From Alphaproteobacteria bacterium (GTDB taxonomy: Bacteria; Pseudomonadota; Alphaproteobacteria; Sphingomonadales; Kordiimonadaceae): a stretch of DNA of 55,264 nt. The notes under the pieces are model-generated. The model did not search any database. It was not told where the DNA came from and worked only from the letters and a program-made list of their open reading frames with translations. The translations under genes and the position numbers were made by a program. Shown in pieces: positions 1-55,264 of the stretch (its first letter is position 1; every line of letters begins with the position of its first letter). Where the stretch lies: assembly GCA_006226495.1 (NCBI GenBank), contig SBGU01000006.1:1-55264 (forward strand). The letters run 5' to 3'.

Positions 1-1
1 C

Positions 2-34
2 GGCGACCTGACCACGGACAACGTGGTCTTCTAA
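2..34 (+). CDS. C-terminal end of an unidentified gene
   Basis: The first bases read in frame as GDLTTDNVVF followed by TAA at 32-34. A strong terminator starts 27 bases later, which supports this being a real gene end. Ten residues are too few to name a family. The other two forward frames have no such neat stop before the terminator. Confidence 0.45.
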   Translation, partial: GDLTTDNVVF

Positions 35-61
35 GACGCCAAGATCATACGATCCCGAAGA

Positions 62-96
62 GGGGGGAGCCCAAAAGGCTTCCCCCTTTTTCTTTT
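62..96 (+). terminator. Rho-independent terminator of the upstream gene
   Basis: A 10-bp GC-rich stem (GGGGGGAGCC pairing with GGCTTCCCCC, one G-T wobble) has a CAAAA-type loop and is followed by TTTTTCTTTT. It faces the plus strand and closes the gene that ends at position 34. Confidence 0.85.
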
Positions 97-156
97 CGGC
101 ATGGTCCTGATGCGGCTATGGCCCCCGGGGGGCACGTGCCGGCACAGATACAAATG

Positions 157-195
157 CAAAAAGGCCCGCAACCGTGTCCGGTGCGGGCCTTCTTG
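157..195 (-). terminator. Terminator of the rfbCBDA operon
   Basis: Read on the minus strand, AAGGCCCGCA and TGCGGGCCTT form a 10-bp stem. The right arm runs into a T-tract (the A-tract at 157-162 of the plus strand). It lies about 50 bases past the rfbA stop. Confidence 0.8.
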
Positions 196-243
196 CAGCT
201 TCGTGGGCTTCCGTGCCGACCGAAAGGCCAGACGGCGCAGCCG

Positions 244-1110
244 TCAATATTCGTGCAACAGCGAGGTCAGATAGTCGCCATAGCTGTTTTTGTAGGATTT
301 GGCGAGCGCGGCCAGGTCGTCACGGCTGATGAACTTCTTGCGCCAGGCCACTTCTTCCGGGCAGGCGATCTTCAGGCCCTGGCGGGCTTCGATCGTTTGC
401 ACGAAGTTGCTGGCCGCCAGCATGGCATCCACGGTGCCGGTGTCCAGCCAGGCGGTGCCGCGCGCCAGCTTGATCACATTCAGCTTGCCTTCCTGCAGGT
501 AAACATCGTTGATGCTGGTGATCTCAAGCTCGCCGCGGGCGGAGGGCTTGACTTCCTTCGCGATATCAACGACCCGGTTGTCATAGAAATACAGGCCGGT
601 GACCGCAAGGTTGCTTTTCGGCTGTTTGGGCTTTTCCTCGATCGACAGCGCGCGACCGTTTTCGTCCATTTCCACCACACCAAAGGCGGTCGGGTTGCCG
701 ACGGGGTAGGCAAACACATAGGCGCCTTCCTCGACCCGGCCTGCACGCTGCAGGTGCTCGGTAAAGCCGGCGGCATAAAAGACATTGTCGCCCAGCGCCA
801 GCGCGCAGGGGCTGTCGCCGATGAAGCCGGCATCCAGGAGGAACGCCTGGGCCAGGCCCTTGGGTTCGGGCTGGGCCACATAATGCAGGCTCAGCCCCCA
901 TTGCGAACCGTCGCCCAGGAGGTCGCGGTACAGCGGCAGGTGTTCGGGCGTGGAGATGATCATGATCTCCCGAATGTTTGCCAGCATCAGGGTGGTCAGC
1001 GGATAATAGATCATCGGCTTGTCATAGACCGGCAGCAGTTGTTTGCTCAGCGATTTGGTGATCGGGTAAAGCCGCGTGCCAAGGCCGCCCGCCAGAATGA
1101 TGCCTTTCAT
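244..1110 (-). CDS. rfbA: Glucose-1-phosphate thymidylyltransferase RfbA
   Basis: First step of dTDP-L-rhamnose synthesis: dTTP + glucose-1-phosphate gives dTDP-glucose + PPi, in the cytoplasm. The 288-residue length is normal for the family. The nucleotide-binding signature [20 protein letters not shown] starts at residue 8 and is followed by [20 protein letters not shown] and the EEKPKQPKS motif mark the sugar-binding half. It is the last gene of the four-gene minus-strand rhamnose operon, 18 bases after rfbD and just before a terminator. Identity is essentially certain from motif order and neighbours. Confidence 0.97.
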
Positions 1111-1128
1111 CAGAAAGTCCCCTGTTTC

Positions 1129-2040
1129 CTAATTCCTGTTGCTGCCAAAGCTGCCATCGGCAAACAGCCGGTCGACACAGTTGACAACACTGTCCTGCCA
1201 TGCGGGCAGGCGAATATTGAATGTAGCAGCCAGTTTGCCGCCGTCCAGCCGGCTGTTGGCCGGGCGCTTGGCCGGTGTCGGATAATCGGCGGTGCCGATG
1301 GCCGATACCGTTGGTACCGGATGGCCGTGGCGCGCGCCCGCCGCAAAAATCGCGCGGGCAAAATCGCACCAGCTTGTGTCGCCCGTGCCGGCCAGGTGGT
1401 AGACGCCCGCTTGCCGGCGCCAGTTGCTGTCCGCCAGAAGGGCGGTGGCCACATTCAGGAGTGCCGCCGCGATATCGGCCGCATAGGTCGGGTTGCCGAA
1501 CTGGTCGGCCACCACGCCCAGTTGGTCGCGTTTTTCGGCTAGCATCAGCATGGTTTTGGCGAAATTCTTGCCTTTGGCGCTATAGACCCAGGCAGTGCGG
1601 AAAATCAGCGCATCGGGGTTTGCGGCCATGACCGCCTGTTCGCCCGCCAGCTTCGACCGGCCATAGGCGCCTGCCGGCGCCGTGGGATCGTTTTCCACAT
1701 AGGCACCCTGTTTGGTGCCGTCGAACACATAGTCGGTGGATATATGCAGGAAGGGCACACCGGCCGCGTGGGCGGCGGCGGCCAGATTGGCGGCCCCGCC
1801 CGCATTCACCGCCATGGCGGCAGCTTCATCGCTTTCGGCCTGGTCAACCGCCGTATAGGCGGCGGCGTTGATCACCACATCGGGCTTGAAGGCCGCCACG
1901 GCCTGCCGGACCGCGTGGGCATCACAGATGTCCAGTTCCGGACGGCCAAAACAGGCGACATCAAAACCGCGCGCGCTGACGGCTTCCAGAAGCGCCTGGG
2001 CCACCTGGCCCGATTTTCCCGCGACAAAAATGCGTGTCAT
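1129..2040 (-). CDS. rfbD: dTDP-4-dehydrorhamnose reductase RfbD
   Basis: Last step of the pathway: NADPH-dependent reduction of dTDP-4-dehydro-L-rhamnose to dTDP-L-rhamnose. It is an extended SDR of 303 residues. The dinucleotide-binding loop is AGKSGQVAQ (residues 7-15), with K and Q departing from the more usual GxxGQxG spacing. The catalytic YGRSK lies at residues 126-130, and STDYVFDG at 101-108 is typical of the family. It starts 4 bases after the rfbB stop and is co-transcribed with it. Confidence 0.95.
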   Translation of the reverse strand: MTRIFVAGKSGQVAQALLEAVSARGFDVACFGRPELDICDAHAVRQAVAAFKPDVVINAAAYTAVDQAESDEAAAMAVNAGGAANLAAAAHAAGVPFLHISTDYVFDGTKQGAYVENDPTAPAGAYGRSKLAGEQAVMAANPDALIFRTAWVYSAKGKNFAKTMLMLAEKRDQLGVVADQFGNPTYAADIAAALLNVATALLADSNWRRQAGVYHLAGTGDTSWCDFARAIFAAGARHGHPVPTVSAIGTADYPTPAKRPANSRLDGGKLAATFNIRLPAWQDSVVNCVDRLFADGSFGSNRN

Positions 2041-2044
2041 GGCA

Positions 2045-3091
2045 CTATTTCTTCAGCAAGCCGCGCCGTTCGGCGGCAATAGCGCGCAAGGGCCCCCACC
2101 ACCATTCGTTATCCAAGTACCACTGGATGGTTTTTTTGATGCCGCTTTCGAAATTCTCTTCAGCGCGCCAGCCCAGCTCGTCCTCAAGCTTGGTGGCGTC
2201 GATGGCGTAACGCGCGTCATGGCCCGGGCGGTCGGTCACGAAGGTGATCAGCTCGCGGCGCGGGCGATTTGCGGGGCGCAGTTCATCCAGGATATCGCAG
2301 ATGGTGCCGACAACTTCGAGGTTGGTGCGTTCGTTGCGGCCACCGACATTGTATTTTTCACCCAGCCGGCCCTTGCTCAGGATGGTGAACAGCGCCTTGG
2401 CATGGTCTTCGACAAACAGCCAGTCGCGGATGTTCGAACCGTCGCCATACACCGGCAGGGACTGGCCATCGAGCGCATTGAGCGTGACGAGCGGGATCAG
2501 CTTTTCCGGGAAATGGAACGGGCCGTAATTGTTGGAACAGTTGGAAATCACCACCGGCAGGCCGTAGGTCTCGTGCCAGGCATTGGCCAGATGGTCCGCC
2601 GACGCCTTGGACGCCGAATAGGGCGAACTGGGGTCATAGGGCGTGGTCTCCATGAACAGGCCATCGGCCCCCAGCGAGCCATAGACCTCGTCGGTCGAGA
2701 CATGCAGGAAGCGGAAGGCGGCTTTGCGGTCGGCATCAAGGCCGTTCCAGTAATCGCGCGCGGCTTCAAGGAGCACAAAGGTGCCGACAATGTTGGTCTG
2801 GATAAAGTCCGCCGCGCCGGTGATCGAGCGGTCGACATGGCTTTCAGCCGCCAGGTGCATCACGGCGTCGGGTTTGTGGGCCCTGAAGATACTGTCCATC
2901 GCCTGCCGGTCGCAGATATCGGCCTGTTCGAACGTATAAAGCGGGCTGTCGGCGATTTCACGGAGGCTGTCCAGGTTGCCGGCGTAGGTCAGCTTGTCCA
3001 GGTTCACGACCGCATGGCCAAGGTCGCGCACAAGGTGGCGACAAACCGCAGACCCGATAAAGCCGGCACCGCCGGTGACGATAATCTTCAT
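2045..3091 (-). CDS. rfbB: dTDP-glucose 4,6-dehydratase RfbB
   Basis: Converts dTDP-glucose to dTDP-4-dehydro-6-deoxyglucose with bound [11 protein letters not shown] is at residues 7-14. The catalytic T-D-E triad is at 133-135 (STDEVYG) and Y158/K162 sit in [15 protein letters not shown] near residue 31 is a family hallmark. Its 348 residues are the usual length. It lies 12 bases after rfbC and 4 bases before rfbD, in the same minus-strand operon. Confidence 0.97.
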
Positions 3092-3103
3092 TATTTCAAC
3101 TTC

Positions 3104-3673
3104 CTAACAATTCTCGCCATACACGAACGGGCTTTCGAATCCCTTCCATGCCTGCTGCTTGCGGTCCTTGCCAGACAATATGGCCTTTTCCGGGGCAACC
3201 GGCCATTCGATACCCAGATCCGGGTCGTCGAACGCGAGGCCGGAATCATGTTCGGGCGAATAATAATTGGTCACTTTATAGAAAAAGGCGGTATCGGGCA
3301 CAAGCGTGCAGAAAGCATGGGCAAAACCGGCGGGCACCCAAAGCTGGCGCCAGTTGTCGGCAGACAGTTCCACACCGACATGCTGGCCGTATGTGGGCGA
3401 ACCCCGGCGGATATCAACCACCACATCCAGCACCGCACCGGTGATAACCCGTACCAGTTTGCCCTGGGCAAACGGCGGTGTCTGGAAATGCAGGCCGCGG
3501 ATCACCCCCGCTTCGCGTGACAGCGAATGATTGTCCTGCACAAACTGCTGGCCGGGGGCCGCGGCGTCAAAAAGCTTCTGGTTGAAGGTTTCCGAGAAAA
3601 AGCCCCGGTCGTCGCCAAATCGTTTCGGGGTCAGAATTTTGACATCCGGGATTGCGGTTTCTTCGATTTCCAT
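3104..3673 (-). CDS. rfbC: dTDP-4-dehydrorhamnose 3,5-epimerase RfbC
   Basis: Epimerises dTDP-4-dehydro-6-deoxyglucose at C3 and C5 to the L-rhamno form. It is a small cupin. RGFFSETF lies near residues 23-30, the catalytic base is in IRGLHFQ (H62), and VVVDIRRGSPTYG follows. The start chosen is the ATG at 3673 (MEIEETAIPDV), giving 189 residues, the normal size. The open frame continues upstream to 3766, but that extra stretch has no family similarity and covers the apparent promoter. It is the first gene of the rhamnose operon. Confidence 0.95.
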   Translation of the reverse strand: MEIEETAIPDVKILTPKRFGDDRGFFSETFNQKLFDAAAPGQQFVQDNHSLSREAGVIRGLHFQTPPFAQGKLVRVITGAVLDVVVDIRRGSPTYGQHVGVELSADNWRQLWVPAGFAHAFCTLVPDTAFFYKVTNYYSPEHDSGLAFDDPDLGIEWPVAPEKAILSGKDRKQQAWKGFESPFVYGENC

Positions 3674-3707
3674 AAGACAGGCCTGCCGTTTTAAAATTGC
3701 TTTGGCT

Positions 3708-3735
3708 TGTATAGTGCAGATGGCGCGGTTTACAA
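3708..3735 (-). promoter_or_regulatory. Candidate sigma-70 promoter of rfbCBDA
   Basis: On the minus strand a -35-like TTGTAA (3735-3730) and a -10-like TATACA (3713-3708) are 16 bases apart, each 4/6 to consensus. They sit about 35 bases upstream of the rfbC start, in the AT-richer divergent gap between rfbC and the first glycosyltransferase. This is a prediction from sequence only. Confidence 0.4.
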
Positions 3736-3836
3736 AGGCGGAATGAACGGCCGGACTGTCCGGCACCTATATGCAGCGCACCGCTGGCCGCCTGAAGCGG
3801 CGGTGACGAAGCGCGCGGAGCCCGGGTTTGCCCTTG

Positions 3837-4814
3837 ATGGTCAAGAATGCATTGCCGACCACGGACCTTTATTTCCTGAACAGTTGCCGCGATCTGGTTG
3901 CGGGCCTGTTTCGGCGCGGTCCGGTGCGGCGCCTGTCGGCCAACTGTTTCCGGGCGGGCAACCGGGTGCTGGTGGTCCGGCGCGACCGGCAGGACGTGGT
4001 CGACCAAATTCTTGCCGAGCCGGACACGGAGATCATCTACCTGATCGACGACGACCTTTCTGCTGCGGATGACACCAGCCTGCCCGCAGCGTACCGCGCG
4101 CGCCTTGCCGCGCTTCGGGACGGGCAATATGCCCGCCTGGTGGCGCGGGCATCCCTTGTGGTCGCGAGCAGCGAACAGGTGGCTGCGTCCCTGCCGGCCG
4201 GCACGAAGGTGAAGCTCCTGAACCCCGCGTGGCAGGGTACGCCGGGTGACGGCAGCCATCTGCGCACCGACGGGCCGCTTGATGTGGCGCATCTGGGCAC
4301 AGGCAGCCATGGTGCCGGCTTCGCCTTCATTGCCCCGGTCATCGAACAGGTGCTGGCCGAAGGCGCTAACCTGCGCTTCCATTATTTCGGAAACGAATCG
4401 AAATTTGGCGTGCTTGACGCCGATGTGCGCATGGTTCGGCACCGGCTTCTGACCTGGCCGCGCTATCGTAAAGCGCTGCCGGGGTTCCGTTTTCACCTCG
4501 GGCTCTATCCGCTGGCCGAGACGCCCTTCAATGCCGGTCGGTCGGTGAACAAGATTTTGGAGTATACTCTGGCCGGCTGTCCCGCTATCTACAGGGCGGA
4601 CTGGGCGGCGCCTTACGGCCTGGTGCATGGCGAAAATGCCTTCCTTGCGGCGGCTGATGCTGAAAGCTGGCTTATGGCCATTCGGGATGTGCTGGCACAC
4701 CGGGACCGGCTGGCCGCCGTCTATGCCGGCGCCGTCCGGCAGTTTGCCGTGCTGAATGACCTTGAGGGCCAGCGACGTTTCTGGCTCGAACACCTGGTCG
4801 GGGGAGACCTGTGA
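3837..4814 (+). CDS. Glycosyltransferase, GT4-like (GT-B fold)
   Basis: Likely transfers a sugar during assembly of the local surface glycan; donor and acceptor are not readable. The C-terminal half carries the GT4-type nucleotide-sugar region, including NKILEYTLAGCPAIY (the KxxEYxxxGxP pattern), and an earlier SSEQVAASL resembles the inter-domain hinge. The N-terminal half is short, so the protein (about 325 residues) is smaller than typical GT4 enzymes. The ATG at 3837 is used here; a TTG three codons upstream (3828) is possible. The stop overlaps the next gene (GTGA), so the two are translationally coupled. Confidence 0.75.
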   Translation: MVKNALPTTDLYFLNSCRDLVAGLFRRGPVRRLSANCFRAGNRVLVVRRDRQDVVDQILAEPDTEIIYLIDDDLSAADDTSLPAAYRARLAALRDGQYARLVARASLVVASSEQVAASLPAGTKVKLLNPAWQGTPGDGSHLRTDGPLDVAHLGTGSHGAGFAFIAPVIEQVLAEGANLRFHYFGNESKFGVLDADVRMVRHRLLTWPRYRKALPGFRFHLGLYPLAETPFNAGRSVNKILEYTLAGCPAIYRADWAAPYGLVHGENAFLAAADAESWLMAIRDVLAHRDRLAAVYAGAVRQFAVLNDLEGQRRFWLEHLVGGDL

Positions 4815-6583
4815 GACTGATCTATCTGCTTCTGAGGGCTGTGCTATTGCACCCGCTGCGCAGCGCGCTTGCGGGCTTCTGGTGGCTTGTCGGCAAGAAG
4901 CAGCGGGCGCGCAACCGGTTTGGCATCATCCTGGACGACGAACAGCGCCGCTATGAAAAATGGCTCAAGCAACGCAAGGCCATGGACGAAGACAGCCGGC
5001 AACAGCTTGCGGCCCGGGTGGCGGAATTCAGCATCAACGCGCCTGTCCTGCTGCTCTGCGAGGTGCCGGACGCCAATGCAGCGGGCCTAATGCGGGCCAG
5101 TATCCGCGCCCTTGAAGCGCAGCTCTATCGCAACTGGATTCTTTACCTGACCGGAACCGGCGCCCGGGCGCTTGTGGACGGCGACGACGACCGTATCCGG
5201 CTATTGCCCGATGGGCAGGAGGCCGTGCATGCCCTGATGGCGGATGTGGCTTATGTCGGCTGGCTCAGGCCCGGCGACAGGCTCGCGGAAGGTGCGCTTT
5301 TTGAATTCATGGCGGCGGCCGAGCAGGCGCGCCCGTCGCTTATTTACTGCGACGAAGACCAGGTCAATCACCGGAACAAAAGGCGGTTTGCGCATTTCAA
5401 ACCGTCCTGGAACTTCGAGCTTCTGCTGGCGTGCGACTATATCGGCGGCCTTGCCCTCATACGTGCCGACCGGGCGCTGGCTGTCACCCTGCCGTATGGG
5501 GCCGCGTCGTGGCAGACACGGTATCAGATGCTGCTGTTGATCGGGGCCGGGTTGGAACGCGCCGATGTGCATCATGTGCCCGATGTGCTGTATCACCGGC
5601 AGGTGAAGCGCTTCATGCGTGCGAACCTCGTGCGCCCGGCGGCCAGCGGTATCGACCATGGTGCAACATTGGTGGCCTTTGCGGCCGACGCCGGATTCAA
5701 GGCGCGCCTGTGTGAGGACCAGTTCGGCAACGTGCGCCTGTGCCGCCCTGTGCCACAGCCTGCGCCCCTGGTGTCGCTGATCATTCCAACCCGCGATACA
5801 CTCAGGCTGACCCGCAAATGTGTGCGCAGCATCCTCGAAAAAACCACCTACCCGAATTATGAACTGCTGATTGTCGATAACGACAGCAGCAAACCGGCGA
5901 CCCTGAAATTCTTTGACCGCATTGCGGGCGACGCGCGGGTACGCATCCTCAAATACCCCGGCGAATTCAATTATTCGGCCATCAACAATTTTGCAGCCGG
6001 CGAAGCACGCGGTGCGTTTATCGGCCTCATCAACAATGATACCGAAGTCATCACGCCGGAATGGCTGGATGAACTGGTCGCCGAAGCTGCCCGACCGGAC
6101 GCGGGGGCCGTGGGGGCCAAGCTTCTGTATGCCGATGGCCGCATCCAGCATGCCGGGGTGTTTACCGGTATGGGAAAACTGGCGGGCCACGGGCACCGGT
6201 TCCTCAAGAACGATGCGCCTGGCTATTTCTATCGTGCGCACCTCAGCCAGTATGTCAGCGCGGTCACCGGCGCGTGCCTCGTGGTCGCCAAGGCGAAGTT
6301 CGATGCGGTAGGCGGGCTGGATGCCGAACATCTGAAAGTGGCCTTCAATGATGTCGACCTGTGCCTGAAGCTGCAGGCGGCGGGCTATCACAATATCTAT
6401 GTGCCGCATGCGGTGCTGTATCATTATGAAAGCAAATCGCGCGGCAAGGACCTGAAGGGTGAAAAGCGCGCGCGCTATCTGGGCGAGGCCGCCGTGCTGC
6501 AGGAACGCTGGGGCACCGACACCGAGGTGGACCGGTACCATAACAGGAACCTGAGCCTGCACCGCGAGGACTTCGGCCTTTAG
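4811..6583 (+). CDS. Tandem GT2 glycosyltransferase
   Basis: A 590-residue protein with the tandem architecture known from O-antigen and rhamnan synthesis glycosyltransferases. A hydrophobic N-terminus (residues 1-30) is followed by a degenerate GT2-like half with YCDEDQVN near residue 179 and HFKPSWNFELLL. An intact GT2 domain starts near 318 (VSLIIPTRDTLRLTRKC), with VDNDSS, the NNDTEV metal/nucleotide site and FNDVDLCLKL. The gene starts with GTG, overlapping the previous stop by 4 bases. Given the adjacent divergent rhamnose operon, a rhamnosyltransferase is a reasonable but unproven guess. Confidence 0.88.
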   Translation: MRLIYLLLRAVLLHPLRSALAGFWWLVGKKQRARNRFGIILDDEQRRYEKWLKQRKAMDEDSRQQLAARVAEFSINAPVLLLCEVPDANAAGLMRASIRALEAQLYRNWILYLTGTGARALVDGDDDRIRLLPDGQEAVHALMADVAYVGWLRPGDRLAEGALFEFMAAAEQARPSLIYCDEDQVNHRNKRRFAHFKPSWNFELLLACDYIGGLALIRADRALAVTLPYGAASWQTRYQMLLLIGAGLERADVHHVPDVLYHRQVKRFMRANLVRPAASGIDHGATLVAFAADAGFKARLCEDQFGNVRLCRPVPQPAPLVSLIIPTRDTLRLTRKCVRSILEKTTYPNYELLIVDNDSSKPATLKFFDRIAGDARVRILKYPGEFNYSAINNFAAGEARGAFIGLINNDTEVITPEWLDELVAEAARPDAGAVGAKLLYADGRIQHAGVFTGMGKLAGHGHRFLKNDAPGYFYRAHLSQYVSAVTGACLVVAKAKFDAVGGLDAEHLKVAFNDVDLCLKLQAAGYHNIYVPHAVLYHYESKSRGKDLKGEKRARYLGEAAVLQERWGTDTEVDRYHNRNLSLHREDFGL

Positions 6584-6596
6584 AGCAGTGCCGCTG

Positions 6597-7361
6597 TTAC
6601 CGGTAAGTTATTGATACTTTACCGAAATCCCCAAAATCGGCTTCGATATGGCAGGGGCCGGGCACGTCTGTATAGGGTGTCAGGCTGCCAAGCAGCACAT
6701 AATCCCCCGCCTTCACGTCATGGCCCCGCGCCGTGATTCGGTTCACATGATCGCACACCAGCGCCAGCGGTCGGTCGATCAGCGCCTGCAATGTACCGGA
6801 GGCTGCCACTTCCCCATCCAGCCGCAGACTGACCGCCATATCGGCGATGCTGGTTATGCTGGCACCGTTTGCGCGACCGATGACACATTTGCCGCTGGCG
6901 CCATTGTCGGCCACCAGCGCAAAGGGCCCTTCGGTGGTGGCAAGGGTGCGGAAGCGTGTGTGCGGTATCTCGAGCGCCGGATGCAGGCTGCCAATGGCGG
7001 CGGCCACCCGGGCTTCGGAATAGACGACACCGGGCCGTGCCGGCAGGTCGGTCGCGAACCGCACCGCGGGTTCACATTCCACGCCGCGCTGGCGCCAGGT
7101 CGTTATGTCGGTGCTGCCGCCCGTGGGCAACATGTCGTCCACCCGCAGCAGGCCGGAAAACGGGCGCGGCAGGCCAAGACCCTTGCGCGACGCCTGGTTC
7201 GAGGCGCCCAGCTTCCAGGCGGCGGCCACAAAACCAAGGGATGCAAGCACCCGGTCCTGCGCCTGTTCCGCCGCTTCCAGGCTGTCGGGGCGTTCGGTGC
7301 CTTCAAGGCTTGCCACAGTGCCGGTCTCGTAGGCGCGGATGATCTTTTCTGTCAGGGACAT
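6597..7361 (-). CDS. 2-keto-4-pentenoate hydratase / FAH-superfamily enzyme
   Basis: This 254-residue protein has the pattern of the hydratase/decarboxylase branch of the fumarylacetoacetate hydrolase superfamily (MhpD-like). That branch adds water to, or decarboxylates, 2-oxo-4-enoic acids using a divalent metal. Visible landmarks are WKLGASNQASRKGLGLPRPF near residues 49-68, the acidic ECEPAVRF around residue 96, HPALEIP, and a C-terminal VLLGSLTPYTDVPGP. It lies alone on the minus strand between plus-strand glycan genes, convergent with the GT before it and divergent from the operon after it. It could be catabolic and unrelated, or act on a keto-acid sugar precursor. Confidence 0.72.
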   Translation of the reverse strand: MSLTEKIIRAYETGTVASLEGTERPDSLEAAEQAQDRVLASLGFVAAAWKLGASNQASRKGLGLPRPFSGLLRVDDMLPTGGSTDITTWRQRGVECEPAVRFATDLPARPGVVYSEARVAAAIGSLHPALEIPHTRFRTLATTEGPFALVADNGASGKCVIGRANGASITSIADMAVSLRLDGEVAASGTLQALIDRPLALVCDHVNRITARGHDVKAGDYVLLGSLTPYTDVPGPCHIEADFGDFGKVSITYR

Positions 7362-7480
7362 ATCGGTTTCCAGTGTGCCATGGCCTTAAATGCAAACATG
7401 GATATTGAGTTGGCCGGGCGAACATGCGAAGACGGTTGTATTACCGAATTCTATTTATTTTGCAGCTTTAAGAACAGGCC
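7362..7480. promoter_or_regulatory. AT-rich divergent intergenic region, probable promoter zone
   Basis: The 119 bases between two divergent genes include an AT-rich patch (about 7430-7470) that stands out from the GC-rich flanks. The 11-gene operon starting at 7481 needs a promoter here. I could not settle on one -35/-10 pair with good spacing. Confidence 0.35.
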
Positions 7481-8254
7481 ATGGACACTAGCGCCGCCAT
7501 TGAAAACATGGAAGCCGTATTGCGTGCGGCGGGCACACGCCTGCGGGCCCTCAAGGACGGCAATGCGCGGGTTCTGACGTCCGAAGGGCGCGACATCAAG
7601 CTTGAAGCAGACCTGATTGCCGAATCCGTGATCCTGGACGGACTGGCCGCCACGTCGGACCTGCCGGTCCTGAGCGAGGAAAAGGGCTGGCAGGGCACTC
7701 CGCCGGGCGAAGATGGCCTCTATTGGCTCGTGGACCCGCTGGATGGCAGCTACAATTTCCTGCGCGACTTTCCACTGTGCTGCAGCGCAATCGCGCTCTG
7801 CCGGGGTACGACCCCGCTTGCGGGCGCCATCTATGATTTCAATGGTGATGTGCTTTACGCTGGGGGTATCGGTGTCGCAGCCACGGCAAACGGCCAACCG
7901 ATCCGGGTCGCGGCAACGGCAACTGTTGGCCAGGCCTGTGTGATGACCGGCATGCCCGTGGGCGGCGTGTATGACGATGCGGGCCTAAGCCGGCTCGCCG
8001 CCTCGCTCGGCCCCTGGAAGAAGGTGCGCATGATCGGCACGGCAACCCTGTCGCTCGCCTATGTCGCGGCAGGCAGGGCCGACTTCTATCATGAAAATGG
8101 CATATTCTGGTGGGATGTTGCCGCCGGCCTTGCGATTATCGAGGCGGCGGGCGGTAAATGGTCCGTCCGGGGCGACGCCATGCAAGGCGCGCCGCTTGAG
8201 GTGAAAGCCGGAGTTCCGGCAATTTTTGACGCGATGAATACGAGGGAAGACTAG
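7481..8254 (+). CDS. Inositol-monophosphatase-family phosphatase (CysQ/IMPase-like)
   Basis: A Mg-dependent small-molecule phosphatase of 257 residues. The metal-binding motifs are present: LSEEKG near residue 66, DPLDGSYNF starting at 85, and WDVAAG near 211. Family members act on inositol phosphates, sugar phosphates or 3'-phosphoadenosine 5'-phosphate (PAP), and sequence alone does not decide which. Two roles fit the context. It may dephosphorylate a sugar phosphate before or after activation by the cytidylyltransferase three genes on, or recycle PAP released by the two sulfotransferases of the locus. It is first in a long plus-strand operon and is followed after 5 bases by the next gene. 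Confidence 0.85.
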   Translation: MDTSAAIENMEAVLRAAGTRLRALKDGNARVLTSEGRDIKLEADLIAESVILDGLAATSDLPVLSEEKGWQGTPPGEDGLYWLVDPLDGSYNFLRDFPLCCSAIALCRGTTPLAGAIYDFNGDVLYAGGIGVAATANGQPIRVAATATVGQACVMTGMPVGGVYDDAGLSRLAASLGPWKKVRMIGTATLSLAYVAAGRADFYHENGIFWWDVAAGLAIIEAAGGKWSVRGDAMQGAPLEVKAGVPAIFDAMNTRED

Positions 8255-8259
8255 TCCTT

Positions 8260-9195
8260 ATGGCCGAGGTTGTTGTCTGTTCACGGTCCTTTTCCAACCA
8301 TCCTGTCCTCAGGCAGGAACTGCTGGCGCGCTATCCCGACACCAAATTCAATGACGCGGGCAAAAGCCTGGCGGGCGATGACCTGATCGACTTCATCGGC
8401 GATGCACCCAAGGCCATCATCGCGCTCGAGGTTCTGGACGCCGACACCGTGGCCCGGCTCCCGAACCTGAAGGTGATCGGCAAATATGGCGTCGGTCTCG
8501 ACAAGATCGATTTCGAGGCGCTCAAGAAAGCCGGCATCCGTATGGGCTGGACCGCGGGTGTGAACAAGCGCTCGGTATCCGAACTGGTGATCGCGATGGC
8601 GATTTCCATGCTGCGGCTGGTGCCCTATGCCGCCGACGAGATCAAGGCCCGGCGCTGGCGCCAGCATGTCGGTCGCCAACTGTCGGACCAGACGGTGGGC
8701 ATCGTTGGCTGCGGCCATGTCGGCAAGGACCTTGTGACCCTGCTGAAGCCGTTCGGGTGCCGCATCGTCGCGCATGATATCGTCGATTTCCCGGAATTCT
8801 ATGCCGAACATGGCGTGACCGCCCTGCCGCTGGATGAGCTTCTGGCCACATCTGATGTCATCAGCCTGCATGTACCTTTGGACCGCAGCACCCGCCACAT
8901 GATCAATGCCGGGAAATTCGCGCTGATGAAACAGGATGCGGTGCTGATCAATTGCGCGCGCGGCGGTATTGTCGACGAAAGGGCGCTGGCGACCGCGCTG
9001 CGGGAAGGGCCGCTGGCGGCGGCGGCGTTCGATGTTTTTGACGTCGAACCCATGTATGATGATATACTGCTGGCGTTGCCCAATTTTCTGGCAACACCGC
9101 ACATTGGCGGCAGCGCCGCAGAGGCCATTCTGGCCATGGGACGTGCGGCCATTGACGGGCTCGACCATGCGGTCGATGCCGACACTTATATTTGA
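8260..9195 (+). CDS. D-isomer-specific 2-hydroxyacid dehydrogenase (SerA-like)
   Basis: An NAD(P)-dependent oxidoreductase that interconverts a 2-hydroxy and a 2-keto acid. The Rossmann motif GIVGCGHVGKD is at about residues 147-157. The catalytic Arg is in NCARGGIVDE (about 233), the Glu in FDVEP (about 260) and the His in TPHIGGSA (about 282). At 311 residues it lacks the C-terminal ACT or intervening domains of full-length SerA, so regulation by serine is unlikely. A good ribosome-binding site (GAGGGAAGA) lies 9 bases upstream. Its place between a phosphatase and a sugar isomerase suggests it makes a sugar-acid precursor rather than serine. Confidence 0.88.
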   Translation: MAEVVVCSRSFSNHPVLRQELLARYPDTKFNDAGKSLAGDDLIDFIGDAPKAIIALEVLDADTVARLPNLKVIGKYGVGLDKIDFEALKKAGIRMGWTAGVNKRSVSELVIAMAISMLRLVPYAADEIKARRWRQHVGRQLSDQTVGIVGCGHVGKDLVTLLKPFGCRIVAHDIVDFPEFYAEHGVTALPLDELLATSDVISLHVPLDRSTRHMINAGKFALMKQDAVLINCARGGIVDERALATALREGPLAAAAFDVFDVEPMYDDILLALPNFLATPHIGGSAAEAILAMGRAAIDGLDHAVDADTYI

Positions 9196-9217
9196 AATCG
9201 TTTCCAAGGGTCGTTGT

Positions 9218-9841
9218 ATGGGTAGTTTTCCGAACCAGAAATTTGATAGCGCCGGTAGCCTTCTGACCGCTTACATGGAGCGTCTGCAGGCGGCAGCAGC
9301 CACGGTTGACCGCGCGGCCTTCGAGCGGGCGGCGGTGGTGCTTCTGGAAACCTTCGCGCGCGGTGGCATACTGTATGTGTGCGGCAATGGCGGCTCCGCG
9401 GCCATTTCGAACCATATGACCTGCGACATCATGAAAGGCGTGCGTTCGGACACCGACCTGACCCCCCGTATTGTCAGCCTTTCCAGCAATATCGAGATCA
9501 TCACCGCCATCGCGAACGACATCGCCTATGCCGATGTGTTTGCTTATCAGTTGAAAGCGATGGTCAAGCCCGTGGACGCCTTGATGACCATCAGTTCGTC
9601 CGGCAATTCCGACAATATCGTGCGCGTGATCGAGGTCGCAAAGGAAGCCGGTATTCCCACCATCGCCATGACCGGGTTTGACGGCGGACGCAGTGCAACC
9701 ATGGCCGACATCAACCTGCATGTGGCCGGGGACAATTATGGTATTATCGAGGACGTCCACCAGTCGCTGATGCACGTGCTGGCGCAATATATGCGCATGT
9801 CGGGCATGCCGGTGGACCTGATCTGCGACCGCAAGTTCTGA
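9218..9841 (+). CDS. SIS-domain sugar-phosphate isomerase (GmhA-like)
   Basis: A 207-residue SIS-domain protein resembling sedoheptulose-7-phosphate isomerase GmhA. It has CGNGGSAAISNHMTCDIMKG and the phosphate-binding ISSSGNSDNIVRVIEVAKEAG. The His-containing IIEDVHQSLMHVLAQY sits where GmhA has its catalytic His. Likely role: aldose/ketose phosphate isomerisation for an unusual activated sugar. The ATG at 9218 was chosen because the longer open frame overlaps the dehydrogenase gene in another frame and its extension has no SIS similarity. No gmhB/hddA partner is adjacent, so a plain heptose pathway is not complete here. Confidence 0.87.
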   Translation: MGSFPNQKFDSAGSLLTAYMERLQAAAATVDRAAFERAAVVLLETFARGGILYVCGNGGSAAISNHMTCDIMKGVRSDTDLTPRIVSLSSNIEIITAIANDIAYADVFAYQLKAMVKPVDALMTISSSGNSDNIVRVIEVAKEAGIPTIAMTGFDGGRSATMADINLHVAGDNYGIIEDVHQSLMHVLAQYMRMSGMPVDLICDRKF

Positions 9842-9859
9842 CCGCGGGGGGATGGAACC

Positions 9860-10525
9860 ATGAAGCGCATTGCCATGATACCGGCCCGCATGGGCAGCCA
9901 GCGCCTGAAGAAGAAAAACCTTCTGCCGGTGCGCGGCGTTCCGCTGATTACACGTGCCATCCGCAAGTGCCAGGAAGCCGGCGTGTTCGACGAAATCTGG
10001 GTCAATTCGGAAAATGCCGAATTTGGACCGATTGCCGAAGCCGAAGGCGCGCGCTTCCACCAGCGCCCCGAAGCCCTGGGCGACAATAATGCCACCAGCG
10101 AACAGTTCGTGAAGGAATTCCTGGACAGCCACGAGTGTGAGCTCCTGTTCCAGGTGCATTCGATCGCCCCGTTGCTGACCGCATCGGAAGTGCGCGCCTT
10201 CGTCGAGGCCATGGCCGCCAGCGACTGCGACGCGTTCATGAGTGTGGTCGAAGAAAACCTGGAATGCCTGTATGACGGCAGCCCGGTCAATTTCACCTTC
10301 GCGGAAAAAACCAATTCACAGGACCTGGTGCCGATCCAGCGCATCGTCTGGGCCATCACCGGCTGGCGGCGCGGCCCGTTTGTGGCAGCCGCCAACGCGG
10401 GCGGTTGCGCCACCTACAGCGGGCGCGTCGGCTATTTCCCGGTTGGTCGCATGGCCGGCCATGTGATCAAGACACAGGAAGACCTGGATATCGCCGAGGC
10501 GATGTTCGATATCATCCATGCCTGA
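9860..10525 (+). CDS. CMP-sugar synthetase-like cytidylyltransferase (NeuA/KdsB family)
   Basis: Activates a sugar acid or related compound with CTP. The N-terminal IPARMGSQRLKKKNLLPV (residue 7 on) is the CTP-binding P-loop of acylneuraminate cytidylyltransferases (consensus IPARxGSxxxxxKN). At 221 residues it matches a single-domain enzyme. The C-terminal half has the usual VIKTQEDLDIAEAMF ending. A strong GGGGGGATGG ribosome-binding site precedes it. No NeuB, LegI, PseI or KdsA-type condensing enzyme is in the window, so the substrate is unlikely to be a standard nonulosonic acid made here. Confidence 0.88.
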   Translation: MKRIAMIPARMGSQRLKKKNLLPVRGVPLITRAIRKCQEAGVFDEIWVNSENAEFGPIAEAEGARFHQRPEALGDNNATSEQFVKEFLDSHECELLFQVHSIAPLLTASEVRAFVEAMAASDCDAFMSVVEENLECLYDGSPVNFTFAEKTNSQDLVPIQRIVWAITGWRRGPFVAAANAGGCATYSGRVGYFPVGRMAGHVIKTQEDLDIAEAMFDIIHA

Positions 10526-10563
10526 CAGGGCATCCGGCAGTTGTTCATCAGGGGGACACTGAC

Positions 10564-11526
10564 TTGAAGCGCACGACCATTATCGGGATCACCAACGAAT
10601 CCTTCGTGCACCCGGACGGGGTGAAGGAAGAACTGGTGACGCGCCGCAAGGCGGCAGAGCAGGCGCTGCTGTCGGCCAGCCGCACATTTGTCCATGTCGA
10701 CTGCCCGGCATGCGGGTCATCGCGCTGCGTGGCAGCCTTCGAGCGCGACGGCTATTCCTTCCAGTCGTGCCTGGACTGCGAAAGCCTCTATATGTCGCCG
10801 CGGCCCGATGCCGCCAAGCTCGCCGACTATTATGACCGTTCGGATTATGCGGCGTTCCTGCGTTCGGACGCCTACCGCGATGCCACCGCAGATTTCCGGC
10901 GTGACCAGGCCCGCAAACGTGCCGACAAGCTGATCGTGTTGCAGCAAAAGACACAGGATGCCGGCGCGGCGCTGGCGCTTTATGCTCCCAAAAGCGAGAT
11001 GCTGGCCGAGGTGCTGACACAGGATGGTGTCACGGGGATCGATACCCTCGAAGCGCCCTGGCGCACGCGGGAGAAACTGCATGCCGTGGGTGGTTATGCC
11101 CTGATTTCGGCTTTCGATATTTTCGAGCGTGTACCCGACGTGGGGGCCGAACTGGCCCGGCTGGCCGGCATGCTGGCTGTGGGCGGGCGCATCATCCTGT
11201 CCGTGCGCTCAGGCAGCGGTTATGACCTCCTGACCCTGTGGCAACATGCCGATATCTGCCCGGTGGAGCATATGAACCTGATGACCGTTGAAGGCATCAG
11301 CAAGCTGATGGAAGGTGCCGGCTTCGAGGTCAGCGAACTGTCGACGCCCGGGCAACTGGATTTGCAGATAGTCGAGCGTGTACGTGCAGGCAAAAGCCTG
11401 AAGCTGGACCGCTTCACCGAATATTTCCTGTCCCGGCGCGACAGTTTCGCGCACGAGGAATTCCAGCATTTCCTGCAAAAAAGCCTCTTGAGCTCCCACA
11501 TGCTTGTGGTGGGGGTGAAGAAATGA
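10564..11526 (+). CDS. Methyltransferase-like protein with N-terminal zinc-ribbon-like motif
   Basis: About 320 residues, starting at a TTG at 10564 with AGGGGGA at the right distance; the longer frame would overlap the cytidylyltransferase. An N-terminal CPACGS-x20-CLDCESLYMSPRP module (about residues 45-80) is the short Cys pair often found before class I SAM methyltransferases of sugar clusters. The middle keeps late motifs (SAFDIFERVPDVGAEL, GGRIILSVRSGSG, EHMNLMTVEGISKLMEGAGF). The SAM-binding motif I (usually DxGxGxG) is replaced by LALYAPKSEML. It may therefore be inactive as a methyltransferase or use another cofactor. It overlaps the next gene by ATGA. Confidence 0.7.
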   Translation: MKRTTIIGITNESFVHPDGVKEELVTRRKAAEQALLSASRTFVHVDCPACGSSRCVAAFERDGYSFQSCLDCESLYMSPRPDAAKLADYYDRSDYAAFLRSDAYRDATADFRRDQARKRADKLIVLQQKTQDAGAALALYAPKSEMLAEVLTQDGVTGIDTLEAPWRTREKLHAVGGYALISAFDIFERVPDVGAELARLAGMLAVGGRIILSVRSGSGYDLLTLWQHADICPVEHMNLMTVEGISKLMEGAGFEVSELSTPGQLDLQIVERVRAGKSLKLDRFTEYFLSRRDSFAHEEFQHFLQKSLLSSHMLVVGVKK

Positions 11527-12581
11527 GCCGGATGTCAGAAGCCATGACCATGGACCCGGCGGCGTCGGCCCGCCGTGCGCCCCTCAAAGCCGCGATCATC
11601 GGCATGGGCAAGGTGGGCCATACCCGGGCGCGTGTGATCGCCGAACGCGACGATGTGGTGCTGGTGGCCGCCGCCGACGTGAACACAAGTGCCGCTGCGG
11701 CCTATCCCGGCATCCGGTTCGAAACCGACTTTCGCGGCATTGTTACCGACCCGGAAATCGATGTGGTTTTTGTTGCCACCACCAACAAGGTGGCGCCCGA
11801 TGTCGTGTGCCTCGCGCTGCAGCACGGCAAACATGTTTTCTGCGAAAAGCCGCCCGGGCGGTCAGTCGCCGATATCGAACGCATCTGTGCCGCCGAAGCC
11901 GCGAACCCGGGCTGCAAGCTGCAGTTCGGCTTCAACCACCGCTATCATTATGCGGTCCTCGAAGCCAAAAGCATGGTCGACAGCGGCGTGTTCGGCAAGA
12001 TCCTGTGGGCACGCGGCGTTTACGGCAAGATGGGCGGTACCGATTTCGAGAATATCTGGCGGTCGAACCCCGAAGAAGCCGGCGGCGGCATCCTGCTTGA
12101 CCAGGGTATCCACATGCTGGACCTGTTCACCCATTTCATGGGCGACTTTTCCGATATCCAGAGCATCGTGCAGACCATGCACTGGGACATCCCGCTTGAG
12201 GACAATGCCTTTGCCCTGTTGAAGACGCCGGCGAACCAGGTGGCGATGCTGCATTCCTCGGCCACCCAGTGGCGGCACAAGTTCAATCTCGAGCTCTGCC
12301 TCGAGGAGGGCTACATCACCCTGACGGGCATCCTGTCGTCGACCCGGTCATACGGGGATGAAACCCTGGTGTTTGCCCGCAAGGACCTGGACGGTCGCAC
12401 TGGCAAGCCCGGCAATCCGCAGGAAGAACAGATGTTCTTCGACAAGGACCATAGCTGGGAACTGGAAGTGGCGGCCTTCATGGATGCGGTGACCAAGGAC
12501 CAGCCGGTCAAATGGGGCAATTCCGCCGATGCGCTCAGGGCCATGAAACTGGTATTCGGCATCTATGGTGTCGGGCGCTAG
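11523..12581 (+). CDS. Gfo/Idh/MocA-family oxidoreductase
   Basis: An NAD(P)-dependent dehydrogenase or epimerising oxidoreductase acting on sugars. The N-terminal Rossmann motif is AAIIGMGKVGHTRA at about residues 21-34. The family CEKPPGRS motif follows near 116-123 and the C-terminal alpha/beta domain is full length (352 residues total). GGGILLDQGIHMLDLF contains the catalytic-region His pattern of the family. The start overlaps the preceding stop by 4 bases, so it is coupled to the methyltransferase-like gene. Likely role: oxidation or reduction of an intermediate in the local CMP- or NDP-sugar pathway. Confidence 0.88.
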   Translation: MSRMSEAMTMDPAASARRAPLKAAIIGMGKVGHTRARVIAERDDVVLVAAADVNTSAAAAYPGIRFETDFRGIVTDPEIDVVFVATTNKVAPDVVCLALQHGKHVFCEKPPGRSVADIERICAAEAANPGCKLQFGFNHRYHYAVLEAKSMVDSGVFGKILWARGVYGKMGGTDFENIWRSNPEEAGGGILLDQGIHMLDLFTHFMGDFSDIQSIVQTMHWDIPLEDNAFALLKTPANQVAMLHSSATQWRHKFNLELCLEEGYITLTGILSSTRSYGDETLVFARKDLDGRTGKPGNPQEEQMFFDKDHSWELEVAAFMDAVTKDQPVKWGNSADALRAMKLVFGIYGVGR

Positions 12582-12617
12582 GGGTCTGGGGTTGGGGCCG
12601 GATACAGGGAGCTGCGT

Positions 12618-14333
12618 GTGCAACTTTGCCTGCTGACCAGAGAAAGATTGCCCTCAGGCGCTGCCGGCGTGCCGTTCGAGGCCCTGTGGGCGCGGCTGCA
12701 CCGCGAACACAAGGCGCTTACCTTCCAGATACTGCCCCATGCCTTCAGGGCCGAAGCCGATATCTGCCTGCCGGATTGTCGGCATCTGCGCGGGCGTTTT
12801 GGCGCCGTATCGGTGCTGCCCCATGCCCACGACCTGATCGGTGAACTGGCGACCACCCTGCGTGCGCTGGGGCCAGCCCTTGCCTGTATTGCCGATGATG
12901 CGCTGGCACCGCTGGCGGTGGGCCTGCGGCAACAATGCCCGGAGCTGCGGCTGGTGATGCTGGCACCCGCCGCCGCGGCATCTGCCAACTGGCCGGTGTT
13001 CGGCGACCTGTTCGAAGCGGTCCTGTCCTGGGAAAATTGCGCGGATGCGATTGCCGATCAACTGGCCGGTATGCTGCCGCCAGCGGCGCAACCGGCGCGG
13101 CCCATGGTGGAGCCGTTGGCGGTGGGGGCCCTTTTCAATGCCATGACCCGCTTTTTCACCGGGCATTTCCTGTGCTGGCAACCGGAAACAGGCGGGCGGT
13201 TCGACGCCAGCCTGTTCCATGACGGCAACCCGGTCGATTGCAATATCGCCTTGGATGTGCATGGCGCCGGCCCGTTTGCCGTGCTGGACGTCAAGGCCGT
13301 GTTGCCACCCGCGCTGGTACCAGAGGCAGTATTGCTGCGGCTTGAAAAAGCAGGCCCGGCTGGCCGCGAAACCCTGTTTGAAGGCCCCCTTGCGACCGCT
13401 TGCCCGCGTGAAAGCTGCGGCATGCTGGCGGTCGATGAACGTGTGTCGGAAAGGCGCCTCATCTGGTGGCAGGCGCCGGCCGGTATGACGCAAGGCAGCG
13501 CCGCGCGCAGCGCTGTGACGATAAAGGCCGAGCCATTGCCGCCGGTATCGGACGGGCCACTGCATGTTGCCGCGCACGGGCATGATTGCTGGTTCCAGGA
13601 GCGGGTCCTGTTGCAGAATGGTGCGCGCGGCGACGATCTTTCCGTCTGGCGCGACCGCCACGCCGGAGAGGTTGCCTGGCTGATCGGCAATGGTCCCAGC
13701 GTGCGGCATGAAGACCTTGAGAAGCTGCAGGGGCGCCTGACTATCGGCTTTAACCGCCTGCATCTGGCTTATGACAGGATACAGTTCCGGCCCAGCTATC
13801 TGGTCAGTGCCGACCGCCAGATGCTGGATGATTTCGGCACCGAAATCCTGACACATGCGGCATCGCCGGTATTTTTCGCCCGGAACAGCCGGCCCGACAT
13901 CGCAGGCGATTTCACCTGGCTCAGGCAGGTGGGCTGTTTCCCGACCGTTTTTTCGCTTGATGCCGAGCAGTATGTCACAGCCGGCGGCTCCAGCGTTTAT
14001 GTGGCCATGCAGCTTGCCTATCTTATGGGCGTGCGCAAATTCTGTTTCTATGGTGCCGACTTCCGCTTTTCGTTCGAACGCGACGCGGCCACCACGGATC
14101 ACGAGCGCAGCGCAGTGGGCGACGGCAACCATTTTATCCCCGGCTATCGGGGTGGCCGCCCCTGGAGCCCGCCCGAGTTTCGCGCCATCACCCAGTCCTT
14201 CCTGACCGCTGACCTGCTGTTGCGGGCTGAGGGCGGGTTTGTGAAGAATGTCACCCGTGGCGGGCGGCTTGAGATTTTCGAGCGCATGGATTTTGATGCC
14301 GCCCTTGCCGCTGACAAGGAGGGACGACTGTGA
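12618..14333 (+). CDS. DUF115 (MptE/Maf-like) protein
   Basis: 571 residues, GTG start. The C-terminal part (from about residue 350) is a DUF115 domain: WLIGNGPSVRHEDLEKLQG, then FNRLHLAY, a YLVSADRQML segment and the FYGADFRFSF motif. The fold is shared with archaeal 6-hydroxymethylpterin diphosphokinase MptE and the flagellin-glycosylation Maf proteins. The N-terminal 350 residues resemble a degenerate glycosyltransferase-like region and are not confidently assignable. Maf proteins transfer nonulosonic acids to flagellin, so a CMP-sugar-dependent transfer here fits the upstream cytidylyltransferase. It overlaps the next gene through GTGA. A second DUF115 protein lies at 18790-21216. Confidence 0.75.
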   Translation: MQLCLLTRERLPSGAAGVPFEALWARLHREHKALTFQILPHAFRAEADICLPDCRHLRGRFGAVSVLPHAHDLIGELATTLRALGPALACIADDALAPLAVGLRQQCPELRLVMLAPAAAASANWPVFGDLFEAVLSWENCADAIADQLAGMLPPAAQPARPMVEPLAVGALFNAMTRFFTGHFLCWQPETGGRFDASLFHDGNPVDCNIALDVHGAGPFAVLDVKAVLPPALVPEAVLLRLEKAGPAGRETLFEGPLATACPRESCGMLAVDERVSERRLIWWQAPAGMTQGSAARSAVTIKAEPLPPVSDGPLHVAAHGHDCWFQERVLLQNGARGDDLSVWRDRHAGEVAWLIGNGPSVRHEDLEKLQGRLTIGFNRLHLAYDRIQFRPSYLVSADRQMLDDFGTEILTHAASPVFFARNSRPDIAGDFTWLRQVGCFPTVFSLDAEQYVTAGGSSVYVAMQLAYLMGVRKFCFYGADFRFSFERDAATTDHERSAVGDGNHFIPGYRGGRPWSPPEFRAITQSFLTADLLLRAEGGFVKNVTRGGRLEIFERMDFDAALAADKEGRL

Positions 14334-15820
14334 AACCACGTGCCCTTCTGGTCATCGCTGGTTTTGATGCCCCGGCCCGCAACCACCGGCAGGCGCAGGC
14401 GCTGAAGCTTGTGGAACAAATGATATTCCGTGGCATGCACGTCGATATCGTGTGCCTTGATGGCAACAACGACGCCTGGCTTTTCGATCTGTTCGGCCAC
14501 TGTGTACGCCCCCTGCCACTTGCAAAGGCGCGAGAGGCCGGGGCGTATGCCTTCCGCGTGCTGGATGGTCTTGTCGCGCATGATGCGACCGCTTTTCCGT
14601 CGGCGCCGGTCACGGTGTTTCTGGACCCGCCGAACAGGCCGCCTGAAGTGGCGGGCCAAAGCATCATCTGTCGGTACAGCGCACCGCTGGAGGATGGCGC
14701 AATCCTGCTGCCGTTTGAAAGTTTCGACCCCGACCATGTGCCGGCGCAGGCGCAGGTCGAGGCACCGGCACTCTTGTGCGCCCTTGAACCGGACGATACC
14801 ACGGCAGCCGCCGTCGCCGCATTTGTGCGGGATGTCTGGCCCGTCATGTTCGAGTTGTGCCCGACCCTTGTGCTCAGGTTGCCGCGCGGTTTTGCCGACC
14901 GGGGTGTGCCTGCAGACCCGGGGGTCGAATGGATTGTCATTGCCGGGCGCGACGAACTGGATGCCCATGTGGCCCGCGCCCTTGCCGTCCTGGTGCCTGC
15001 GGCCTTGGGCGGGGCCGCGGCACAAAAGATAGCCCTGGCGCTGGGGGCGGGCCGGCCTGTGCTGTCGCCTGCGGGCAGCGTTGCGGCAGCCGACGCCTGC
15101 CTGATGTACCGGCACGCACGCGAAGCCGCGATGCTTGCCTTCCGGCTGCTGGCCGACACGGCCTACCGTGAAGCCCGTGTGGCCGACGCCCTTGCAGGGG
15201 CACGCGACCATTTCCGCAAGCAACTGGTGTATGATGCCTTCAACAAGGCACTCCAGCTTGGGCGCCTGCCCGGGCTGTTTGAAGCAAGCAACCCGGACCG
15301 GCGCCTGGAAGTGCCCGCATCCTGCGGTCCGAGCGCCGGACCAGCACCCGGCACATTGCCATGCCACGTGCCGGGCGGTGACGGCTCTATCGAGACGGTC
15401 AGCCATGACCGGCCGGGGGACGTGTTTGGCTGTGGCTTTGCGCCCGCAGAAGGAGAAGCCGCCTGGATTGTGGGCCACACGGGCATGTTCCGGGTCGACC
15501 TGTCCGGCATGGAGGTCGGGCGACAGCTTGACTGTTTGTTCGTCATGGGCGCGTCGGAAGCGGCCCGTCCCGGGGACCAACTGGTGACCATCCATGTAAA
15601 TGGCGCCGAGGCTGCGGTATGGCGTGTGCCGCGTGGTGAAGCGTTCCACCAGTACCGGTTGGGCCTGGATTTGCCCGAGGGCGGCTTGGCGGGACCCCTG
15701 GTCGTCGCCATCAGTGCCAGCGACCCGGCAAGGCCCCATGCGCATGGCGCAATGCTGGACGAGCGGCGGCTGGGCGCGGCCCTGAAACGCCTGCGGTTCG
15801 TACCCGCCGGTACGGCCTAG
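14330..15820 (+). CDS. Glycosyltransferase-like protein with C-terminal beta-rich domain
   Basis: 496 residues, GTG start coupled to the previous stop. The N-terminus (RALLVIAGFDAPARNHRQAQ) looks like the start of a GT-B enzyme, with a second-half pattern of PAALGGAAAQKIALALGAGRP near 225-245, comparable to the donor-binding region. Normal GT4 Glu motifs are not clear, so catalytic competence is unsure. Residues about 360-490 form a separate, mostly beta, Gly- and Val-rich domain of unknown type. Its place after the DUF115 protein suggests a partner in glycan assembly. A 162-base gap follows, with no terminator visible. Confidence 0.5.
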   Translation: MKPRALLVIAGFDAPARNHRQAQALKLVEQMIFRGMHVDIVCLDGNNDAWLFDLFGHCVRPLPLAKAREAGAYAFRVLDGLVAHDATAFPSAPVTVFLDPPNRPPEVAGQSIICRYSAPLEDGAILLPFESFDPDHVPAQAQVEAPALLCALEPDDTTAAAVAAFVRDVWPVMFELCPTLVLRLPRGFADRGVPADPGVEWIVIAGRDELDAHVARALAVLVPAALGGAAAQKIALALGAGRPVLSPAGSVAAADACLMYRHAREAAMLAFRLLADTAYREARVADALAGARDHFRKQLVYDAFNKALQLGRLPGLFEASNPDRRLEVPASCGPSAGPAPGTLPCHVPGGDGSIETVSHDRPGDVFGCGFAPAEGEAAWIVGHTGMFRVDLSGMEVGRQLDCLFVMGASEAARPGDQLVTIHVNGAEAAVWRVPRGEAFHQYRLGLDLPEGGLAGPLVVAISASDPARPHAHGAMLDERRLGAALKRLRFVPAGTA

Positions 15821-15982
15821 ACGGTGTGGCAAGATAATGATTTTCCTGCCGAATTGCAGGCAGTTGTAACATTTGCAGGGCCATATGGCGGTTGTGCCGC
15901 CGGGCCATATATTGTACCAATTCGCCGATACTGAATGCGCCGGGGGCGGATTTCCCGGCACCACTCAAGAGCAGTTTATTCC

Positions 15983-16360
15983 ATGAAGATTATCATTGAT
16001 CTGGACGATACCCTGACCGAGGCCGACAGCAGCCGGCCCTATAGCGACGTGCTGCCGCGCACCGACATGATCGAACAGCTTCGGGCGTACCGGGCGCGCG
16101 GTTTCCAGATCGTGATTTTTACATCGCGCAACATGCGCACCTACGAAGGCAATGTCGGCAAGATCAATGTGCACACCCTGCCGACGATCCTGGAATGGCT
16201 GGAAAAGCATGACGTGCCGTTCGATGAAGTGGTTGTCGGCAAACCCTGGTGCGGGCATGGTGGTTTCTACGTGGACGACAAGGCAATCCGCCCGAGCGAA
16301 TTCCTGAACATGAGCTACGAAGAGATTTGCGACCTGGTGGGGGAAAAGGCGTGGCAGTAG
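15983..16360 (+). CDS. HAD-superfamily phosphatase, capsule-biosynthesis type
   Basis: A 125-residue single-domain HAD protein. The nucleophile motif IIDLDDTLTEAD is at residues 3-14, motif II is FTSRNM, and the acidic motif IV lies in FYVDDKAIRP. It lacks a cap domain, as is usual for the small phosphatases of capsule and LPS loci that dephosphorylate sugar phosphates. The ATG at 15983 is used; the frame opens slightly earlier without similarity. The last 10 bases overlap the next gene, so the two products are made together. Confidence 0.85.
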   Translation: MKIIIDLDDTLTEADSSRPYSDVLPRTDMIEQLRAYRARGFQIVIFTSRNMRTYEGNVGKINVHTLPTILEWLEKHDVPFDEVVVGKPWCGHGGFYVDDKAIRPSEFLNMSYEEICDLVGEKAWQ

Positions 16361-17967
16361 GCAAACCGACACTCTTGATCACATCGGCGGCTTACGCGGA
16401 CGACACCATCTGTGTCGAACTGGGACGCCTGCCGCCGTCGTTCCTGCCGCTTGGCAACAAGCGTCTTTATGTGCACCAGGTCGAGGCGGTGCGCCATCTG
16501 TTCGACCGTATCGTGATTTCGCTGCCCGAAAGCTTCCGTGTGCCGGAAAAGGACAGCAAGATCCTGGCCGAGCTGGATGTGGATGTCGAATATGTGCCCG
16601 ACGGGCTTTCGCTTGGCAATTCCATCGCCTTCTGCCTGAAGATGATCGGCGACCATACGGTTGCCATCCTGCACGGCGATACCCTGATCTATGACATCAT
16701 GCTCGACAAGGCGGACGGGTTCACCAGCCATGTGTCGGACCAGCCGTACCAGTGGGCGGTGTTGTCGGACGATACCAACGATATCAGCCTGCCGATTATC
16801 TCGGAACATATCGGCGACGCGCGCCACAAGGTGCTGAGCGGTTTTTTCCTGTTCTCGGACGCGACCAAGATGATCCGGGCGCTGACCATCACCAACGGCA
16901 ATTTCATCGAAAGCCTGCGGCTTTATAACAAAGCCCTGCCGTTGTTCCCGCTGTCGGCGGGCGAATGGTTCGATTTTGGCCACTTCCATACCTACTATCA
17001 TTCCAAGACCAAACTGACGACCCAGCGGGTGTTCAACGGTCTGGATATCGACCGGATCGCGGTTACCAAAACCAGCAAGGACAGCTTCAAGATGGCATGC
17101 GAAGCCAACTGGCTGCGGGCGATCCCGGACGAACTGAAGCTGTTTACACCCACCTATCTGGGCGATGCCAGCGGCGCGGACGGGGCGACGGGGTACCGCA
17201 CCGAACGGCTGATGTTCTCCAGCCTCAATGACATGTTCATCTTCGGCCGGCTGAACCGCCATGTCTGGGATGCCATTTTTGACGAATGTGCCTTTTTCCT
17301 GGAAAGCTGCAATCGCTACCGCCCGGCTGAATTCAAAGCCGAAGACTGCGCAGCGCTGTATCTGCCCAAAACCCTGGAACGGCTGCACGAGTTCGGCGCA
17401 GCGTCGGGTTTCCCGGTCGAAGAAAGCCTGCGCTTCAATGGCACGGAAATGCCGTCGCCGATCGCGCTGGCGGAATTTGCCAGCCAGTTCATCCCGGCCC
17501 TGAAGGCCGAGGACGCCCGCATCATGCATGGTGATTTCTGCTTCAGCAACATCCTGTATGATTCCCGCGCCCGCCAGATCAGGGTCGTGGACCCGCGTGG
17601 TTTTATCAACCGTGGCGAGCCGACCATTTATGGCGACAGCCGTTATGACGTGGCCAAGCTGTTCCATTCGGCCGTGGGCTATTACGACCTGATCATCGCG
17701 GGTTATTTTGATGTCAGCTACAAGGATGGCGCCCTCGATTTCTCGCTGATCGCCGACGACTATGTGAACCTGGTGCATGATTCCTTCGTCGCCCGCCAGT
17801 TCGGCCCGGTGCGGGGCGACGATCCGTCCCTGATCGCCATTGCCATCCATCTGTTCCTGTCCATGGTGCCCCTGCATTCGGACCATGCGCAGCGCCAGCT
17901 TGCCTTCATCGCCAACGCCTATCGGCTCTTTGGCATGCTGCAGGCGAAGGTTGGGGGTGCGGCATGA
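16351..17967 (+). CDS. Nucleotidyltransferase-kinase fusion
   Basis: 538 residues from a GTG at 16351 that has GGTGGGGG upstream. The N-terminal part (1-about 225) resembles sugar-phosphate nucleotidyltransferases: FLPLGNKRLYVHQVEAV matches the PLGxKPLxxHQxE pattern, and LHGDTLIYD holds the metal site. The Gly-rich GxGxR loop, however, is replaced. The C-terminal part (about 290-538) is an aminoglycoside-phosphotransferase/choline-kinase-like fold with the catalytic loop HGDFCFSNILYD (H393) and VVDPRG (D near 412). Two consecutive activation steps, phosphorylation then nucleotidyl transfer, would thus be fused. It overlaps both neighbours. Confidence 0.82.
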   Translation: MAVGKPTLLITSAAYADDTICVELGRLPPSFLPLGNKRLYVHQVEAVRHLFDRIVISLPESFRVPEKDSKILAELDVDVEYVPDGLSLGNSIAFCLKMIGDHTVAILHGDTLIYDIMLDKADGFTSHVSDQPYQWAVLSDDTNDISLPIISEHIGDARHKVLSGFFLFSDATKMIRALTITNGNFIESLRLYNKALPLFPLSAGEWFDFGHFHTYYHSKTKLTTQRVFNGLDIDRIAVTKTSKDSFKMACEANWLRAIPDELKLFTPTYLGDASGADGATGYRTERLMFSSLNDMFIFGRLNRHVWDAIFDECAFFLESCNRYRPAEFKAEDCAALYLPKTLERLHEFGAASGFPVEESLRFNGTEMPSPIALAEFASQFIPALKAEDARIMHGDFCFSNILYDSRARQIRVVDPRGFINRGEPTIYGDSRYDVAKLFHSAVGYYDLIIAGYFDVSYKDGALDFSLIADDYVNLVHDSFVARQFGPVRGDDPSLIAIAIHLFLSMVPLHSDHAQRQLAFIANAYRLFGMLQAKVGGAA

Positions 17968-18710
17968 TCATCCTGCCCATGGTCGGTCGCAGCAGCCGCT
18001 TTACCAAGGCCGGCTACGACCGGCCCAAATATATGCTGGAAGCCCATGGCCGCAGCGTGCTTGAACATGTGATCGCAAGCTTCGAGGCTTGTTTTGGCAA
18101 GGAGCCCTTCCTGTTCATCACCCTGGCGGCAGACGGTGTTGCCGGGTTCATCGCCGGCGAATGTGCGAAGCTGGGCCTTGCACCCGACAGCTTCAGCATT
18201 GTCGAACTGGACGCCATGACCGAAGGTCAGGCCGAGACCATTGCCAAGGGTATTGCCGCATCGGGCATGGACCTGAACGACAGCATTTCAATTTTCAATA
18301 TCGACACCATTCGCCCGGGTTTCCGCTATCCGGATGAATATGCGCTGTCGGAAGTGGATGGGTATCTGGAAGTCTTCAACGGCGAAGGTGAGGGCTGGTC
18401 CTTTGTCGAGGCCGATACGGACAAGGGCAACTATGCGGCCCGGCGCGTTACCGAAAAGGTACGCATTTCCGACCTGTGTTCGACCGGTCTTTATTATTTC
18501 CGCACCGCGCAACTGTTCCTGGATGTCTATGAAAGCATCCGCAGTGTGCCGGCGGCAGAGTTGCAGGGCGGTGAACGGTATGTGGCGCCGCTCTATAACG
18601 TGCTGATCCAGCGCGGCGACGTGGTGCGCTATCACGAGATCGGCGCCGACGAGATCATCCTGTGCGGTATCCCCGAACAATATGAGGCCTTCAAGCGCAT
18701 GACGCTTTGA
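17964..18710 (+). CDS. Sugar nucleotidyltransferase, capsule type
   Basis: 248 residues, coupled to the fusion gene by an ATGA overlap. The N-terminal MVGRSSRFTKAGYDRPKYML is the nucleotidyltransferase signature (GxxxRFxxxGxxxPK), with Ser in place of Gly. IFNIDTIRPGFRYP carries the metal-binding Asp. It ends with a typical GIPEQYEAF segment. Likely role: activating a sugar phosphate or a non-sugar substituent from the neighbouring kinase and phosphatase. It is the last gene of the operon and a terminator follows. Confidence 0.85.
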   Translation: MIILPMVGRSSRFTKAGYDRPKYMLEAHGRSVLEHVIASFEACFGKEPFLFITLAADGVAGFIAGECAKLGLAPDSFSIVELDAMTEGQAETIAKGIAASGMDLNDSISIFNIDTIRPGFRYPDEYALSEVDGYLEVFNGEGEGWSFVEADTDKGNYAARRVTEKVRISDLCSTGLYYFRTAQLFLDVYESIRSVPAAELQGGERYVAPLYNVLIQRGDVVRYHEIGADEIILCGIPEQYEAFKRMTL

Positions 18711-18738
18711 TTGGCCGAAGCCGCAGCGAACCGGGAAT

Positions 18739-18765
18739 GGGGCCGCCGATGCGGCCCCTTTGTTT
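18739..18765 (+). terminator. Terminator of the 7481-18710 operon
   Basis: GGGGCCGC and GCGGCCCC form an 8-bp stem with a CGAT loop, followed by TTTGTTT. It lies 29 bases past the last stop of the plus-strand operon and just before the convergent gene end at 18790. Confidence 0.85.
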
Positions 18766-18789
18766 GTATGGCTGGCAGACCGATGCCGG

Positions 18790-21216
18790 TTATTTGGCTT
18801 TGGTCGTCTTTTCTTCATTGAGACTGCTGATCTGACGCTGCAGCGCGCGATTGCGGGTCAGAAGCTCCTTGACCGCCAGCTTGAGATCGAGCTCTGCCGC
18901 CTGGGTTTCGACCGGGTACACGAGCGATTGTACGCTGCCGTCGCGGAAGCGCAGCACCACCTTGATGGTGTCGCCGGTCTTGATCGGCGCCTCGCCGGAG
19001 GCGCTCCAGACATAGATGCCTTCACCGCTGGCGAGCGAGCCATTTTCGATGCCTTCCTGCTGGTAGGTGCCGGAAAACAGGAACTTGTCCTCGTGGAACA
19101 CGGCCACGGACGCGGGTTTTGGCGTCACCCAGCCGCTGACGCGCAGCTCCTCGAACGCTGAAATATATTGCGCCTGGATAATACCGCCATAGATGTCGCC
19201 GTGCAGGACACGGCTGTCATTGTCCTTTTGTTTTTCCGCCATCAGCGTGTCGAAGTCTGCACGTTCGAACAGCTCGAGCTTGGTGGCGCGCGAGGCGTTG
19301 TAGATTTTCCGGCCCGCGGCCTCGAAGGTTTCCTTGGCCTTGGCGAAAGCCTGTTCCTGCAGGTCGAGGCGCGGCATGGTCCATTTTTCGCCATCGGGGC
19401 GATAGCCCTTGTGGAAGTGGTTGACCTCGCCTTCGTTCACGATCACGGCTTCGCCCTTCACGGTCTTTTCGTCCGATACATTGTTGAAGGAAAAGCTGAA
19501 ATCGAGCCCGATCAGGTACAGTTCCTCGATCCCCATAAAATAGGCTAGCTGCATCATCAGATAGACAACAGTATAGCCGCCGGCAGCACCCTGGGTCAGG
19601 TCTTCGCCGAATTCGAAGATGCGCTGGTCGCCGTCATAGATCGGACGGCGGTTTTTCACAAAATAGGTATCCTTCAGGAACCCGTATTTCGCGCGCAGAT
19701 CTTCCGGGAAGAAATTGATGGTTGGCAGTTTGGACCAGTCGACATCGAAGGTTTCATACACCAGCGAGTCGATGATGGAATAATAGGTCGGGCGCCAGTC
19801 GGTTTCATCAAACGCCAGGGTGATCTTGTTGCAGGCGAAGGTGATTTCGTCCTTCAGCATGTCGAGATCGCTGACCTTCAGGCTTGGCCCCGTGGCCACA
19901 ATGAAGGCGCGGCGGCCCTTGTGAATATCCTTGAATTCGGCCAGCGACTGAAAATAGCGCTGGCTGGTGTTGGCGAAATAGGTGCCCTTTTGGGTCTGCA
20001 TCGGGTTCAGGCGATTGAGAGCAACACTGCGCCGGCCGCGGGTGGTGAAGGGCAACTGCACATAGATGCCGTTTGCCCGGTAGAACTGGTTCATCTGCGG
20101 GATCAGGATATCCTCGATATAACGTTCCTGCTTGAAGTTCTCGTTGTCGATGGTGTTGTTTGCACCATGGATGCGGTAGGCCCCCAAGGGGGTCGATATC
20201 GCCTTGGCATGGCCAAGGCTGATGGCGGCGCGGGTCAGGTAGCCGTCGGCACAGATGCGGAAGGCACGCGGGATCGGGTATACGGCGCGCAGGATTTCGG
20301 TCGGGAATGACAGGCCGGCGGTGGGCACAAACGGCCCCGGAATGCGCAGTTTTTCCTTGCGGGCATGGTTGATCACGTCACCTTCGATCAGGCACGACCG
20401 GAAGGGCTCGTGCGACAGTTGGTCGCCGTAACAGATGTTCAGGCCATGCTGGTACAGGGCATAAAGCCCGCTATCCTTGTTGGCTTCGAAGCTGGCGCGC
20501 ACGGTCTTGATCTTGTCGGCGAACCAGAAATCGTCAGCGTCCATCACGCAGGTCAGGTCGCCGCGCGCGGCCCGGATGCCGGAGTTGAAGGCGTGCCCCT
20601 GGCCGGCGTTATGGTCTTTCAGGATCAGTTCGATGCGCGGGTCCTGTTTCCGGTATTCCAGCAGGGTCTGGCGCGTGTTGTCGGTCGAGGCATCGTCGAT
20701 GATGATGAACTGGAAATTGCGGTCCGATTGCGCGAGCACGCTGTCGATCGCCGCCTTCAGATAGTGGCCGCCGTTATAGACGCCCAGGATCACCGTGGTC
20801 AGGCCGGCTTCCAGATTGTCGGGCCAGCAGTGCCGGCTGGCCAGCCGTTCGGTATTGTCGTCATAATCGATGATCAGGTTTTCAAGCTGTGACTGTTTGG
20901 CGATATCGAGCACAAAACTGTCAGCGGCGACCTCGGTTCCGTCCTTTTCCAGCACCAGCTCGAAGGTGGCTTTCTTCTTGGCCAGCACGGCTTCGGGCAG
21001 CAGGATCGTGCGGCGGAACCCGGTCAGGTCCTGTTGCGGTACCTTGAAATGGTCATTGACGTCGGGGCGTGCCTGATTGGCGCTGATCCGGGAATAGAGC
21101 ACACCGTCAACTTTCAACAGCGCCTGGTGCCCGGCCTTCGGCAAACACCAGCCGACGGCGATGACGCTGCTTTGTGTGATGAAAATAATATTCTCAAGTT
21201 TCAGTAAATCACTCAT
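18790..21216 (-). CDS. Multi-domain GT2-DUF115 protein with coiled-coil tail
   Basis: 808 residues with at least four modules. First is an N-terminal beta-rich region (1-110). A GT2 domain spans about 138-370 (TVILGVYNGGHYLKAAIDSV, IIIDDASTDNT, VMDADDFW at 224-231). A DUF115/MptE-like domain spans about 435-655 (FIVATGPSLKVSDLDML, IGLDFSFSFNN). A second beta-rich region covers 670-770 (WVTPKPASVAVFHEDKF), followed by a predicted coiled coil at 772-804. A sugar transferase fused to a Maf-type domain suggests modification of a protein or carrier-bound glycan. It is convergent with the preceding operon and last of a minus-strand run of five genes. Confidence 0.82.
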   Translation of the reverse strand: MSDLLKLENIIFITQSSVIAVGWCLPKAGHQALLKVDGVLYSRISANQARPDVNDHFKVPQQDLTGFRRTILLPEAVLAKKKATFELVLEKDGTEVAADSFVLDIAKQSQLENLIIDYDDNTERLASRHCWPDNLEAGLTTVILGVYNGGHYLKAAIDSVLAQSDRNFQFIIIDDASTDNTRQTLLEYRKQDPRIELILKDHNAGQGHAFNSGIRAARGDLTCVMDADDFWFADKIKTVRASFEANKDSGLYALYQHGLNICYGDQLSHEPFRSCLIEGDVINHARKEKLRIPGPFVPTAGLSFPTEILRAVYPIPRAFRICADGYLTRAAISLGHAKAISTPLGAYRIHGANNTIDNENFKQERYIEDILIPQMNQFYRANGIYVQLPFTTRGRRSVALNRLNPMQTQKGTYFANTSQRYFQSLAEFKDIHKGRRAFIVATGPSLKVSDLDMLKDEITFACNKITLAFDETDWRPTYYSIIDSLVYETFDVDWSKLPTINFFPEDLRAKYGFLKDTYFVKNRRPIYDGDQRIFEFGEDLTQGAAGGYTVVYLMMQLAYFMGIEELYLIGLDFSFSFNNVSDEKTVKGEAVIVNEGEVNHFHKGYRPDGEKWTMPRLDLQEQAFAKAKETFEAAGRKIYNASRATKLELFERADFDTLMAEKQKDNDSRVLHGDIYGGIIQAQYISAFEELRVSGWVTPKPASVAVFHEDKFLFSGTYQQEGIENGSLASGEGIYVWSASGEAPIKTGDTIKVVLRFRDGSVQSLVYPVETQAAELDLKLAVKELLTRNRALQRQISSLNEEKTTKAK

Positions 21217-21278
21217 GCCCGATCCTCAGAAAAATCCCGATGGTACTGTTTATATTACAACAGCCGCACGTTGGAAGG

Positions 21279-22097
21279 CTAATGGCCTGATGCGGCTTCA
21301 AAAGTTCGGGTCAGCGCCTGCCGCCCGGCGCGCCGGTCCGACAGGAAACGTTCCCGATATTCCTGGTTCTTGGCCGTCGCCACCTTGCCATATTCGGTTT
21401 TGACCACAATCTTGTCAGGTTCGGGGCGGCCCAGGTAGGCAAAGACCGATTTCATGACCGCCTCTGCCCCTGTGGCCAGGTCCTCGTAAAAAATGCGCAG
21501 CGGGCGAATGTTTTCCGACAGGAAAAAATTCTCCCACACGGTCTCCATTTTCAGCAGGTGTTCGAGGTGCGCCTCAATGCCTTCATAGGAATAACAGACG
21601 TCGGCGACCGCCTGCCGGTGTTCGCTATAGGTGGTGTGGAAATAGCGGCTTTCGGTCGCGATATAGCGGGAAATCGCCTGGTTCAGCCGGTCGCGGCGGC
21701 TGAGATAGATATAGCGCGCCGCACTCAGATAATGGTCGTAGGCGCCAAGATAATAGAGCGGCATGAACTGCATCCAGTCCACCTTGGACGAAAAGACCGG
21801 GCCGGGTGCCGTGTTGCTGTCGATCACATGGCGCACAAAATCCTCGAAGGAGGTAAGGCCATGTTCGGCGACCGTTTCCTCGATCTGCCCGCCGGTGTAA
21901 CGGAAATGTTCATGCGCGAGGCCAAGGCCGTTGTCGCGCAACAGCGAGCCGAAATAATGGCTGCCGGAACGCGGGGTCATGCATACCATGATCATCGGCA
22001 GCCCGCTGTAGGGTGCGCCCCGGAACGGTTTCGCAGGCACGACGCCGCTTACAAACCCGCAGGTGCGCCGAACATGGGCGTCGTCGTTACCGAACAT
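21279..22097 (-). CDS. Stf0-type sulfotransferase
   Basis: Transfers sulfate from PAPS to a carbohydrate hydroxyl; the Stf0 family includes trehalose 2-sulfotransferase and LPS/Nod-factor-like sulfotransferases. The 5'-phosphosulfate loop is CMTPRSGSHYFGSLLRDNG (about residues 39-57). The 3'-phosphate region is YIYLSRRDRLNQAISRYIA, and the downstream FYEDLATGAEAVMKSV is typical. The start chosen is the ATG at 22097, preceded by GGGGAGGT at good spacing; the open frame begins 16 codons earlier without a ribosome-binding site. The protein is 272 residues. Confidence 0.88.
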   Translation of the reverse strand: MFGNDDAHVRRTCGFVSGVVPAKPFRGAPYSGLPMIMVCMTPRSGSHYFGSLLRDNGLGLAHEHFRYTGGQIEETVAEHGLTSFEDFVRHVIDSNTAPGPVFSSKVDWMQFMPLYYLGAYDHYLSAARYIYLSRRDRLNQAISRYIATESRYFHTTYSEHRQAVADVCYSYEGIEAHLEHLLKMETVWENFFLSENIRPLRIFYEDLATGAEAVMKSVFAYLGRPEPDKIVVKTEYGKVATAKNQEYRERFLSDRRAGRQALTRTFEAASGH

Positions 22098-22218
22098 CAA
22101 TACCTCCCCGATGGCCAGGCGGTGCCGGCCGGATATGCAATTCATCTAAATATGGCCTGATTATACAGGCCAAATCCTGTTCGTGAATGCCTGACTGCGT
22201 TCGCCCGCGGCTTCTTCA

Positions 22219-23805
22219 TCAGGGATGGCTGAAAAGGGTTTCCAGCATGGCTTCCGAGAAGCCGTTTTCCCGCGCCCGGCCTTGCCAGTGGTCGGCCTGT
22301 TCGCCCAGCGGGTCGTCGATCCAGCCGTCCCTGTACATCAGGGACAGCACATGTTGCGCCAGCGGTACATTCTTGTAGGCAGCAATGCCGGCCCAGTGCG
22401 CAGCGTGCTGCCGGTTGCCTTTGTCCAGCGCGCCGGCATGCACAAGCCAGCCGAACCGGGCCGCAGCGTCATGGTTGCCGCGTTCCGCCGCCCGCAACAG
22501 GAAAAAACCGGCCAGCCGGCGCCGTGCCGCATCATCCGGGCCCGCTGCCAGAATGGCGTCGCCGATTCGTCCGTAGATGGTGCCGGAATCGGCGCCCTGC
22601 CGCAGGCTTTTGAAGGCGTCTTCGACCAGCGCCAGATCGTCGGCCTGAATGTCGGACACGCCGCTCGCGCGTTCCAGCATGTCCCGCAGGCCATGGCCGT
22701 TCGCGCCCCCCGCGAACGGCGTGCCATCGCCGGTTCTGTACACGGGCGGTGTTACCAGCGGGATATCATTGTCGCCCCTGAGCGCGGCCAGTTCGGCGGC
22801 CAGCCCGTCGCTCCAGGCAGGCAGCGCGGCGACGCCTTTGCGCTTCAGCGCCTTCAGTGCGGCCTGCAGTTGCCGGTTGTCTGCCGTATCAGGCAGCGTG
22901 CCGGTTACCAGTTGGTCCAGCGCTTCCTGGCAATTGAAGGTGGCCAATGTGGTCGTGAAATTGGGTTTGCTCGCCCCGGTGCCACAGCGCACGCCGCTGG
23001 TATTACCCGCGCCGAGGGCAGCATGCAGGCCGATGTCGCCGTCATAGTCGCGGCTGTCGACGATGCGGATATTGTTGTGGAGGCATACCCAGTAGAAGGC
23101 GAACAGCCGCACCAGCGCGTCGGGCAGCGGCTTTTCGCTGCGCACGGCATCGATGACATGGGTCGAAAGCCCCAGGATATGGATATTCTCGTAGAAGGCA
23201 CCCAGTTCAGGGAAGGCAGTCAGAAACGGATGGGTCCAGAGACGCTGTTCGGCGCCGAAGCCATGGAACAGGCTGTCGTAGCGACCGTCGAAATGCACCA
23301 TCTTCATCAGGTCTTCCTTCAGCCCGTAATAGGCGAAGTCGGTGGCATAGAAGGGCACGCTTGCAAGCACGGCCATGGCGGCAACCCGCCGGCGGAACAC
23401 CGGTTTTATGGCGCCATAGCGACAGGTGGCCTCGGGCCCTGCAGCGATGATGGAACGGAAGCTTTTCAGAAGGTGGGCACTGCGATCGGTACGGCCCCGC
23501 CAGACAGCCGCGCCGTCCGGAATGGCCCTGAGGCCGGCCAGGGTGGCCTTGTGTTGCGCCCAGGCATGGCCGCGCACATCGGTATCGGGGGCGGTTGATT
23601 CAACCAGGATCACGCCATCGCGTTCCAGTTGCTGCCTGAGGCCGGGTATATTGTCCACCTCGTTATGCCAGGTGGACAGGACAATGCCATCAAACAGGCC
23701 GGACGCGCGCTCCTCCTGCAGATGCCCCAGGGTCAGCAGGCATTCTAGCTCGTCTCTGACAAGCCCGCAAACCAGAGCAAAATTGTGTTTCCGCGCGCCG
23801 AACAT
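22219..23805 (-). CDS. WavE-like glycan protein with C-terminal Sel1-like repeats (paralog A)
   Basis: 528 residues. The N-terminal half has a weak but recognisable resemblance to WavE-type LPS-synthesis proteins: GIVLSTWHNEVDNI at 40-53, then a WRGRTDR motif at 102-108 in the place of the WavE K-x-R-T-D. YYGLKEDL at 159-166 is shared with the gene at 24161. The last hundred residues look like helical Sel1-like/TPR repeats (FFLLRAAERGNHDAAARFGW, then AAHWAGIAAYKNVPLAQHVL). The reaction is unknown. It forms a paralogous pair with the next upstream gene and lies between the Stf0 sulfotransferase and a repeat-derived remnant. Confidence 0.6.
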   Translation of the reverse strand: MFGARKHNFALVCGLVRDELECLLTLGHLQEERASGLFDGIVLSTWHNEVDNIPGLRQQLERDGVILVESTAPDTDVRGHAWAQHKATLAGLRAIPDGAAVWRGRTDRSAHLLKSFRSIIAAGPEATCRYGAIKPVFRRRVAAMAVLASVPFYATDFAYYGLKEDLMKMVHFDGRYDSLFHGFGAEQRLWTHPFLTAFPELGAFYENIHILGLSTHVIDAVRSEKPLPDALVRLFAFYWVCLHNNIRIVDSRDYDGDIGLHAALGAGNTSGVRCGTGASKPNFTTTLATFNCQEALDQLVTGTLPDTADNRQLQAALKALKRKGVAALPAWSDGLAAELAALRGDNDIPLVTPPVYRTGDGTPFAGGANGHGLRDMLERASGVSDIQADDLALVEDAFKSLRQGADSGTIYGRIGDAILAAGPDDAARRRLAGFFLLRAAERGNHDAAARFGWLVHAGALDKGNRQHAAHWAGIAAYKNVPLAQHVLSLMYRDGWIDDPLGEQADHWQGRARENGFSEAMLETLFSHP

Positions 23806-23933
23806 AGCTCGAATCCAGTCGCCAAAGGCAGTTCAACCCTTGCGGGCCCCGCTCCCGCATGCCTGTTTCTGTGTAACGGCGTCAGTGGTTAATTACAAGT
23901 TGTGGTCTTGTTATGACAGCCGGGGCGGGCGCT

Positions 23934-24023
23934 CTATTGTTCCAGCAGCATTTCAGGCGTGAAGCCGCTTTGTACAGCGCGTTCGGCCCAGGTGGCAGCC
24001 TCACGGTCGCATGGTTCTGTCAA
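23934..24023 (-). pseudogene. Remnant of a third WavE/Sel1-like paralog (C-terminal end)
   Basis: The minus-strand frame ending at 23934 reads DREAATWAERAVQSGFTPEM and then LLEQ-stop. It aligns with the end of paralog A (GEQADHWQGRARENGFSEAM, then LETLF), with about 8 of 24 positions identical including W, R, A, G, F, M and L. Upstream of this the frame shows no further similarity and there is no convincing start or ribosome-binding site. I read it as the surviving tail of a deleted third copy. A short expressed peptide cannot be excluded. Confidence 0.45.
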
Positions 24024-24069
24024 TTGGCTGTGGGCGGGGCCTGCAGCAATGCCGCCACTCCGGGGCGTC

Positions 24070-24105
24070 AACAAGCAAGTCCCCACGGGAACATGCTTGT
24101 TTTTC
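24070..24105. other. Two-tier stem-loop in the paralog gap
   Basis: Outer arms AACAAGCA and TGCTTGTT (8 bp) enclose inner arms TCCC and GGGA around a CAC loop. A run of T follows on the plus strand, so it could terminate plus-strand transcription, although no plus-strand gene precedes it. On the minus strand it is about 55 bases past the stop of paralog B and could act as a weak transcript end. The palindrome CTGGTGCACCAG (24105-24116) directly adjoins it. Confidence 0.45.
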
Positions 24106-24160
24106 TGGTGCACCAGTGAAGGCGGCATCAAGTGCAATGACATCGGCGCCCGGATTGCCG

Positions 24161-25696
24161 TCAGCGGGCACCTGAATGCCGTTCGGCGCGGGCCATCCAG
24201 TCCTGCCAGTCGTCCTTAACCGTCTCAAGCGTGTTATGCTGCAGGATATTGGCCAGCGCCCGCTGGGCTTCCGGGTCTTCGCGCACGGCGGCCTTGCGGT
24301 ACCACTGGGCCGCTTCCTCAAGATTGCCGATACTTTCCAGCACTTCCGCCCAGGCCTTCTCCGCCGGGCGGTAACGGCCCTCGGCCGCAAGCCGCAGCCA
24401 TAGCCGTGCCATGCTATTGTCCGCGCGGCCGAAATCGCCTGTGCGGTAGCGTTCGGCAATCTCGAAATACAGGACCGACAATTCCTTGCTGCCTGCATTT
24501 TCGGTCAGCAGGCGTGTAATGATTTCCTTTTCCTCGTCCGCGACGTCGGCAAAAATATCGAAGAAGGATACATCAAGGAAACTGTCGTCAGGCGTTTGGT
24601 CGGGCAGGGTGCCCTCGGTCGCAACACGCATGATCGCGCCGGGGTCGTTGCCGATGGGCTGATCCTTGAAATAGGCACTATGGTCGGCCGTCAGCTCGGT
24701 GGCCGGGATGATCCGCTGCACATAACCTGGCGCGGCCATGCGTGCCAGCGCCGCCTTCAGGCTGCTGCCCGTGCCTTCGGCATCATCCTTGAAGTCGCCG
24801 CTGATGAACTGCGCGACCGCCGAGTTGCTGAAACAGGCCACATGTTTGGTCAGGGTCATGGGCACCAGTTTGCCGACAGGGTGTTGCCCGACACCCAGAA
24901 GGCCAAGGAGGCTAAGCTCCTGCGGCCTGTGGTCGGGCGAGCTGATGTCGAAATTATGATGAATAACCAGCAGGTTCGCGGCCAGTACATCCATTATTGC
25001 CGGCGATATCCTGTGAAGGGCGCCTTCAGCGGCCCGGTCTGCAACAAAGCCTGAAACGGCGCGGCAGTTATAGTTTTCCAGATACTGCCGGAAAATATTG
25101 AGCCTGCGGATGAACGGCTGGGAAAACCAGCGGATTTCCGCATTGATGCTGCCCGGGAAACAGGCCCATTCATAATAAAGGTCCATGTTTGCAAGGCAGG
25201 CCAGGTCTTCCTTCAGGCCGTAGAATACCAGATCGGAAAAATTGAACGGCATGGTCACGGAGACGCTCTGGACCGCCACCTTGGCACGGAATATCTGAAA
25301 CGGGGCATTGCCTGCCGCAGGTGTCGGCTGCGGTGCCGGGCCCACTTTCAGCCGTTCAACATAATATTGCAGCCTGTGGGCGGCCTTGTCCGACCGCAGC
25401 TTCAGCACGGCACTGCCATCGGGACAGACAGCCAGGCCTGCGGCAAACAGGCGGTGCTGCCGGAACGTCTGGCCGTTGCCACCGTCCTGCAGGGACGGGA
25501 CTTCGACCATGGTGATGCCGCGCGCCAGAAGCCGTTGTTTCAGCTCGGGTGTCGCGCCCTGGTCGTCATTCCAGGTGGCAACCACAATACCGGCTACAAG
25601 GCCCTGCCGGCGCAACGCCAGGACGGCATTGATGGTGATCTCGAATTCCGGGATCGAGCGGATGGCACCGCAGATCAGGGCCCAGTTTTGCTGCAT
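24161..25696 (-). CDS. WavE-like glycan protein with Sel1-like repeats (paralog B)
   Basis: 511 residues from the ATG at 25696 (MQQNWALICG); a TTG five codons upstream is less likely because it sits in the GGGGACAAG ribosome-binding region. It shares its layout with paralog A: GIVVATWNDDQG at 36-47, LKLRSDKAAH at 99-108 and FYGLKEDL at 158-165. The tail has Sel1-like repeats (MARLWLRLAAEGRYRPAEKA, then AAQWYRKAAVREDPEAQRAL). The function is unknown; the family resemblance points to LPS/surface glycan synthesis. It follows manC by about 110 bases on the same strand. Confidence 0.6.
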   Translation of the reverse strand: MQQNWALICGAIRSIPEFEITINAVLALRRQGLVAGIVVATWNDDQGATPELKQRLLARGITMVEVPSLQDGGNGQTFRQHRLFAAGLAVCPDGSAVLKLRSDKAAHRLQYYVERLKVGPAPQPTPAAGNAPFQIFRAKVAVQSVSVTMPFNFSDLVFYGLKEDLACLANMDLYYEWACFPGSINAEIRWFSQPFIRRLNIFRQYLENYNCRAVSGFVADRAAEGALHRISPAIMDVLAANLLVIHHNFDISSPDHRPQELSLLGLLGVGQHPVGKLVPMTLTKHVACFSNSAVAQFISGDFKDDAEGTGSSLKAALARMAAPGYVQRIIPATELTADHSAYFKDQPIGNDPGAIMRVATEGTLPDQTPDDSFLDVSFFDIFADVADEEKEIITRLLTENAGSKELSVLYFEIAERYRTGDFGRADNSMARLWLRLAAEGRYRPAEKAWAEVLESIGNLEEAAQWYRKAAVREDPEAQRALANILQHNTLETVKDDWQDWMARAERHSGAR

Positions 25697-25809
25697 GCGA
25701 CTTGTCCCCAAGAGTGCAGTATTTATCTGGCTGGACGCTAGAAGATGTCGCGCAATTGGTCAAATTGCACGAAAACTTTTAACGATCAGCGGCCCCGCGG
25801 CGTGAAAGG

Positions 25810-27234
25810 CTATTTCCTGTTGAAATCGTCATCGTAGCGAACGATGTCATCTTCGCCGAAATAGGTGCCGGTCTGGACCTCAATCAGGCGCAGGGGCTTG
25901 TCGGTCTTGTTTTCAAGCCGGTGGCGCGCCTGCAGTGGCAGGAACACGGACTCGTTGGCCCGAAGGGTCAGGATGTCGTCATTGCGGGTGACGGTGGCTT
26001 CGCCTTCGATCACCACCCAGTGTTCGGCCCGCTTGTTGTGCGACTGCAGGGACAGGCGCTTGCCCGGATAAACGCAGATTTCCTTCACCTGGTAGCGACC
26101 GTTGATGGCCAGCGAGCTGTAGAAACCCCAGGGGCGATACACAGTGGTGTGCAGCTTTGCCTCGTCGCGATTATCCTTCTGCAGGGTCTCGACGATCTGT
26201 TTCACATTCTGGTCCTTGTCCTGCGGCACGATCAGGATCGCGTCGTCGGTGGCCACAATCACCAGGTTGTCGAGGTTGGTGCCGGCAACAAGCTTCTTGT
26301 CGGCATGCACAAAACAGTTGCGCGAATTCAGAAGGGTCACGTCGCCATAGGTCACATTGCCGGCGCCGTCTTTTTCGCCTTCGGTGTGCAGGGCCGAGAA
26401 GCTGCCCAGGTCCGACCAGCCGATATCACAGGGCACGACGGCGGCGTTCTCGGTTTTCTCCATGACCGCATAGTCGATGCTGTCGGCCGGGATCGCCATG
26501 AAGTCGGCTTCCGGCAGGCGGTGGAAATTCAGGTCCGAGCTGATGCCCGCATGGGCTGCCTTGCAGGCTGCCAGCATGTCGGGCACGTGTTTTGCCGCCT
26601 CGGCCAGCAGATGGTCGGCCCGGAACAGGAACATGCCGCTGTTCCACAGATACTGGCGCGAGCTGTAGTAGGCCTGCGCCGTTGCCTGGTCCGGCTTTTC
26701 CCGGAAACTGTCGATCAGGTGCGCACCCTTGCGGTCGCCCAGCGGCGCCCCGGGTTTGATATAGCCATAGCCGGTCTCGGGCCGTGTGGGCGTGATACCG
26801 AAACAGGTCAGCTTGCCGTCGTCCGACGCAGCCGCAGCCCGTTCGATGGCTTCATGGAACGCGGGCAGGTCGTTGATCAGATGATCCGCTGCCAGGATCA
26901 GCATCTTGGCATCAGGCCGGATAGCATAGGCATCGAGGGCGGCGATGATCACCGCCGGTGCGGTGTTGCGGCCCTTGGGTTCCAGGAGAATACGCTCAAC
27001 CGCGATACCGGCATCGTCCAGTTGCTTGCTGATCAGGAACCGGTGGTCGTTGTTGGCGATAATATGGGCTTTCTCGAAACCATATCGGGTGGCGACACGC
27101 TCCAGCGTCTGGACCAGCAGGCTTTTGCTGCCGGCAAGGTTCAGGAACTGTTTGGGCATGCCGGAACGCGACAGCGGCCACAGGCGGCTTCCGCTGCCAC
27201 CACAAAGAACGATCGGAAAAATATTCTTGAACAT
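25810..27234 (-). CDS. manC: Mannose-1-phosphate guanylyltransferase / mannose-6-phosphate isomerase ManC
   Basis: A bifunctional type II enzyme giving GDP-mannose and interconverting fructose-6-P and mannose-6-P. The N-terminal nucleotidyltransferase has LCGGSGSRLWPLSRSGMPKQ at about residues 9-28. The C-terminal cupin isomerase has GFYSSLAINGRYQVKEICV, then PGKRLSLQSHNKRAEHW. The start is the ATG at 27234 (MFKNIFPIVL), with GGGCGGGAT upstream, giving 474 residues, the usual length. The longer open frame adds 27 residues without similarity. GDP-mannose would feed the glycosyltransferases of this locus. It is divergent from the large GT at 27495. Confidence 0.96.
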   Translation of the reverse strand: MFKNIFPIVLCGGSGSRLWPLSRSGMPKQFLNLAGSKSLLVQTLERVATRYGFEKAHIIANNDHRFLISKQLDDAGIAVERILLEPKGRNTAPAVIIAALDAYAIRPDAKMLILAADHLINDLPAFHEAIERAAAASDDGKLTCFGITPTRPETGYGYIKPGAPLGDRKGAHLIDSFREKPDQATAQAYYSSRQYLWNSGMFLFRADHLLAEAAKHVPDMLAACKAAHAGISSDLNFHRLPEADFMAIPADSIDYAVMEKTENAAVVPCDIGWSDLGSFSALHTEGEKDGAGNVTYGDVTLLNSRNCFVHADKKLVAGTNLDNLVIVATDDAILIVPQDKDQNVKQIVETLQKDNRDEAKLHTTVYRPWGFYSSLAINGRYQVKEICVYPGKRLSLQSHNKRAEHWVVIEGEATVTRNDDILTLRANESVFLPLQARHRLENKTDKPLRLIEVQTGTYFGEDDIVRYDDDFNRK

Positions 27235-27494
27235 GAAATCCCGCCCACCCTGGAATATTGTGTCTGGTCTCTGAAATATACCGTCTCTTGTGCTTGCTTT
27301 CAGGGTCGGCGTCAAGTGTGCCCGACCGCCCTTTTGCCTGCTGCGCTGCCGCGCGGCAAAGGGGTGCGCGGGCTTGTTGGCGGACGAATTTTGTGTACTT
27401 TTGTGGTCTGGATGTTAAATCCGTGAACCATGCTATCAGGTTTGCGGCGCCACTGTATTTTCCCGGCGCGTCAATTGGGGTATCGGAGGTTTTC
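27235..27494. promoter_or_regulatory. 260-base divergent region between manC and the large glycosyltransferase
   Basis: Contains no gene. On the plus strand TTGTGT (about 27394) and TTAAAT (about 27418), roughly 18 bases apart, form a weak -35/-10 candidate. GGAGG at 27485-27490 is the ribosome-binding site for the GTG at 27495. On the minus strand an AT-rich TATATT lies about 45 bases upstream of manC without a good -35. Confidence 0.3.
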
Positions 27495-30400
27495 GTGAAG
27501 TCGTCGCTTTATGCTTTGGGGTCAACTGTACTGGTGACGACAAACCAGCCGGACACGGATGATCTCTATCTCGAAACAGATGCCGGTGCCCGTATCGAAC
27601 TGGTGCCCGTGTCACCGGACAATGCCTTCAAGGGCCAGAACCTGATCCGCAATATTCCGCTCGAAGGGGAACCCGCTGTCTGGGCGCCGACCGATGCGGA
27701 CCTGGCAGCCGTTGGCAGCAACCTGGCGCCCGAATGGACGGCCGAAGCGGCAGCGACCGGCTATTTCCGCCTTGCGGGTCCTGTGGCCCATGAAGGCGCG
27801 GTCTATATGGACCCTGTTTTCGGCGACCGTATCCCGGTTCTGCAGCATCATGAATATGTGCTGTCCGCGCGGCTGGCAGCGCACCGCTGTGTGCCCCTGT
27901 TCCGGGTCGACCTGATGGACAAGTCGGGCACCGTGATCAAGACCATCGAAAAAAGCTTCGAGGACCCGCTCGAAGGTGGCGCCGACCTGAACCGTTACGA
28001 TTTTTCCTTCATGGTGTTTTTTGCGCCGAAGGGCACCTGTTTCGCGCGGATTCAAATTCTTGCGGAAGACTTTGCCGCCGACGCGAAGGACCATGCGCCC
28101 TTCGTGTTTTTTGTGTTGCCCAGCCTGACCCTGGCGCGCGGCAAGATCATCCGCGGCTGGTCGGAACCGCGCCCTGAGTTGTTGCATCTGCAACAGGATC
28201 TGCACGATCCGCGCACCTGCCTTCTGAAGCCTGAACAGGACCTGCCGATTGATGCCGGCACTGTGCATCTGCGGTCGGCGGACGGTGAGTCCGTGGCGTC
28301 GGCACCCATTGTTTTTGCCCCGCTGGTGTCGAGCCCGATTGTGCTCAGCGGCCGGCGTGTCGCCGCCCATATCCGTCACCGGGACGGCGGCAGCCTGGTT
28401 GACCTGTGCGGCGATGCCGGTCGGCCCAGCACGCTCGGCCTTGCAATGTATGTGGACGGCGAATGCGACAATGTCGGTTTTGGCCAGAAAACCGGCAATC
28501 TGGATGTGCGCATGCTGTCGATGCGCATTGCATCCAAATGGTTCGACGGGCAGGCGCATCATCTTGAGCTCAGGACCTTCGAAGGCCAGTTGCTGGCGCA
28601 GGATATTCTGATCCTGTCGCCCAATACCCTGGACTATGAGGGCATCCGCCGCTTCAGCATGCCGCCCTACAGGAACCAGCTCAGCCCGCTGGCGGGATAC
28701 CGCTACCGGGCGCTGCAGGCACAGATGGCGCGCGCCGCGGAACTGGGCCCCGAGGGGGTCGCGCAGGTGGCGCTGTGCCACGAACTGGTGTCCACGGGGT
28801 TTGAAAAGAACAAGACCTTCCTGCCCCTCGTATTCCCGGAAGCCACGGGCGCCAAGGTATCGGTGATCGTCCCGGTCCATAACAAGTTCGAGGTGACCTA
28901 CAATTGCCTCGCGTCACTTTTGCTGGCCTATAATGACGCGGCGTTCGAGGTTGTTGTGGTAGACGATGGCTCAAGCGATCGTACCCTTGAGCTTGGCGCG
29001 CTCGTGCAGGGTATCCAGATTGTGCGGCACGACAAGGCCAAGGGCTTCGTGGGTGCCTGCAATGCCGGCGCGGCGGCTGCTTCCGGCGACTATGTCGTGC
29101 TTCTGAACAATGATACCGAAGTGACCAACCGCTGGCTTGATGAACTGCTGTTCTTGTTCGACCAGTTCGAGGGTGTCGGCCTTGCCGGCTCCAAACTCAT
29201 TTACCCTGACGGTACCCTGCAGGAAGCCGGCGGCGTGGTCTGGGCCGACGGGGTTGCCTGGAATTATGGCAAGCACGGCAATGCCTATGATCCGATCTAC
29301 AATTATGTGCGATCGGCACATTATTGTTCGGGCGCTGCGGTCATCGTGGCGCGCGCCGTGTGGGAGCAGGTGGGCGGCCTCTCGGAAGCCTATGCGCCGG
29401 CCTATTACGAAGATACCGACCTGGCCTTTTCCGTGCGCGCGGCCGGGTTCAAGACCCTTTATGCGCCCCAGTCGGTGGTAGTGCATTATGAAGGCATCTC
29501 GAACGGCACCGAAGTGGCGTCAAGCGGGCTGAAACGCTTTCAGGAAATCAACCGCCCCAAGTTTGTCGGACGCTGGCCGGACTTTTTTAAAACGGCGCCA
29601 TCTGAAGGGGAAAACGCGCTCCTGCACAAGGATGAAGGCATTGAACGCCGCGCACTGTTCATGGATTACCAGGTGCCGCGCACGGATTATGATGCCGGCA
29701 GCTATGCCGCCGTGCAGGAAATCCGCCTCATGCAGTCGCTTGGCTACAAGGTGACCTTCATCCCTGCAAACCTCGCGTACCTTGGCAAATATGTCGAACA
29801 GTTGCAGCGCATGGGGGTCGAGGTTGTCTATGCGCCTTTCTATGTGTCTGTGGAAGAATTCATGCAGATGCGCGGTCGTGAATTCGATCTGGTTTATATC
29901 ACCCGTTACCATGTGGCGCAGGACAATCTGCAACTGGTGCGCAACCATGCACCACAGGCGAAAGTGCTGTTCAACAACGCCGACCTGCATTTCCTCAGGG
30001 AAATCCGCGCGGCCGTGCAGTCGGGGGATGAAGAGGCGCTGGAGCAGGCGCGCGAAACCCGCGGTCGTGAACTGGCGGTCATGCGCAATGTCGATGTGAC
30101 TCTCAGCTATAACGACGTCGAACACGCCGTGATCCTGAGCCACAATATGGAACATTCCACCGTCATGAAGGCGCCGTGGGTCGTGGATGTGGCGGCAGAT
30201 GTCGCGGGCTTCCGCGAACGGGAAGGCATTGCCTTCCTGGGTGGTTATGCCCATCCGCCCAACGTCGACGCGGCTGTGTATTTTGTCAAACATGTCATGC
30301 CGGTATTGCGCGAAAAAATGCCGGGCATCGCGCTTTATATCTACGGCAGCAGCGTAACCGAAACCGTGAAGGCGTTGGCGGCCGACGATGTTCATGTGGT

Positions 30401-30806
30401 TGGCCATGTCGAAAACGTGGCCGATGTCTATGAAAGCCATCGCCTGTTCGTGGCGCCGCTTCTCAGTGGTGCCGGCATCAAGGGCAAGGTTGTGGCGGCC
30501 ATGGCGCACGGTATTCCGTCGATCCTGTCGCCGATCGCTGCCGAAGGCACCGGCGCGCGCCATGCCTATGATTGCCATATCGCAGCCACAGTCGATGAAT
30601 GGGTCGCATCGATCGAAGCCCTTTATGCGGATGAAGAATCCTGGGCACTGATTTCCGAACGGTCCCGCGATTTTGTCGCGCGCAATTATTCTTTCGCGCG
30701 GGCGCGGCAGGACCTTCTGAACGCGGTCAAGGCAGTGGAATGTCCCTACGAAGAAGAAGCGGCAGGATTGTTCATCCGTTCCGCTTCCATGAAGCTGGAG
30801 CCCTGA
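27495..30806 (+). CDS. Large bifunctional glycosyltransferase (GT2 + GT4)
   Basis: 1103 residues from a GTG at 27495 with GGAGG 6 bases upstream. Residues 1-450 are a beta-rich region of unknown type. A GT2 domain spans about 453-700: VSVIVPVHNKFEVTYNCLAS, VVVDDGSSDRT, LLNNDTEV near 535 and YYEDTDLAFSVRAAGF. A GT-B/GT4 domain covers 718-1095 (ALFMDYQVPRTDYDAGSYAA, YIYGSSVTETVKAL, VAPLLSGAGIKGKVVAAMAH). One chain therefore probably adds two different sugars in sequence. The stop is 7 bases before the sulfotransferase gene. Confidence 0.9.
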   Translation: MKSSLYALGSTVLVTTNQPDTDDLYLETDAGARIELVPVSPDNAFKGQNLIRNIPLEGEPAVWAPTDADLAAVGSNLAPEWTAEAAATGYFRLAGPVAHEGAVYMDPVFGDRIPVLQHHEYVLSARLAAHRCVPLFRVDLMDKSGTVIKTIEKSFEDPLEGGADLNRYDFSFMVFFAPKGTCFARIQILAEDFAADAKDHAPFVFFVLPSLTLARGKIIRGWSEPRPELLHLQQDLHDPRTCLLKPEQDLPIDAGTVHLRSADGESVASAPIVFAPLVSSPIVLSGRRVAAHIRHRDGGSLVDLCGDAGRPSTLGLAMYVDGECDNVGFGQKTGNLDVRMLSMRIASKWFDGQAHHLELRTFEGQLLAQDILILSPNTLDYEGIRRFSMPPYRNQLSPLAGYRYRALQAQMARAAELGPEGVAQVALCHELVSTGFEKNKTFLPLVFPEATGAKVSVIVPVHNKFEVTYNCLASLLLAYNDAAFEVVVVDDGSSDRTLELGALVQGIQIVRHDKAKGFVGACNAGAAAASGDYVVLLNNDTEVTNRWLDELLFLFDQFEGVGLAGSKLIYPDGTLQEAGGVVWADGVAWNYGKHGNAYDPIYNYVRSAHYCSGAAVIVARAVWEQVGGLSEAYAPAYYEDTDLAFSVRAAGFKTLYAPQSVVVHYEGISNGTEVASSGLKRFQEINRPKFVGRWPDFFKTAPSEGENALLHKDEGIERRALFMDYQVPRTDYDAGSYAAVQEIRLMQSLGYKVTFIPANLAYLGKYVEQLQRMGVEVVYAPFYVSVEEFMQMRGREFDLVYITRYHVAQDNLQLVRNHAPQAKVLFNNADLHFLREIRAAVQSGDEEALEQARETRGRELAVMRNVDVTLSYNDVEHAVILSHNMEHSTVMKAPWVVDVAADVAGFREREGIAFLGGYAHPPNVDAAVYFVKHVMPVLREKMPGIALYIYGSSVTETVKALAADDVHVVGHVENVADVYESHRLFVAPLLSGAGIKGKVVAAMAHGIPSILSPIAAEGTGARHAYDCHIAATVDEWVASIEALYADEESWALISERSRDFVARNYSFARARQDLLNAVKAVECPYEEEAAGLFIRSASMKLEP

Positions 30807-30813
30807 TGCGTTT

Positions 30814-32460
30814 ATGACTTCCGCCCCGACAGTTGTGCTGCTTGCGGCGGTGCCCGGCACCGATTTCACGCCGATTGAACGCCTGTGCGCCGGCGCCGGC
30901 GTGCCGTTTGCCGAAATCGGTCGCGGGGCGCCGGAAGACGAGACAACGCCGGTCGGACGCCTGCAGGCACTTCAGACCCGCATCCTTGGCTGGGCCGGCT
31001 ATGGCTGGGCCGATACGCGGGTCTTCCGGCAGGACCTGTCCCGCCAGTCAGTGGACCGGCGGTTCGAAAACTGGGCCGCGCTCAGATCGCACGAAACGGT
31101 ACGTTTCCCGTTCAAGAAACTGCGCGGCGACAGCAACTGCCTTGTGGTGGCCTGCGATACCCTGGGTCCGACCTTCAGTATCTGGTTCCGGATCGCCAGC
31201 ATGGTCGGCTACCGCGTTTGCCCGCTGTTCCTGGCGCGCAATTCCACCGAATCCTTTGACCAGTTCAAAAAACGTCTGACCGGCGAGGTTGGCCTGCCCG
31301 GTGGTGCGCGCCTTTGGCTCAAGCATATCCTGCTGGCCATGGTGCAGATGGACGACCTGGGGCAGGGGCATCTGGCGGCGGTGAATGACAGCCCGGCCCT
31401 GCGTGCCGGCTTCAAGGCGTTGCTCGCAGACCTGAAGGCCGGCAAACTGCCGGTGCCGAAGCTCCCGGCGGTCGAGATACCGCACGAGACCGGTCGCCAT
31501 GGTGGTGCGCATGGCAGCGAAATCGCATTCGACCTTGTAACGGCGCTTGATGAATTCATGGCTGCCTGGCCGAACCTTGATGCCGCGGCACGGGGCAGGC
31601 GCGCGCGCGAACTGATGAACAGCTACCGCGCCGGCGCCTGGCTTTATAATGACCTGTCGGACATGCCGGACCCGGTGAAGCAGTTTCGGGTGCCGCTGGC
31701 TGTAGCCTCAGGCATCGAACGCCGCCCGGTGATCCTGCATTACCACCTGTTCAAGAATGCCGGCACCTCCATCGATGCGCAACTGAAGGAAAACTTCGGC
31801 CAGTTCTGGGTTTCCCGCGAATTTTCCGGCGACGGGGACTGTAGTGCCGAGGTGCGGGACTGGATCGTGTCGGAACCGAAGGCGCGGGCTTTTTCCTCCC
31901 ATTCGATGGAGGGTCCGGTACCGGACCTGCCCGATATTGATTTCCTGCCCGTCCTGTTTATCCGGCATCCGATTGACCGGGCCAAATCGGCCTATCTGTT
32001 CGAACGCAAGCAGAAGGTCGACAATGACAGCACGCGCCTTGCCCGTGCGGTCGACTTTGCGGGTTATGTAACTGAAAAACTGAGCGGCGGTTTCGGTCGG
32101 TCCATGATCAATTTCAGCACAGCGCGCCTGGCCAGTTTCTGCCCGGGCGACGAAAGTGAACTGGAACGGGCCCTGCGGGCTATGCAGGAACTGCCCTTTG
32201 TCGGGCTGGTCGAACAGTTCCAGGCATCGCTGGACCGGCTTGCAGGGCTGGTGCGGGTCTGGTTCCCGGACGCCCGGTTCGACAATGTGCAGAAAAATTC
32301 GACCCGCAGCGCGGACGAGCGGCTGGCAGACCGCCTTGCAGTGATCCGGAAAGAACTGGGCCCCGACCTGTATGCGCGGCTTGAAGATTGCAACAGGGAT
32401 GATATTGCGCTCTATCAGGCGCTCGAAACATATTATCGTGGCCTGGCGGAACAACAGTAG
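30814..32460 (+). CDS. Sulfotransferase, apparently with tandem domains
   Basis: 548 residues. The C-terminal half is a sulfotransferase: the PAPS 5'-phosphosulfate loop is HYHLFKNAGTSIDAQL (from about residue 309; compare the HxHxxKxAGTSI pattern) and the 3'-phosphate site is FIRHPIDRAKSAYLFERK (from about 380). The N-terminal half (1-240) keeps the spacing of another sulfotransferase domain (ARNSTESFDQFKKRL, then ARLWLKHILLAM), but its expected PxSGT loop reads AAVPGTDFTPIERL and looks degenerate. It probably sulfates the glycan made by the preceding GT. It is followed by galE after 9 bases. Confidence 0.8.
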   Translation: MTSAPTVVLLAAVPGTDFTPIERLCAGAGVPFAEIGRGAPEDETTPVGRLQALQTRILGWAGYGWADTRVFRQDLSRQSVDRRFENWAALRSHETVRFPFKKLRGDSNCLVVACDTLGPTFSIWFRIASMVGYRVCPLFLARNSTESFDQFKKRLTGEVGLPGGARLWLKHILLAMVQMDDLGQGHLAAVNDSPALRAGFKALLADLKAGKLPVPKLPAVEIPHETGRHGGAHGSEIAFDLVTALDEFMAAWPNLDAAARGRRARELMNSYRAGAWLYNDLSDMPDPVKQFRVPLAVASGIERRPVILHYHLFKNAGTSIDAQLKENFGQFWVSREFSGDGDCSAEVRDWIVSEPKARAFSSHSMEGPVPDLPDIDFLPVLFIRHPIDRAKSAYLFERKQKVDNDSTRLARAVDFAGYVTEKLSGGFGRSMINFSTARLASFCPGDESELERALRAMQELPFVGLVEQFQASLDRLAGLVRVWFPDARFDNVQKNSTRSADERLADRLAVIRKELGPDLYARLEDCNRDDIALYQALETYYRGLAEQQ

Positions 32461-32469
32461 AGGTGTTTG

Positions 32470-33453
32470 ATGGCAACCCTGGTAACAGGCGGCGCGGGAT
32501 ATATCGGCAGCCATATGGTGCTGGATCTGCTGGCAGCAGGCGAAAAGGTTGTCGTCTATGACAATCTGACCACGGGTTTTCGGGACGCGGTCGCGCCCGG
32601 TGCGACCTTCATCAAGGGTGATGTCGGCGACGAAGCCGCGCTCGACAAGCTGTTCACCAGCCATGATATCGATGCCGTCATTCATTTTGCCGGGTCGATC
32701 GTGGTGCCTGAATCGGTGGTCGACCCGCTGAAATACTACCGCAACAACACGGCCAACAGCCGCACCCTTATCGAAGCCTGCGTGCGGCACGGCGTGGCGC
32801 GGTTCATCTTCTCGTCAACTGCCGCAGTCTATGGCGACCCGGCGGTAATGCCGATTGCGGAGACCGAACCCTGCGCACCCGTGTCGCCTTATGGCACATC
32901 CAAATGGATGACAGAACTGATGCTGGCGGACGTCGCTGCGGCACACGAGCTGAATTATATTGCCCTGCGTTATTTCAATGTGGCGGGCGCGGACCCCGAA
33001 GGCCGGGTTGGCCAGTCCACCGCCAACGCCACGCACCTGATCAAGGTTGCCTGCCAGGCAGCCCTTGGCCTCAGGCCTGCGCTCAGTGTTTTTGGCACCG
33101 ATTACGACACGCCGGACGGCACGGGCCTCAGGGACTATATCCATGTTGCCGACCTTGCCAAGGCGCACCGGCTGGCGCTTGCCTGGCTCAGGGATGGCGG
33201 CGCAAGCGGCATCATGAACTGCGGTTATGGCGACGGCTTTTCGGTCATGCAGGTCATTGATGCGGTCAAGCGTGTGTCGGGTGTCGATTTCACGGTAAAG
33301 ATCGAAGGCCGCCGGGCGGGCGACAGCCCCAAGGTCGTGGCCGATGCCGGCAAGATCCGCGAGACCCTGGGCTGGGTGCCGGACTATGCCGATCTCGATA
33401 CCATCGTGTGGCATGCGTTTGCCTGGGAAAAGAACCTGTCCCAGAAACATTAG
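32470..33453 (+). CDS. galE: UDP-glucose 4-epimerase GalE
   Basis: Interconverts UDP-glucose and UDP-galactose; an NAD-dependent extended SDR. GGAGYIGSHMV starts at residue 7, catalytic Y141/K145 are in SPYGTSKWM, and RYFNVAGADPEGRVGQ is a GalE hallmark. It has 327 residues from the ATG at 32470; a TTG one codon earlier also has the GAGGTG ribosome-binding site in reach. It is last in the plus-strand three-gene run and ends at a bidirectional terminator shared with galU. Confidence 0.95.
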   Translation: MATLVTGGAGYIGSHMVLDLLAAGEKVVVYDNLTTGFRDAVAPGATFIKGDVGDEAALDKLFTSHDIDAVIHFAGSIVVPESVVDPLKYYRNNTANSRTLIEACVRHGVARFIFSSTAAVYGDPAVMPIAETEPCAPVSPYGTSKWMTELMLADVAAAHELNYIALRYFNVAGADPEGRVGQSTANATHLIKVACQAALGLRPALSVFGTDYDTPDGTGLRDYIHVADLAKAHRLALAWLRDGGASGIMNCGYGDGFSVMQVIDAVKRVSGVDFTVKIEGRRAGDSPKVVADAGKIRETLGWVPDYADLDTIVWHAFAWEKNLSQKH

Positions 33454-33471
33454 GCACCGGCGTTCAGGCAT

Positions 33472-33501
33472 AAAAAAAGGGCCCGGTGCGGGCCCTTTTT
33501 T
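33472..33501. terminator. Bidirectional terminator between galE and galU
   Basis: GGGCCCG and CGGGCCC pair around a GTG loop, with seven A before and six T after, so it works for both convergent genes: galE from the left and galU from the right. Confidence 0.9.
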
Positions 33502-33521
33502 CATGTCTTGCGCCTGCCGCC

Positions 33522-34391
33522 TTACTGGAAGGTGATCAGGGTTTTCAACTGGGCCGCCAACTGCGGGTCTTCTGCGGCCATCGACAGGTTGGCCATCAGC
33601 CAGCCGATCTTGCTGCCACAGTCGAAACGGCGACCTTCGAACTCAAGCGCATGGAAAGGCTGATTATCGACCAGCTTGGCCATGGCGTCGGTCAGTTGAA
33701 TTTCGCCGCCCGCACCCACTTGCCGTTCTTCCAGATATTCCATCACTTCGGGCTGCAGGATATAGCGGCCGACAATGGCCTGTGTCGACGGCGCGTCAGC
33801 CGGGTGGGGCTTTTCGACCAGCCCTTTGACCTCGATACGGTTACCCTGGTGCGCGCCTGGGGTGATAACGCCATATTTGGACGTGTCCTCGCGGGCAACC
33901 TGCATCGTCGCGACAATGTTGCCGCCCAGTTCGTTATAGGCTTCAACCATCTGCTTCAGGCAACCCGGTTTGCCCTTGATCAGGTCGTCCGGCAGCGCAA
34001 CGGCAAACGGGTGGCCGTTCACCATCTTGCGGGCACACCAGATGGCATGGCCAAGGCCCAGTGGCCGCATCTGGCGAACATAGGAGATACGGCCTTCTTC
34101 CAAGAGCATGGAACGCGAGATTTCGAGCGCTTCTTCCTTGCCTTTTTCCTGGAGGATTTTCTCCAGTTCATAGGCATGGTCGAAATGGTCTTCCATCACC
34201 TGCTTGTTGCGGCCCGTGACCAGGATAATGTCCTCGATGCCGGCTTCCAGCGCTTCTTCGACCGCATACTGGATCAGCGGACGGTCCAGGACCGGCAGCA
34301 TTTCCTTGGGAATGGCCTTGGTGGCGGGCAGGAACCGGGTGCCGAGACCGGCAACCGGCAGGACGATCTTCTTGATCGGACGACGATGCAT
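33522..34391 (-). CDS. galU: UTP-glucose-1-phosphate uridylyltransferase GalU
   Basis: Makes UDP-glucose from UTP and glucose-1-phosphate. The signature VLPVAGLGTRFLPATKAIPK begins at about residue 10 and is followed by EMLPVLDRPLIQYAVEEA. ALPDDLIKG and EKPHPADAPS are present. The ATG at 34391 has GGAG five bases upstream and is preferred; a GTG two codons earlier would overlap the pgi stop. It has 289 residues, the normal length. It is co-transcribed behind pgi, so glucose-6-phosphate use and UDP-glucose supply are linked. Confidence 0.96.
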   Translation of the reverse strand: MHRRPIKKIVLPVAGLGTRFLPATKAIPKEMLPVLDRPLIQYAVEEALEAGIEDIILVTGRNKQVMEDHFDHAYELEKILQEKGKEEALEISRSMLLEEGRISYVRQMRPLGLGHAIWCARKMVNGHPFAVALPDDLIKGKPGCLKQMVEAYNELGGNIVATMQVAREDTSKYGVITPGAHQGNRIEVKGLVEKPHPADAPSTQAIVGRYILQPEVMEYLEERQVGAGGEIQLTDAMAKLVDNQPFHALEFEGRRFDCGSKIGWLMANLSMAAEDPQLAAQLKTLITFQ

Positions 34392-34393
34392 GT

Positions 34394-35668
34394 TCACTCC
34401 AGTGCGGACAGATACTGCCGCGTAAGAATTTTGCCTTCTTCGACCGCAGGCTGATCGAAGGCATCGACGCCCATCAGGTTTGCGGTCAGGACCGTTTCAA
34501 GCATGAAGGAGACAAAAAGACCACCCAGATTTTCTTCGCTGAGTTGGTCGATCACGATCTCCCGCACGGTGCGGCCCTTTTTGCGCAAGGTCGCCTGCGT
34601 GGCACGCGACTGGCACGTGACCATATCGCCGATCGTATGGTCGGCCATATAGTCGAGGCCATAAGCTTCGGCTTCCTTTTTGTCGATTCTGGGGCCTTTG
34701 CCGAAGCTCGGTACCGTGATGATGGTGACGAACTTGTCGTTGGGGCCATCCAGGAACAACTGCAACTGGCTGTGCTGGTCCACAGGGCCGACGGCCCGGA
34801 TGGGTGTGGTGCCCTGGCCGTCCTTGCCCAGGCTTTCGGCCCACAACTGGCCGTGCCAGCGGGTGAAGGCGCGCAGCACTTCCGCATAAGGCATGATCAG
34901 GACCTGGGTGACGCCTTTTTCTTCATGCAGGGTCTGGGTCAGTGCGGCGCCGACGACGGCCGCAGCGGTTTCCGGGTTTGCACAGAAATCGGCACACACT
35001 TCTTCGGCGCCCTTGCGGAAACCTTCAACCGACAGGCCGGACACGGCCACGGGCAGCATGCCCACGTTCGTCAGCACGCTGAAGCGGCCGCCAACGTCGG
35101 TCGGGTGATCAAGGATCGGGCTGCCCAGCTTTTCACCATAATGGCGCAGCGGGCGTTCGCCGGGTTCGGTGACGAAGGTGAAATGGTCGCCCAGTTCCTC
35201 GTCGGTAACCGCAGTTTCAAGCCAGGCGCGGCAGGCCAGCAGTTGCGCCAGGGTTTCCGCCGTGGTGCCGGACTTGGATATGGCCAGCACGTGGGTTGTT
35301 TTGGGGTCCAGTTCAAACAGCAGCCGGTCCATCTCGAACGGGCACAGGCTGTCGGGGGTGTGGATTTCGGTGCCGCGGCCATTGATATAACGCGCCAGCG
35401 CAATGGCGGCTTGCGCCCCCAGGCTGGAACCGCCGGTGCCCAGCACGATCAGGTCGTCGAAACGTTCGGTGATACGGTCTGCCGCTTCTGCAATCGGGCC
35501 CATGTCCGGTCCGTTCGACGCCTGGCGTGCAAACGGCAGCAGGCCGCCCTTCGCCAGCGTGCGCGCATGGTCTGCGGCCCTGGCGAGGTTCTTTTCAAAG
35601 GCGGAACGGATGCCCAGCACGTCAAGTTGGGCGTCCAGGCTTTGTTGGCCAAACGAATAATCGAACAT
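34394..35668 (-). CDS. pgi: Glucose-6-phosphate isomerase
   Basis: Interconverts glucose-6-P and fructose-6-P. The tandem SIS fold is shown by VLGTGGSSLGAQA and LAISKSGTTAETLAQ. The ending DQPAVEEGK is typical of Pgi. At about 424 residues it belongs to the short Pgi type, well below the roughly 550 residues of the E. coli enzyme. The ATG at 35668 (MFDYSFGQQ) is chosen; the TTG four codons upstream overlaps the GGAAAAG ribosome-binding region. Downstream galU is nearly adjoining, which fits a UDP-sugar supply role. Confidence 0.93.
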   Translation of the reverse strand: MFDYSFGQQSLDAQLDVLGIRSAFEKNLARAADHARTLAKGGLLPFARQASNGPDMGPIAEAADRITERFDDLIVLGTGGSSLGAQAAIALARYINGRGTEIHTPDSLCPFEMDRLLFELDPKTTHVLAISKSGTTAETLAQLLACRAWLETAVTDEELGDHFTFVTEPGERPLRHYGEKLGSPILDHPTDVGGRFSVLTNVGMLPVAVSGLSVEGFRKGAEEVCADFCANPETAAAVVGAALTQTLHEEKGVTQVLIMPYAEVLRAFTRWHGQLWAESLGKDGQGTTPIRAVGPVDQHSQLQLFLDGPNDKFVTIITVPSFGKGPRIDKKEAEAYGLDYMADHTIGDMVTCQSRATQATLRKKGRTVREIVIDQLSEENLGGLFVSFMLETVLTANLMGVDAFDQPAVEEGKILTRQYLSALE

Positions 35669-35840
35669 GATCTTTTCCAAACTCTAGGGTTTCTGCAGAT
35701 GACAACGTTGCCATATAAGCCGGACGGCCGCGCCTTTTCAAGCGTTTCTTCCTGCATGACGAAAGACTGTTACCGAAAAATGACCGTTTGCGCAATTATT
35801 TGAAATGGTCGCAAGGCGGCATGCCGGGGCAGGGCGGGCC

Positions 35841-36326
35841 CTATTGAGCCTCTGTTTCCAGCCGCCGGACCGCGAGGATGGAGAGCAGGCTGGAGAATTC
35901 GCCCCAGCGTTTGCGCAGGTAGATGTAGGTCAGCAGCATCAGCACCAGGCCGCCAAGGTCGACACCGATGTCGCGCGCCAAAAGCCAGTCGCCGAAAAAC
36001 AGGATGCCGGCCACAATCCAGGCCTCGCGCAGGCGGGCCAGGAGGCCAAAGCCTGCCAGCACCTTGGCAAGGCACAGGCCGACCACCAGCGCGGTCTCGG
36101 TGCCGGTGAGGCCGCCATAGGCCAGATAGGCGGTCATGGTCACGCTATAGTGGCCGATATAGTGAAAGCCGACCAGGTAACCCCAGAAATAGGAATGGCC
36201 GGATGTGGCAGTATCCAGCCGGTGGCCGTTCAGCCTGAGCGCCAGCACAATGGCGGCGAAGCCCGCTGCCAGAAAGGCTGCCAGTACAATCCATCCATAA
36301 GGGGCATCGCTGAAACTGATCGTCAT
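35841..36326 (-). CDS. Four-helix integral membrane protein of unknown function
   Basis: 161 residues with four or more hydrophobic stretches (about 11-29, 45-70, 75-95 and 103-135), a short polar C-terminus and no signal peptide. A conserved-looking GHSYFWGYLVGFHYIGHYSV, rich in aromatic residues and His, lies between the first two helices. I recognise no family. Neighbours are pgi and a 2OG oxygenase on the same strand, with gaps of about 85-170 bases, so no operon is implied. Confidence 0.7.
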   Translation of the reverse strand: MTISFSDAPYGWIVLAAFLAAGFAAIVLALRLNGHRLDTATSGHSYFWGYLVGFHYIGHYSVTMTAYLAYGGLTGTETALVVGLCLAKVLAGFGLLARLREAWIVAGILFFGDWLLARDIGVDLGGLVLMLLTYIYLRKRWGEFSSLLSILAVRRLETEAQ

Positions 36327-36410
36327 GGTTCGGCATCCGCTTGCTGCTTCACTGGGGTAAAGCGTGTGCCGGCGGGCATGCGAAAGATAGCTATAAAAAA
36401 TTCAGGTTGG

Positions 36411-37052
36411 CTATTTCACCACGGCATTCTTGCGCGGCCGTTCCCGGAACCAGAGATTGAAGGCCCACTTTTCGCCTTCGATGACCGGGCAGCCGGCATG
36501 CAGCGACAAGGGGTGCCGGTTCACCGTGCCGGGTTCACAATTATGGAACACCAGAAGCTTGCCACGTTCCGGCGGGATGGTGATATCAAGCTTCGGGAAA
36601 GCGGTTTCGCCACCCTTGGTGACGTTGGTCAGGTAACCAAGCGCCGTGATCAGCCGCTGGCCCCCCGGTTCCCAGTTGCGCTTGCCGGCCGCGGTCGTGG
36701 GGTCGAAGGCGTCGAAGTGCGCCTTATATTCCGCGCCGGGGCTGTAGCGGATCATCTGGATGCTCTCAGCATGGCTGAGCGGCATGCCGATCAGGCCCGC
36801 CACCCGCGCGGCGATACGTTTGGTGGCTTCGTCGGCTTCATGCTCGAGCCAGCACATGTCGTTGGTACGCCCGGCGCTGACGACGGATGCATCGTCGCCT
36901 GACACCTCGCCACGTTTCAGGTTTCGGCTTTTGGCGCGCGCGATCAGGTGGCTGCATTCCACGCCATCGATGAAATTGTCGATCGTGTAGATGCGCGGTT
37001 CAAGATTCAGGTCGATTATGGCGCGTTTCATCGGCTTGGGTGCTTTTGGCAT
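36411..37052 (-). CDS. Prolyl-4-hydroxylase-like Fe(II)/2-oxoglutarate oxygenase
   Basis: 213 residues with the double-stranded beta-helix oxygenase motifs: HxD at H112/D114 (AHFDAFDP), distal H185 in SLHAGCPV and the 2-oxoglutarate-binding K195 in EGEKWAFNLWFRER. GETAFPKLDITIPPERGKLL is typical of the prolyl 4-hydroxylase alpha-subunit family. It is cytoplasmic, with no signal peptide. The natural substrate of bacterial members is rarely known. Start at 37052 (MPKAPKPMKRA); a second Met at codon 8 is possible. Confidence 0.88.
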   Translation of the reverse strand: MPKAPKPMKRAIIDLNLEPRIYTIDNFIDGVECSHLIARAKSRNLKRGEVSGDDASVVSAGRTNDMCWLEHEADEATKRIAARVAGLIGMPLSHAESIQMIRYSPGAEYKAHFDAFDPTTAAGKRNWEPGGQRLITALGYLTNVTKGGETAFPKLDITIPPERGKLLVFHNCEPGTVNRHPLSLHAGCPVIEGEKWAFNLWFRERPRKNAVVK

Positions 37053-37375
37053 TGTTGGCGTCGTGCCCGAATTCTAGGCGGAAATCAGGAATGTGCCAGA
37101 AGAAATATGTGTGTATCGCCGTGCGCGGCACCTTGCCGCGCCTGCCGGCGCAAAAAGTATGGAGGGCTCGGCCATCAACCTTTGTCATAAACCTGCGGTC
37201 CGGGGTTCAGGACCGCAGTTGTATGCCGGCGGGTCAAACCTGAATTTTATATAGGGGACCTGATTGGCATTCTTTGCTAGGCTTCCTTTTCGGGATGCGT
37301 CGGCAAATTCATTTTTCAATAGCAGGATCGGTACGCCGGGGGGGCGCCGGTCCGCAAAGGGCTTGAGGGTAAAAA
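37053..37375. other. 323-base divergent intergenic region upstream of the RTX protease
   Basis: No gene is seen. It contains a perfect 9-bp inverted repeat (37193-37218), an AT-rich TTTTATATAG at about 37244-37254 that could be a -10 region, and GAGGGT just before the GTG start at 37376. Because the flanking genes diverge, promoters for both are expected here. Confidence 0.5.
37193..37218. other. Perfect 9-bp inverted repeat upstream of the RTX protease
   Basis: CTGCGGTCC and GGACCGCAG are separated by 8 bases (GGGGTTCA). There is no T-run on either side, so it is not a standard terminator. It lies about 160 bases upstream of the protease start, in a divergent promoter region, so an operator or an RNA hairpin in a leader are both possible. 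Confidence 0.5.
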
Positions 37376-40351
37376 GTGGTAGATACGATTCCTGAGGATA
37401 CCAGCACCACCGCCAGCGTTACGGTGGGGGGCAGCTACACGGGCAATATCGATTTTGAAGGCGATCAGGACTGGGTCGCGGTCGAGCTTGAAGCCGGCGT
37501 AACCTATTCGATCGACATGGAAGGCGTGCAGACCGGTAGCGGCACGCTGATCGACCCCTGGATCAAGGGCATATATGATTCGGACGGCAATTCCCTGTCC
37601 CTGTCGGATGACGATGGCGGTGAAGGCCGCAACAGCCAATTGGTGTTCACGCCCACCGAAAGCGGCACCTATTATATCGACGCCGGCAACTGGATCGATA
37701 CCAGCTTCGGCGGCGAGGACCCGACCGGCACCTACAAACTTTCGGTCAGTGTTTATGAGGCGGAGCCCACGACGCCGACATCGGCTGCCGATTCCGAGAA
37801 TGTCGACGCCAGCGGCGAAACCGGGATCGATGCGCTTCTGGGCCTGACGCGCTACCAGAATGTCGAAAATGCGACCACAACCCATATCACCTACAGTGTG
37901 CCCACCACAGGCAGCGTCTGGTCGACGGCGACCTACGACTATGGCCCGCAAAGCGGCGACGGCGAACCCTGGCAGGGCATCGAATACCTGACCACGTCTG
38001 AAGCGAACATCTTCCGCGACGCCCTGTCGCAGATCGAAGCCTTCGCGGGTGTCACCTTCGAGGAAGTCGCTGACAACTCGACATCTGCCGGCACCATCCG
38101 GATCGCCTGGACCGGCATTCAGGACGAGGATGCCGCGGCCTGGGCCTACCTGCCGTCCGGGTCGGTGCAGGCAGGCGATATCTGGCTCCTGAGCGAAAAC
38201 CAGGACACGGGTGGCGAGGGCTCCTATTTCCAACTGGTGGTGCTGCACGAACTCGGGCACGCCATGGGGCTGAAGCACACGTTCGACACGGACGGCACCG
38301 GCGTCACCATGCCCGCCGAATATGACGGTCTCGAATATACGGTGATGGCCTACAACAGTTCGGTGGTCAGCGAAGATATCCTTGGCCTCAGCTTCTATCC
38401 CACCACCTACATGTATTGGGATATCAAGGCGCTGCAGTATCTGTATGGCGACATCGAAAAGGATACGGGCGATACCACCTACACGTTCGAACGCAATGTG
38501 AACTATTATGAAACCGTGTGGGACACCGGCGGGACCGACACCTACGATGCTTCGGCCCAGGTGCGTGCGGTTGACCTGGACCTGACGCCCGGCAGTTGGA
38601 GCAACGTCGGCACCCGTATCACCATGTATGGATCCTTCACAAACCAGACCAAGTCGGACACGGTCTATACGCCGCCCGAAATTACCATCGAAAATGCCAT
38701 TGGCGGTTCCGGCAATGATACCCTGACCGGCAATACGGCCGACAACTATCTGATCGGTGGCGCCGGCAATGACAAACTGGCTGGTGGCAGCGGTGAAGAC
38801 ACGCTTGAAGGCGGTACCGGCACCGACACCCTGACCGGCGGGTCCGGCAGCGATTATTTCATGTACGAAATGACCGGTGGCGACGACATCGTTTCGGACT
38901 TCGATGTCGATGAAGATTATATCGATCTTACAGGCGCGGGCCTCAGCTACGCCAACATGACGATCAGCACCAGCGGTGGTAGCGCCGTGATCAGCAGCAG
39001 CGGTGGCGGCACCATCACCCTGACCGGTGTGTCGGTTTCGGCGCTTTCGTCCGCAAACTTTTATGACGGCACCGAACCCAGCAACATCATCGACGGCACG
39101 GCGGGCGACGACAGCCTGACCGGCACCAGCGACGACGACACATTCGGCGGCAGCGCCGGCGCCGACACGATCGATGGTGCCGACGGCAATGATACCGTCA
39201 CCTACGCCAGTTCGGAAACCGCCGTGTCGCTAAGCCTGGTGCAGTCCGTCGGCTACAGTGGCGACGCCGAGGGGGATCGTTACATCTCGGTCGAGAATGT
39301 CATCGGCACCGATTATGACGACAGCCTGATCGGCAACCGTTTCGTCAATAATCTCGCGGGTGGCGGCGGCAACGATACCCTGATCGCCGGCTATGGTTAT
39401 GACTATCTGTCCGGCGGCGACGGCGACGACAGCCTGATGGGCGGTTATGGGGTCGACACCCTCGTGGGCGGCGCGGGTGCCGATACGCTCAATGGCGAAC
39501 AGGACAACGACTGGGTCAGCTACGAAGGCTCCAGCGCAGGTGTCAGCCTGACCCTCACAGGCAATGGCTATGCCACCGGTTCGGGCGGTGATGCCGAAGG
39601 CGACCTGGTGGCCAATGTCCAGCGTATTTCCGGCTCGGATTATGACGACACCCTTGGTGGCAACGTGCTGAACAACTGGATCGTCGGGGGCGCCGGCAAC
39701 GACACGCTGTCGGGCAATGTGGGGGTCGACACCATCGAAGGCGGCGCGGGCGACGATGTCATCCGCGGCAACTATACCGCCGACAGCCTGTCCGGCGATG
39801 CCGGTGCCGATGCGGTCTTTGGCGGGTATGGCGACGACACCGTCTATGGCGGCGACGGCAACGATACCCTGCTGGGTGAACGCGATTCCGACTATATCTC
39901 GGGGGGCGAAGGGGCCGACCTCATCGGCGGCGGCACCGAAGCCGACACCCTGTATGGCGATGCCGGCAACGACACGCTGAAGGGGTCCGAAGGTGCGGAC
40001 TTTATTGACGGCGGCACTGGCGACGATTCAATCGAAGGTGGCCAGGGCGCGGATACCATCACGGGCGGCGCGGGCGACGATATCATGTCCGGCGGCAGCG
40101 AATTCGATACGTTCGTGTTTGCCGACGGCCATGGCGACGACACCATCACCGACTTCCAGGTTGGCAAGGATGTGCTGGATCTGTCTGACACAGACATCGA
40201 TTTTGTCGACCTCGACGACCTGCGCGCCAATGCCTATTCGGCCTCGGTTGACGGCGAGGCGGGGCTGATGATCGAGACGGGCGACGGGGATACGATTTTC
40301 CTTGTGGGCCTGAACTCGAACCATCTGGTCAGCCTGGACATCGTCTATTGA
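37376..40351 (+). CDS. Serralysin-like RTX metalloprotease (M10) with PPC domain
   Basis: 991 residues, GTG start with GAGGGT upstream. Residues about 15-130 resemble a bacterial pre-peptidase C-terminal (PPC) domain (DFEGDQDWVAVELEAG). The M10 protease domain follows: the zinc site HELGHAMGLKH at 291-301 and the Met-turn VMAY near 323-326. From about residue 440 to 920 come blocks of GGxGxDxLx calcium-binding repeats. There is no N-terminal signal peptide. The repeats plus a hydrophobic end (LVGLNSNHLVSLDIVY) indicate export by a type I secretion system, though no such transporter lies in this window. Likely a secreted, calcium-stabilised endopeptidase. Confidence 0.93.
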   Translation: MVDTIPEDTSTTASVTVGGSYTGNIDFEGDQDWVAVELEAGVTYSIDMEGVQTGSGTLIDPWIKGIYDSDGNSLSLSDDDGGEGRNSQLVFTPTESGTYYIDAGNWIDTSFGGEDPTGTYKLSVSVYEAEPTTPTSAADSENVDASGETGIDALLGLTRYQNVENATTTHITYSVPTTGSVWSTATYDYGPQSGDGEPWQGIEYLTTSEANIFRDALSQIEAFAGVTFEEVADNSTSAGTIRIAWTGIQDEDAAAWAYLPSGSVQAGDIWLLSENQDTGGEGSYFQLVVLHELGHAMGLKHTFDTDGTGVTMPAEYDGLEYTVMAYNSSVVSEDILGLSFYPTTYMYWDIKALQYLYGDIEKDTGDTTYTFERNVNYYETVWDTGGTDTYDASAQVRAVDLDLTPGSWSNVGTRITMYGSFTNQTKSDTVYTPPEITIENAIGGSGNDTLTGNTADNYLIGGAGNDKLAGGSGEDTLEGGTGTDTLTGGSGSDYFMYEMTGGDDIVSDFDVDEDYIDLTGAGLSYANMTISTSGGSAVISSSGGGTITLTGVSVSALSSANFYDGTEPSNIIDGTAGDDSLTGTSDDDTFGGSAGADTIDGADGNDTVTYASSETAVSLSLVQSVGYSGDAEGDRYISVENVIGTDYDDSLIGNRFVNNLAGGGGNDTLIAGYGYDYLSGGDGDDSLMGGYGVDTLVGGAGADTLNGEQDNDWVSYEGSSAGVSLTLTGNGYATGSGGDAEGDLVANVQRISGSDYDDTLGGNVLNNWIVGGAGNDTLSGNVGVDTIEGGAGDDVIRGNYTADSLSGDAGADAVFGGYGDDTVYGGDGNDTLLGERDSDYISGGEGADLIGGGTEADTLYGDAGNDTLKGSEGADFIDGGTGDDSIEGGQGADTITGGAGDDIMSGGSEFDTFVFADGHGDDTITDFQVGKDVLDLSDTDIDFVDLDDLRANAYSASVDGEAGLMIETGDGDTIFLVGLNSNHLVSLDIVY
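38702..40130 (+). repeat. RTX nonapeptide repeat region of the metalloprotease
   Basis: Several blocks of GGxGxDxLx-type repeats (GGSGNDTL, GGAGNDKL, GGSGEDTL, then further blocks near 39330-39510 and 39650-40130) are separated by non-repeat stretches. Each block should form a calcium-binding parallel beta-roll. The DNA is correspondingly rich in GGCGGC and GACGAC runs. Confidence 0.85.
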
Positions 40352-40376
40352 TGGCGCCATCGCCATAAAAACAGAT

Positions 40377-40405
40377 CGGGCCGCTGCGTGCGGCCCGTTT
40401 TTTTT
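40377..40405 (+). terminator. Terminator of the RTX protease gene
   Basis: CGGGCCGC and GCGGCCCG form an 8-bp stem with a TGCGT loop, followed by eight T. It lies 25 bases past the protease stop. The last T-residues overlap the end of the convergent opgH. Confidence 0.9.
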
Positions 40406-42563
40406 ATCCCGCGTGGCTCGCGTTCCAGGCGGGCAGGGCGGCAACCAGGCTCGCATTGTTCAAAAGCGCCATGGTTTCGGATGCGGTCAGCCATTTTTCG
40501 AGTTCGGGTGCCGACGCCGCCCGGCCGAGCTTGGCTTCGGCAACCACCAGATGCGGGTCGAAGTCCGCTTTGTCCGGCGGCAGTTGGCTGACCTGGGCGC
40601 AGTGCCAGGCCCTGAAGTCGCTGTCAGCGGCCAGTGCCGCCAGCGGCGAGCCAGGCACCGGCGCCTTGGCGTTTGCAAGCCGTTCCAGAACGGATGCCAG
40701 GATCGGCGGTTTGCGCTTTTCCTCAGGCGTCCGCAAAACACCCAGCCAGCGCAGCGCAGCCCCGGGGCCGCGCCTGCCGCTCAGCCATGACAGCACGGGC
40801 GACAGCATCAGCCCGCCGGTCACCGGCAGCATCCAGAGGAACAGGTCCGGATGCAACAGCCAGGTCAGGACCGCGGCACCGACACCCACAAGGAAATGCC
40901 AGCGGTGCGCCCTTATGGCCGTCGCCATCGAAATGGAGCCGTCGCCGCGCCGTTGCGGTTTCCAGCCGCTGTCGCCGCCGGTCAGGATTTCGCGCACGAT
41001 GTGGCTTTGGGCCAGCATCATCACAGGTGCATAAAGGGCCGAAAGCAGGATTTCGGTCAGCACGCTCAGGGTCACGAGGATGGGGCCGCCATAGCGGAAA
41101 CAGCGCCATGGGTTTATGATCGCCGCCGCCCAGGACAGGGCCTTGGGCGCCAGCACGATGGACATGGACAGGATGAACAGCTTGATCGCGCGCTCGGAAT
41201 CGAACACCGGCCATGTCGGGAACAGGGACGGGCGGGCGAAATATTCGGGCCGCGTGAAATTGGCCTGCACCGCCAGCATCAGGCCCACCACCAGAAGCAT
41301 GAACCAGAAAAGCGCGCTCATATAGGCCATGATGCCGGACAGGATATGCAGGCGGCTGGTGAAAGCCAGGCCGCGCGCGAACAGGAACCGGCTGTGCTGC
41401 AGGTTGCCCTGGCACCAGCGCCGGTCGCGCACCAGCACGTCGCTGACCGACGGCGGCGCTTCTTCGTAGGTTTCCTGCAGGTCGGTATCGAAGCGCACGC
41501 CCCACCCGGCACGGCGCAACAGGGCGGCTTCGATGAAGTCGTGGCTGATGACATGGCCGCCGAACGGCGGTTTGCCCTTCAGGACCGGCAGGTGCGCGGC
41601 CGAAGCAAAGGCGGCCGTGCGGATGATGGCATTATGGCCCCAGAAATTGCTGCCATTGCCATGCCATGCCGACAGGCCATTGCCGAAGATCAGGCCGTAA
41701 CCGCGGTTCGCGAACTGCTGCAGGCGCGCATACAGGCTGTCTGCCAGCACGATCGACGGCAGGGATTGCAACAGGCCAAGGCCGGGGTCTGCCTCCAGCC
41801 GGCGGGCCATTTCGATCATGGTACCCGGGCTCATGATACTGTCGGCATCCAGGACCAGCATGCCTTCATAGGCACCGCCCCAGCGCTGCACCCAGTCGGC
41901 AATATTGCCGGCCTTGCGCTCCGTGTTGTGCGGGCGGTGCCGGTAATAGACCGGGCAGGCCTGAGCGGTTTCCGCGATCAGCTTGTGAAAGACATATTCT
42001 TCGGCCACCCAGGCGTCCGGCTTGTTGCTGTCGCTCAGGATGAAGAAACAGAATTTGCCAGGGGCCTCTTTTGCCAGCCCATCCGCCATGGCGCCGATTG
42101 CCGCTGCCACGCGCACCGGGTCCTCGTTATAGACCGGCAACAGCACGGCGGTCTTGATGCCGGGCATGCGGTCGTGGATGCGGTGGCGGCCAAACAGGTC
42201 CCGCTTCAGGATCAAAAGAAAGCCAAGCGCCGCCTGACAGCCAGCGAAGGACACCCAGGCGAAATTGACGGAAAACAGCACCAGGAACAGCCACTGCAGG
42301 GCGGTGATGTCGCCCGTGGTCATGACCGCATACATTTCATGCACACCATAGGCCGTCAGCGCAGCGGTGCCTGCGATCAGCAGCGTGCGCGCCAGCATGG
42401 TGCCCAGCCAGCGCAAGGCGCTGAGCCGGCTTCTGGACGGCACGCGCGTGGCATGCACACCCTGGCGTGGCATCTCCAGCTCATGTTCTGGGGGCAGCGC
42501 GCGCATGGCCGGGCCCATGCCGGTATCAGCGGGCTGACCAGCGATAAAGCCAGGTTTCGCCAA
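40404..42563 (-). CDS. opgH: Glucan glucosyltransferase OpgH (MdoH)
   Basis: The inner-membrane enzyme that polymerises the backbone of osmoregulated periplasmic glucans from UDP-glucose. A short N-terminal tail precedes hydrophobic helices near 55-115. A processive GT2 domain follows with LLPVYNEDPVRV, LDADSIMSPG, SHDFIEAALLRRAGWG and RRWCQGNLQHSRFL (the QxxRW-type site). Several helices and a C-terminal tail come last. About 719 residues is at the short end of the family. The TTG at 42563 has GGAGGTG five bases upstream; the GTG at 42569 is part of that ribosome-binding site. The start overlaps the end of opgG by about 38 bases, so the two are coupled. Confidence 0.94.
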   Translation of the reverse strand: MAKPGFIAGQPADTGMGPAMRALPPEHELEMPRQGVHATRVPSRSRLSALRWLGTMLARTLLIAGTAALTAYGVHEMYAVMTTGDITALQWLFLVLFSVNFAWVSFAGCQAALGFLLILKRDLFGRHRIHDRMPGIKTAVLLPVYNEDPVRVAAAIGAMADGLAKEAPGKFCFFILSDSNKPDAWVAEEYVFHKLIAETAQACPVYYRHRPHNTERKAGNIADWVQRWGGAYEGMLVLDADSIMSPGTMIEMARRLEADPGLGLLQSLPSIVLADSLYARLQQFANRGYGLIFGNGLSAWHGNGSNFWGHNAIIRTAAFASAAHLPVLKGKPPFGGHVISHDFIEAALLRRAGWGVRFDTDLQETYEEAPPSVSDVLVRDRRWCQGNLQHSRFLFARGLAFTSRLHILSGIMAYMSALFWFMLLVVGLMLAVQANFTRPEYFARPSLFPTWPVFDSERAIKLFILSMSIVLAPKALSWAAAIINPWRCFRYGGPILVTLSVLTEILLSALYAPVMMLAQSHIVREILTGGDSGWKPQRRGDGSISMATAIRAHRWHFLVGVGAAVLTWLLHPDLFLWMLPVTGGLMLSPVLSWLSGRRGPGAALRWLGVLRTPEEKRKPPILASVLERLANAKAPVPGSPLAALAADSDFRAWHCAQVSQLPPDKADFDPHLVVAEAKLGRAASAPELEKWLTASETMALLNNASLVAALPAWNASHAG

Positions 42564-44115
42564 TGGCACCTCCCAGTTGTTTGGCCAGTTGTTTGGCCTG
42601 TTGATTGGCCTCTTGCTTGGCCGGATGGTTGGCCTGAAGTTTGGGCTGAAGTCTGAGTTCGCTGAGCGTGGCGCCCGCAGGATCGAAGGTCATGAAAATG
42701 CGGATACGGCCCGGGCCGGTCTGCTGGACCACACTTTCAACAATCTTGCCCTGGCTTGCGCCGGCGTCGATCTTGATGGCTTTCACCGGCACATTTTCGG
42801 GCAGGCCCACATAATCGATCACCATCTGCGGGCGCTTGTTGGCGCCGAGGGTCAGGCCATAGGCGCTGCGTGCCACACGGCCAAAGGCCGGCGGCAACCA
42901 GTTGTCGTTCGGCCAGGTCAGCCGATAGGCGAAATTATAGGGTGTGCCTGGCAGGATCGGCGACTTGGGGCGCCAGTAGGCAACGATATTGTCGTTGGCT
43001 TCAGACGAGGTCGGGATCTCGACCAGTTGCACATGGCCGTCGCCCCATTCGCCCATGGGCATCACCCAGGCCGACGGACGGGTGTGGTACCCGGCTTCCA
43101 GGTCCTGGAATGCCTCTGGCGTCCGGTCCCGGAGGATCAGGCCAAAGCCCTTGGGATTCTTGTCCATGAAGGCGCTGATCTGCAATGTCTGCGGGTTCGA
43201 TAGCGGCCGCCACAGGCGTTCGCCGCTGCCGGTATGCATGGCAAGGCCCGTACTGTCATACACCGCGGTGCGGTAATCGGGCTGGTCGGCCCGGTCGATG
43301 CTGCCGAACAGGAACATCGATGTCAGGGCGCCAAGCCCGACATGCCTGAGCGGCGCGCGCGCGAACAGGGTTGCTTCGATATCCAGCCGGGTCGGTGTGT
43401 CTGGATAGATGCCGAACCGGTAGGCACCGGCAACACGCGGGCTGTCCAGAAGCGCATGCACAACAATACTGTCGGCGGCGGACGACGGGCGCTCGATCCA
43501 GAATTTGCGGAAGATCGGGAATTCTTCCCCGGTCGGTTCAGCCACGTCGATGGCCAGGCCGCGGGCCGAAAGGCCATAGGTCTGGTCGCGCGACACCGCC
43601 CTGAAATAGCTGGCGCCCTGGAAGACGACAAATTCGTCCTTATAGTCGTCCCGGTTGATCGGGAAATGCAGCCGGAACCCGGCCACCTGTCCCAGCTTGG
43701 CCAGGAACTCGCCAATCTCTTTGGTGGGGGTCTCGAACGTGTCTGCATGCACGGGAACAGGGAAAGCCTTGCCGTTTTCCACGACCGACACATCGATGCC
43801 GCTGGCGAACAGGTTGCCCGGCGCAAACAGTTCGATGGCGAACTTGGTCGGCGTGCCCCCCCAGATGGCCGCCTTCTTGCGATAGCGGATCTTGCGGTAG
43901 GTGTCGTAATTCAGGTTCAAAAGCTGGTCCGGCACCTTGGGGGGCGAGCTGTAGGGCTTGGCAGCGAGCGCCTGCGCGGCTTCGATCACCAGTTGCCGGG
44001 AGAAGCGGTCGCCTTCCTGCGCCCATACCCGTGGCCCCAGGGCAAGGGCGCCCGCAAGGGCCGAAACCCCGCCCAGAAATGTCCGCCGGTTGCTATGCAG
44101 CTCTGAATTCGTCAT
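42526..44115 (-). CDS. opgG: Periplasmic glucan biosynthesis protein OpgG/OpgD
   Basis: A periplasmic protein needed for branching or modification of osmoregulated periplasmic glucans. The start chosen is the ATG at 44115. It gives MTNSELHSNRRTFLGGVSAL, whose NRRTFLGG twin-arginine motif is followed by a hydrophobic stretch and a GPRVWAQ cleavage region. E. coli OpgD is also Tat-exported, so this may be the OpgD type. The rest (529 residues) shows WGGTPTKFAIELFAPG, FRAVSRDQTYGLSARGLAID and YRLTWPNDNW, characteristic of the family. It overlaps the start of opgH. Confidence 0.93.
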   Translation of the reverse strand: MTNSELHSNRRTFLGGVSALAGALALGPRVWAQEGDRFSRQLVIEAAQALAAKPYSSPPKVPDQLLNLNYDTYRKIRYRKKAAIWGGTPTKFAIELFAPGNLFASGIDVSVVENGKAFPVPVHADTFETPTKEIGEFLAKLGQVAGFRLHFPINRDDYKDEFVVFQGASYFRAVSRDQTYGLSARGLAIDVAEPTGEEFPIFRKFWIERPSSAADSIVVHALLDSPRVAGAYRFGIYPDTPTRLDIEATLFARAPLRHVGLGALTSMFLFGSIDRADQPDYRTAVYDSTGLAMHTGSGERLWRPLSNPQTLQISAFMDKNPKGFGLILRDRTPEAFQDLEAGYHTRPSAWVMPMGEWGDGHVQLVEIPTSSEANDNIVAYWRPKSPILPGTPYNFAYRLTWPNDNWLPPAFGRVARSAYGLTLGANKRPQMVIDYVGLPENVPVKAIKIDAGASQGKIVESVVQQTGPGRIRIFMTFDPAGATLSELRLQPKLQANHPAKQEANQQAKQLAKQLGGAIGETWLYRWSAR

Positions 44116-44171
44116 AGAGTATCCTGGTCCCAAAAGCTCTCTGCCTGACATGGAAACACATTTGCCCGCCC

Positions 44172-44201
44172 ATCATGGCGAGAAAATGGTCTCGCCATGA
44201 T
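44172..44201. other. Perfect 12-bp inverted repeat between glmS and opgG
   Basis: ATCATGGCGAGA and TCTCGCCATGAT enclose a six-base loop. No T-run follows on either strand. It lies 57 bases upstream of the opgG start and about 185 bases past glmS. It could be an operator, an attenuating leader hairpin or a processing site. A weaker hairpin (CGACAAG...CTTGTCG) lies at 44356-44374. Confidence 0.6.
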
Positions 44202-44385
44202 TTAGCCGCACCGCACACAAGATCGGCCCGGCCGCGCCATCTGACACGCCGAACTGACCGACCTTTTATACTCTGTCCCAGGAAGAGGCCGGCAATCGCC
44301 GACGGACCGGCATCATACGAGACAAGTGCTTAATGGTGAAATGAATTCTGATCGCCGACAAGGGCTGCTTGTCGTTTCCTGATGC

Positions 44386-46200
<1,815 letters not shown>

Positions 46201-46203
46201 GGA

Positions 46204-47565
46204 TTATTTGCCCTTCTTCAGTTCGGCCTTCTTCGCGGCCTGGGTTTCGCGGAAGTTTTTGGCGAAGCCTTCGCTGGATGCCTGCCGCCCGCGGGCGATG
46301 GCCAGCGCGTCGGGCGCCACATCTTCGGTGATCACGCTGCCAGCGGCCACCATGGCGCCGTCGCCGACCGTCACGGGTGCCACCAAAGCGCTGTTCGAGC
46401 CGATGAAGGCCCCGGCGCCGATGCGGGTTTCGAACTTCAGGAACCCGTCATAATTGCAGGTGATGGTGCCGGCGCCGATGTTGGCATCCGCGCCGATGAA
46501 GGCATCGCCGATATAGCTGAGGTGGCTGACCTTCACGCCGTCCTCAAGCCTGGCTTTTTTGATCTCGACAAAGTTGCCGATCTTGCTGCCGGCGCCAATG
46601 TCGGCGGCGGGGCGGAGGCGCGCAAACGGGCCGATGCTGGCGTCCTTGCGTACCGTCGCGCCCTCAAGATGGCTGAAGGCCTTGATGGTGACCCCGTCTT
46701 CCAGTGTTACGCCGGGGCCGAAGAACACATTGGGTTCGATGCTGACATCGCGGCCAAGCACCGTGTCGTGGCTGAAAAACACCGTGTCGGGGTCGGTGAG
46801 CGTGACCCCGGCATCCATGGCTTCGGCGCGTTTGCGGGCCTGGAAAGCACGTTCGGCGGCGGCGAGGTCGGCGCGGCTGTTGATGCCCAGCACGTCCGCT
46901 TCTGCCGCTTCGACGACCGCGACCGCGCGGCCTTCGGCCCGGGCCACGGCCACAAGGTCGGTCAGGTAATATTCACCGGCGGCATTGTCGTTCCTGATGG
47001 CCGAAAGCCAGCCAAACAGCCGGCTGCCGTCGATCACCATCATGCCGGAATTGCACAGGCCAATGGCGCGTTCGTCGTCCGTGGCGTCCTTGTATTCGAC
47101 AATGCGTTCCAGGCTGCCGTCCTCCGCCTGCACCAGCCGGCCATAGCGGCCGGGGTCGGCGGGGCGGAAACCCAGCACCACAAGGCCGACTTCCGGGGCG
47201 GCATGGCGGGCCTCCAGCATGGCCTGCATCACCGAAAGCGGGATGAAGGGCACATCGCCATAAAGTACGATCACGTCGCCTGTGTGGCCGGCGAGCGCCT
47301 CCCTGGCCACCATGACCGCATGGCCGGTGCCAAGTTGTTCCGCTTGTGTAACGATTTCAAGGCCGGGGGCTGCCGCGGCCACCTGTTCGCGGCCCGCGCC
47401 GGCAACCAGAAGGGTGCGCGCGGGTGCCAGTGCGACCACCGTGTCCAGAAGGTGGTGCAGCATCGGCTTGCCGCCGACCGGATGCAGCACCTTGTGCAGG
47501 TCCGACTTCATGCGCGTGCCCTTGCCGGCGGCAAGGATCAGGGCGGCGATGTTATGGGCAGGCAT
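46204..47565 (-). CDS. glmU: Bifunctional UDP-GlcNAc pyrophosphorylase GlmU
   Basis: Acetylates glucosamine-1-phosphate and uridylylates it to UDP-GlcNAc. The N-terminal pyrophosphorylase has LILAAGKGTRMKSDLHKVLH. The C-terminal left-handed beta-helix shows hexapeptide repeats (GADANIGAGTITCNYDGFLK, then IGAGAFIGSNSALVAPVTVG). The ATG at 47565 (MPAHNIAAL) gives 453 residues, the usual size; the open frame begins six codons earlier with TTG, inside the GAGGATT ribosome-binding stretch. It is first gene of the glmU-glmS operon. Confidence 0.97.
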   Translation of the reverse strand: MPAHNIAALILAAGKGTRMKSDLHKVLHPVGGKPMLHHLLDTVVALAPARTLLVAGAGREQVAAAAPGLEIVTQAEQLGTGHAVMVAREALAGHTGDVIVLYGDVPFIPLSVMQAMLEARHAAPEVGLVVLGFRPADPGRYGRLVQAEDGSLERIVEYKDATDDERAIGLCNSGMMVIDGSRLFGWLSAIRNDNAAGEYYLTDLVAVARAEGRAVAVVEAAEADVLGINSRADLAAAERAFQARKRAEAMDAGVTLTDPDTVFFSHDTVLGRDVSIEPNVFFGPGVTLEDGVTIKAFSHLEGATVRKDASIGPFARLRPAADIGAGSKIGNFVEIKKARLEDGVKVSHLSYIGDAFIGADANIGAGTITCNYDGFLKFETRIGAGAFIGSNSALVAPVTVGDGAMVAAGSVITEDVAPDALAIARGRQASSEGFAKNFRETQAAKKAELKKGK

Positions 47566-47655
47566 ACTGGTAAAAATCCTCAAACGGCTGATTTTGGTCT
47601 GACCATACCTTCATAGCACTGATTTCTGAACAGAATTTCGTCGGCTTTATGGCCA

Positions 47656-48696
47656 TCACTTGCCATCGACGCCGTCCAGCATCTGCTCAGCCGGGATCAG
47701 GTGCCAGGTGGCCAGGTAGCCGCGTCTTTCCGCCTCGCGGTCCTTGCGGCGCCAGAAGGTCTGCATGATGGCATACTCCAGCCGGCTGATGGCGCGGATA
47801 TTGAAGCCGGGCAGCGGGTTGAACGGATTGTGGCGGCTGTAGGCGAACAGCTCCAGCCGGTCCATGCCGTGCGCGGCCTGGCCGCGGCCATGGAACCCGT
47901 TGGTATTGGCCAGCACCAGCGTGCCAGCGGTGGCAGTCAGCCCCTCGGGCGCCGGCAGGTCCATTTCATCAAGGTCGTCCGGGTCGGCCCGGAACGAGCC
48001 TTTTTCGGAATAGCCGTCATTCAGCACCGCCGCCCTGAGCGAGCGGCGATATTCCCATTTCAGGCGCTTCCAGGACAGGTGCTGCGAGCCGCGCACATAG
48101 GTGAAGGGGCCTTTTTCGGGTGTTACATCCTCGAGGAACAGCCAGGCCTTCATGGTCGGGTGGAACGTGTCCGCATGCATGGTTTTCTGCGGGTCGGCAC
48201 CGCCATCGCGCCAGCCGTTCCTTATGCGCTGCACATAAAGCGCGGGCCGGTGCGCCTTGGCCCCCGTATAGGACAGGAATTTCAGCATCTGCCGGTCATC
48301 GGCCAGCGCCTTCAGGCGCGGGCAGGCGGCCAGCATGGCGTCGTCCATCAGGATACGCTGGGTGGCGGTATCGCCCTGCAGCATCTGGCGCGCGGGGCCG
48401 CGGTAGGCCGCCAGTTCGGCCCGGATGGCCTTCAGGTCATTGCCGCCAAGGAAGCCCGGCACGGCCACAAAACCGTCGCGGTGATACTGCGCGCGCAAAT
48501 CGGCCGGCATGTCGGGCGCCAGCATGCGCCAGCGCAGGTGGGCGACCATGCGGGCCAAAAGCACGCGGATCACATGCAGGCCCAGCCGGTTCAGAAGCCG
48601 CGATCCGATGATCGGGTTGGCCTTGAAGGACTTGCCTTCGCCAAACAGGGCCAGGAACCACACGGGCCAGAGATGGATTTTCAGGATGCGCGGCAT
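47656..48696 (-). CDS. Phytanoyl-CoA-dioxygenase-like Fe(II)/2OG enzyme
   Basis: A non-heme iron oxygenase-like protein of 346 residues (start at 48696, MPRILKIHLWPVWFLA; the open frame runs on to 48831 without similarity). The facial triad is recognisable as HADTF (H-x-D) and the distal His in NGFHGRGQAA, with KAWLFLEDVTPEKGPFTYVR between them, the PhyH-family pattern. The N-terminus contains a short hydrophobic stretch that might associate with the membrane. The substrate is unknown. It is divergent from the histidine kinase gene and not obviously part of the glm operon. Confidence 0.8.
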   Translation of the reverse strand: MPRILKIHLWPVWFLALFGEGKSFKANPIIGSRLLNRLGLHVIRVLLARMVAHLRWRMLAPDMPADLRAQYHRDGFVAVPGFLGGNDLKAIRAELAAYRGPARQMLQGDTATQRILMDDAMLAACPRLKALADDRQMLKFLSYTGAKAHRPALYVQRIRNGWRDGGADPQKTMHADTFHPTMKAWLFLEDVTPEKGPFTYVRGSQHLSWKRLKWEYRRSLRAAVLNDGYSEKGSFRADPDDLDEMDLPAPEGLTATAGTLVLANTNGFHGRGQAAHGMDRLELFAYSRHNPFNPLPGFNIRAISRLEYAIMQTFWRRKDREAERRGYLATWHLIPAEQMLDGVDGK

Positions 48697-48808
48697 GGGG
48701 CTGCTGGGCTCTTCCAACTTTGTTTGCAATAGGGTGCCTGCGGTTCGGGCGCGGGCTGGTGGTCCCGGCCCCACACCGGCTGCCGGAAATACAGGCGGCA
48801 GACATGGC

Positions 48809-48837
48809 ATGACGAAATACGTGTTTGTCACTATAGT
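48809..48837 (+). promoter_or_regulatory. Candidate sigma-70 promoter of the histidine kinase gene
   Basis: A -35-like ATGACG (48809-48814; 4/6) and a -10-like TATAGT (48832-48837; 5/6) are 17 bases apart, inside the AT-rich part of the divergent gap. Transcription would start near 48844, giving a leader of about 135 bases to the preferred start at 48980. Confidence 0.45.
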
Positions 48838-48979
48838 GTGGTAAAGAAGGAAGTATTAGACTTTTTGTGTGAAGCCCTATTTATTGTTGTTGATCGGTCT
48901 GATGCCTTGGGGGTCTCACGAGCGATAGATGCAGAATTTTCATGGTGCCGGCTGGTGGCAGGCCGGCGTCGAGGGGGAA

Positions 48980-50092
48980 ATGAACGTCATGCATGCCGAT
49001 CTGCTGATCTTTCTTGGCATTGTGTCGGTACCTATCACCCTGATGATCCGGTACAAGCGCTGGCGCGGCCTGGATCGGGGCCTGAAATTCATCCTGATCG
49101 GCAGCACCATCCTCAGCATTGCCGCCCTTGTCGACTATCTCGAAGAAACCGCGCTCAAGCCGCTGATGGATTCCTTTGGCGACAAGGCGCACTGGAACCT
49201 TCTGGTGGCGGCGCTCGGCTATGTGCCGGGCGTGTTCCTGATGGGCCTTGGCCTGTCGCGCTGGTTCCAGGTGTCCCAGCGGCTTGAGGAAGAAATCAAG
49301 CGCCGCAAGCAGGTGGAGGCCGAGCTGCGTGAACGCACGGAACAGCTTCAGCGCGCGGTCGAGGACGCCGAAACCGCCAACCGGGCCAAGACCGAATTCC
49401 TCGCGAAAATGAGCCACGAGCTCAGGACGCCGCTCAATGCCATCATCGGATTTTCCGAGGTGATGAACCTGCAAGTCTTTGGCCGGCTTGGGGAAAAACG
49501 CTACGAGGAATATAGCCACCTGATCCACAGAAGCGGCAAGCTCTTGTTGGATATCATCAGCGATATCCTGGATCTCGCGAAGGTGGAAGCCGGACGGCTG
49601 GAGCTTGAGGAAGAGGAATTCTGCCTTGGCGAACTGGTCGAGGAATGTATCCCGATCGTCCAGTTCAACGCGCGCGAAGCCGGGCTGACCCTGACGTCGG
49701 AGGTGACCAGGGACCTGTGGCTGACAGCGGATCGGCGCATCGTGAAACAGATGCTGTTCAACCTTCTGTCAAACGCCATCAAGTTCACGCCGCGCGGCGG
49801 GCGCATCATGACCGGCAGTTTCGAGATGCCGGACGGCAGTTATGCCCTGATCGTAAAGGACACCGGCGAGGGCATGACCGAAGGCGAAATCGCCACGGCG
49901 CTGGAGCCGTTCGGACAGGTCGAAAGCCTGATGACCCGCCGGCACGAAGGCACCGGGCTCGGCCTTTCGCTGGTCAGGACCTTCATCCAGCTTCATGGCG
50001 GTGAAATCTTCATCGAATCCGAAAAAGGCGTGGGGACCAGCGTCTGCCTGCGCTTCCCGTTGTCGCGCAATATCACCCGCGCCGCCGAATAA
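48980..50092 (+). CDS. Membrane-bound sensor histidine kinase (orphan)
   Basis: 370 residues from the ATG at 48980, which has GAGGGGGAA directly upstream; an in-frame ATG at 48929 lacks one. Three hydrophobic helices (about residues 5-23, 35-51 and 74-93) precede a coiled-coil linker. The HisKA domain has its phospho-acceptor His146 in KMSHELRTPLNAIIGF. The HATPase domain follows: N-box MLFNLLSNAIKFTPRGG, G1 KDTGEGM and G2 EGTGLGLSLVRTF. There is no periplasmic sensing domain of any size, no PAS domain and no adjacent response regulator. The signal and partner cannot be told from the sequence. Confidence 0.92.
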   Translation: MNVMHADLLIFLGIVSVPITLMIRYKRWRGLDRGLKFILIGSTILSIAALVDYLEETALKPLMDSFGDKAHWNLLVAALGYVPGVFLMGLGLSRWFQVSQRLEEEIKRRKQVEAELRERTEQLQRAVEDAETANRAKTEFLAKMSHELRTPLNAIIGFSEVMNLQVFGRLGEKRYEEYSHLIHRSGKLLLDIISDILDLAKVEAGRLELEEEEFCLGELVEECIPIVQFNAREAGLTLTSEVTRDLWLTADRRIVKQMLFNLLSNAIKFTPRGGRIMTGSFEMPDGSYALIVKDTGEGMTEGEIATALEPFGQVESLMTRRHEGTGLGLSLVRTFIQLHGGEIFIESEKGVGTSVCLRFPLSRNITRAAE

Positions 50093-50118
50093 TCCGTTAC
50101 ATACCCGTAATGAAATCA

Positions 50119-50139
50119 GGGCCCGAACCGGCCCTTTTT
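50119..50139 (+). terminator. Terminator of the histidine kinase gene
   Basis: GGGCC and GGCCC pair around CGAACC and are followed by five T, 26 bases after the kinase stop. The short stem makes it moderate in strength. Confidence 0.7.
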
Positions 50140-50164
50140 AGCACACGCCAAGCGCGATCCATGT

Positions 50165-50212
50165 TGTTGCATCTGCAACAAAAGCCGGGATTTTGCTGTT
50201 GCCCATGCAACA
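50165..50212. repeat. Two related TGTTGC palindromes, 32 bases centre to centre
   Basis: Site 1 (50165-50180) has arms TGTTGCA and TGCAACA with a 2-base centre. Site 2 (50197-50212) has arms TGTTGC and GCAACA with a 4-base centre. Their centres are 32 bases apart, about three helical turns. They lie between the end of the kinase gene and the end of the peptidase gene, between two terminators, so they are not in an obvious promoter. Confidence 0.55.
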
Positions 50213-50250
50213 GGTTCGGGGCCGCAGTGCCCGGCGTCCAGAAGCGGCCA

Positions 50251-50283
50251 AAGAAAAAGCCGGACGGCGTTCACCGGTCCGGC
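50251..50283 (-). terminator. Terminator of the S10 peptidase gene
   Basis: On the minus strand GCCGGAC and GTCCGGC form a 7-bp stem with an 11-base loop, followed by TTTTTC. It lies about 60 bases past the peptidase stop. Confidence 0.8.
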
Positions 50284-50344
50284 CTCCCGAAGTGATGTCC
50301 GGGACAGAAGCGGGGACGACACGGGCGCCGCCCCCGATAGCTGG

Positions 50345-51871
50345 TCACTGTTTGTCGTAATCCTTGATGAAGGTGCGCACGTCGTTCAGGAACTTGATCC
50401 GGGACGGTTCATGCACATACATCATGTGACCGGATTCGTAATAGGTATAGTGCACACGCTCGGGCACGATGTCGGGTTCCGACAGGGCGTTTTCGGCGCC
50501 GAAGAAGGGCGTCGCGAAATCATAATAACCCTGCATCACCAGCACCTGCATGTCGCTGTTGCGGCGCATGGCCTTGCCCAGCATCGGCACCACATTCACC
50601 ATGCGGCCGCCGTTCGGCAGGCTTTTGCCCCAGATGTTCCAGTTCCAGGTCCAGCGGTCGTCGGCGCGGGCGCTGTTGTTATAGCGCCGGTTCTCGGTTT
50701 TCACGCCCAGGAAATTCTTCAGATGGTCGTTGATCGCGACCGTGAAGGCATTGCCCGTGGCATCGGAGAAGGGATCGCTGTCGAAAAATTCGCCGGCGGA
50801 ATCCGGTTCTTCACCCAGGTACCGGCTGTCGAGCCGGCCAACCACCTGGCCGCGGTCGCGCAGCAGTTCCTTGAAGAAGCGGAACACTTCGATGCGCAGG
50901 TTGGTGGCCTTCAGGTAGCTTTTCTTGAGGCCGGTATACTGGTGCAGTTTTTCGATGACGGCGGCTTCCTGTTCGGCGGTCAGCCGGTTGCCGGAAATCA
51001 GCGCCTCGGCATAGTCGGTGCGCGCAAACTCGCGCACTTCATTGAGGAAGGCATCCAGGTCCGCCGGTTTGTTCGGCAGCGCGTCATGATACCAGGCGGT
51101 GGCGGCATAGCTCGGCAGGAACGAGACATAGCTCATCACGCTGCCGTCCTGGAACCGGCTGTTGTGATAATCGAGCACGGTCGAGATCAGCATGATGCCA
51201 TTCAGGCCAATGCCATGTTCGTTCGTGAGGATATCCGACACCACGGCTGAACGCAGCGTGCCATAACTTTCGCCGGCCAGGAATTTGGGGCTGTTCCAGC
51301 GGTTGTTCTGGTCGATCCATTCATGGATGAAGCGGGCGACCGATTCGCCGTCCTCGAGCACACCCCAGTGTTTGCGGGGGTCTTCGTCATCCAGCGCGCG
51401 GCTGAGGCCGGTGCCGATGGGGTCGATGAACACCAGGTCGGTGACATCCAGCACGGTTTCCGGGTTGTCGATCACATTATAGGGCGGGGCGCCATCATCC
51501 GCGGGGTCGGACGGCACGACCACCCGTTTGGGGCCGAACACGCCCATATGCAGCCACATGGAAGCAGAGCCCGGGCCGCCGTTGAACACGAAGGTCACCG
51601 GCCGGGTGGCGGGGTCCTTCACGCCTTCCTTGATATAGGCATAGCTGAAGAAGGTGGCATCGCTGCTGCCGTCCTTGCCCTGCAGGAAGGTGTCACCGGC
51701 CACCGTGCGGTAGCTGATTTTCTGGCCGGCGAAGGTGCCGGTCTTTTCCGTGGTGAAAGTCTGGGGTTTTTCGATCTTCGGATTGCCGAAGTCCTTTTTG
51801 TCCTTGTCGTCCGCGCTTGCGGGCACTGCCAGCATGGCAGCCGCCGCCGCGGCCAGTATCAGCCGTTTCAT
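50345..51871 (-). CDS. Exported S10-family serine carboxypeptidase
   Basis: 508 residues with an N-terminal signal peptide (MKRLILAAAAAAMLAVPASA, cleavage after residue 20), so periplasmic or secreted. The oxyanion-hole region FNGGPGSASMW is at 96-106 and the nucleophile Ser202 lies in AGESYGTLR. The catalytic Asp is in GYYDFATPFFGAEN (about 438) and the His in YESGHMMYVH (about 483). These match the S10 carboxypeptidase order. A strong AAGGAGGAGG ribosome-binding site precedes the ATG. Monocistronic, by its own terminator and the gap upstream. Confidence 0.9.
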   Translation of the reverse strand: MKRLILAAAAAAMLAVPASADDKDKKDFGNPKIEKPQTFTTEKTGTFAGQKISYRTVAGDTFLQGKDGSSDATFFSYAYIKEGVKDPATRPVTFVFNGGPGSASMWLHMGVFGPKRVVVPSDPADDGAPPYNVIDNPETVLDVTDLVFIDPIGTGLSRALDDEDPRKHWGVLEDGESVARFIHEWIDQNNRWNSPKFLAGESYGTLRSAVVSDILTNEHGIGLNGIMLISTVLDYHNSRFQDGSVMSYVSFLPSYAATAWYHDALPNKPADLDAFLNEVREFARTDYAEALISGNRLTAEQEAAVIEKLHQYTGLKKSYLKATNLRIEVFRFFKELLRDRGQVVGRLDSRYLGEEPDSAGEFFDSDPFSDATGNAFTVAINDHLKNFLGVKTENRRYNNSARADDRWTWNWNIWGKSLPNGGRMVNVVPMLGKAMRRNSDMQVLVMQGYYDFATPFFGAENALSEPDIVPERVHYTYYESGHMMYVHEPSRIKFLNDVRTFIKDYDKQ

Positions 51872-52247
51872 GGCGTTCCTCCTCCTTGTCGCCGGGCGCG
51901 GCCGTGTGGGCTCATCTCCCCGGGCTGACGATTACTCCTGATCCTGTGCTAACCGAGTGCGGCGCGGGCGCAAAGTCAAGTTTAGGTGAAGCGTGCATGG
52001 CGCGCGCCGAAGCGTGGGCCCGCCGGTCGCCAATCCGCCACCCGGCCCCCTGGTCCTGCCCTTCGACAGGCTCAGGGCGAACGGAGGCGGCGGGGGTGCC
52101 CGGCCCCTCGATCCCGGGCTTCGACAGGCTCAGCCCGAACGGTGAGACGCAACGCGATACGGCACCAGACCGATCACCACCGTTTGCCCTGAGCCTGTCG
52201 AAGGGCAGGACGCCACGCGGGGTGGTTGGGGCGGGCGTCGAGCCCGG
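51872..52247. other. 376-base intergenic region with REP-like repeats
   Basis: No gene is supported. The right-hand part holds three copies of a REP-like element (see the repeat entry). The left-hand part should contain the peptidase promoter, reading left, but I found no convincing -35/-10 pair. Confidence 0.6.
52058..52208. repeat. Three copies of a TTCGACAGGCTCAG REP-like element
   Basis: Copy 1 (52058-52084) and copy 2 (52117-52142) are direct and share TTCGACAGGCTCAG plus CGAACGG. Copy 3 (52181-52208) is inverted (CCCTGAGCCTGTCGAAGGGC). This core is a widespread intergenic repeat in Proteobacteria. Copies 1 and 3 can pair into a long hairpin, which may protect or end transcripts from the peptidase/LysR junction. 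Confidence 0.85.
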
Positions 52248-53144
52248 TCAGCGGCTGCCGAGCAGGGTGCGGCGTTCGCTGGCGATCAGGGTTTTGAGGA
52301 AGGTGGCGACACGGGCCATGTGCGGCTCGGGCGCCAGTTCGGCATGCAGCACCAGCCACAGGTCGCGCAGGATGCCGATCTCGCCCGGCAGTACGGTGGT
52401 CAGCGCCTTCATGCGGTCGGCCAGGAAACACGGCAACAGCGCGATCCCGAGCCCGGCTTCGGCGGCATTGGCCTGGCCGGTGACGCTGGTGGTGCGGAAA
52501 ATCACCTGCGGGTTGCCGATGGCCTTATCCAGCATCTGCAGTTCGGGCACCGGCAACAGGTCGTCCACATACCAGATGAAATGATGCTGCGAGAGGTCCT
52601 GCAGCCGCACGATCGGCGGATGCTGTTGCAGGTAGGCGGGCGCGGCATAAAGCCCGAGCCGGTAATCGCCGACCTTTTCCGCGACCACCCGGCCATGGGC
52701 GGGCGGCGCCAGGGTGATGGCGGCATCGGCATCGCGCCGGCTGAAATTCAGGGACCGGGTTTCGGCCACCAGCTCGAGGATGATGCCGGGATTGCGCTTG
52801 TGGAAACCGTAACAGTGGCGGGCCAGGAACTGGCTGCCGAAGGCTTCGGGGGTGGCCAGCCTGACCGTGCCCATGGGCCCCACTGGCGCGGGCGCCACCT
52901 CGTCCATCAGCGCAAGCGAACCGGCCTCGACCCGTTCGGCGTGGGCCAGGAGGCGCCTGCCGTTTTCATTCAGCCGGTAGGCCCGGCCCGTGCGGTCAAA
53001 CAGCGGCAGGCCGAGCGCATCCTCCAGCGCCGCGATGCGCCGTGCGACAGTGGTATGGTCGACCCCGAGCCGAAGGGCTGCCGCCGCCAGCTTGCCGCGC
53101 CGCGCCAGTTCCAGGAAATAACGAAGGTCATTCCAGTCAAACAT
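52248..53144 (-). CDS. LysR-family transcriptional regulator
   Basis: 298 residues. An N-terminal winged helix-turn-helix (about 1-62: MFDWNDLRYFLELARRGKLA, then LGVDHTTVARRIAALEDALG) is followed by a LysR substrate-binding domain (GTVRLATPEAFGSQFLARH, LGLYAAPAYLQ, GLGIALLPCFLADR). LysR proteins usually act on a divergent neighbour, but the gene behind its start (53231-53482) is on the same strand, so the target is unclear. It ends beside the REP-like cluster. Confidence 0.95.
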   Translation of the reverse strand: MFDWNDLRYFLELARRGKLAAAALRLGVDHTTVARRIAALEDALGLPLFDRTGRAYRLNENGRRLLAHAERVEAGSLALMDEVAPAPVGPMGTVRLATPEAFGSQFLARHCYGFHKRNPGIILELVAETRSLNFSRRDADAAITLAPPAHGRVVAEKVGDYRLGLYAAPAYLQQHPPIVRLQDLSQHHFIWYVDDLLPVPELQMLDKAIGNPQVIFRTTSVTGQANAAEAGLGIALLPCFLADRMKALTTVLPGEIGILRDLWLVLHAELAPEPHMARVATFLKTLIASERRTLLGSR

Positions 53145-53230
53145 GCCTGATGTCTAAAGCATGCCGGCGGCGGCGACTAGGCCAAAGTTGGCCCGCTGGC
53201 GGCCTTCGGGGGCGGCGACAGGGCCGGGAC

Positions 53231-53482
53231 CTATTGCCCGGCCGTGTCCGGGTGCGACAGGCGGTATGCGGCGCGTTCGTTGCGGTATGCCCAGCGCCAG
53301 AACCACAGGAAAAAGACCGGGGTGGCAACGATTGCGAGCGCAAGGCCGGCCAGATGCAGCGGGCCTGTGGGCAGGATATAGAAGGCGAGCGCCAGCAGCG
53401 CGGTGCAGACTTCGCTGGAGACAAACAGCGACGCGATAAAGGTGCCGGCAACCAGCGCCAGCGAGCTACGATCGATTTTCAT
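53231..53482 (-). CDS. Small two-helix membrane protein
   Basis: 83 residues from the ATG at 53482 (MKIDRSSLALVAGTFIASLF), with AAAGG upstream. Two hydrophobic segments (about 7-38 and 42-62) are followed by a basic, aromatic WFWRWAYRNERAAYR region expected to face the cytoplasm. No family recognised. It lies 86 bases upstream of the LysR gene on the same strand and could be co-transcribed. Confidence 0.6.
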   Translation of the reverse strand: MKIDRSSLALVAGTFIASLFVSSEVCTALLALAFYILPTGPLHLAGLALAIVATPVFFLWFWRWAYRNERAAYRLSHPDTAGQ

Positions 53483-53626
53483 GGCAAGATGCCTTTCTGA
53501 CAGACGGTCTATGCGCTTTGCCGTCCCGCACGGTTCGGGTCCGTGGCAAAGCGCGGGCCGCACGCAGGCCCATGACGGCACGCGGCGGACGCGATGGCCC
53601 CGGGCATCATGCCGGGGCCGGGCAGG

Positions 53627-54070
53627 TCAGGAAAGCAGGGTCGGGGGTGCGCGCGGGTGCTGTGCCGGCGCCGTGCCGGTTGGTGCCGAAGACACGGTCG
53701 CCAGCCACAGGCTGCTGGCACCGTGCGGTTGCAGGGGCGCAGGAACGGCCGCCGGGGCCGCGCAGGGTTGCGGGTCGTCGCCCGGTTTTCCCGCGTCGTT
53801 CCGCGTGCAGGCGGGTTCCGCCGCCTGCCGCGCGATAAAAAGGGTGGTCGCATTGAAGCCGTTCAGGCCCGGACTGGCGGGGGCTGCCGCCGCTTTCAGG
53901 ACCATGGTCGCGGGTGTCTGCAGGTCGCTGCCGGCGGTCGCTGCCGACAGGCCGGATACAAGCATCAGGACAAGGGCCACCGCCCGCAGCATCAGCGCCA
54001 GCAACCCGGGCTGCGCATGGCCTGGCCGTGTGTTCCTGTGTCGTGCGGGCTGAAGCCGTGGGCGGCTCAT
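53627..54070 (-). CDS. Possible exported Ala/Pro-rich small protein
   Basis: About 147 residues from an ATG at 54070 (MSRPRLQPARHRN). A hydrophobic stretch LRAVALVLMLVSGLSAATAG near 27-46 looks like a signal peptide or anchor. The rest is rich in Ala and Pro, with one pair of Cys (EPACTRND and QPCAAP). It resembles no family I know. Other frames here are also open because of high GC, so this may not be expressed. Confidence 0.4.
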   Translation of the reverse strand: MSRPRLQPARHRNTRPGHAQPGLLALMLRAVALVLMLVSGLSAATAGSDLQTPATMVLKAAAAPASPGLNGFNATTLFIARQAAEPACTRNDAGKPGDDPQPCAAPAAVPAPLQPHGASSLWLATVSSAPTGTAPAQHPRAPPTLLS

Positions 54071-54193
54071 CTGCCTGTTCCAATTCCTGCCGTTCGGTGG
54101 CGTCCCGGCGCACCGGGGCCCGCCAGATGCCCAAGACATAAGAAGGCACCAGCGTGCCGTCAATGGGGCTTCTGATGTCCTGGACATCCGCCC

Positions 54194-54222
54194 CAAAAAA
54201 AGAGGGCGGCAAAGTGCCGCCC
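54194..54222 (-). terminator. Terminator of the DUF547 gene
   Basis: On the minus strand GGGCGGCA and TGCCGCCC form an 8-bp stem with a CTT loop, followed by TCTTTTTTT. It lies 25 bases past the DUF547 stop. Confidence 0.85.
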
Positions 54223-54247
54223 CCGTCTCCCGGCAGGGCCGGAATGC

Positions 54248-55264
54248 CTATTTGGGTTCGTCCTCGATCTCCTCGACCTCGACCTTGCCGTCGCGGTGCG
54301 AATTGCGTTCCCGCACCTTGTTGACATAGTCCATCACATGGTCGGGGAAACGCAGGTTCTGGATGCCAAGGGTCTTGAAGTCGGCATAGCTTTCCATGGT
54401 GAAGCTGCCGATGCCGGTATCGCCGCCGCTGACCTCGCCGTAACCTGCATTCACATGCACGGTCGCGCTGATCATCGCGGCCGAGTTCAGGTTCGCCGAC
54501 GTGCCGCCATCGCTGCGGGTGCCGCCGAACAGGTCGGCGATATAATAATCGTTTGTTTTGGCCTTGACCTTGTTCGCCCCCTGCACCCGCGCGCTCATGC
54601 CATAGTCGGTCAGGCTGATGAAATGTTTCTTCAGGTCTTCCTTCCAGTCCGGGAACAACTGCTTGTTTTCGGTATAGAGCTCGGAAATCTCGATGGTGCT
54701 GCCGCGCATTTTCATGCCGCGGTTGGAATTGACAAATTCCTTGGCCGCATGCACCAGAAGCCGGTGCACATTGTCGCCGGTGAAGGCTTCGGTCTGGATG
54801 CTGGGGCCACCCACATAACCCTGGAACATGCCATACATGACGATGGTGCTGTCCCATTTTTCGAGCACGATATGGTGGATGTCATTCAGGGAAAGCGGGA
54901 TGCCGGAAACCTTCAGCACCTTCTTGTCCCACAGCGAATGTTTGCCTTCCTTCAGCTTTTTCAGGCTTTTGACCGGATATTCCTGGGCCAGAAGCTCGAT
55001 GACCGTGATGTTGTAAAGGTTCAGCCAATAGGCCAGTTGCTCGTTTTTGGTCAGTTCCCCAAGCGGCACCTCGCCCGGCACGGCTTCCAGTTCGGTGCGG
55101 ATCTGCCGGATCACCTGCTTGTTGTCCTCGGAATCGGCAAAAGCCGGGAACACAAGGCGGTTGCCTTCGTTGCGGGTGCTTGAGGTGCTGCCCTGCACCA
55201 TGCGGGTGCCGGTGGCGGCTTTGGGCGCCGGCGCGGTCGAACGGTCGGACATGCCGGCGTCGAA
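54248..55264 (-). CDS. DUF547 protein, 5' end cut by the window
   Basis: At least 334 residues. The DUF547 core is clear: LTKNEQLAYWLNLYNITVIE, LWDKKVLKVSG, SLNDIHHIVL and later a DYGMSARVQGANK region. The first ATG in view is at 55252, but the frame stays open to the window edge (FDAG before the Met). DUF547 proteins usually carry a signal peptide, which is missing here, so the true start is probably outside. The C-terminal tail is acidic (EVEEIEDEPK). The function of the domain is not established. Confidence 0.82.
   Translation of the reverse strand, partial: FDAGMSDRSTAPAPKAATGTRMVQGSTSSTRNEGNRLVFPAFADSEDNKQVIRQIRTELEAVPGEVPLGELTKNEQLAYWLNLYNITVIELLAQEYPVKSLKKLKEGKHSLWDKKVLKVSGIPLSLNDIHHIVLEKWDSTIVMYGMFQGYVGGPSIQTEAFTGDNVHRLLVHAAKEFVNSNRGMKMRGSTIEISELYTENKQLFPDWKEDLKKHFISLTDYGMSARVQGANKVKAKTNDYYIADLFGGTRSDGGTSANLNSAAMISATVHVNAGYGEVSGGDTGIGSFTMESYADFKTLGIQNLRFPDHVMDYVNKVRERNSHRDGKVEVEEIEDEPK

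Follow-up and report, generated by a model that had tools for sequence, protein, structure and literature searches.

A conserved bacterial gene set that may encode a route to CMP-activated 2-ulosonic acids without phosphoenolpyruvate condensation

In all routes to CMP-activated sugar acids known to us, the skeleton is made by a phosphoenolpyruvate (PEP)-dependent synthase, whose gene is the usual marker of such pathways. The gene set analyzed here resembles the CMP-Kdo pathway (KdsD, KdsA, KdsC, KdsB) in combining an isomerase and a phosphatase with an enzyme that would use CTP to activate a 2-keto sugar acid. However, it has no KdsA and includes two dehydrogenases, its phosphatase belongs to the IMPase rather than the HAD family, and its cytidylyltransferase is closer to NeuA. 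With the CMP-sialic, -legionaminic, and -pseudaminic acid pathways (NeuB/LegI/PseI plus NeuA/LegF/PseF), it shares the NeuA fold, a YhcH-type anomerase in some loci, and an MptE/DUF115-type protein nearby, but most of its loci lack NeuB, and the PseF model scores far below its cut-off. Finally, a D-2-hydroxyacid dehydrogenase with 3-phosphoglycerate dehydrogenase (PGDH) as the best match recalls the SerA/PdxB-type oxidation of phosphorylated 2-hydroxyacids. Those pathways lead to serine or pyridoxal phosphate, whereas the product of this set would enter a CMP sugar. No description of such a gene set or route was found among the literature matches listed.

The set was found in the window, a 55,264-nucleotide stretch of contig SBGU01000006.1 from a member of the Kordiimonadaceae (assembly GCA_006226495.1). 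The initial annotation listed six tightly packed genes, and both the reading frames and the Pfam matches bear out their identities and order (Table 1). The successive intergenic gaps are 5, 22, 18, and 38 bases, followed by a 4-base overlap; the starts of the SIS gene (ATG) and of the methyltransferase-like gene (TTG) are given as we read them. As also proposed at the outset, no condensing enzyme is encoded in the window, which has no match to NeuB (PF03102) or the KdsA family (PF00793).

Table 1. The six-gene set (positions 7481-12581, one strand, all six frames open) and its two neighbors
Product	Position	Strand	Matches
MhpD/NahK-family protein (enzymes of 2-oxo acids), divergent neighbor	6597..7361	-	NCBIfam DmpH E 1.6e-13, far below cut-off; NahK 5.6e-13
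IMPase-family phosphatase	7481..8254	+	PF00459 136 bits
D-2-hydroxyacid dehydrogenase (PGDH-like)	8260..9195	+	PF02826 189 bits; NCBIfam PGDH 217.6, cut-off 454
GmhA-like SIS isomerase	9218..9841	+	PF13580 79.8 bits; NCBIfam gmhA 121.2, cut-off 209
NeuA-like cytidylyltransferase (CMP enzyme)	9860..10525	+	PF02348 71.3 bits
Methyltransferase-like protein	10564..11526	+	PF13489 39.8 bits
Gfo/Idh oxidoreductase	11523..12581	+	PF22725 81.6 bits, PF01408 69.5 bits
DUF115/MptE-like protein, candidate CMP-sugar transferase	12618..14333	+	PF01973 22.9 bits, below cut-off 34.6

Relatives of the set were collected through the cytidylyltransferase, and partner genes were counted within 10 kb of it. With profiles built from the very loci counted, the 63 loci contained the dehydrogenase in 48 cases, the SIS isomerase and the Gfo/Idh oxidoreductase in 43 each, and the IMPase in 40. 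All four partners were present in 30 loci and at least three in 42, while 10 loci had none of the four. None of the four was found in control glycan loci, and the set is therefore not a chance string but is kept together in many phyla. Some of its components occur as fusion proteins (Gfo/Idh-CMP-SIS, CMP-SIS, and YhcH-SIS). YhcH, which PMC8141875 gives as the family of the Neu5Ac anomerase, is encoded in 10 of the 63 loci, and relatives of the DUF115/MptE-like protein are encoded no more than 10 kb from the CMP gene in 30. A gluconolactonase-family neighbor, to be expected if an intermediate is a lactone, is seen in 14 loci, although this gene may be a mere roseobacter neighbor. The MhpD/NahK-like gene, which the initial annotation did not list, is a further conserved neighbor, with relatives in 21 of the 63 loci scanned; its product might possibly act on a 2-keto acid.

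The structural model of the CMP enzyme (pLDDT 95.1) gives its best fold matches with the CMP-sialate, CMP-Kdn, and CMP-Pse synthetases (query TM 0.75-0.86), followed by KdsB-type structures (0.65-0.76). Together with the PF02348 match, these values place it in the cytidylyltransferase fold. It does not reach the score of any curated family tried, with 73.7-76.4 bits against the 205.7 required for PseF and 29-47 bits against the 155 to 281 required by the KdsB models. NeuA has a metal-binding Asp-x-Asp motif near its C terminus; at the place of this presumed metal-binding site, the window enzyme has Val202-x-Lys204. Its pocket differs at this site from those of the Kdo and sialic acid enzymes, and the Asp pair is missing from the CMP enzyme throughout the window clade. 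Among 70 sequences of the CMP enzyme, Lys occupies the second Asp position in 40, and both Asp residues are found in 26.

Four other enzymes of the set retain what are presumably their catalytic residues. These include Glu67, Asp85, Asp88, and Asp212 of the IMPase (invariant in all 44 module sequences), Lys109, Asp193, and His197 of the Gfo/Idh oxidoreductase (48 of 48), and Arg234, Glu263, and His281 of the dehydrogenase (54 of 54), which correspond to the Arg/Glu/His catalytic triad of D-2-hydroxyacid dehydrogenases. The best solved matches of the dehydrogenase are 3-phosphoglycerate dehydrogenases, and those of the SIS isomerase are phosphoheptose isomerases. The methyltransferase-like protein contains, according to its alignment, a CxxC...CxxC zinc ribbon; its model (pLDDT 81.9) gives a weak fold match to the sugar C3-methyltransferases KijD1 and TcaB9 (query TM ~0.5). 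On our reading, it appears to lack a clear SAM motif, which, along with the loss of Asp-x-Asp from the CMP enzyme, might indicate that these two genes are decaying and that the window set makes nothing. However, given the six open frames, the prevalence of Lys at the altered site, and the invariance of the presumed catalytic residues in four other enzymes, such decay is highly improbable.

The initial annotation allowed that a condensing enzyme might be encoded elsewhere in the genome, and the source genome indeed carries two NeuB genes (contigs C41 and C55) and two PF00793 matches (C47 and C55), all off the contig of the window. None lies near the window. On C47, the KdsA match is found together with a KdsB match, and the gene that separates the two reads as a KdsC-like HAD protein. 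C55 combines the second KdsA-family match with a 285-aa NeuB and, as we read it, transketolases. The idea that each synthase of this genome has its own NeuA-type partner was dropped, as the cytidylyltransferase matches on C55 and C25 read as SpsF-like.

Given these synthases, the argument for a synthase-free route rests on other genomes. NeuB is encoded within 10 kb in 4 of the 63 loci; no synthase adjoins the set in the source genome or in 59 of the 63 related loci. Searches with the KdsA proteins of the source genome found no match in the related loci then collected. Whole-genome searches for NeuB and KdsA covered 45 genomes with the set; of the 18 loci outside this sample, most are short contigs or poor in partners, although L020, with its full complement of four, is among them. 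NeuB was found in 19 of these genomes and not in the other 26. KdsA scored over the cut-off in 32, in a single copy in all but one of them, as expected for lipopolysaccharide. Neither enzyme scored over the cut-off in 4 of the 45 genomes, one of which has the five core genes together.

The C41 locus, where a PseG gene seems to lie beside the PseI-like NeuB, suggests another role for the window enzyme. It could be the missing CMP-pseudaminate (or similar) synthetase serving this PseI, with the other five genes devoted to a separate sugar or its modification. No PseF of the source genome reaches the cut-off, and the protein that comes closest to the PseF model is the window enzyme itself; as the assembly is 96.8% complete, a PseF gene could also be missing from it. 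However, NeuB is present in 18 of the 19 genomes of the genus, yet a search of 97 other relatives (threshold 1e-20) did not find the window CMP enzyme in any of them, so this enzyme is not what the genus depends on. In addition, across phyla the CMP gene occurs in fusions with, or next to, the genes for the SIS isomerase, dehydrogenase, IMPase, and Gfo/Idh oxidoreductase, even where NeuB is absent. Such a role in pseudaminate synthesis therefore appears quite unlikely.

It is likewise rather unlikely that a condensing enzyme of another family (NanA-like or another pyruvate aldolase) makes the ulosonic acid, while the SIS isomerase, Gfo/Idh oxidoreductase, and dehydrogenase build or decorate the sugar half. 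All ulosonate routes that we know of join a three-carbon unit to the sugar through a new C-C bond, and the whole-genome searches were not designed to find aldolases. However, among the 35 neighbor families that occur in at least four loci each, 33 were checked through representatives or profiles (three representatives match nothing; FkbM and flagellin, labeled by eye, lay outside the check), and the sole condensing enzyme was NeuB, in five loci. Besides, an aldolase would leave the conserved dehydrogenase without an obvious task.

The reading that we prefer, and to which we give an even chance, is that the set encodes all steps toward a CMP-activated 2-ulosonic acid and that PEP condensation plays no part in them. 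Weighing against it are the synthases on other contigs of the source genome, the presence of KdsA in most genomes, the 10 loci with no partner gene, and the Asp pair lost from the CMP enzyme of the window clade; in addition, the methyltransferase-like and MhpD-like proteins have no definite step in it. We infer all of its reactions, their order, the C7 chain length, and the product. The SIS isomerase would act on a ketose phosphate, of which sedoheptulose 7-phosphate is the likeliest, to give an aldose phosphate, which the Gfo/Idh oxidoreductase would oxidize at C1 to a lactone or aldonate phosphate. The PGDH-like dehydrogenase would then act on the C2 hydroxyl, yielding a 2-ketoaldonate phosphate (hept-2-ulosonate 7-phosphate in the C7 case); this role is suggested by its closest match, PGDH, the substrate of which is a phosphorylated hydroxyacid. 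The IMPase would strip the phosphate, letting the acid close to a hemiketal, a step in which a YhcH-type anomerase might assist, as might the MhpD-like protein. The NeuA-like enzyme would place CMP on C2, and a DUF115-type or other transferase would use the CMP sugar for a surface glycan. The earlier notion of isomerization, oxidation, and dephosphorylation gains support from the genes that occur together, their fusions, the conserved residues, and the exchange of phosphatase for cyclase described below, all of them comparisons of sequences. To this notion, the comparison contributes a probable sequence of steps and a probable intermediate.

In a sister version of the set, the SIS isomerase, Gfo/Idh oxidoreductase, and dehydrogenase are kept, while a DHQ-synthase-type cyclase takes the place of the phosphatase. 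The cyclase is found in 8 of the 63 loci and the IMPase in 40, without overlap (naive p 1.3e-4). The cyclases match TIGR04425 (AroB-related putative sugar phosphate phospholyase, cyclizing), an NCBI model that names no function, with 366.8 bits in L063 (cut-off 400) and scores over the cut-off in genomes G354 and G336; we associate it here with the genes for the SIS isomerase, Gfo/Idh oxidoreductase, dehydrogenase, and CMP enzyme. Some cases depart from this pattern: among the four genomes with a cyclase over the cut-off, G115 lacks the SIS, Gfo/Idh, and dehydrogenase genes nearby, and G132 has no CMP enzyme over the threshold. Loci L004 and L060 have the cyclase with the two dehydrogenases not nearby, and L066 combines a cupin-type CMP enzyme with an IMPase and no cyclase.

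DHQ synthases and valiolone-type cyclases are distinguished by a residue difference. Compared with the AroB of the source genome, all 10 cyclases keep the Arg, Asn, His, His, and DKK residues of its active site, in what we take to be their AroB roles, so the cyclases probably bind a 2-keto acid 7-phosphate; the residue after GE(x)x, however, is Lys in just 6 of the 10 and His in the other 4. The cyclase would thus take the product of the dehydrogenase and replace the phosphatase step, although DAHP of the shikimate pathway could be an alternative feed. Both versions suggest a shared intermediate, namely a phosphorylated 2-ketoaldonate, probably with a C7 chain.

The chain length bears on a narrower form of the same explanation, with overlapping odds, in which oxidation starts from a hexose or pentose phosphate and leads, for example, to a hex-2-ulosonic acid. 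The active site of the SIS isomerase is partly unlike that of GmhA, and PMC10433991 cites a paper on the Escherichia coli K3 capsule whose title mentions a 4-deoxy-2-hexulosonic acid. However, judging from DHQ synthase chemistry, ring closure to a six-membered carbocycle in the cyclase version would require a 2-keto acid of seven carbons, and heptose isomerases are the closest to the SIS protein, which makes a shorter precursor improbable. Returning to the C7 route, we tentatively suggest, at somewhat worse than even odds, a widespread oxidative pathway from sedoheptulose 7-phosphate to CMP-hept-2-ulosonic acids that has a parallel branch. There, the DHQ synthase relative would cyclize the shared intermediate, a 3-hydroxy analogue of DAHP, into a quinate-like carbasugar acid, which would be CMP-activated as well. 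If true, a synthase-free route would represent a class of surface sugars overlooked in many phyla. It would also suggest a function for the TIGR04425 cyclase and for many genes annotated as acylneuraminate cytidylyltransferases, and the NeuA family would gain a metal-site variant.

A quick tree includes two starred clades, one of Bacillota and Desulfovibrio and one of cyclase-type loci; the position of its reference rows was left unused because of their long branches, three of which fall inside the cyclase-type clade. The possibility that the set is phage or plasmid cargo was considered and rejected: a phage search at 1e-15 gave no match, while 52 plasmid records matched, three of them with at least 36% identity over nearly the whole query. 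One locus with the sister version, L004, is a contig from a viral collection.

The six consecutive, tightly spaced genes described in the initial annotation are all present and intact, in the order phosphatase (IMPase), 2-hydroxyacid dehydrogenase, SIS isomerase, cytidylyltransferase (CMP enzyme), methyltransferase-like protein, and Gfo/Idh oxidoreductase. They are located in a surface-glycan region, with dTDP-rhamnose-type genes on the 5' side (one tested by profile, PF00908, the remainder assigned by reading) and DUF115/MptE-like and further glycan genes on the 3' side. The statement that the window encodes no condensing enzyme was borne out by profile searches for NeuB and the KdsA family, neither of which had a match there, and so was the caveat that such an enzyme could lie elsewhere: the same assembly contains two NeuB and two KdsA-family matches, all on other contigs.

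The proposed search for the conserved gene set revealed that it recurs across phyla. At 1e-20, the CMP enzyme was found in its own genome only among 98 relatives (own included), and in a phylum-wide sample of 398 genomes just two others reached 1e-22, with 28-32% identity. Species genomes were scanned with an alignment of seven CMP proteins of this kind, which yielded 63 loci from many phyla; in these, partners lying no more than 10 kb from the CMP gene were counted using fixed scores and profiles grown from the window genes. The dehydrogenase is encoded in 48 of these loci, SIS and Gfo/Idh in 43 each, IMPase in 40, the methyltransferase-like protein in 24, and NeuB in 4; all four partners (dehydrogenase, SIS, Gfo/Idh, and IMPase) are found in 30 loci, at least three in 42, and none in 10, these being rough figures because some contigs end early and near-duplicate loci exist (L026 and L029). 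The same profiles, applied at 1e-5 to 139 kb of sequence from other glycan loci and the remainder of the window, detected none of the five other components (IMPase, dehydrogenase, SIS, Gfo/Idh, methyltransferase) and gave eight CMP matches, every one below threshold. Beyond the scanned loci, all six genes occur on plasmids from Leisingera and Paenibacillus, the latter also with NeuB nearly 11 kb away, and a Sinorhizobium fredii plasmid carries five, lacking the methyltransferase-like gene. Fused proteins include CMP-SIS in Desulfovibrio, YhcH-SIS in a member of Lachnospiraceae, and Gfo/Idh-CMP-SIS in a Bacteroidetes metagenome-assembled genome (MAG) (L062; Gfo/Idh part weak, 24.9 bits versus 24). 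That the set is a real unit is well supported. A literature search aimed at it, with most subscription journals outside its coverage, found no paper.

The genomes, of unstated completeness, behind 45 of the 63 loci were searched for NeuB and KdsA. NeuB occurs in 19 and is absent from 26; KdsA scored above the cut-off in 32, in 31 of them as a single copy, as expected for Gram-negative LPS. This search for a co-occurring synthase, also suggested in the initial annotation, detected neither above the cut-off in four genomes. Novosphingobium sp. NDB2Meth1 encodes Gfo/Idh, SIS, IMPase, the CMP enzyme, and the dehydrogenase together, without the methyltransferase-like protein; sphingomonads lack LPS, and the absence of Kdo genes agrees with that. 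The 20 kb of the Reichenbachiella faecimaris locus showed neither SIS nor Gfo/Idh. The record titles of these two do not term them MAGs; the other two, Sulfurimonas and Paludibacter, are MAGs with the sister type of the set (see below). The weak matches to the KdsA model in Reichenbachiella (31 bits) and Paludibacter (62 bits, versus a cut-off of 314) are probably DAHP synthases. Among 33 of the 35 recurrent neighbor families of the set loci, NeuB was the only condensing enzyme. Independence of the set from known synthases is well supported, the genomes without NeuB and KdsA being the strongest evidence.

The residues that we take to be catalytic are conserved throughout: R234, E263, and H281 of the dehydrogenase (54/54 sequences), whose nearest relatives are 3-phosphoglycerate dehydrogenases, K109, D193, and H197 of Gfo/Idh (48/48), and E67, D85, D88, and D212 of IMPase (44/44). 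The SIS protein is closest to GmhA; in 50 to 52 of 52 sequences it retains the residues of the phosphate loop as well as four conserved ones (His, Asp, Glu, and His), although not every GmhA position is kept. In the structure comparison proposed earlier, the predicted model of the CMP enzyme (pLDDT 95.1) was nearer to CMP-sialate, CMP-Kdn, and CMP-pseudaminate synthetases (query TM 0.75-0.86, 19-24% identity) than to CMP-Kdo synthetases (0.65-0.76). However, it has Val-x-Lys near the C terminus in place of the Asp-x-Asp of NeuA, which presumably holds the metal; among 70 CMP enzymes, 40 have Lys at this place and 26 have both Asp residues. The methyltransferase-like protein weakly matches sugar C3-methyltransferases as its nearest structures.

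In the sister version, recognized by neighbor grouping, SIS, Gfo/Idh, and the dehydrogenase are joined by a cyclase of the DHQ-synthase family, an SDR, a CMP enzyme, and in some loci an aminotransferase. The cyclase matches NCBI TIGR04425, a family of no assigned function. It is encoded in 8 of the 63 loci and IMPase in 40, never in the same one (naive p 1.3e-4, kinship ignored); IMPase is likewise missing from L004 and L010, the two loci with the cyclase that did not come from the scan, and cyclase and IMPase are both absent from five further loci that encode the dehydrogenase or Gfo/Idh. The CMP enzyme carries a C-terminal cupin domain in L063, the cyclase locus that was examined for this; cupin-type CMP enzymes are also encoded in L062 and L066, both without the cyclase and the latter with IMPase. 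A cyclase-first search for TIGR04425 in the 398 genomes found four above the cut-off, two of them (G354 and G336) already known from the CMP gene. SIS and Gfo/Idh adjoin the cyclase in G354, G336, and G132, with the dehydrogenase in G354 and G132; G132 has no CMP enzyme above threshold, and none of the four has IMPase near the cyclase. In the fourth, G115, the cyclase is accompanied by a relative of the methyltransferase-like protein, and SIS, Gfo/Idh, and the dehydrogenase were not found nearby. Three loci below the cut-off had no partners.

DHQ-synthase-family enzymes expel phosphate themselves, so the replacement of the phosphatase by the cyclase is understandable on the assumption that the two versions have a phosphorylated intermediate in common. 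The residues with which AroB binds its substrate DAHP, a 2-keto acid (Arg, Asn, His, His, and DKK in the AroB from the window's own genome), are retained in all 10 cyclases; sedoheptulose 7-phosphate cyclases differ from AroB at these positions. Starting from sedoheptulose 7-phosphate, SIS, Gfo/Idh, and the dehydrogenase would yield a 2-keto acid 7-phosphate. The proposed reactions, isomerization of a ketose phosphate by SIS, oxidation at C1 by Gfo/Idh and at C2 by the dehydrogenase, and dephosphorylation by IMPase before CMP activation, are a parsimonious interpretation of the phosphatase/cyclase swap and of the families to which the enzymes belong, and could equally be right or wrong. The seven-carbon length is less certain than the reactions; a C6 or C5 substrate, which overlaps with this scheme, appears rather unlikely.

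Accessory genes give additional hints. MhpD-like genes are found in 21 of the 63 loci. Genes for YhcH, to whose family the Neu5Ac anomerase belongs (PMC8141875), lie at most 10 kb from the CMP gene in 10 loci. The two never share a locus, and the same 2-keto acid may be the substrate that both serve. A gene of the gluconolactonase family, assigned by testing one member, is found in 14 loci, 13 of them from roseobacters or their kin by record title.

Coordinates of features in the window, in two other contigs (C55 and C41) of its assembly, and in a viral-collection contig
Feature	Sequence	Position	Strand	Description
MhpD/NahK-family gene	Window	6597-7361		Divergent from the set; NCBIfam/profile match; family acts on 2-oxo acids
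Six-gene set	Window	7481-12581		
Perhaps a second sugar-activation set	Window	15935-18710		EcbF/BcbF-type HAD phosphatase, 183 bits (cut-off 162); on its 3' side, 572-aa protein with weak kinase match, then protein with weak nucleotidyltransferase match
Glycosyltransferase fusion	Window	18790-22145	-	808 aa, GT2 and MptE-like/DUF115 domains; Stf0 sulfotransferase adjoins
Putative zinc metalloprotease	Window	37376-40351	+	991 aa, by reading; HELGHAMGLKH, glycine-rich RTX-type repeats
Sister version (L004)	IMG/VR contig	8001-12665		CMP enzyme, aminotransferase, SIS, SDR, cyclase
PseI-like locus (L084)	C41	6160-10049		PseI-like NeuB, gene read as PseG; no PseF above cut-off in the assembly (profile search)
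Candidate for another unusual ulosonic-acid-like cluster (L083)	C55	about 5-18 kb		KdsA-family match, short NeuB, SpsF-like protein; by reading, transketolase halves, iron-type alcohol dehydrogenase, SDR
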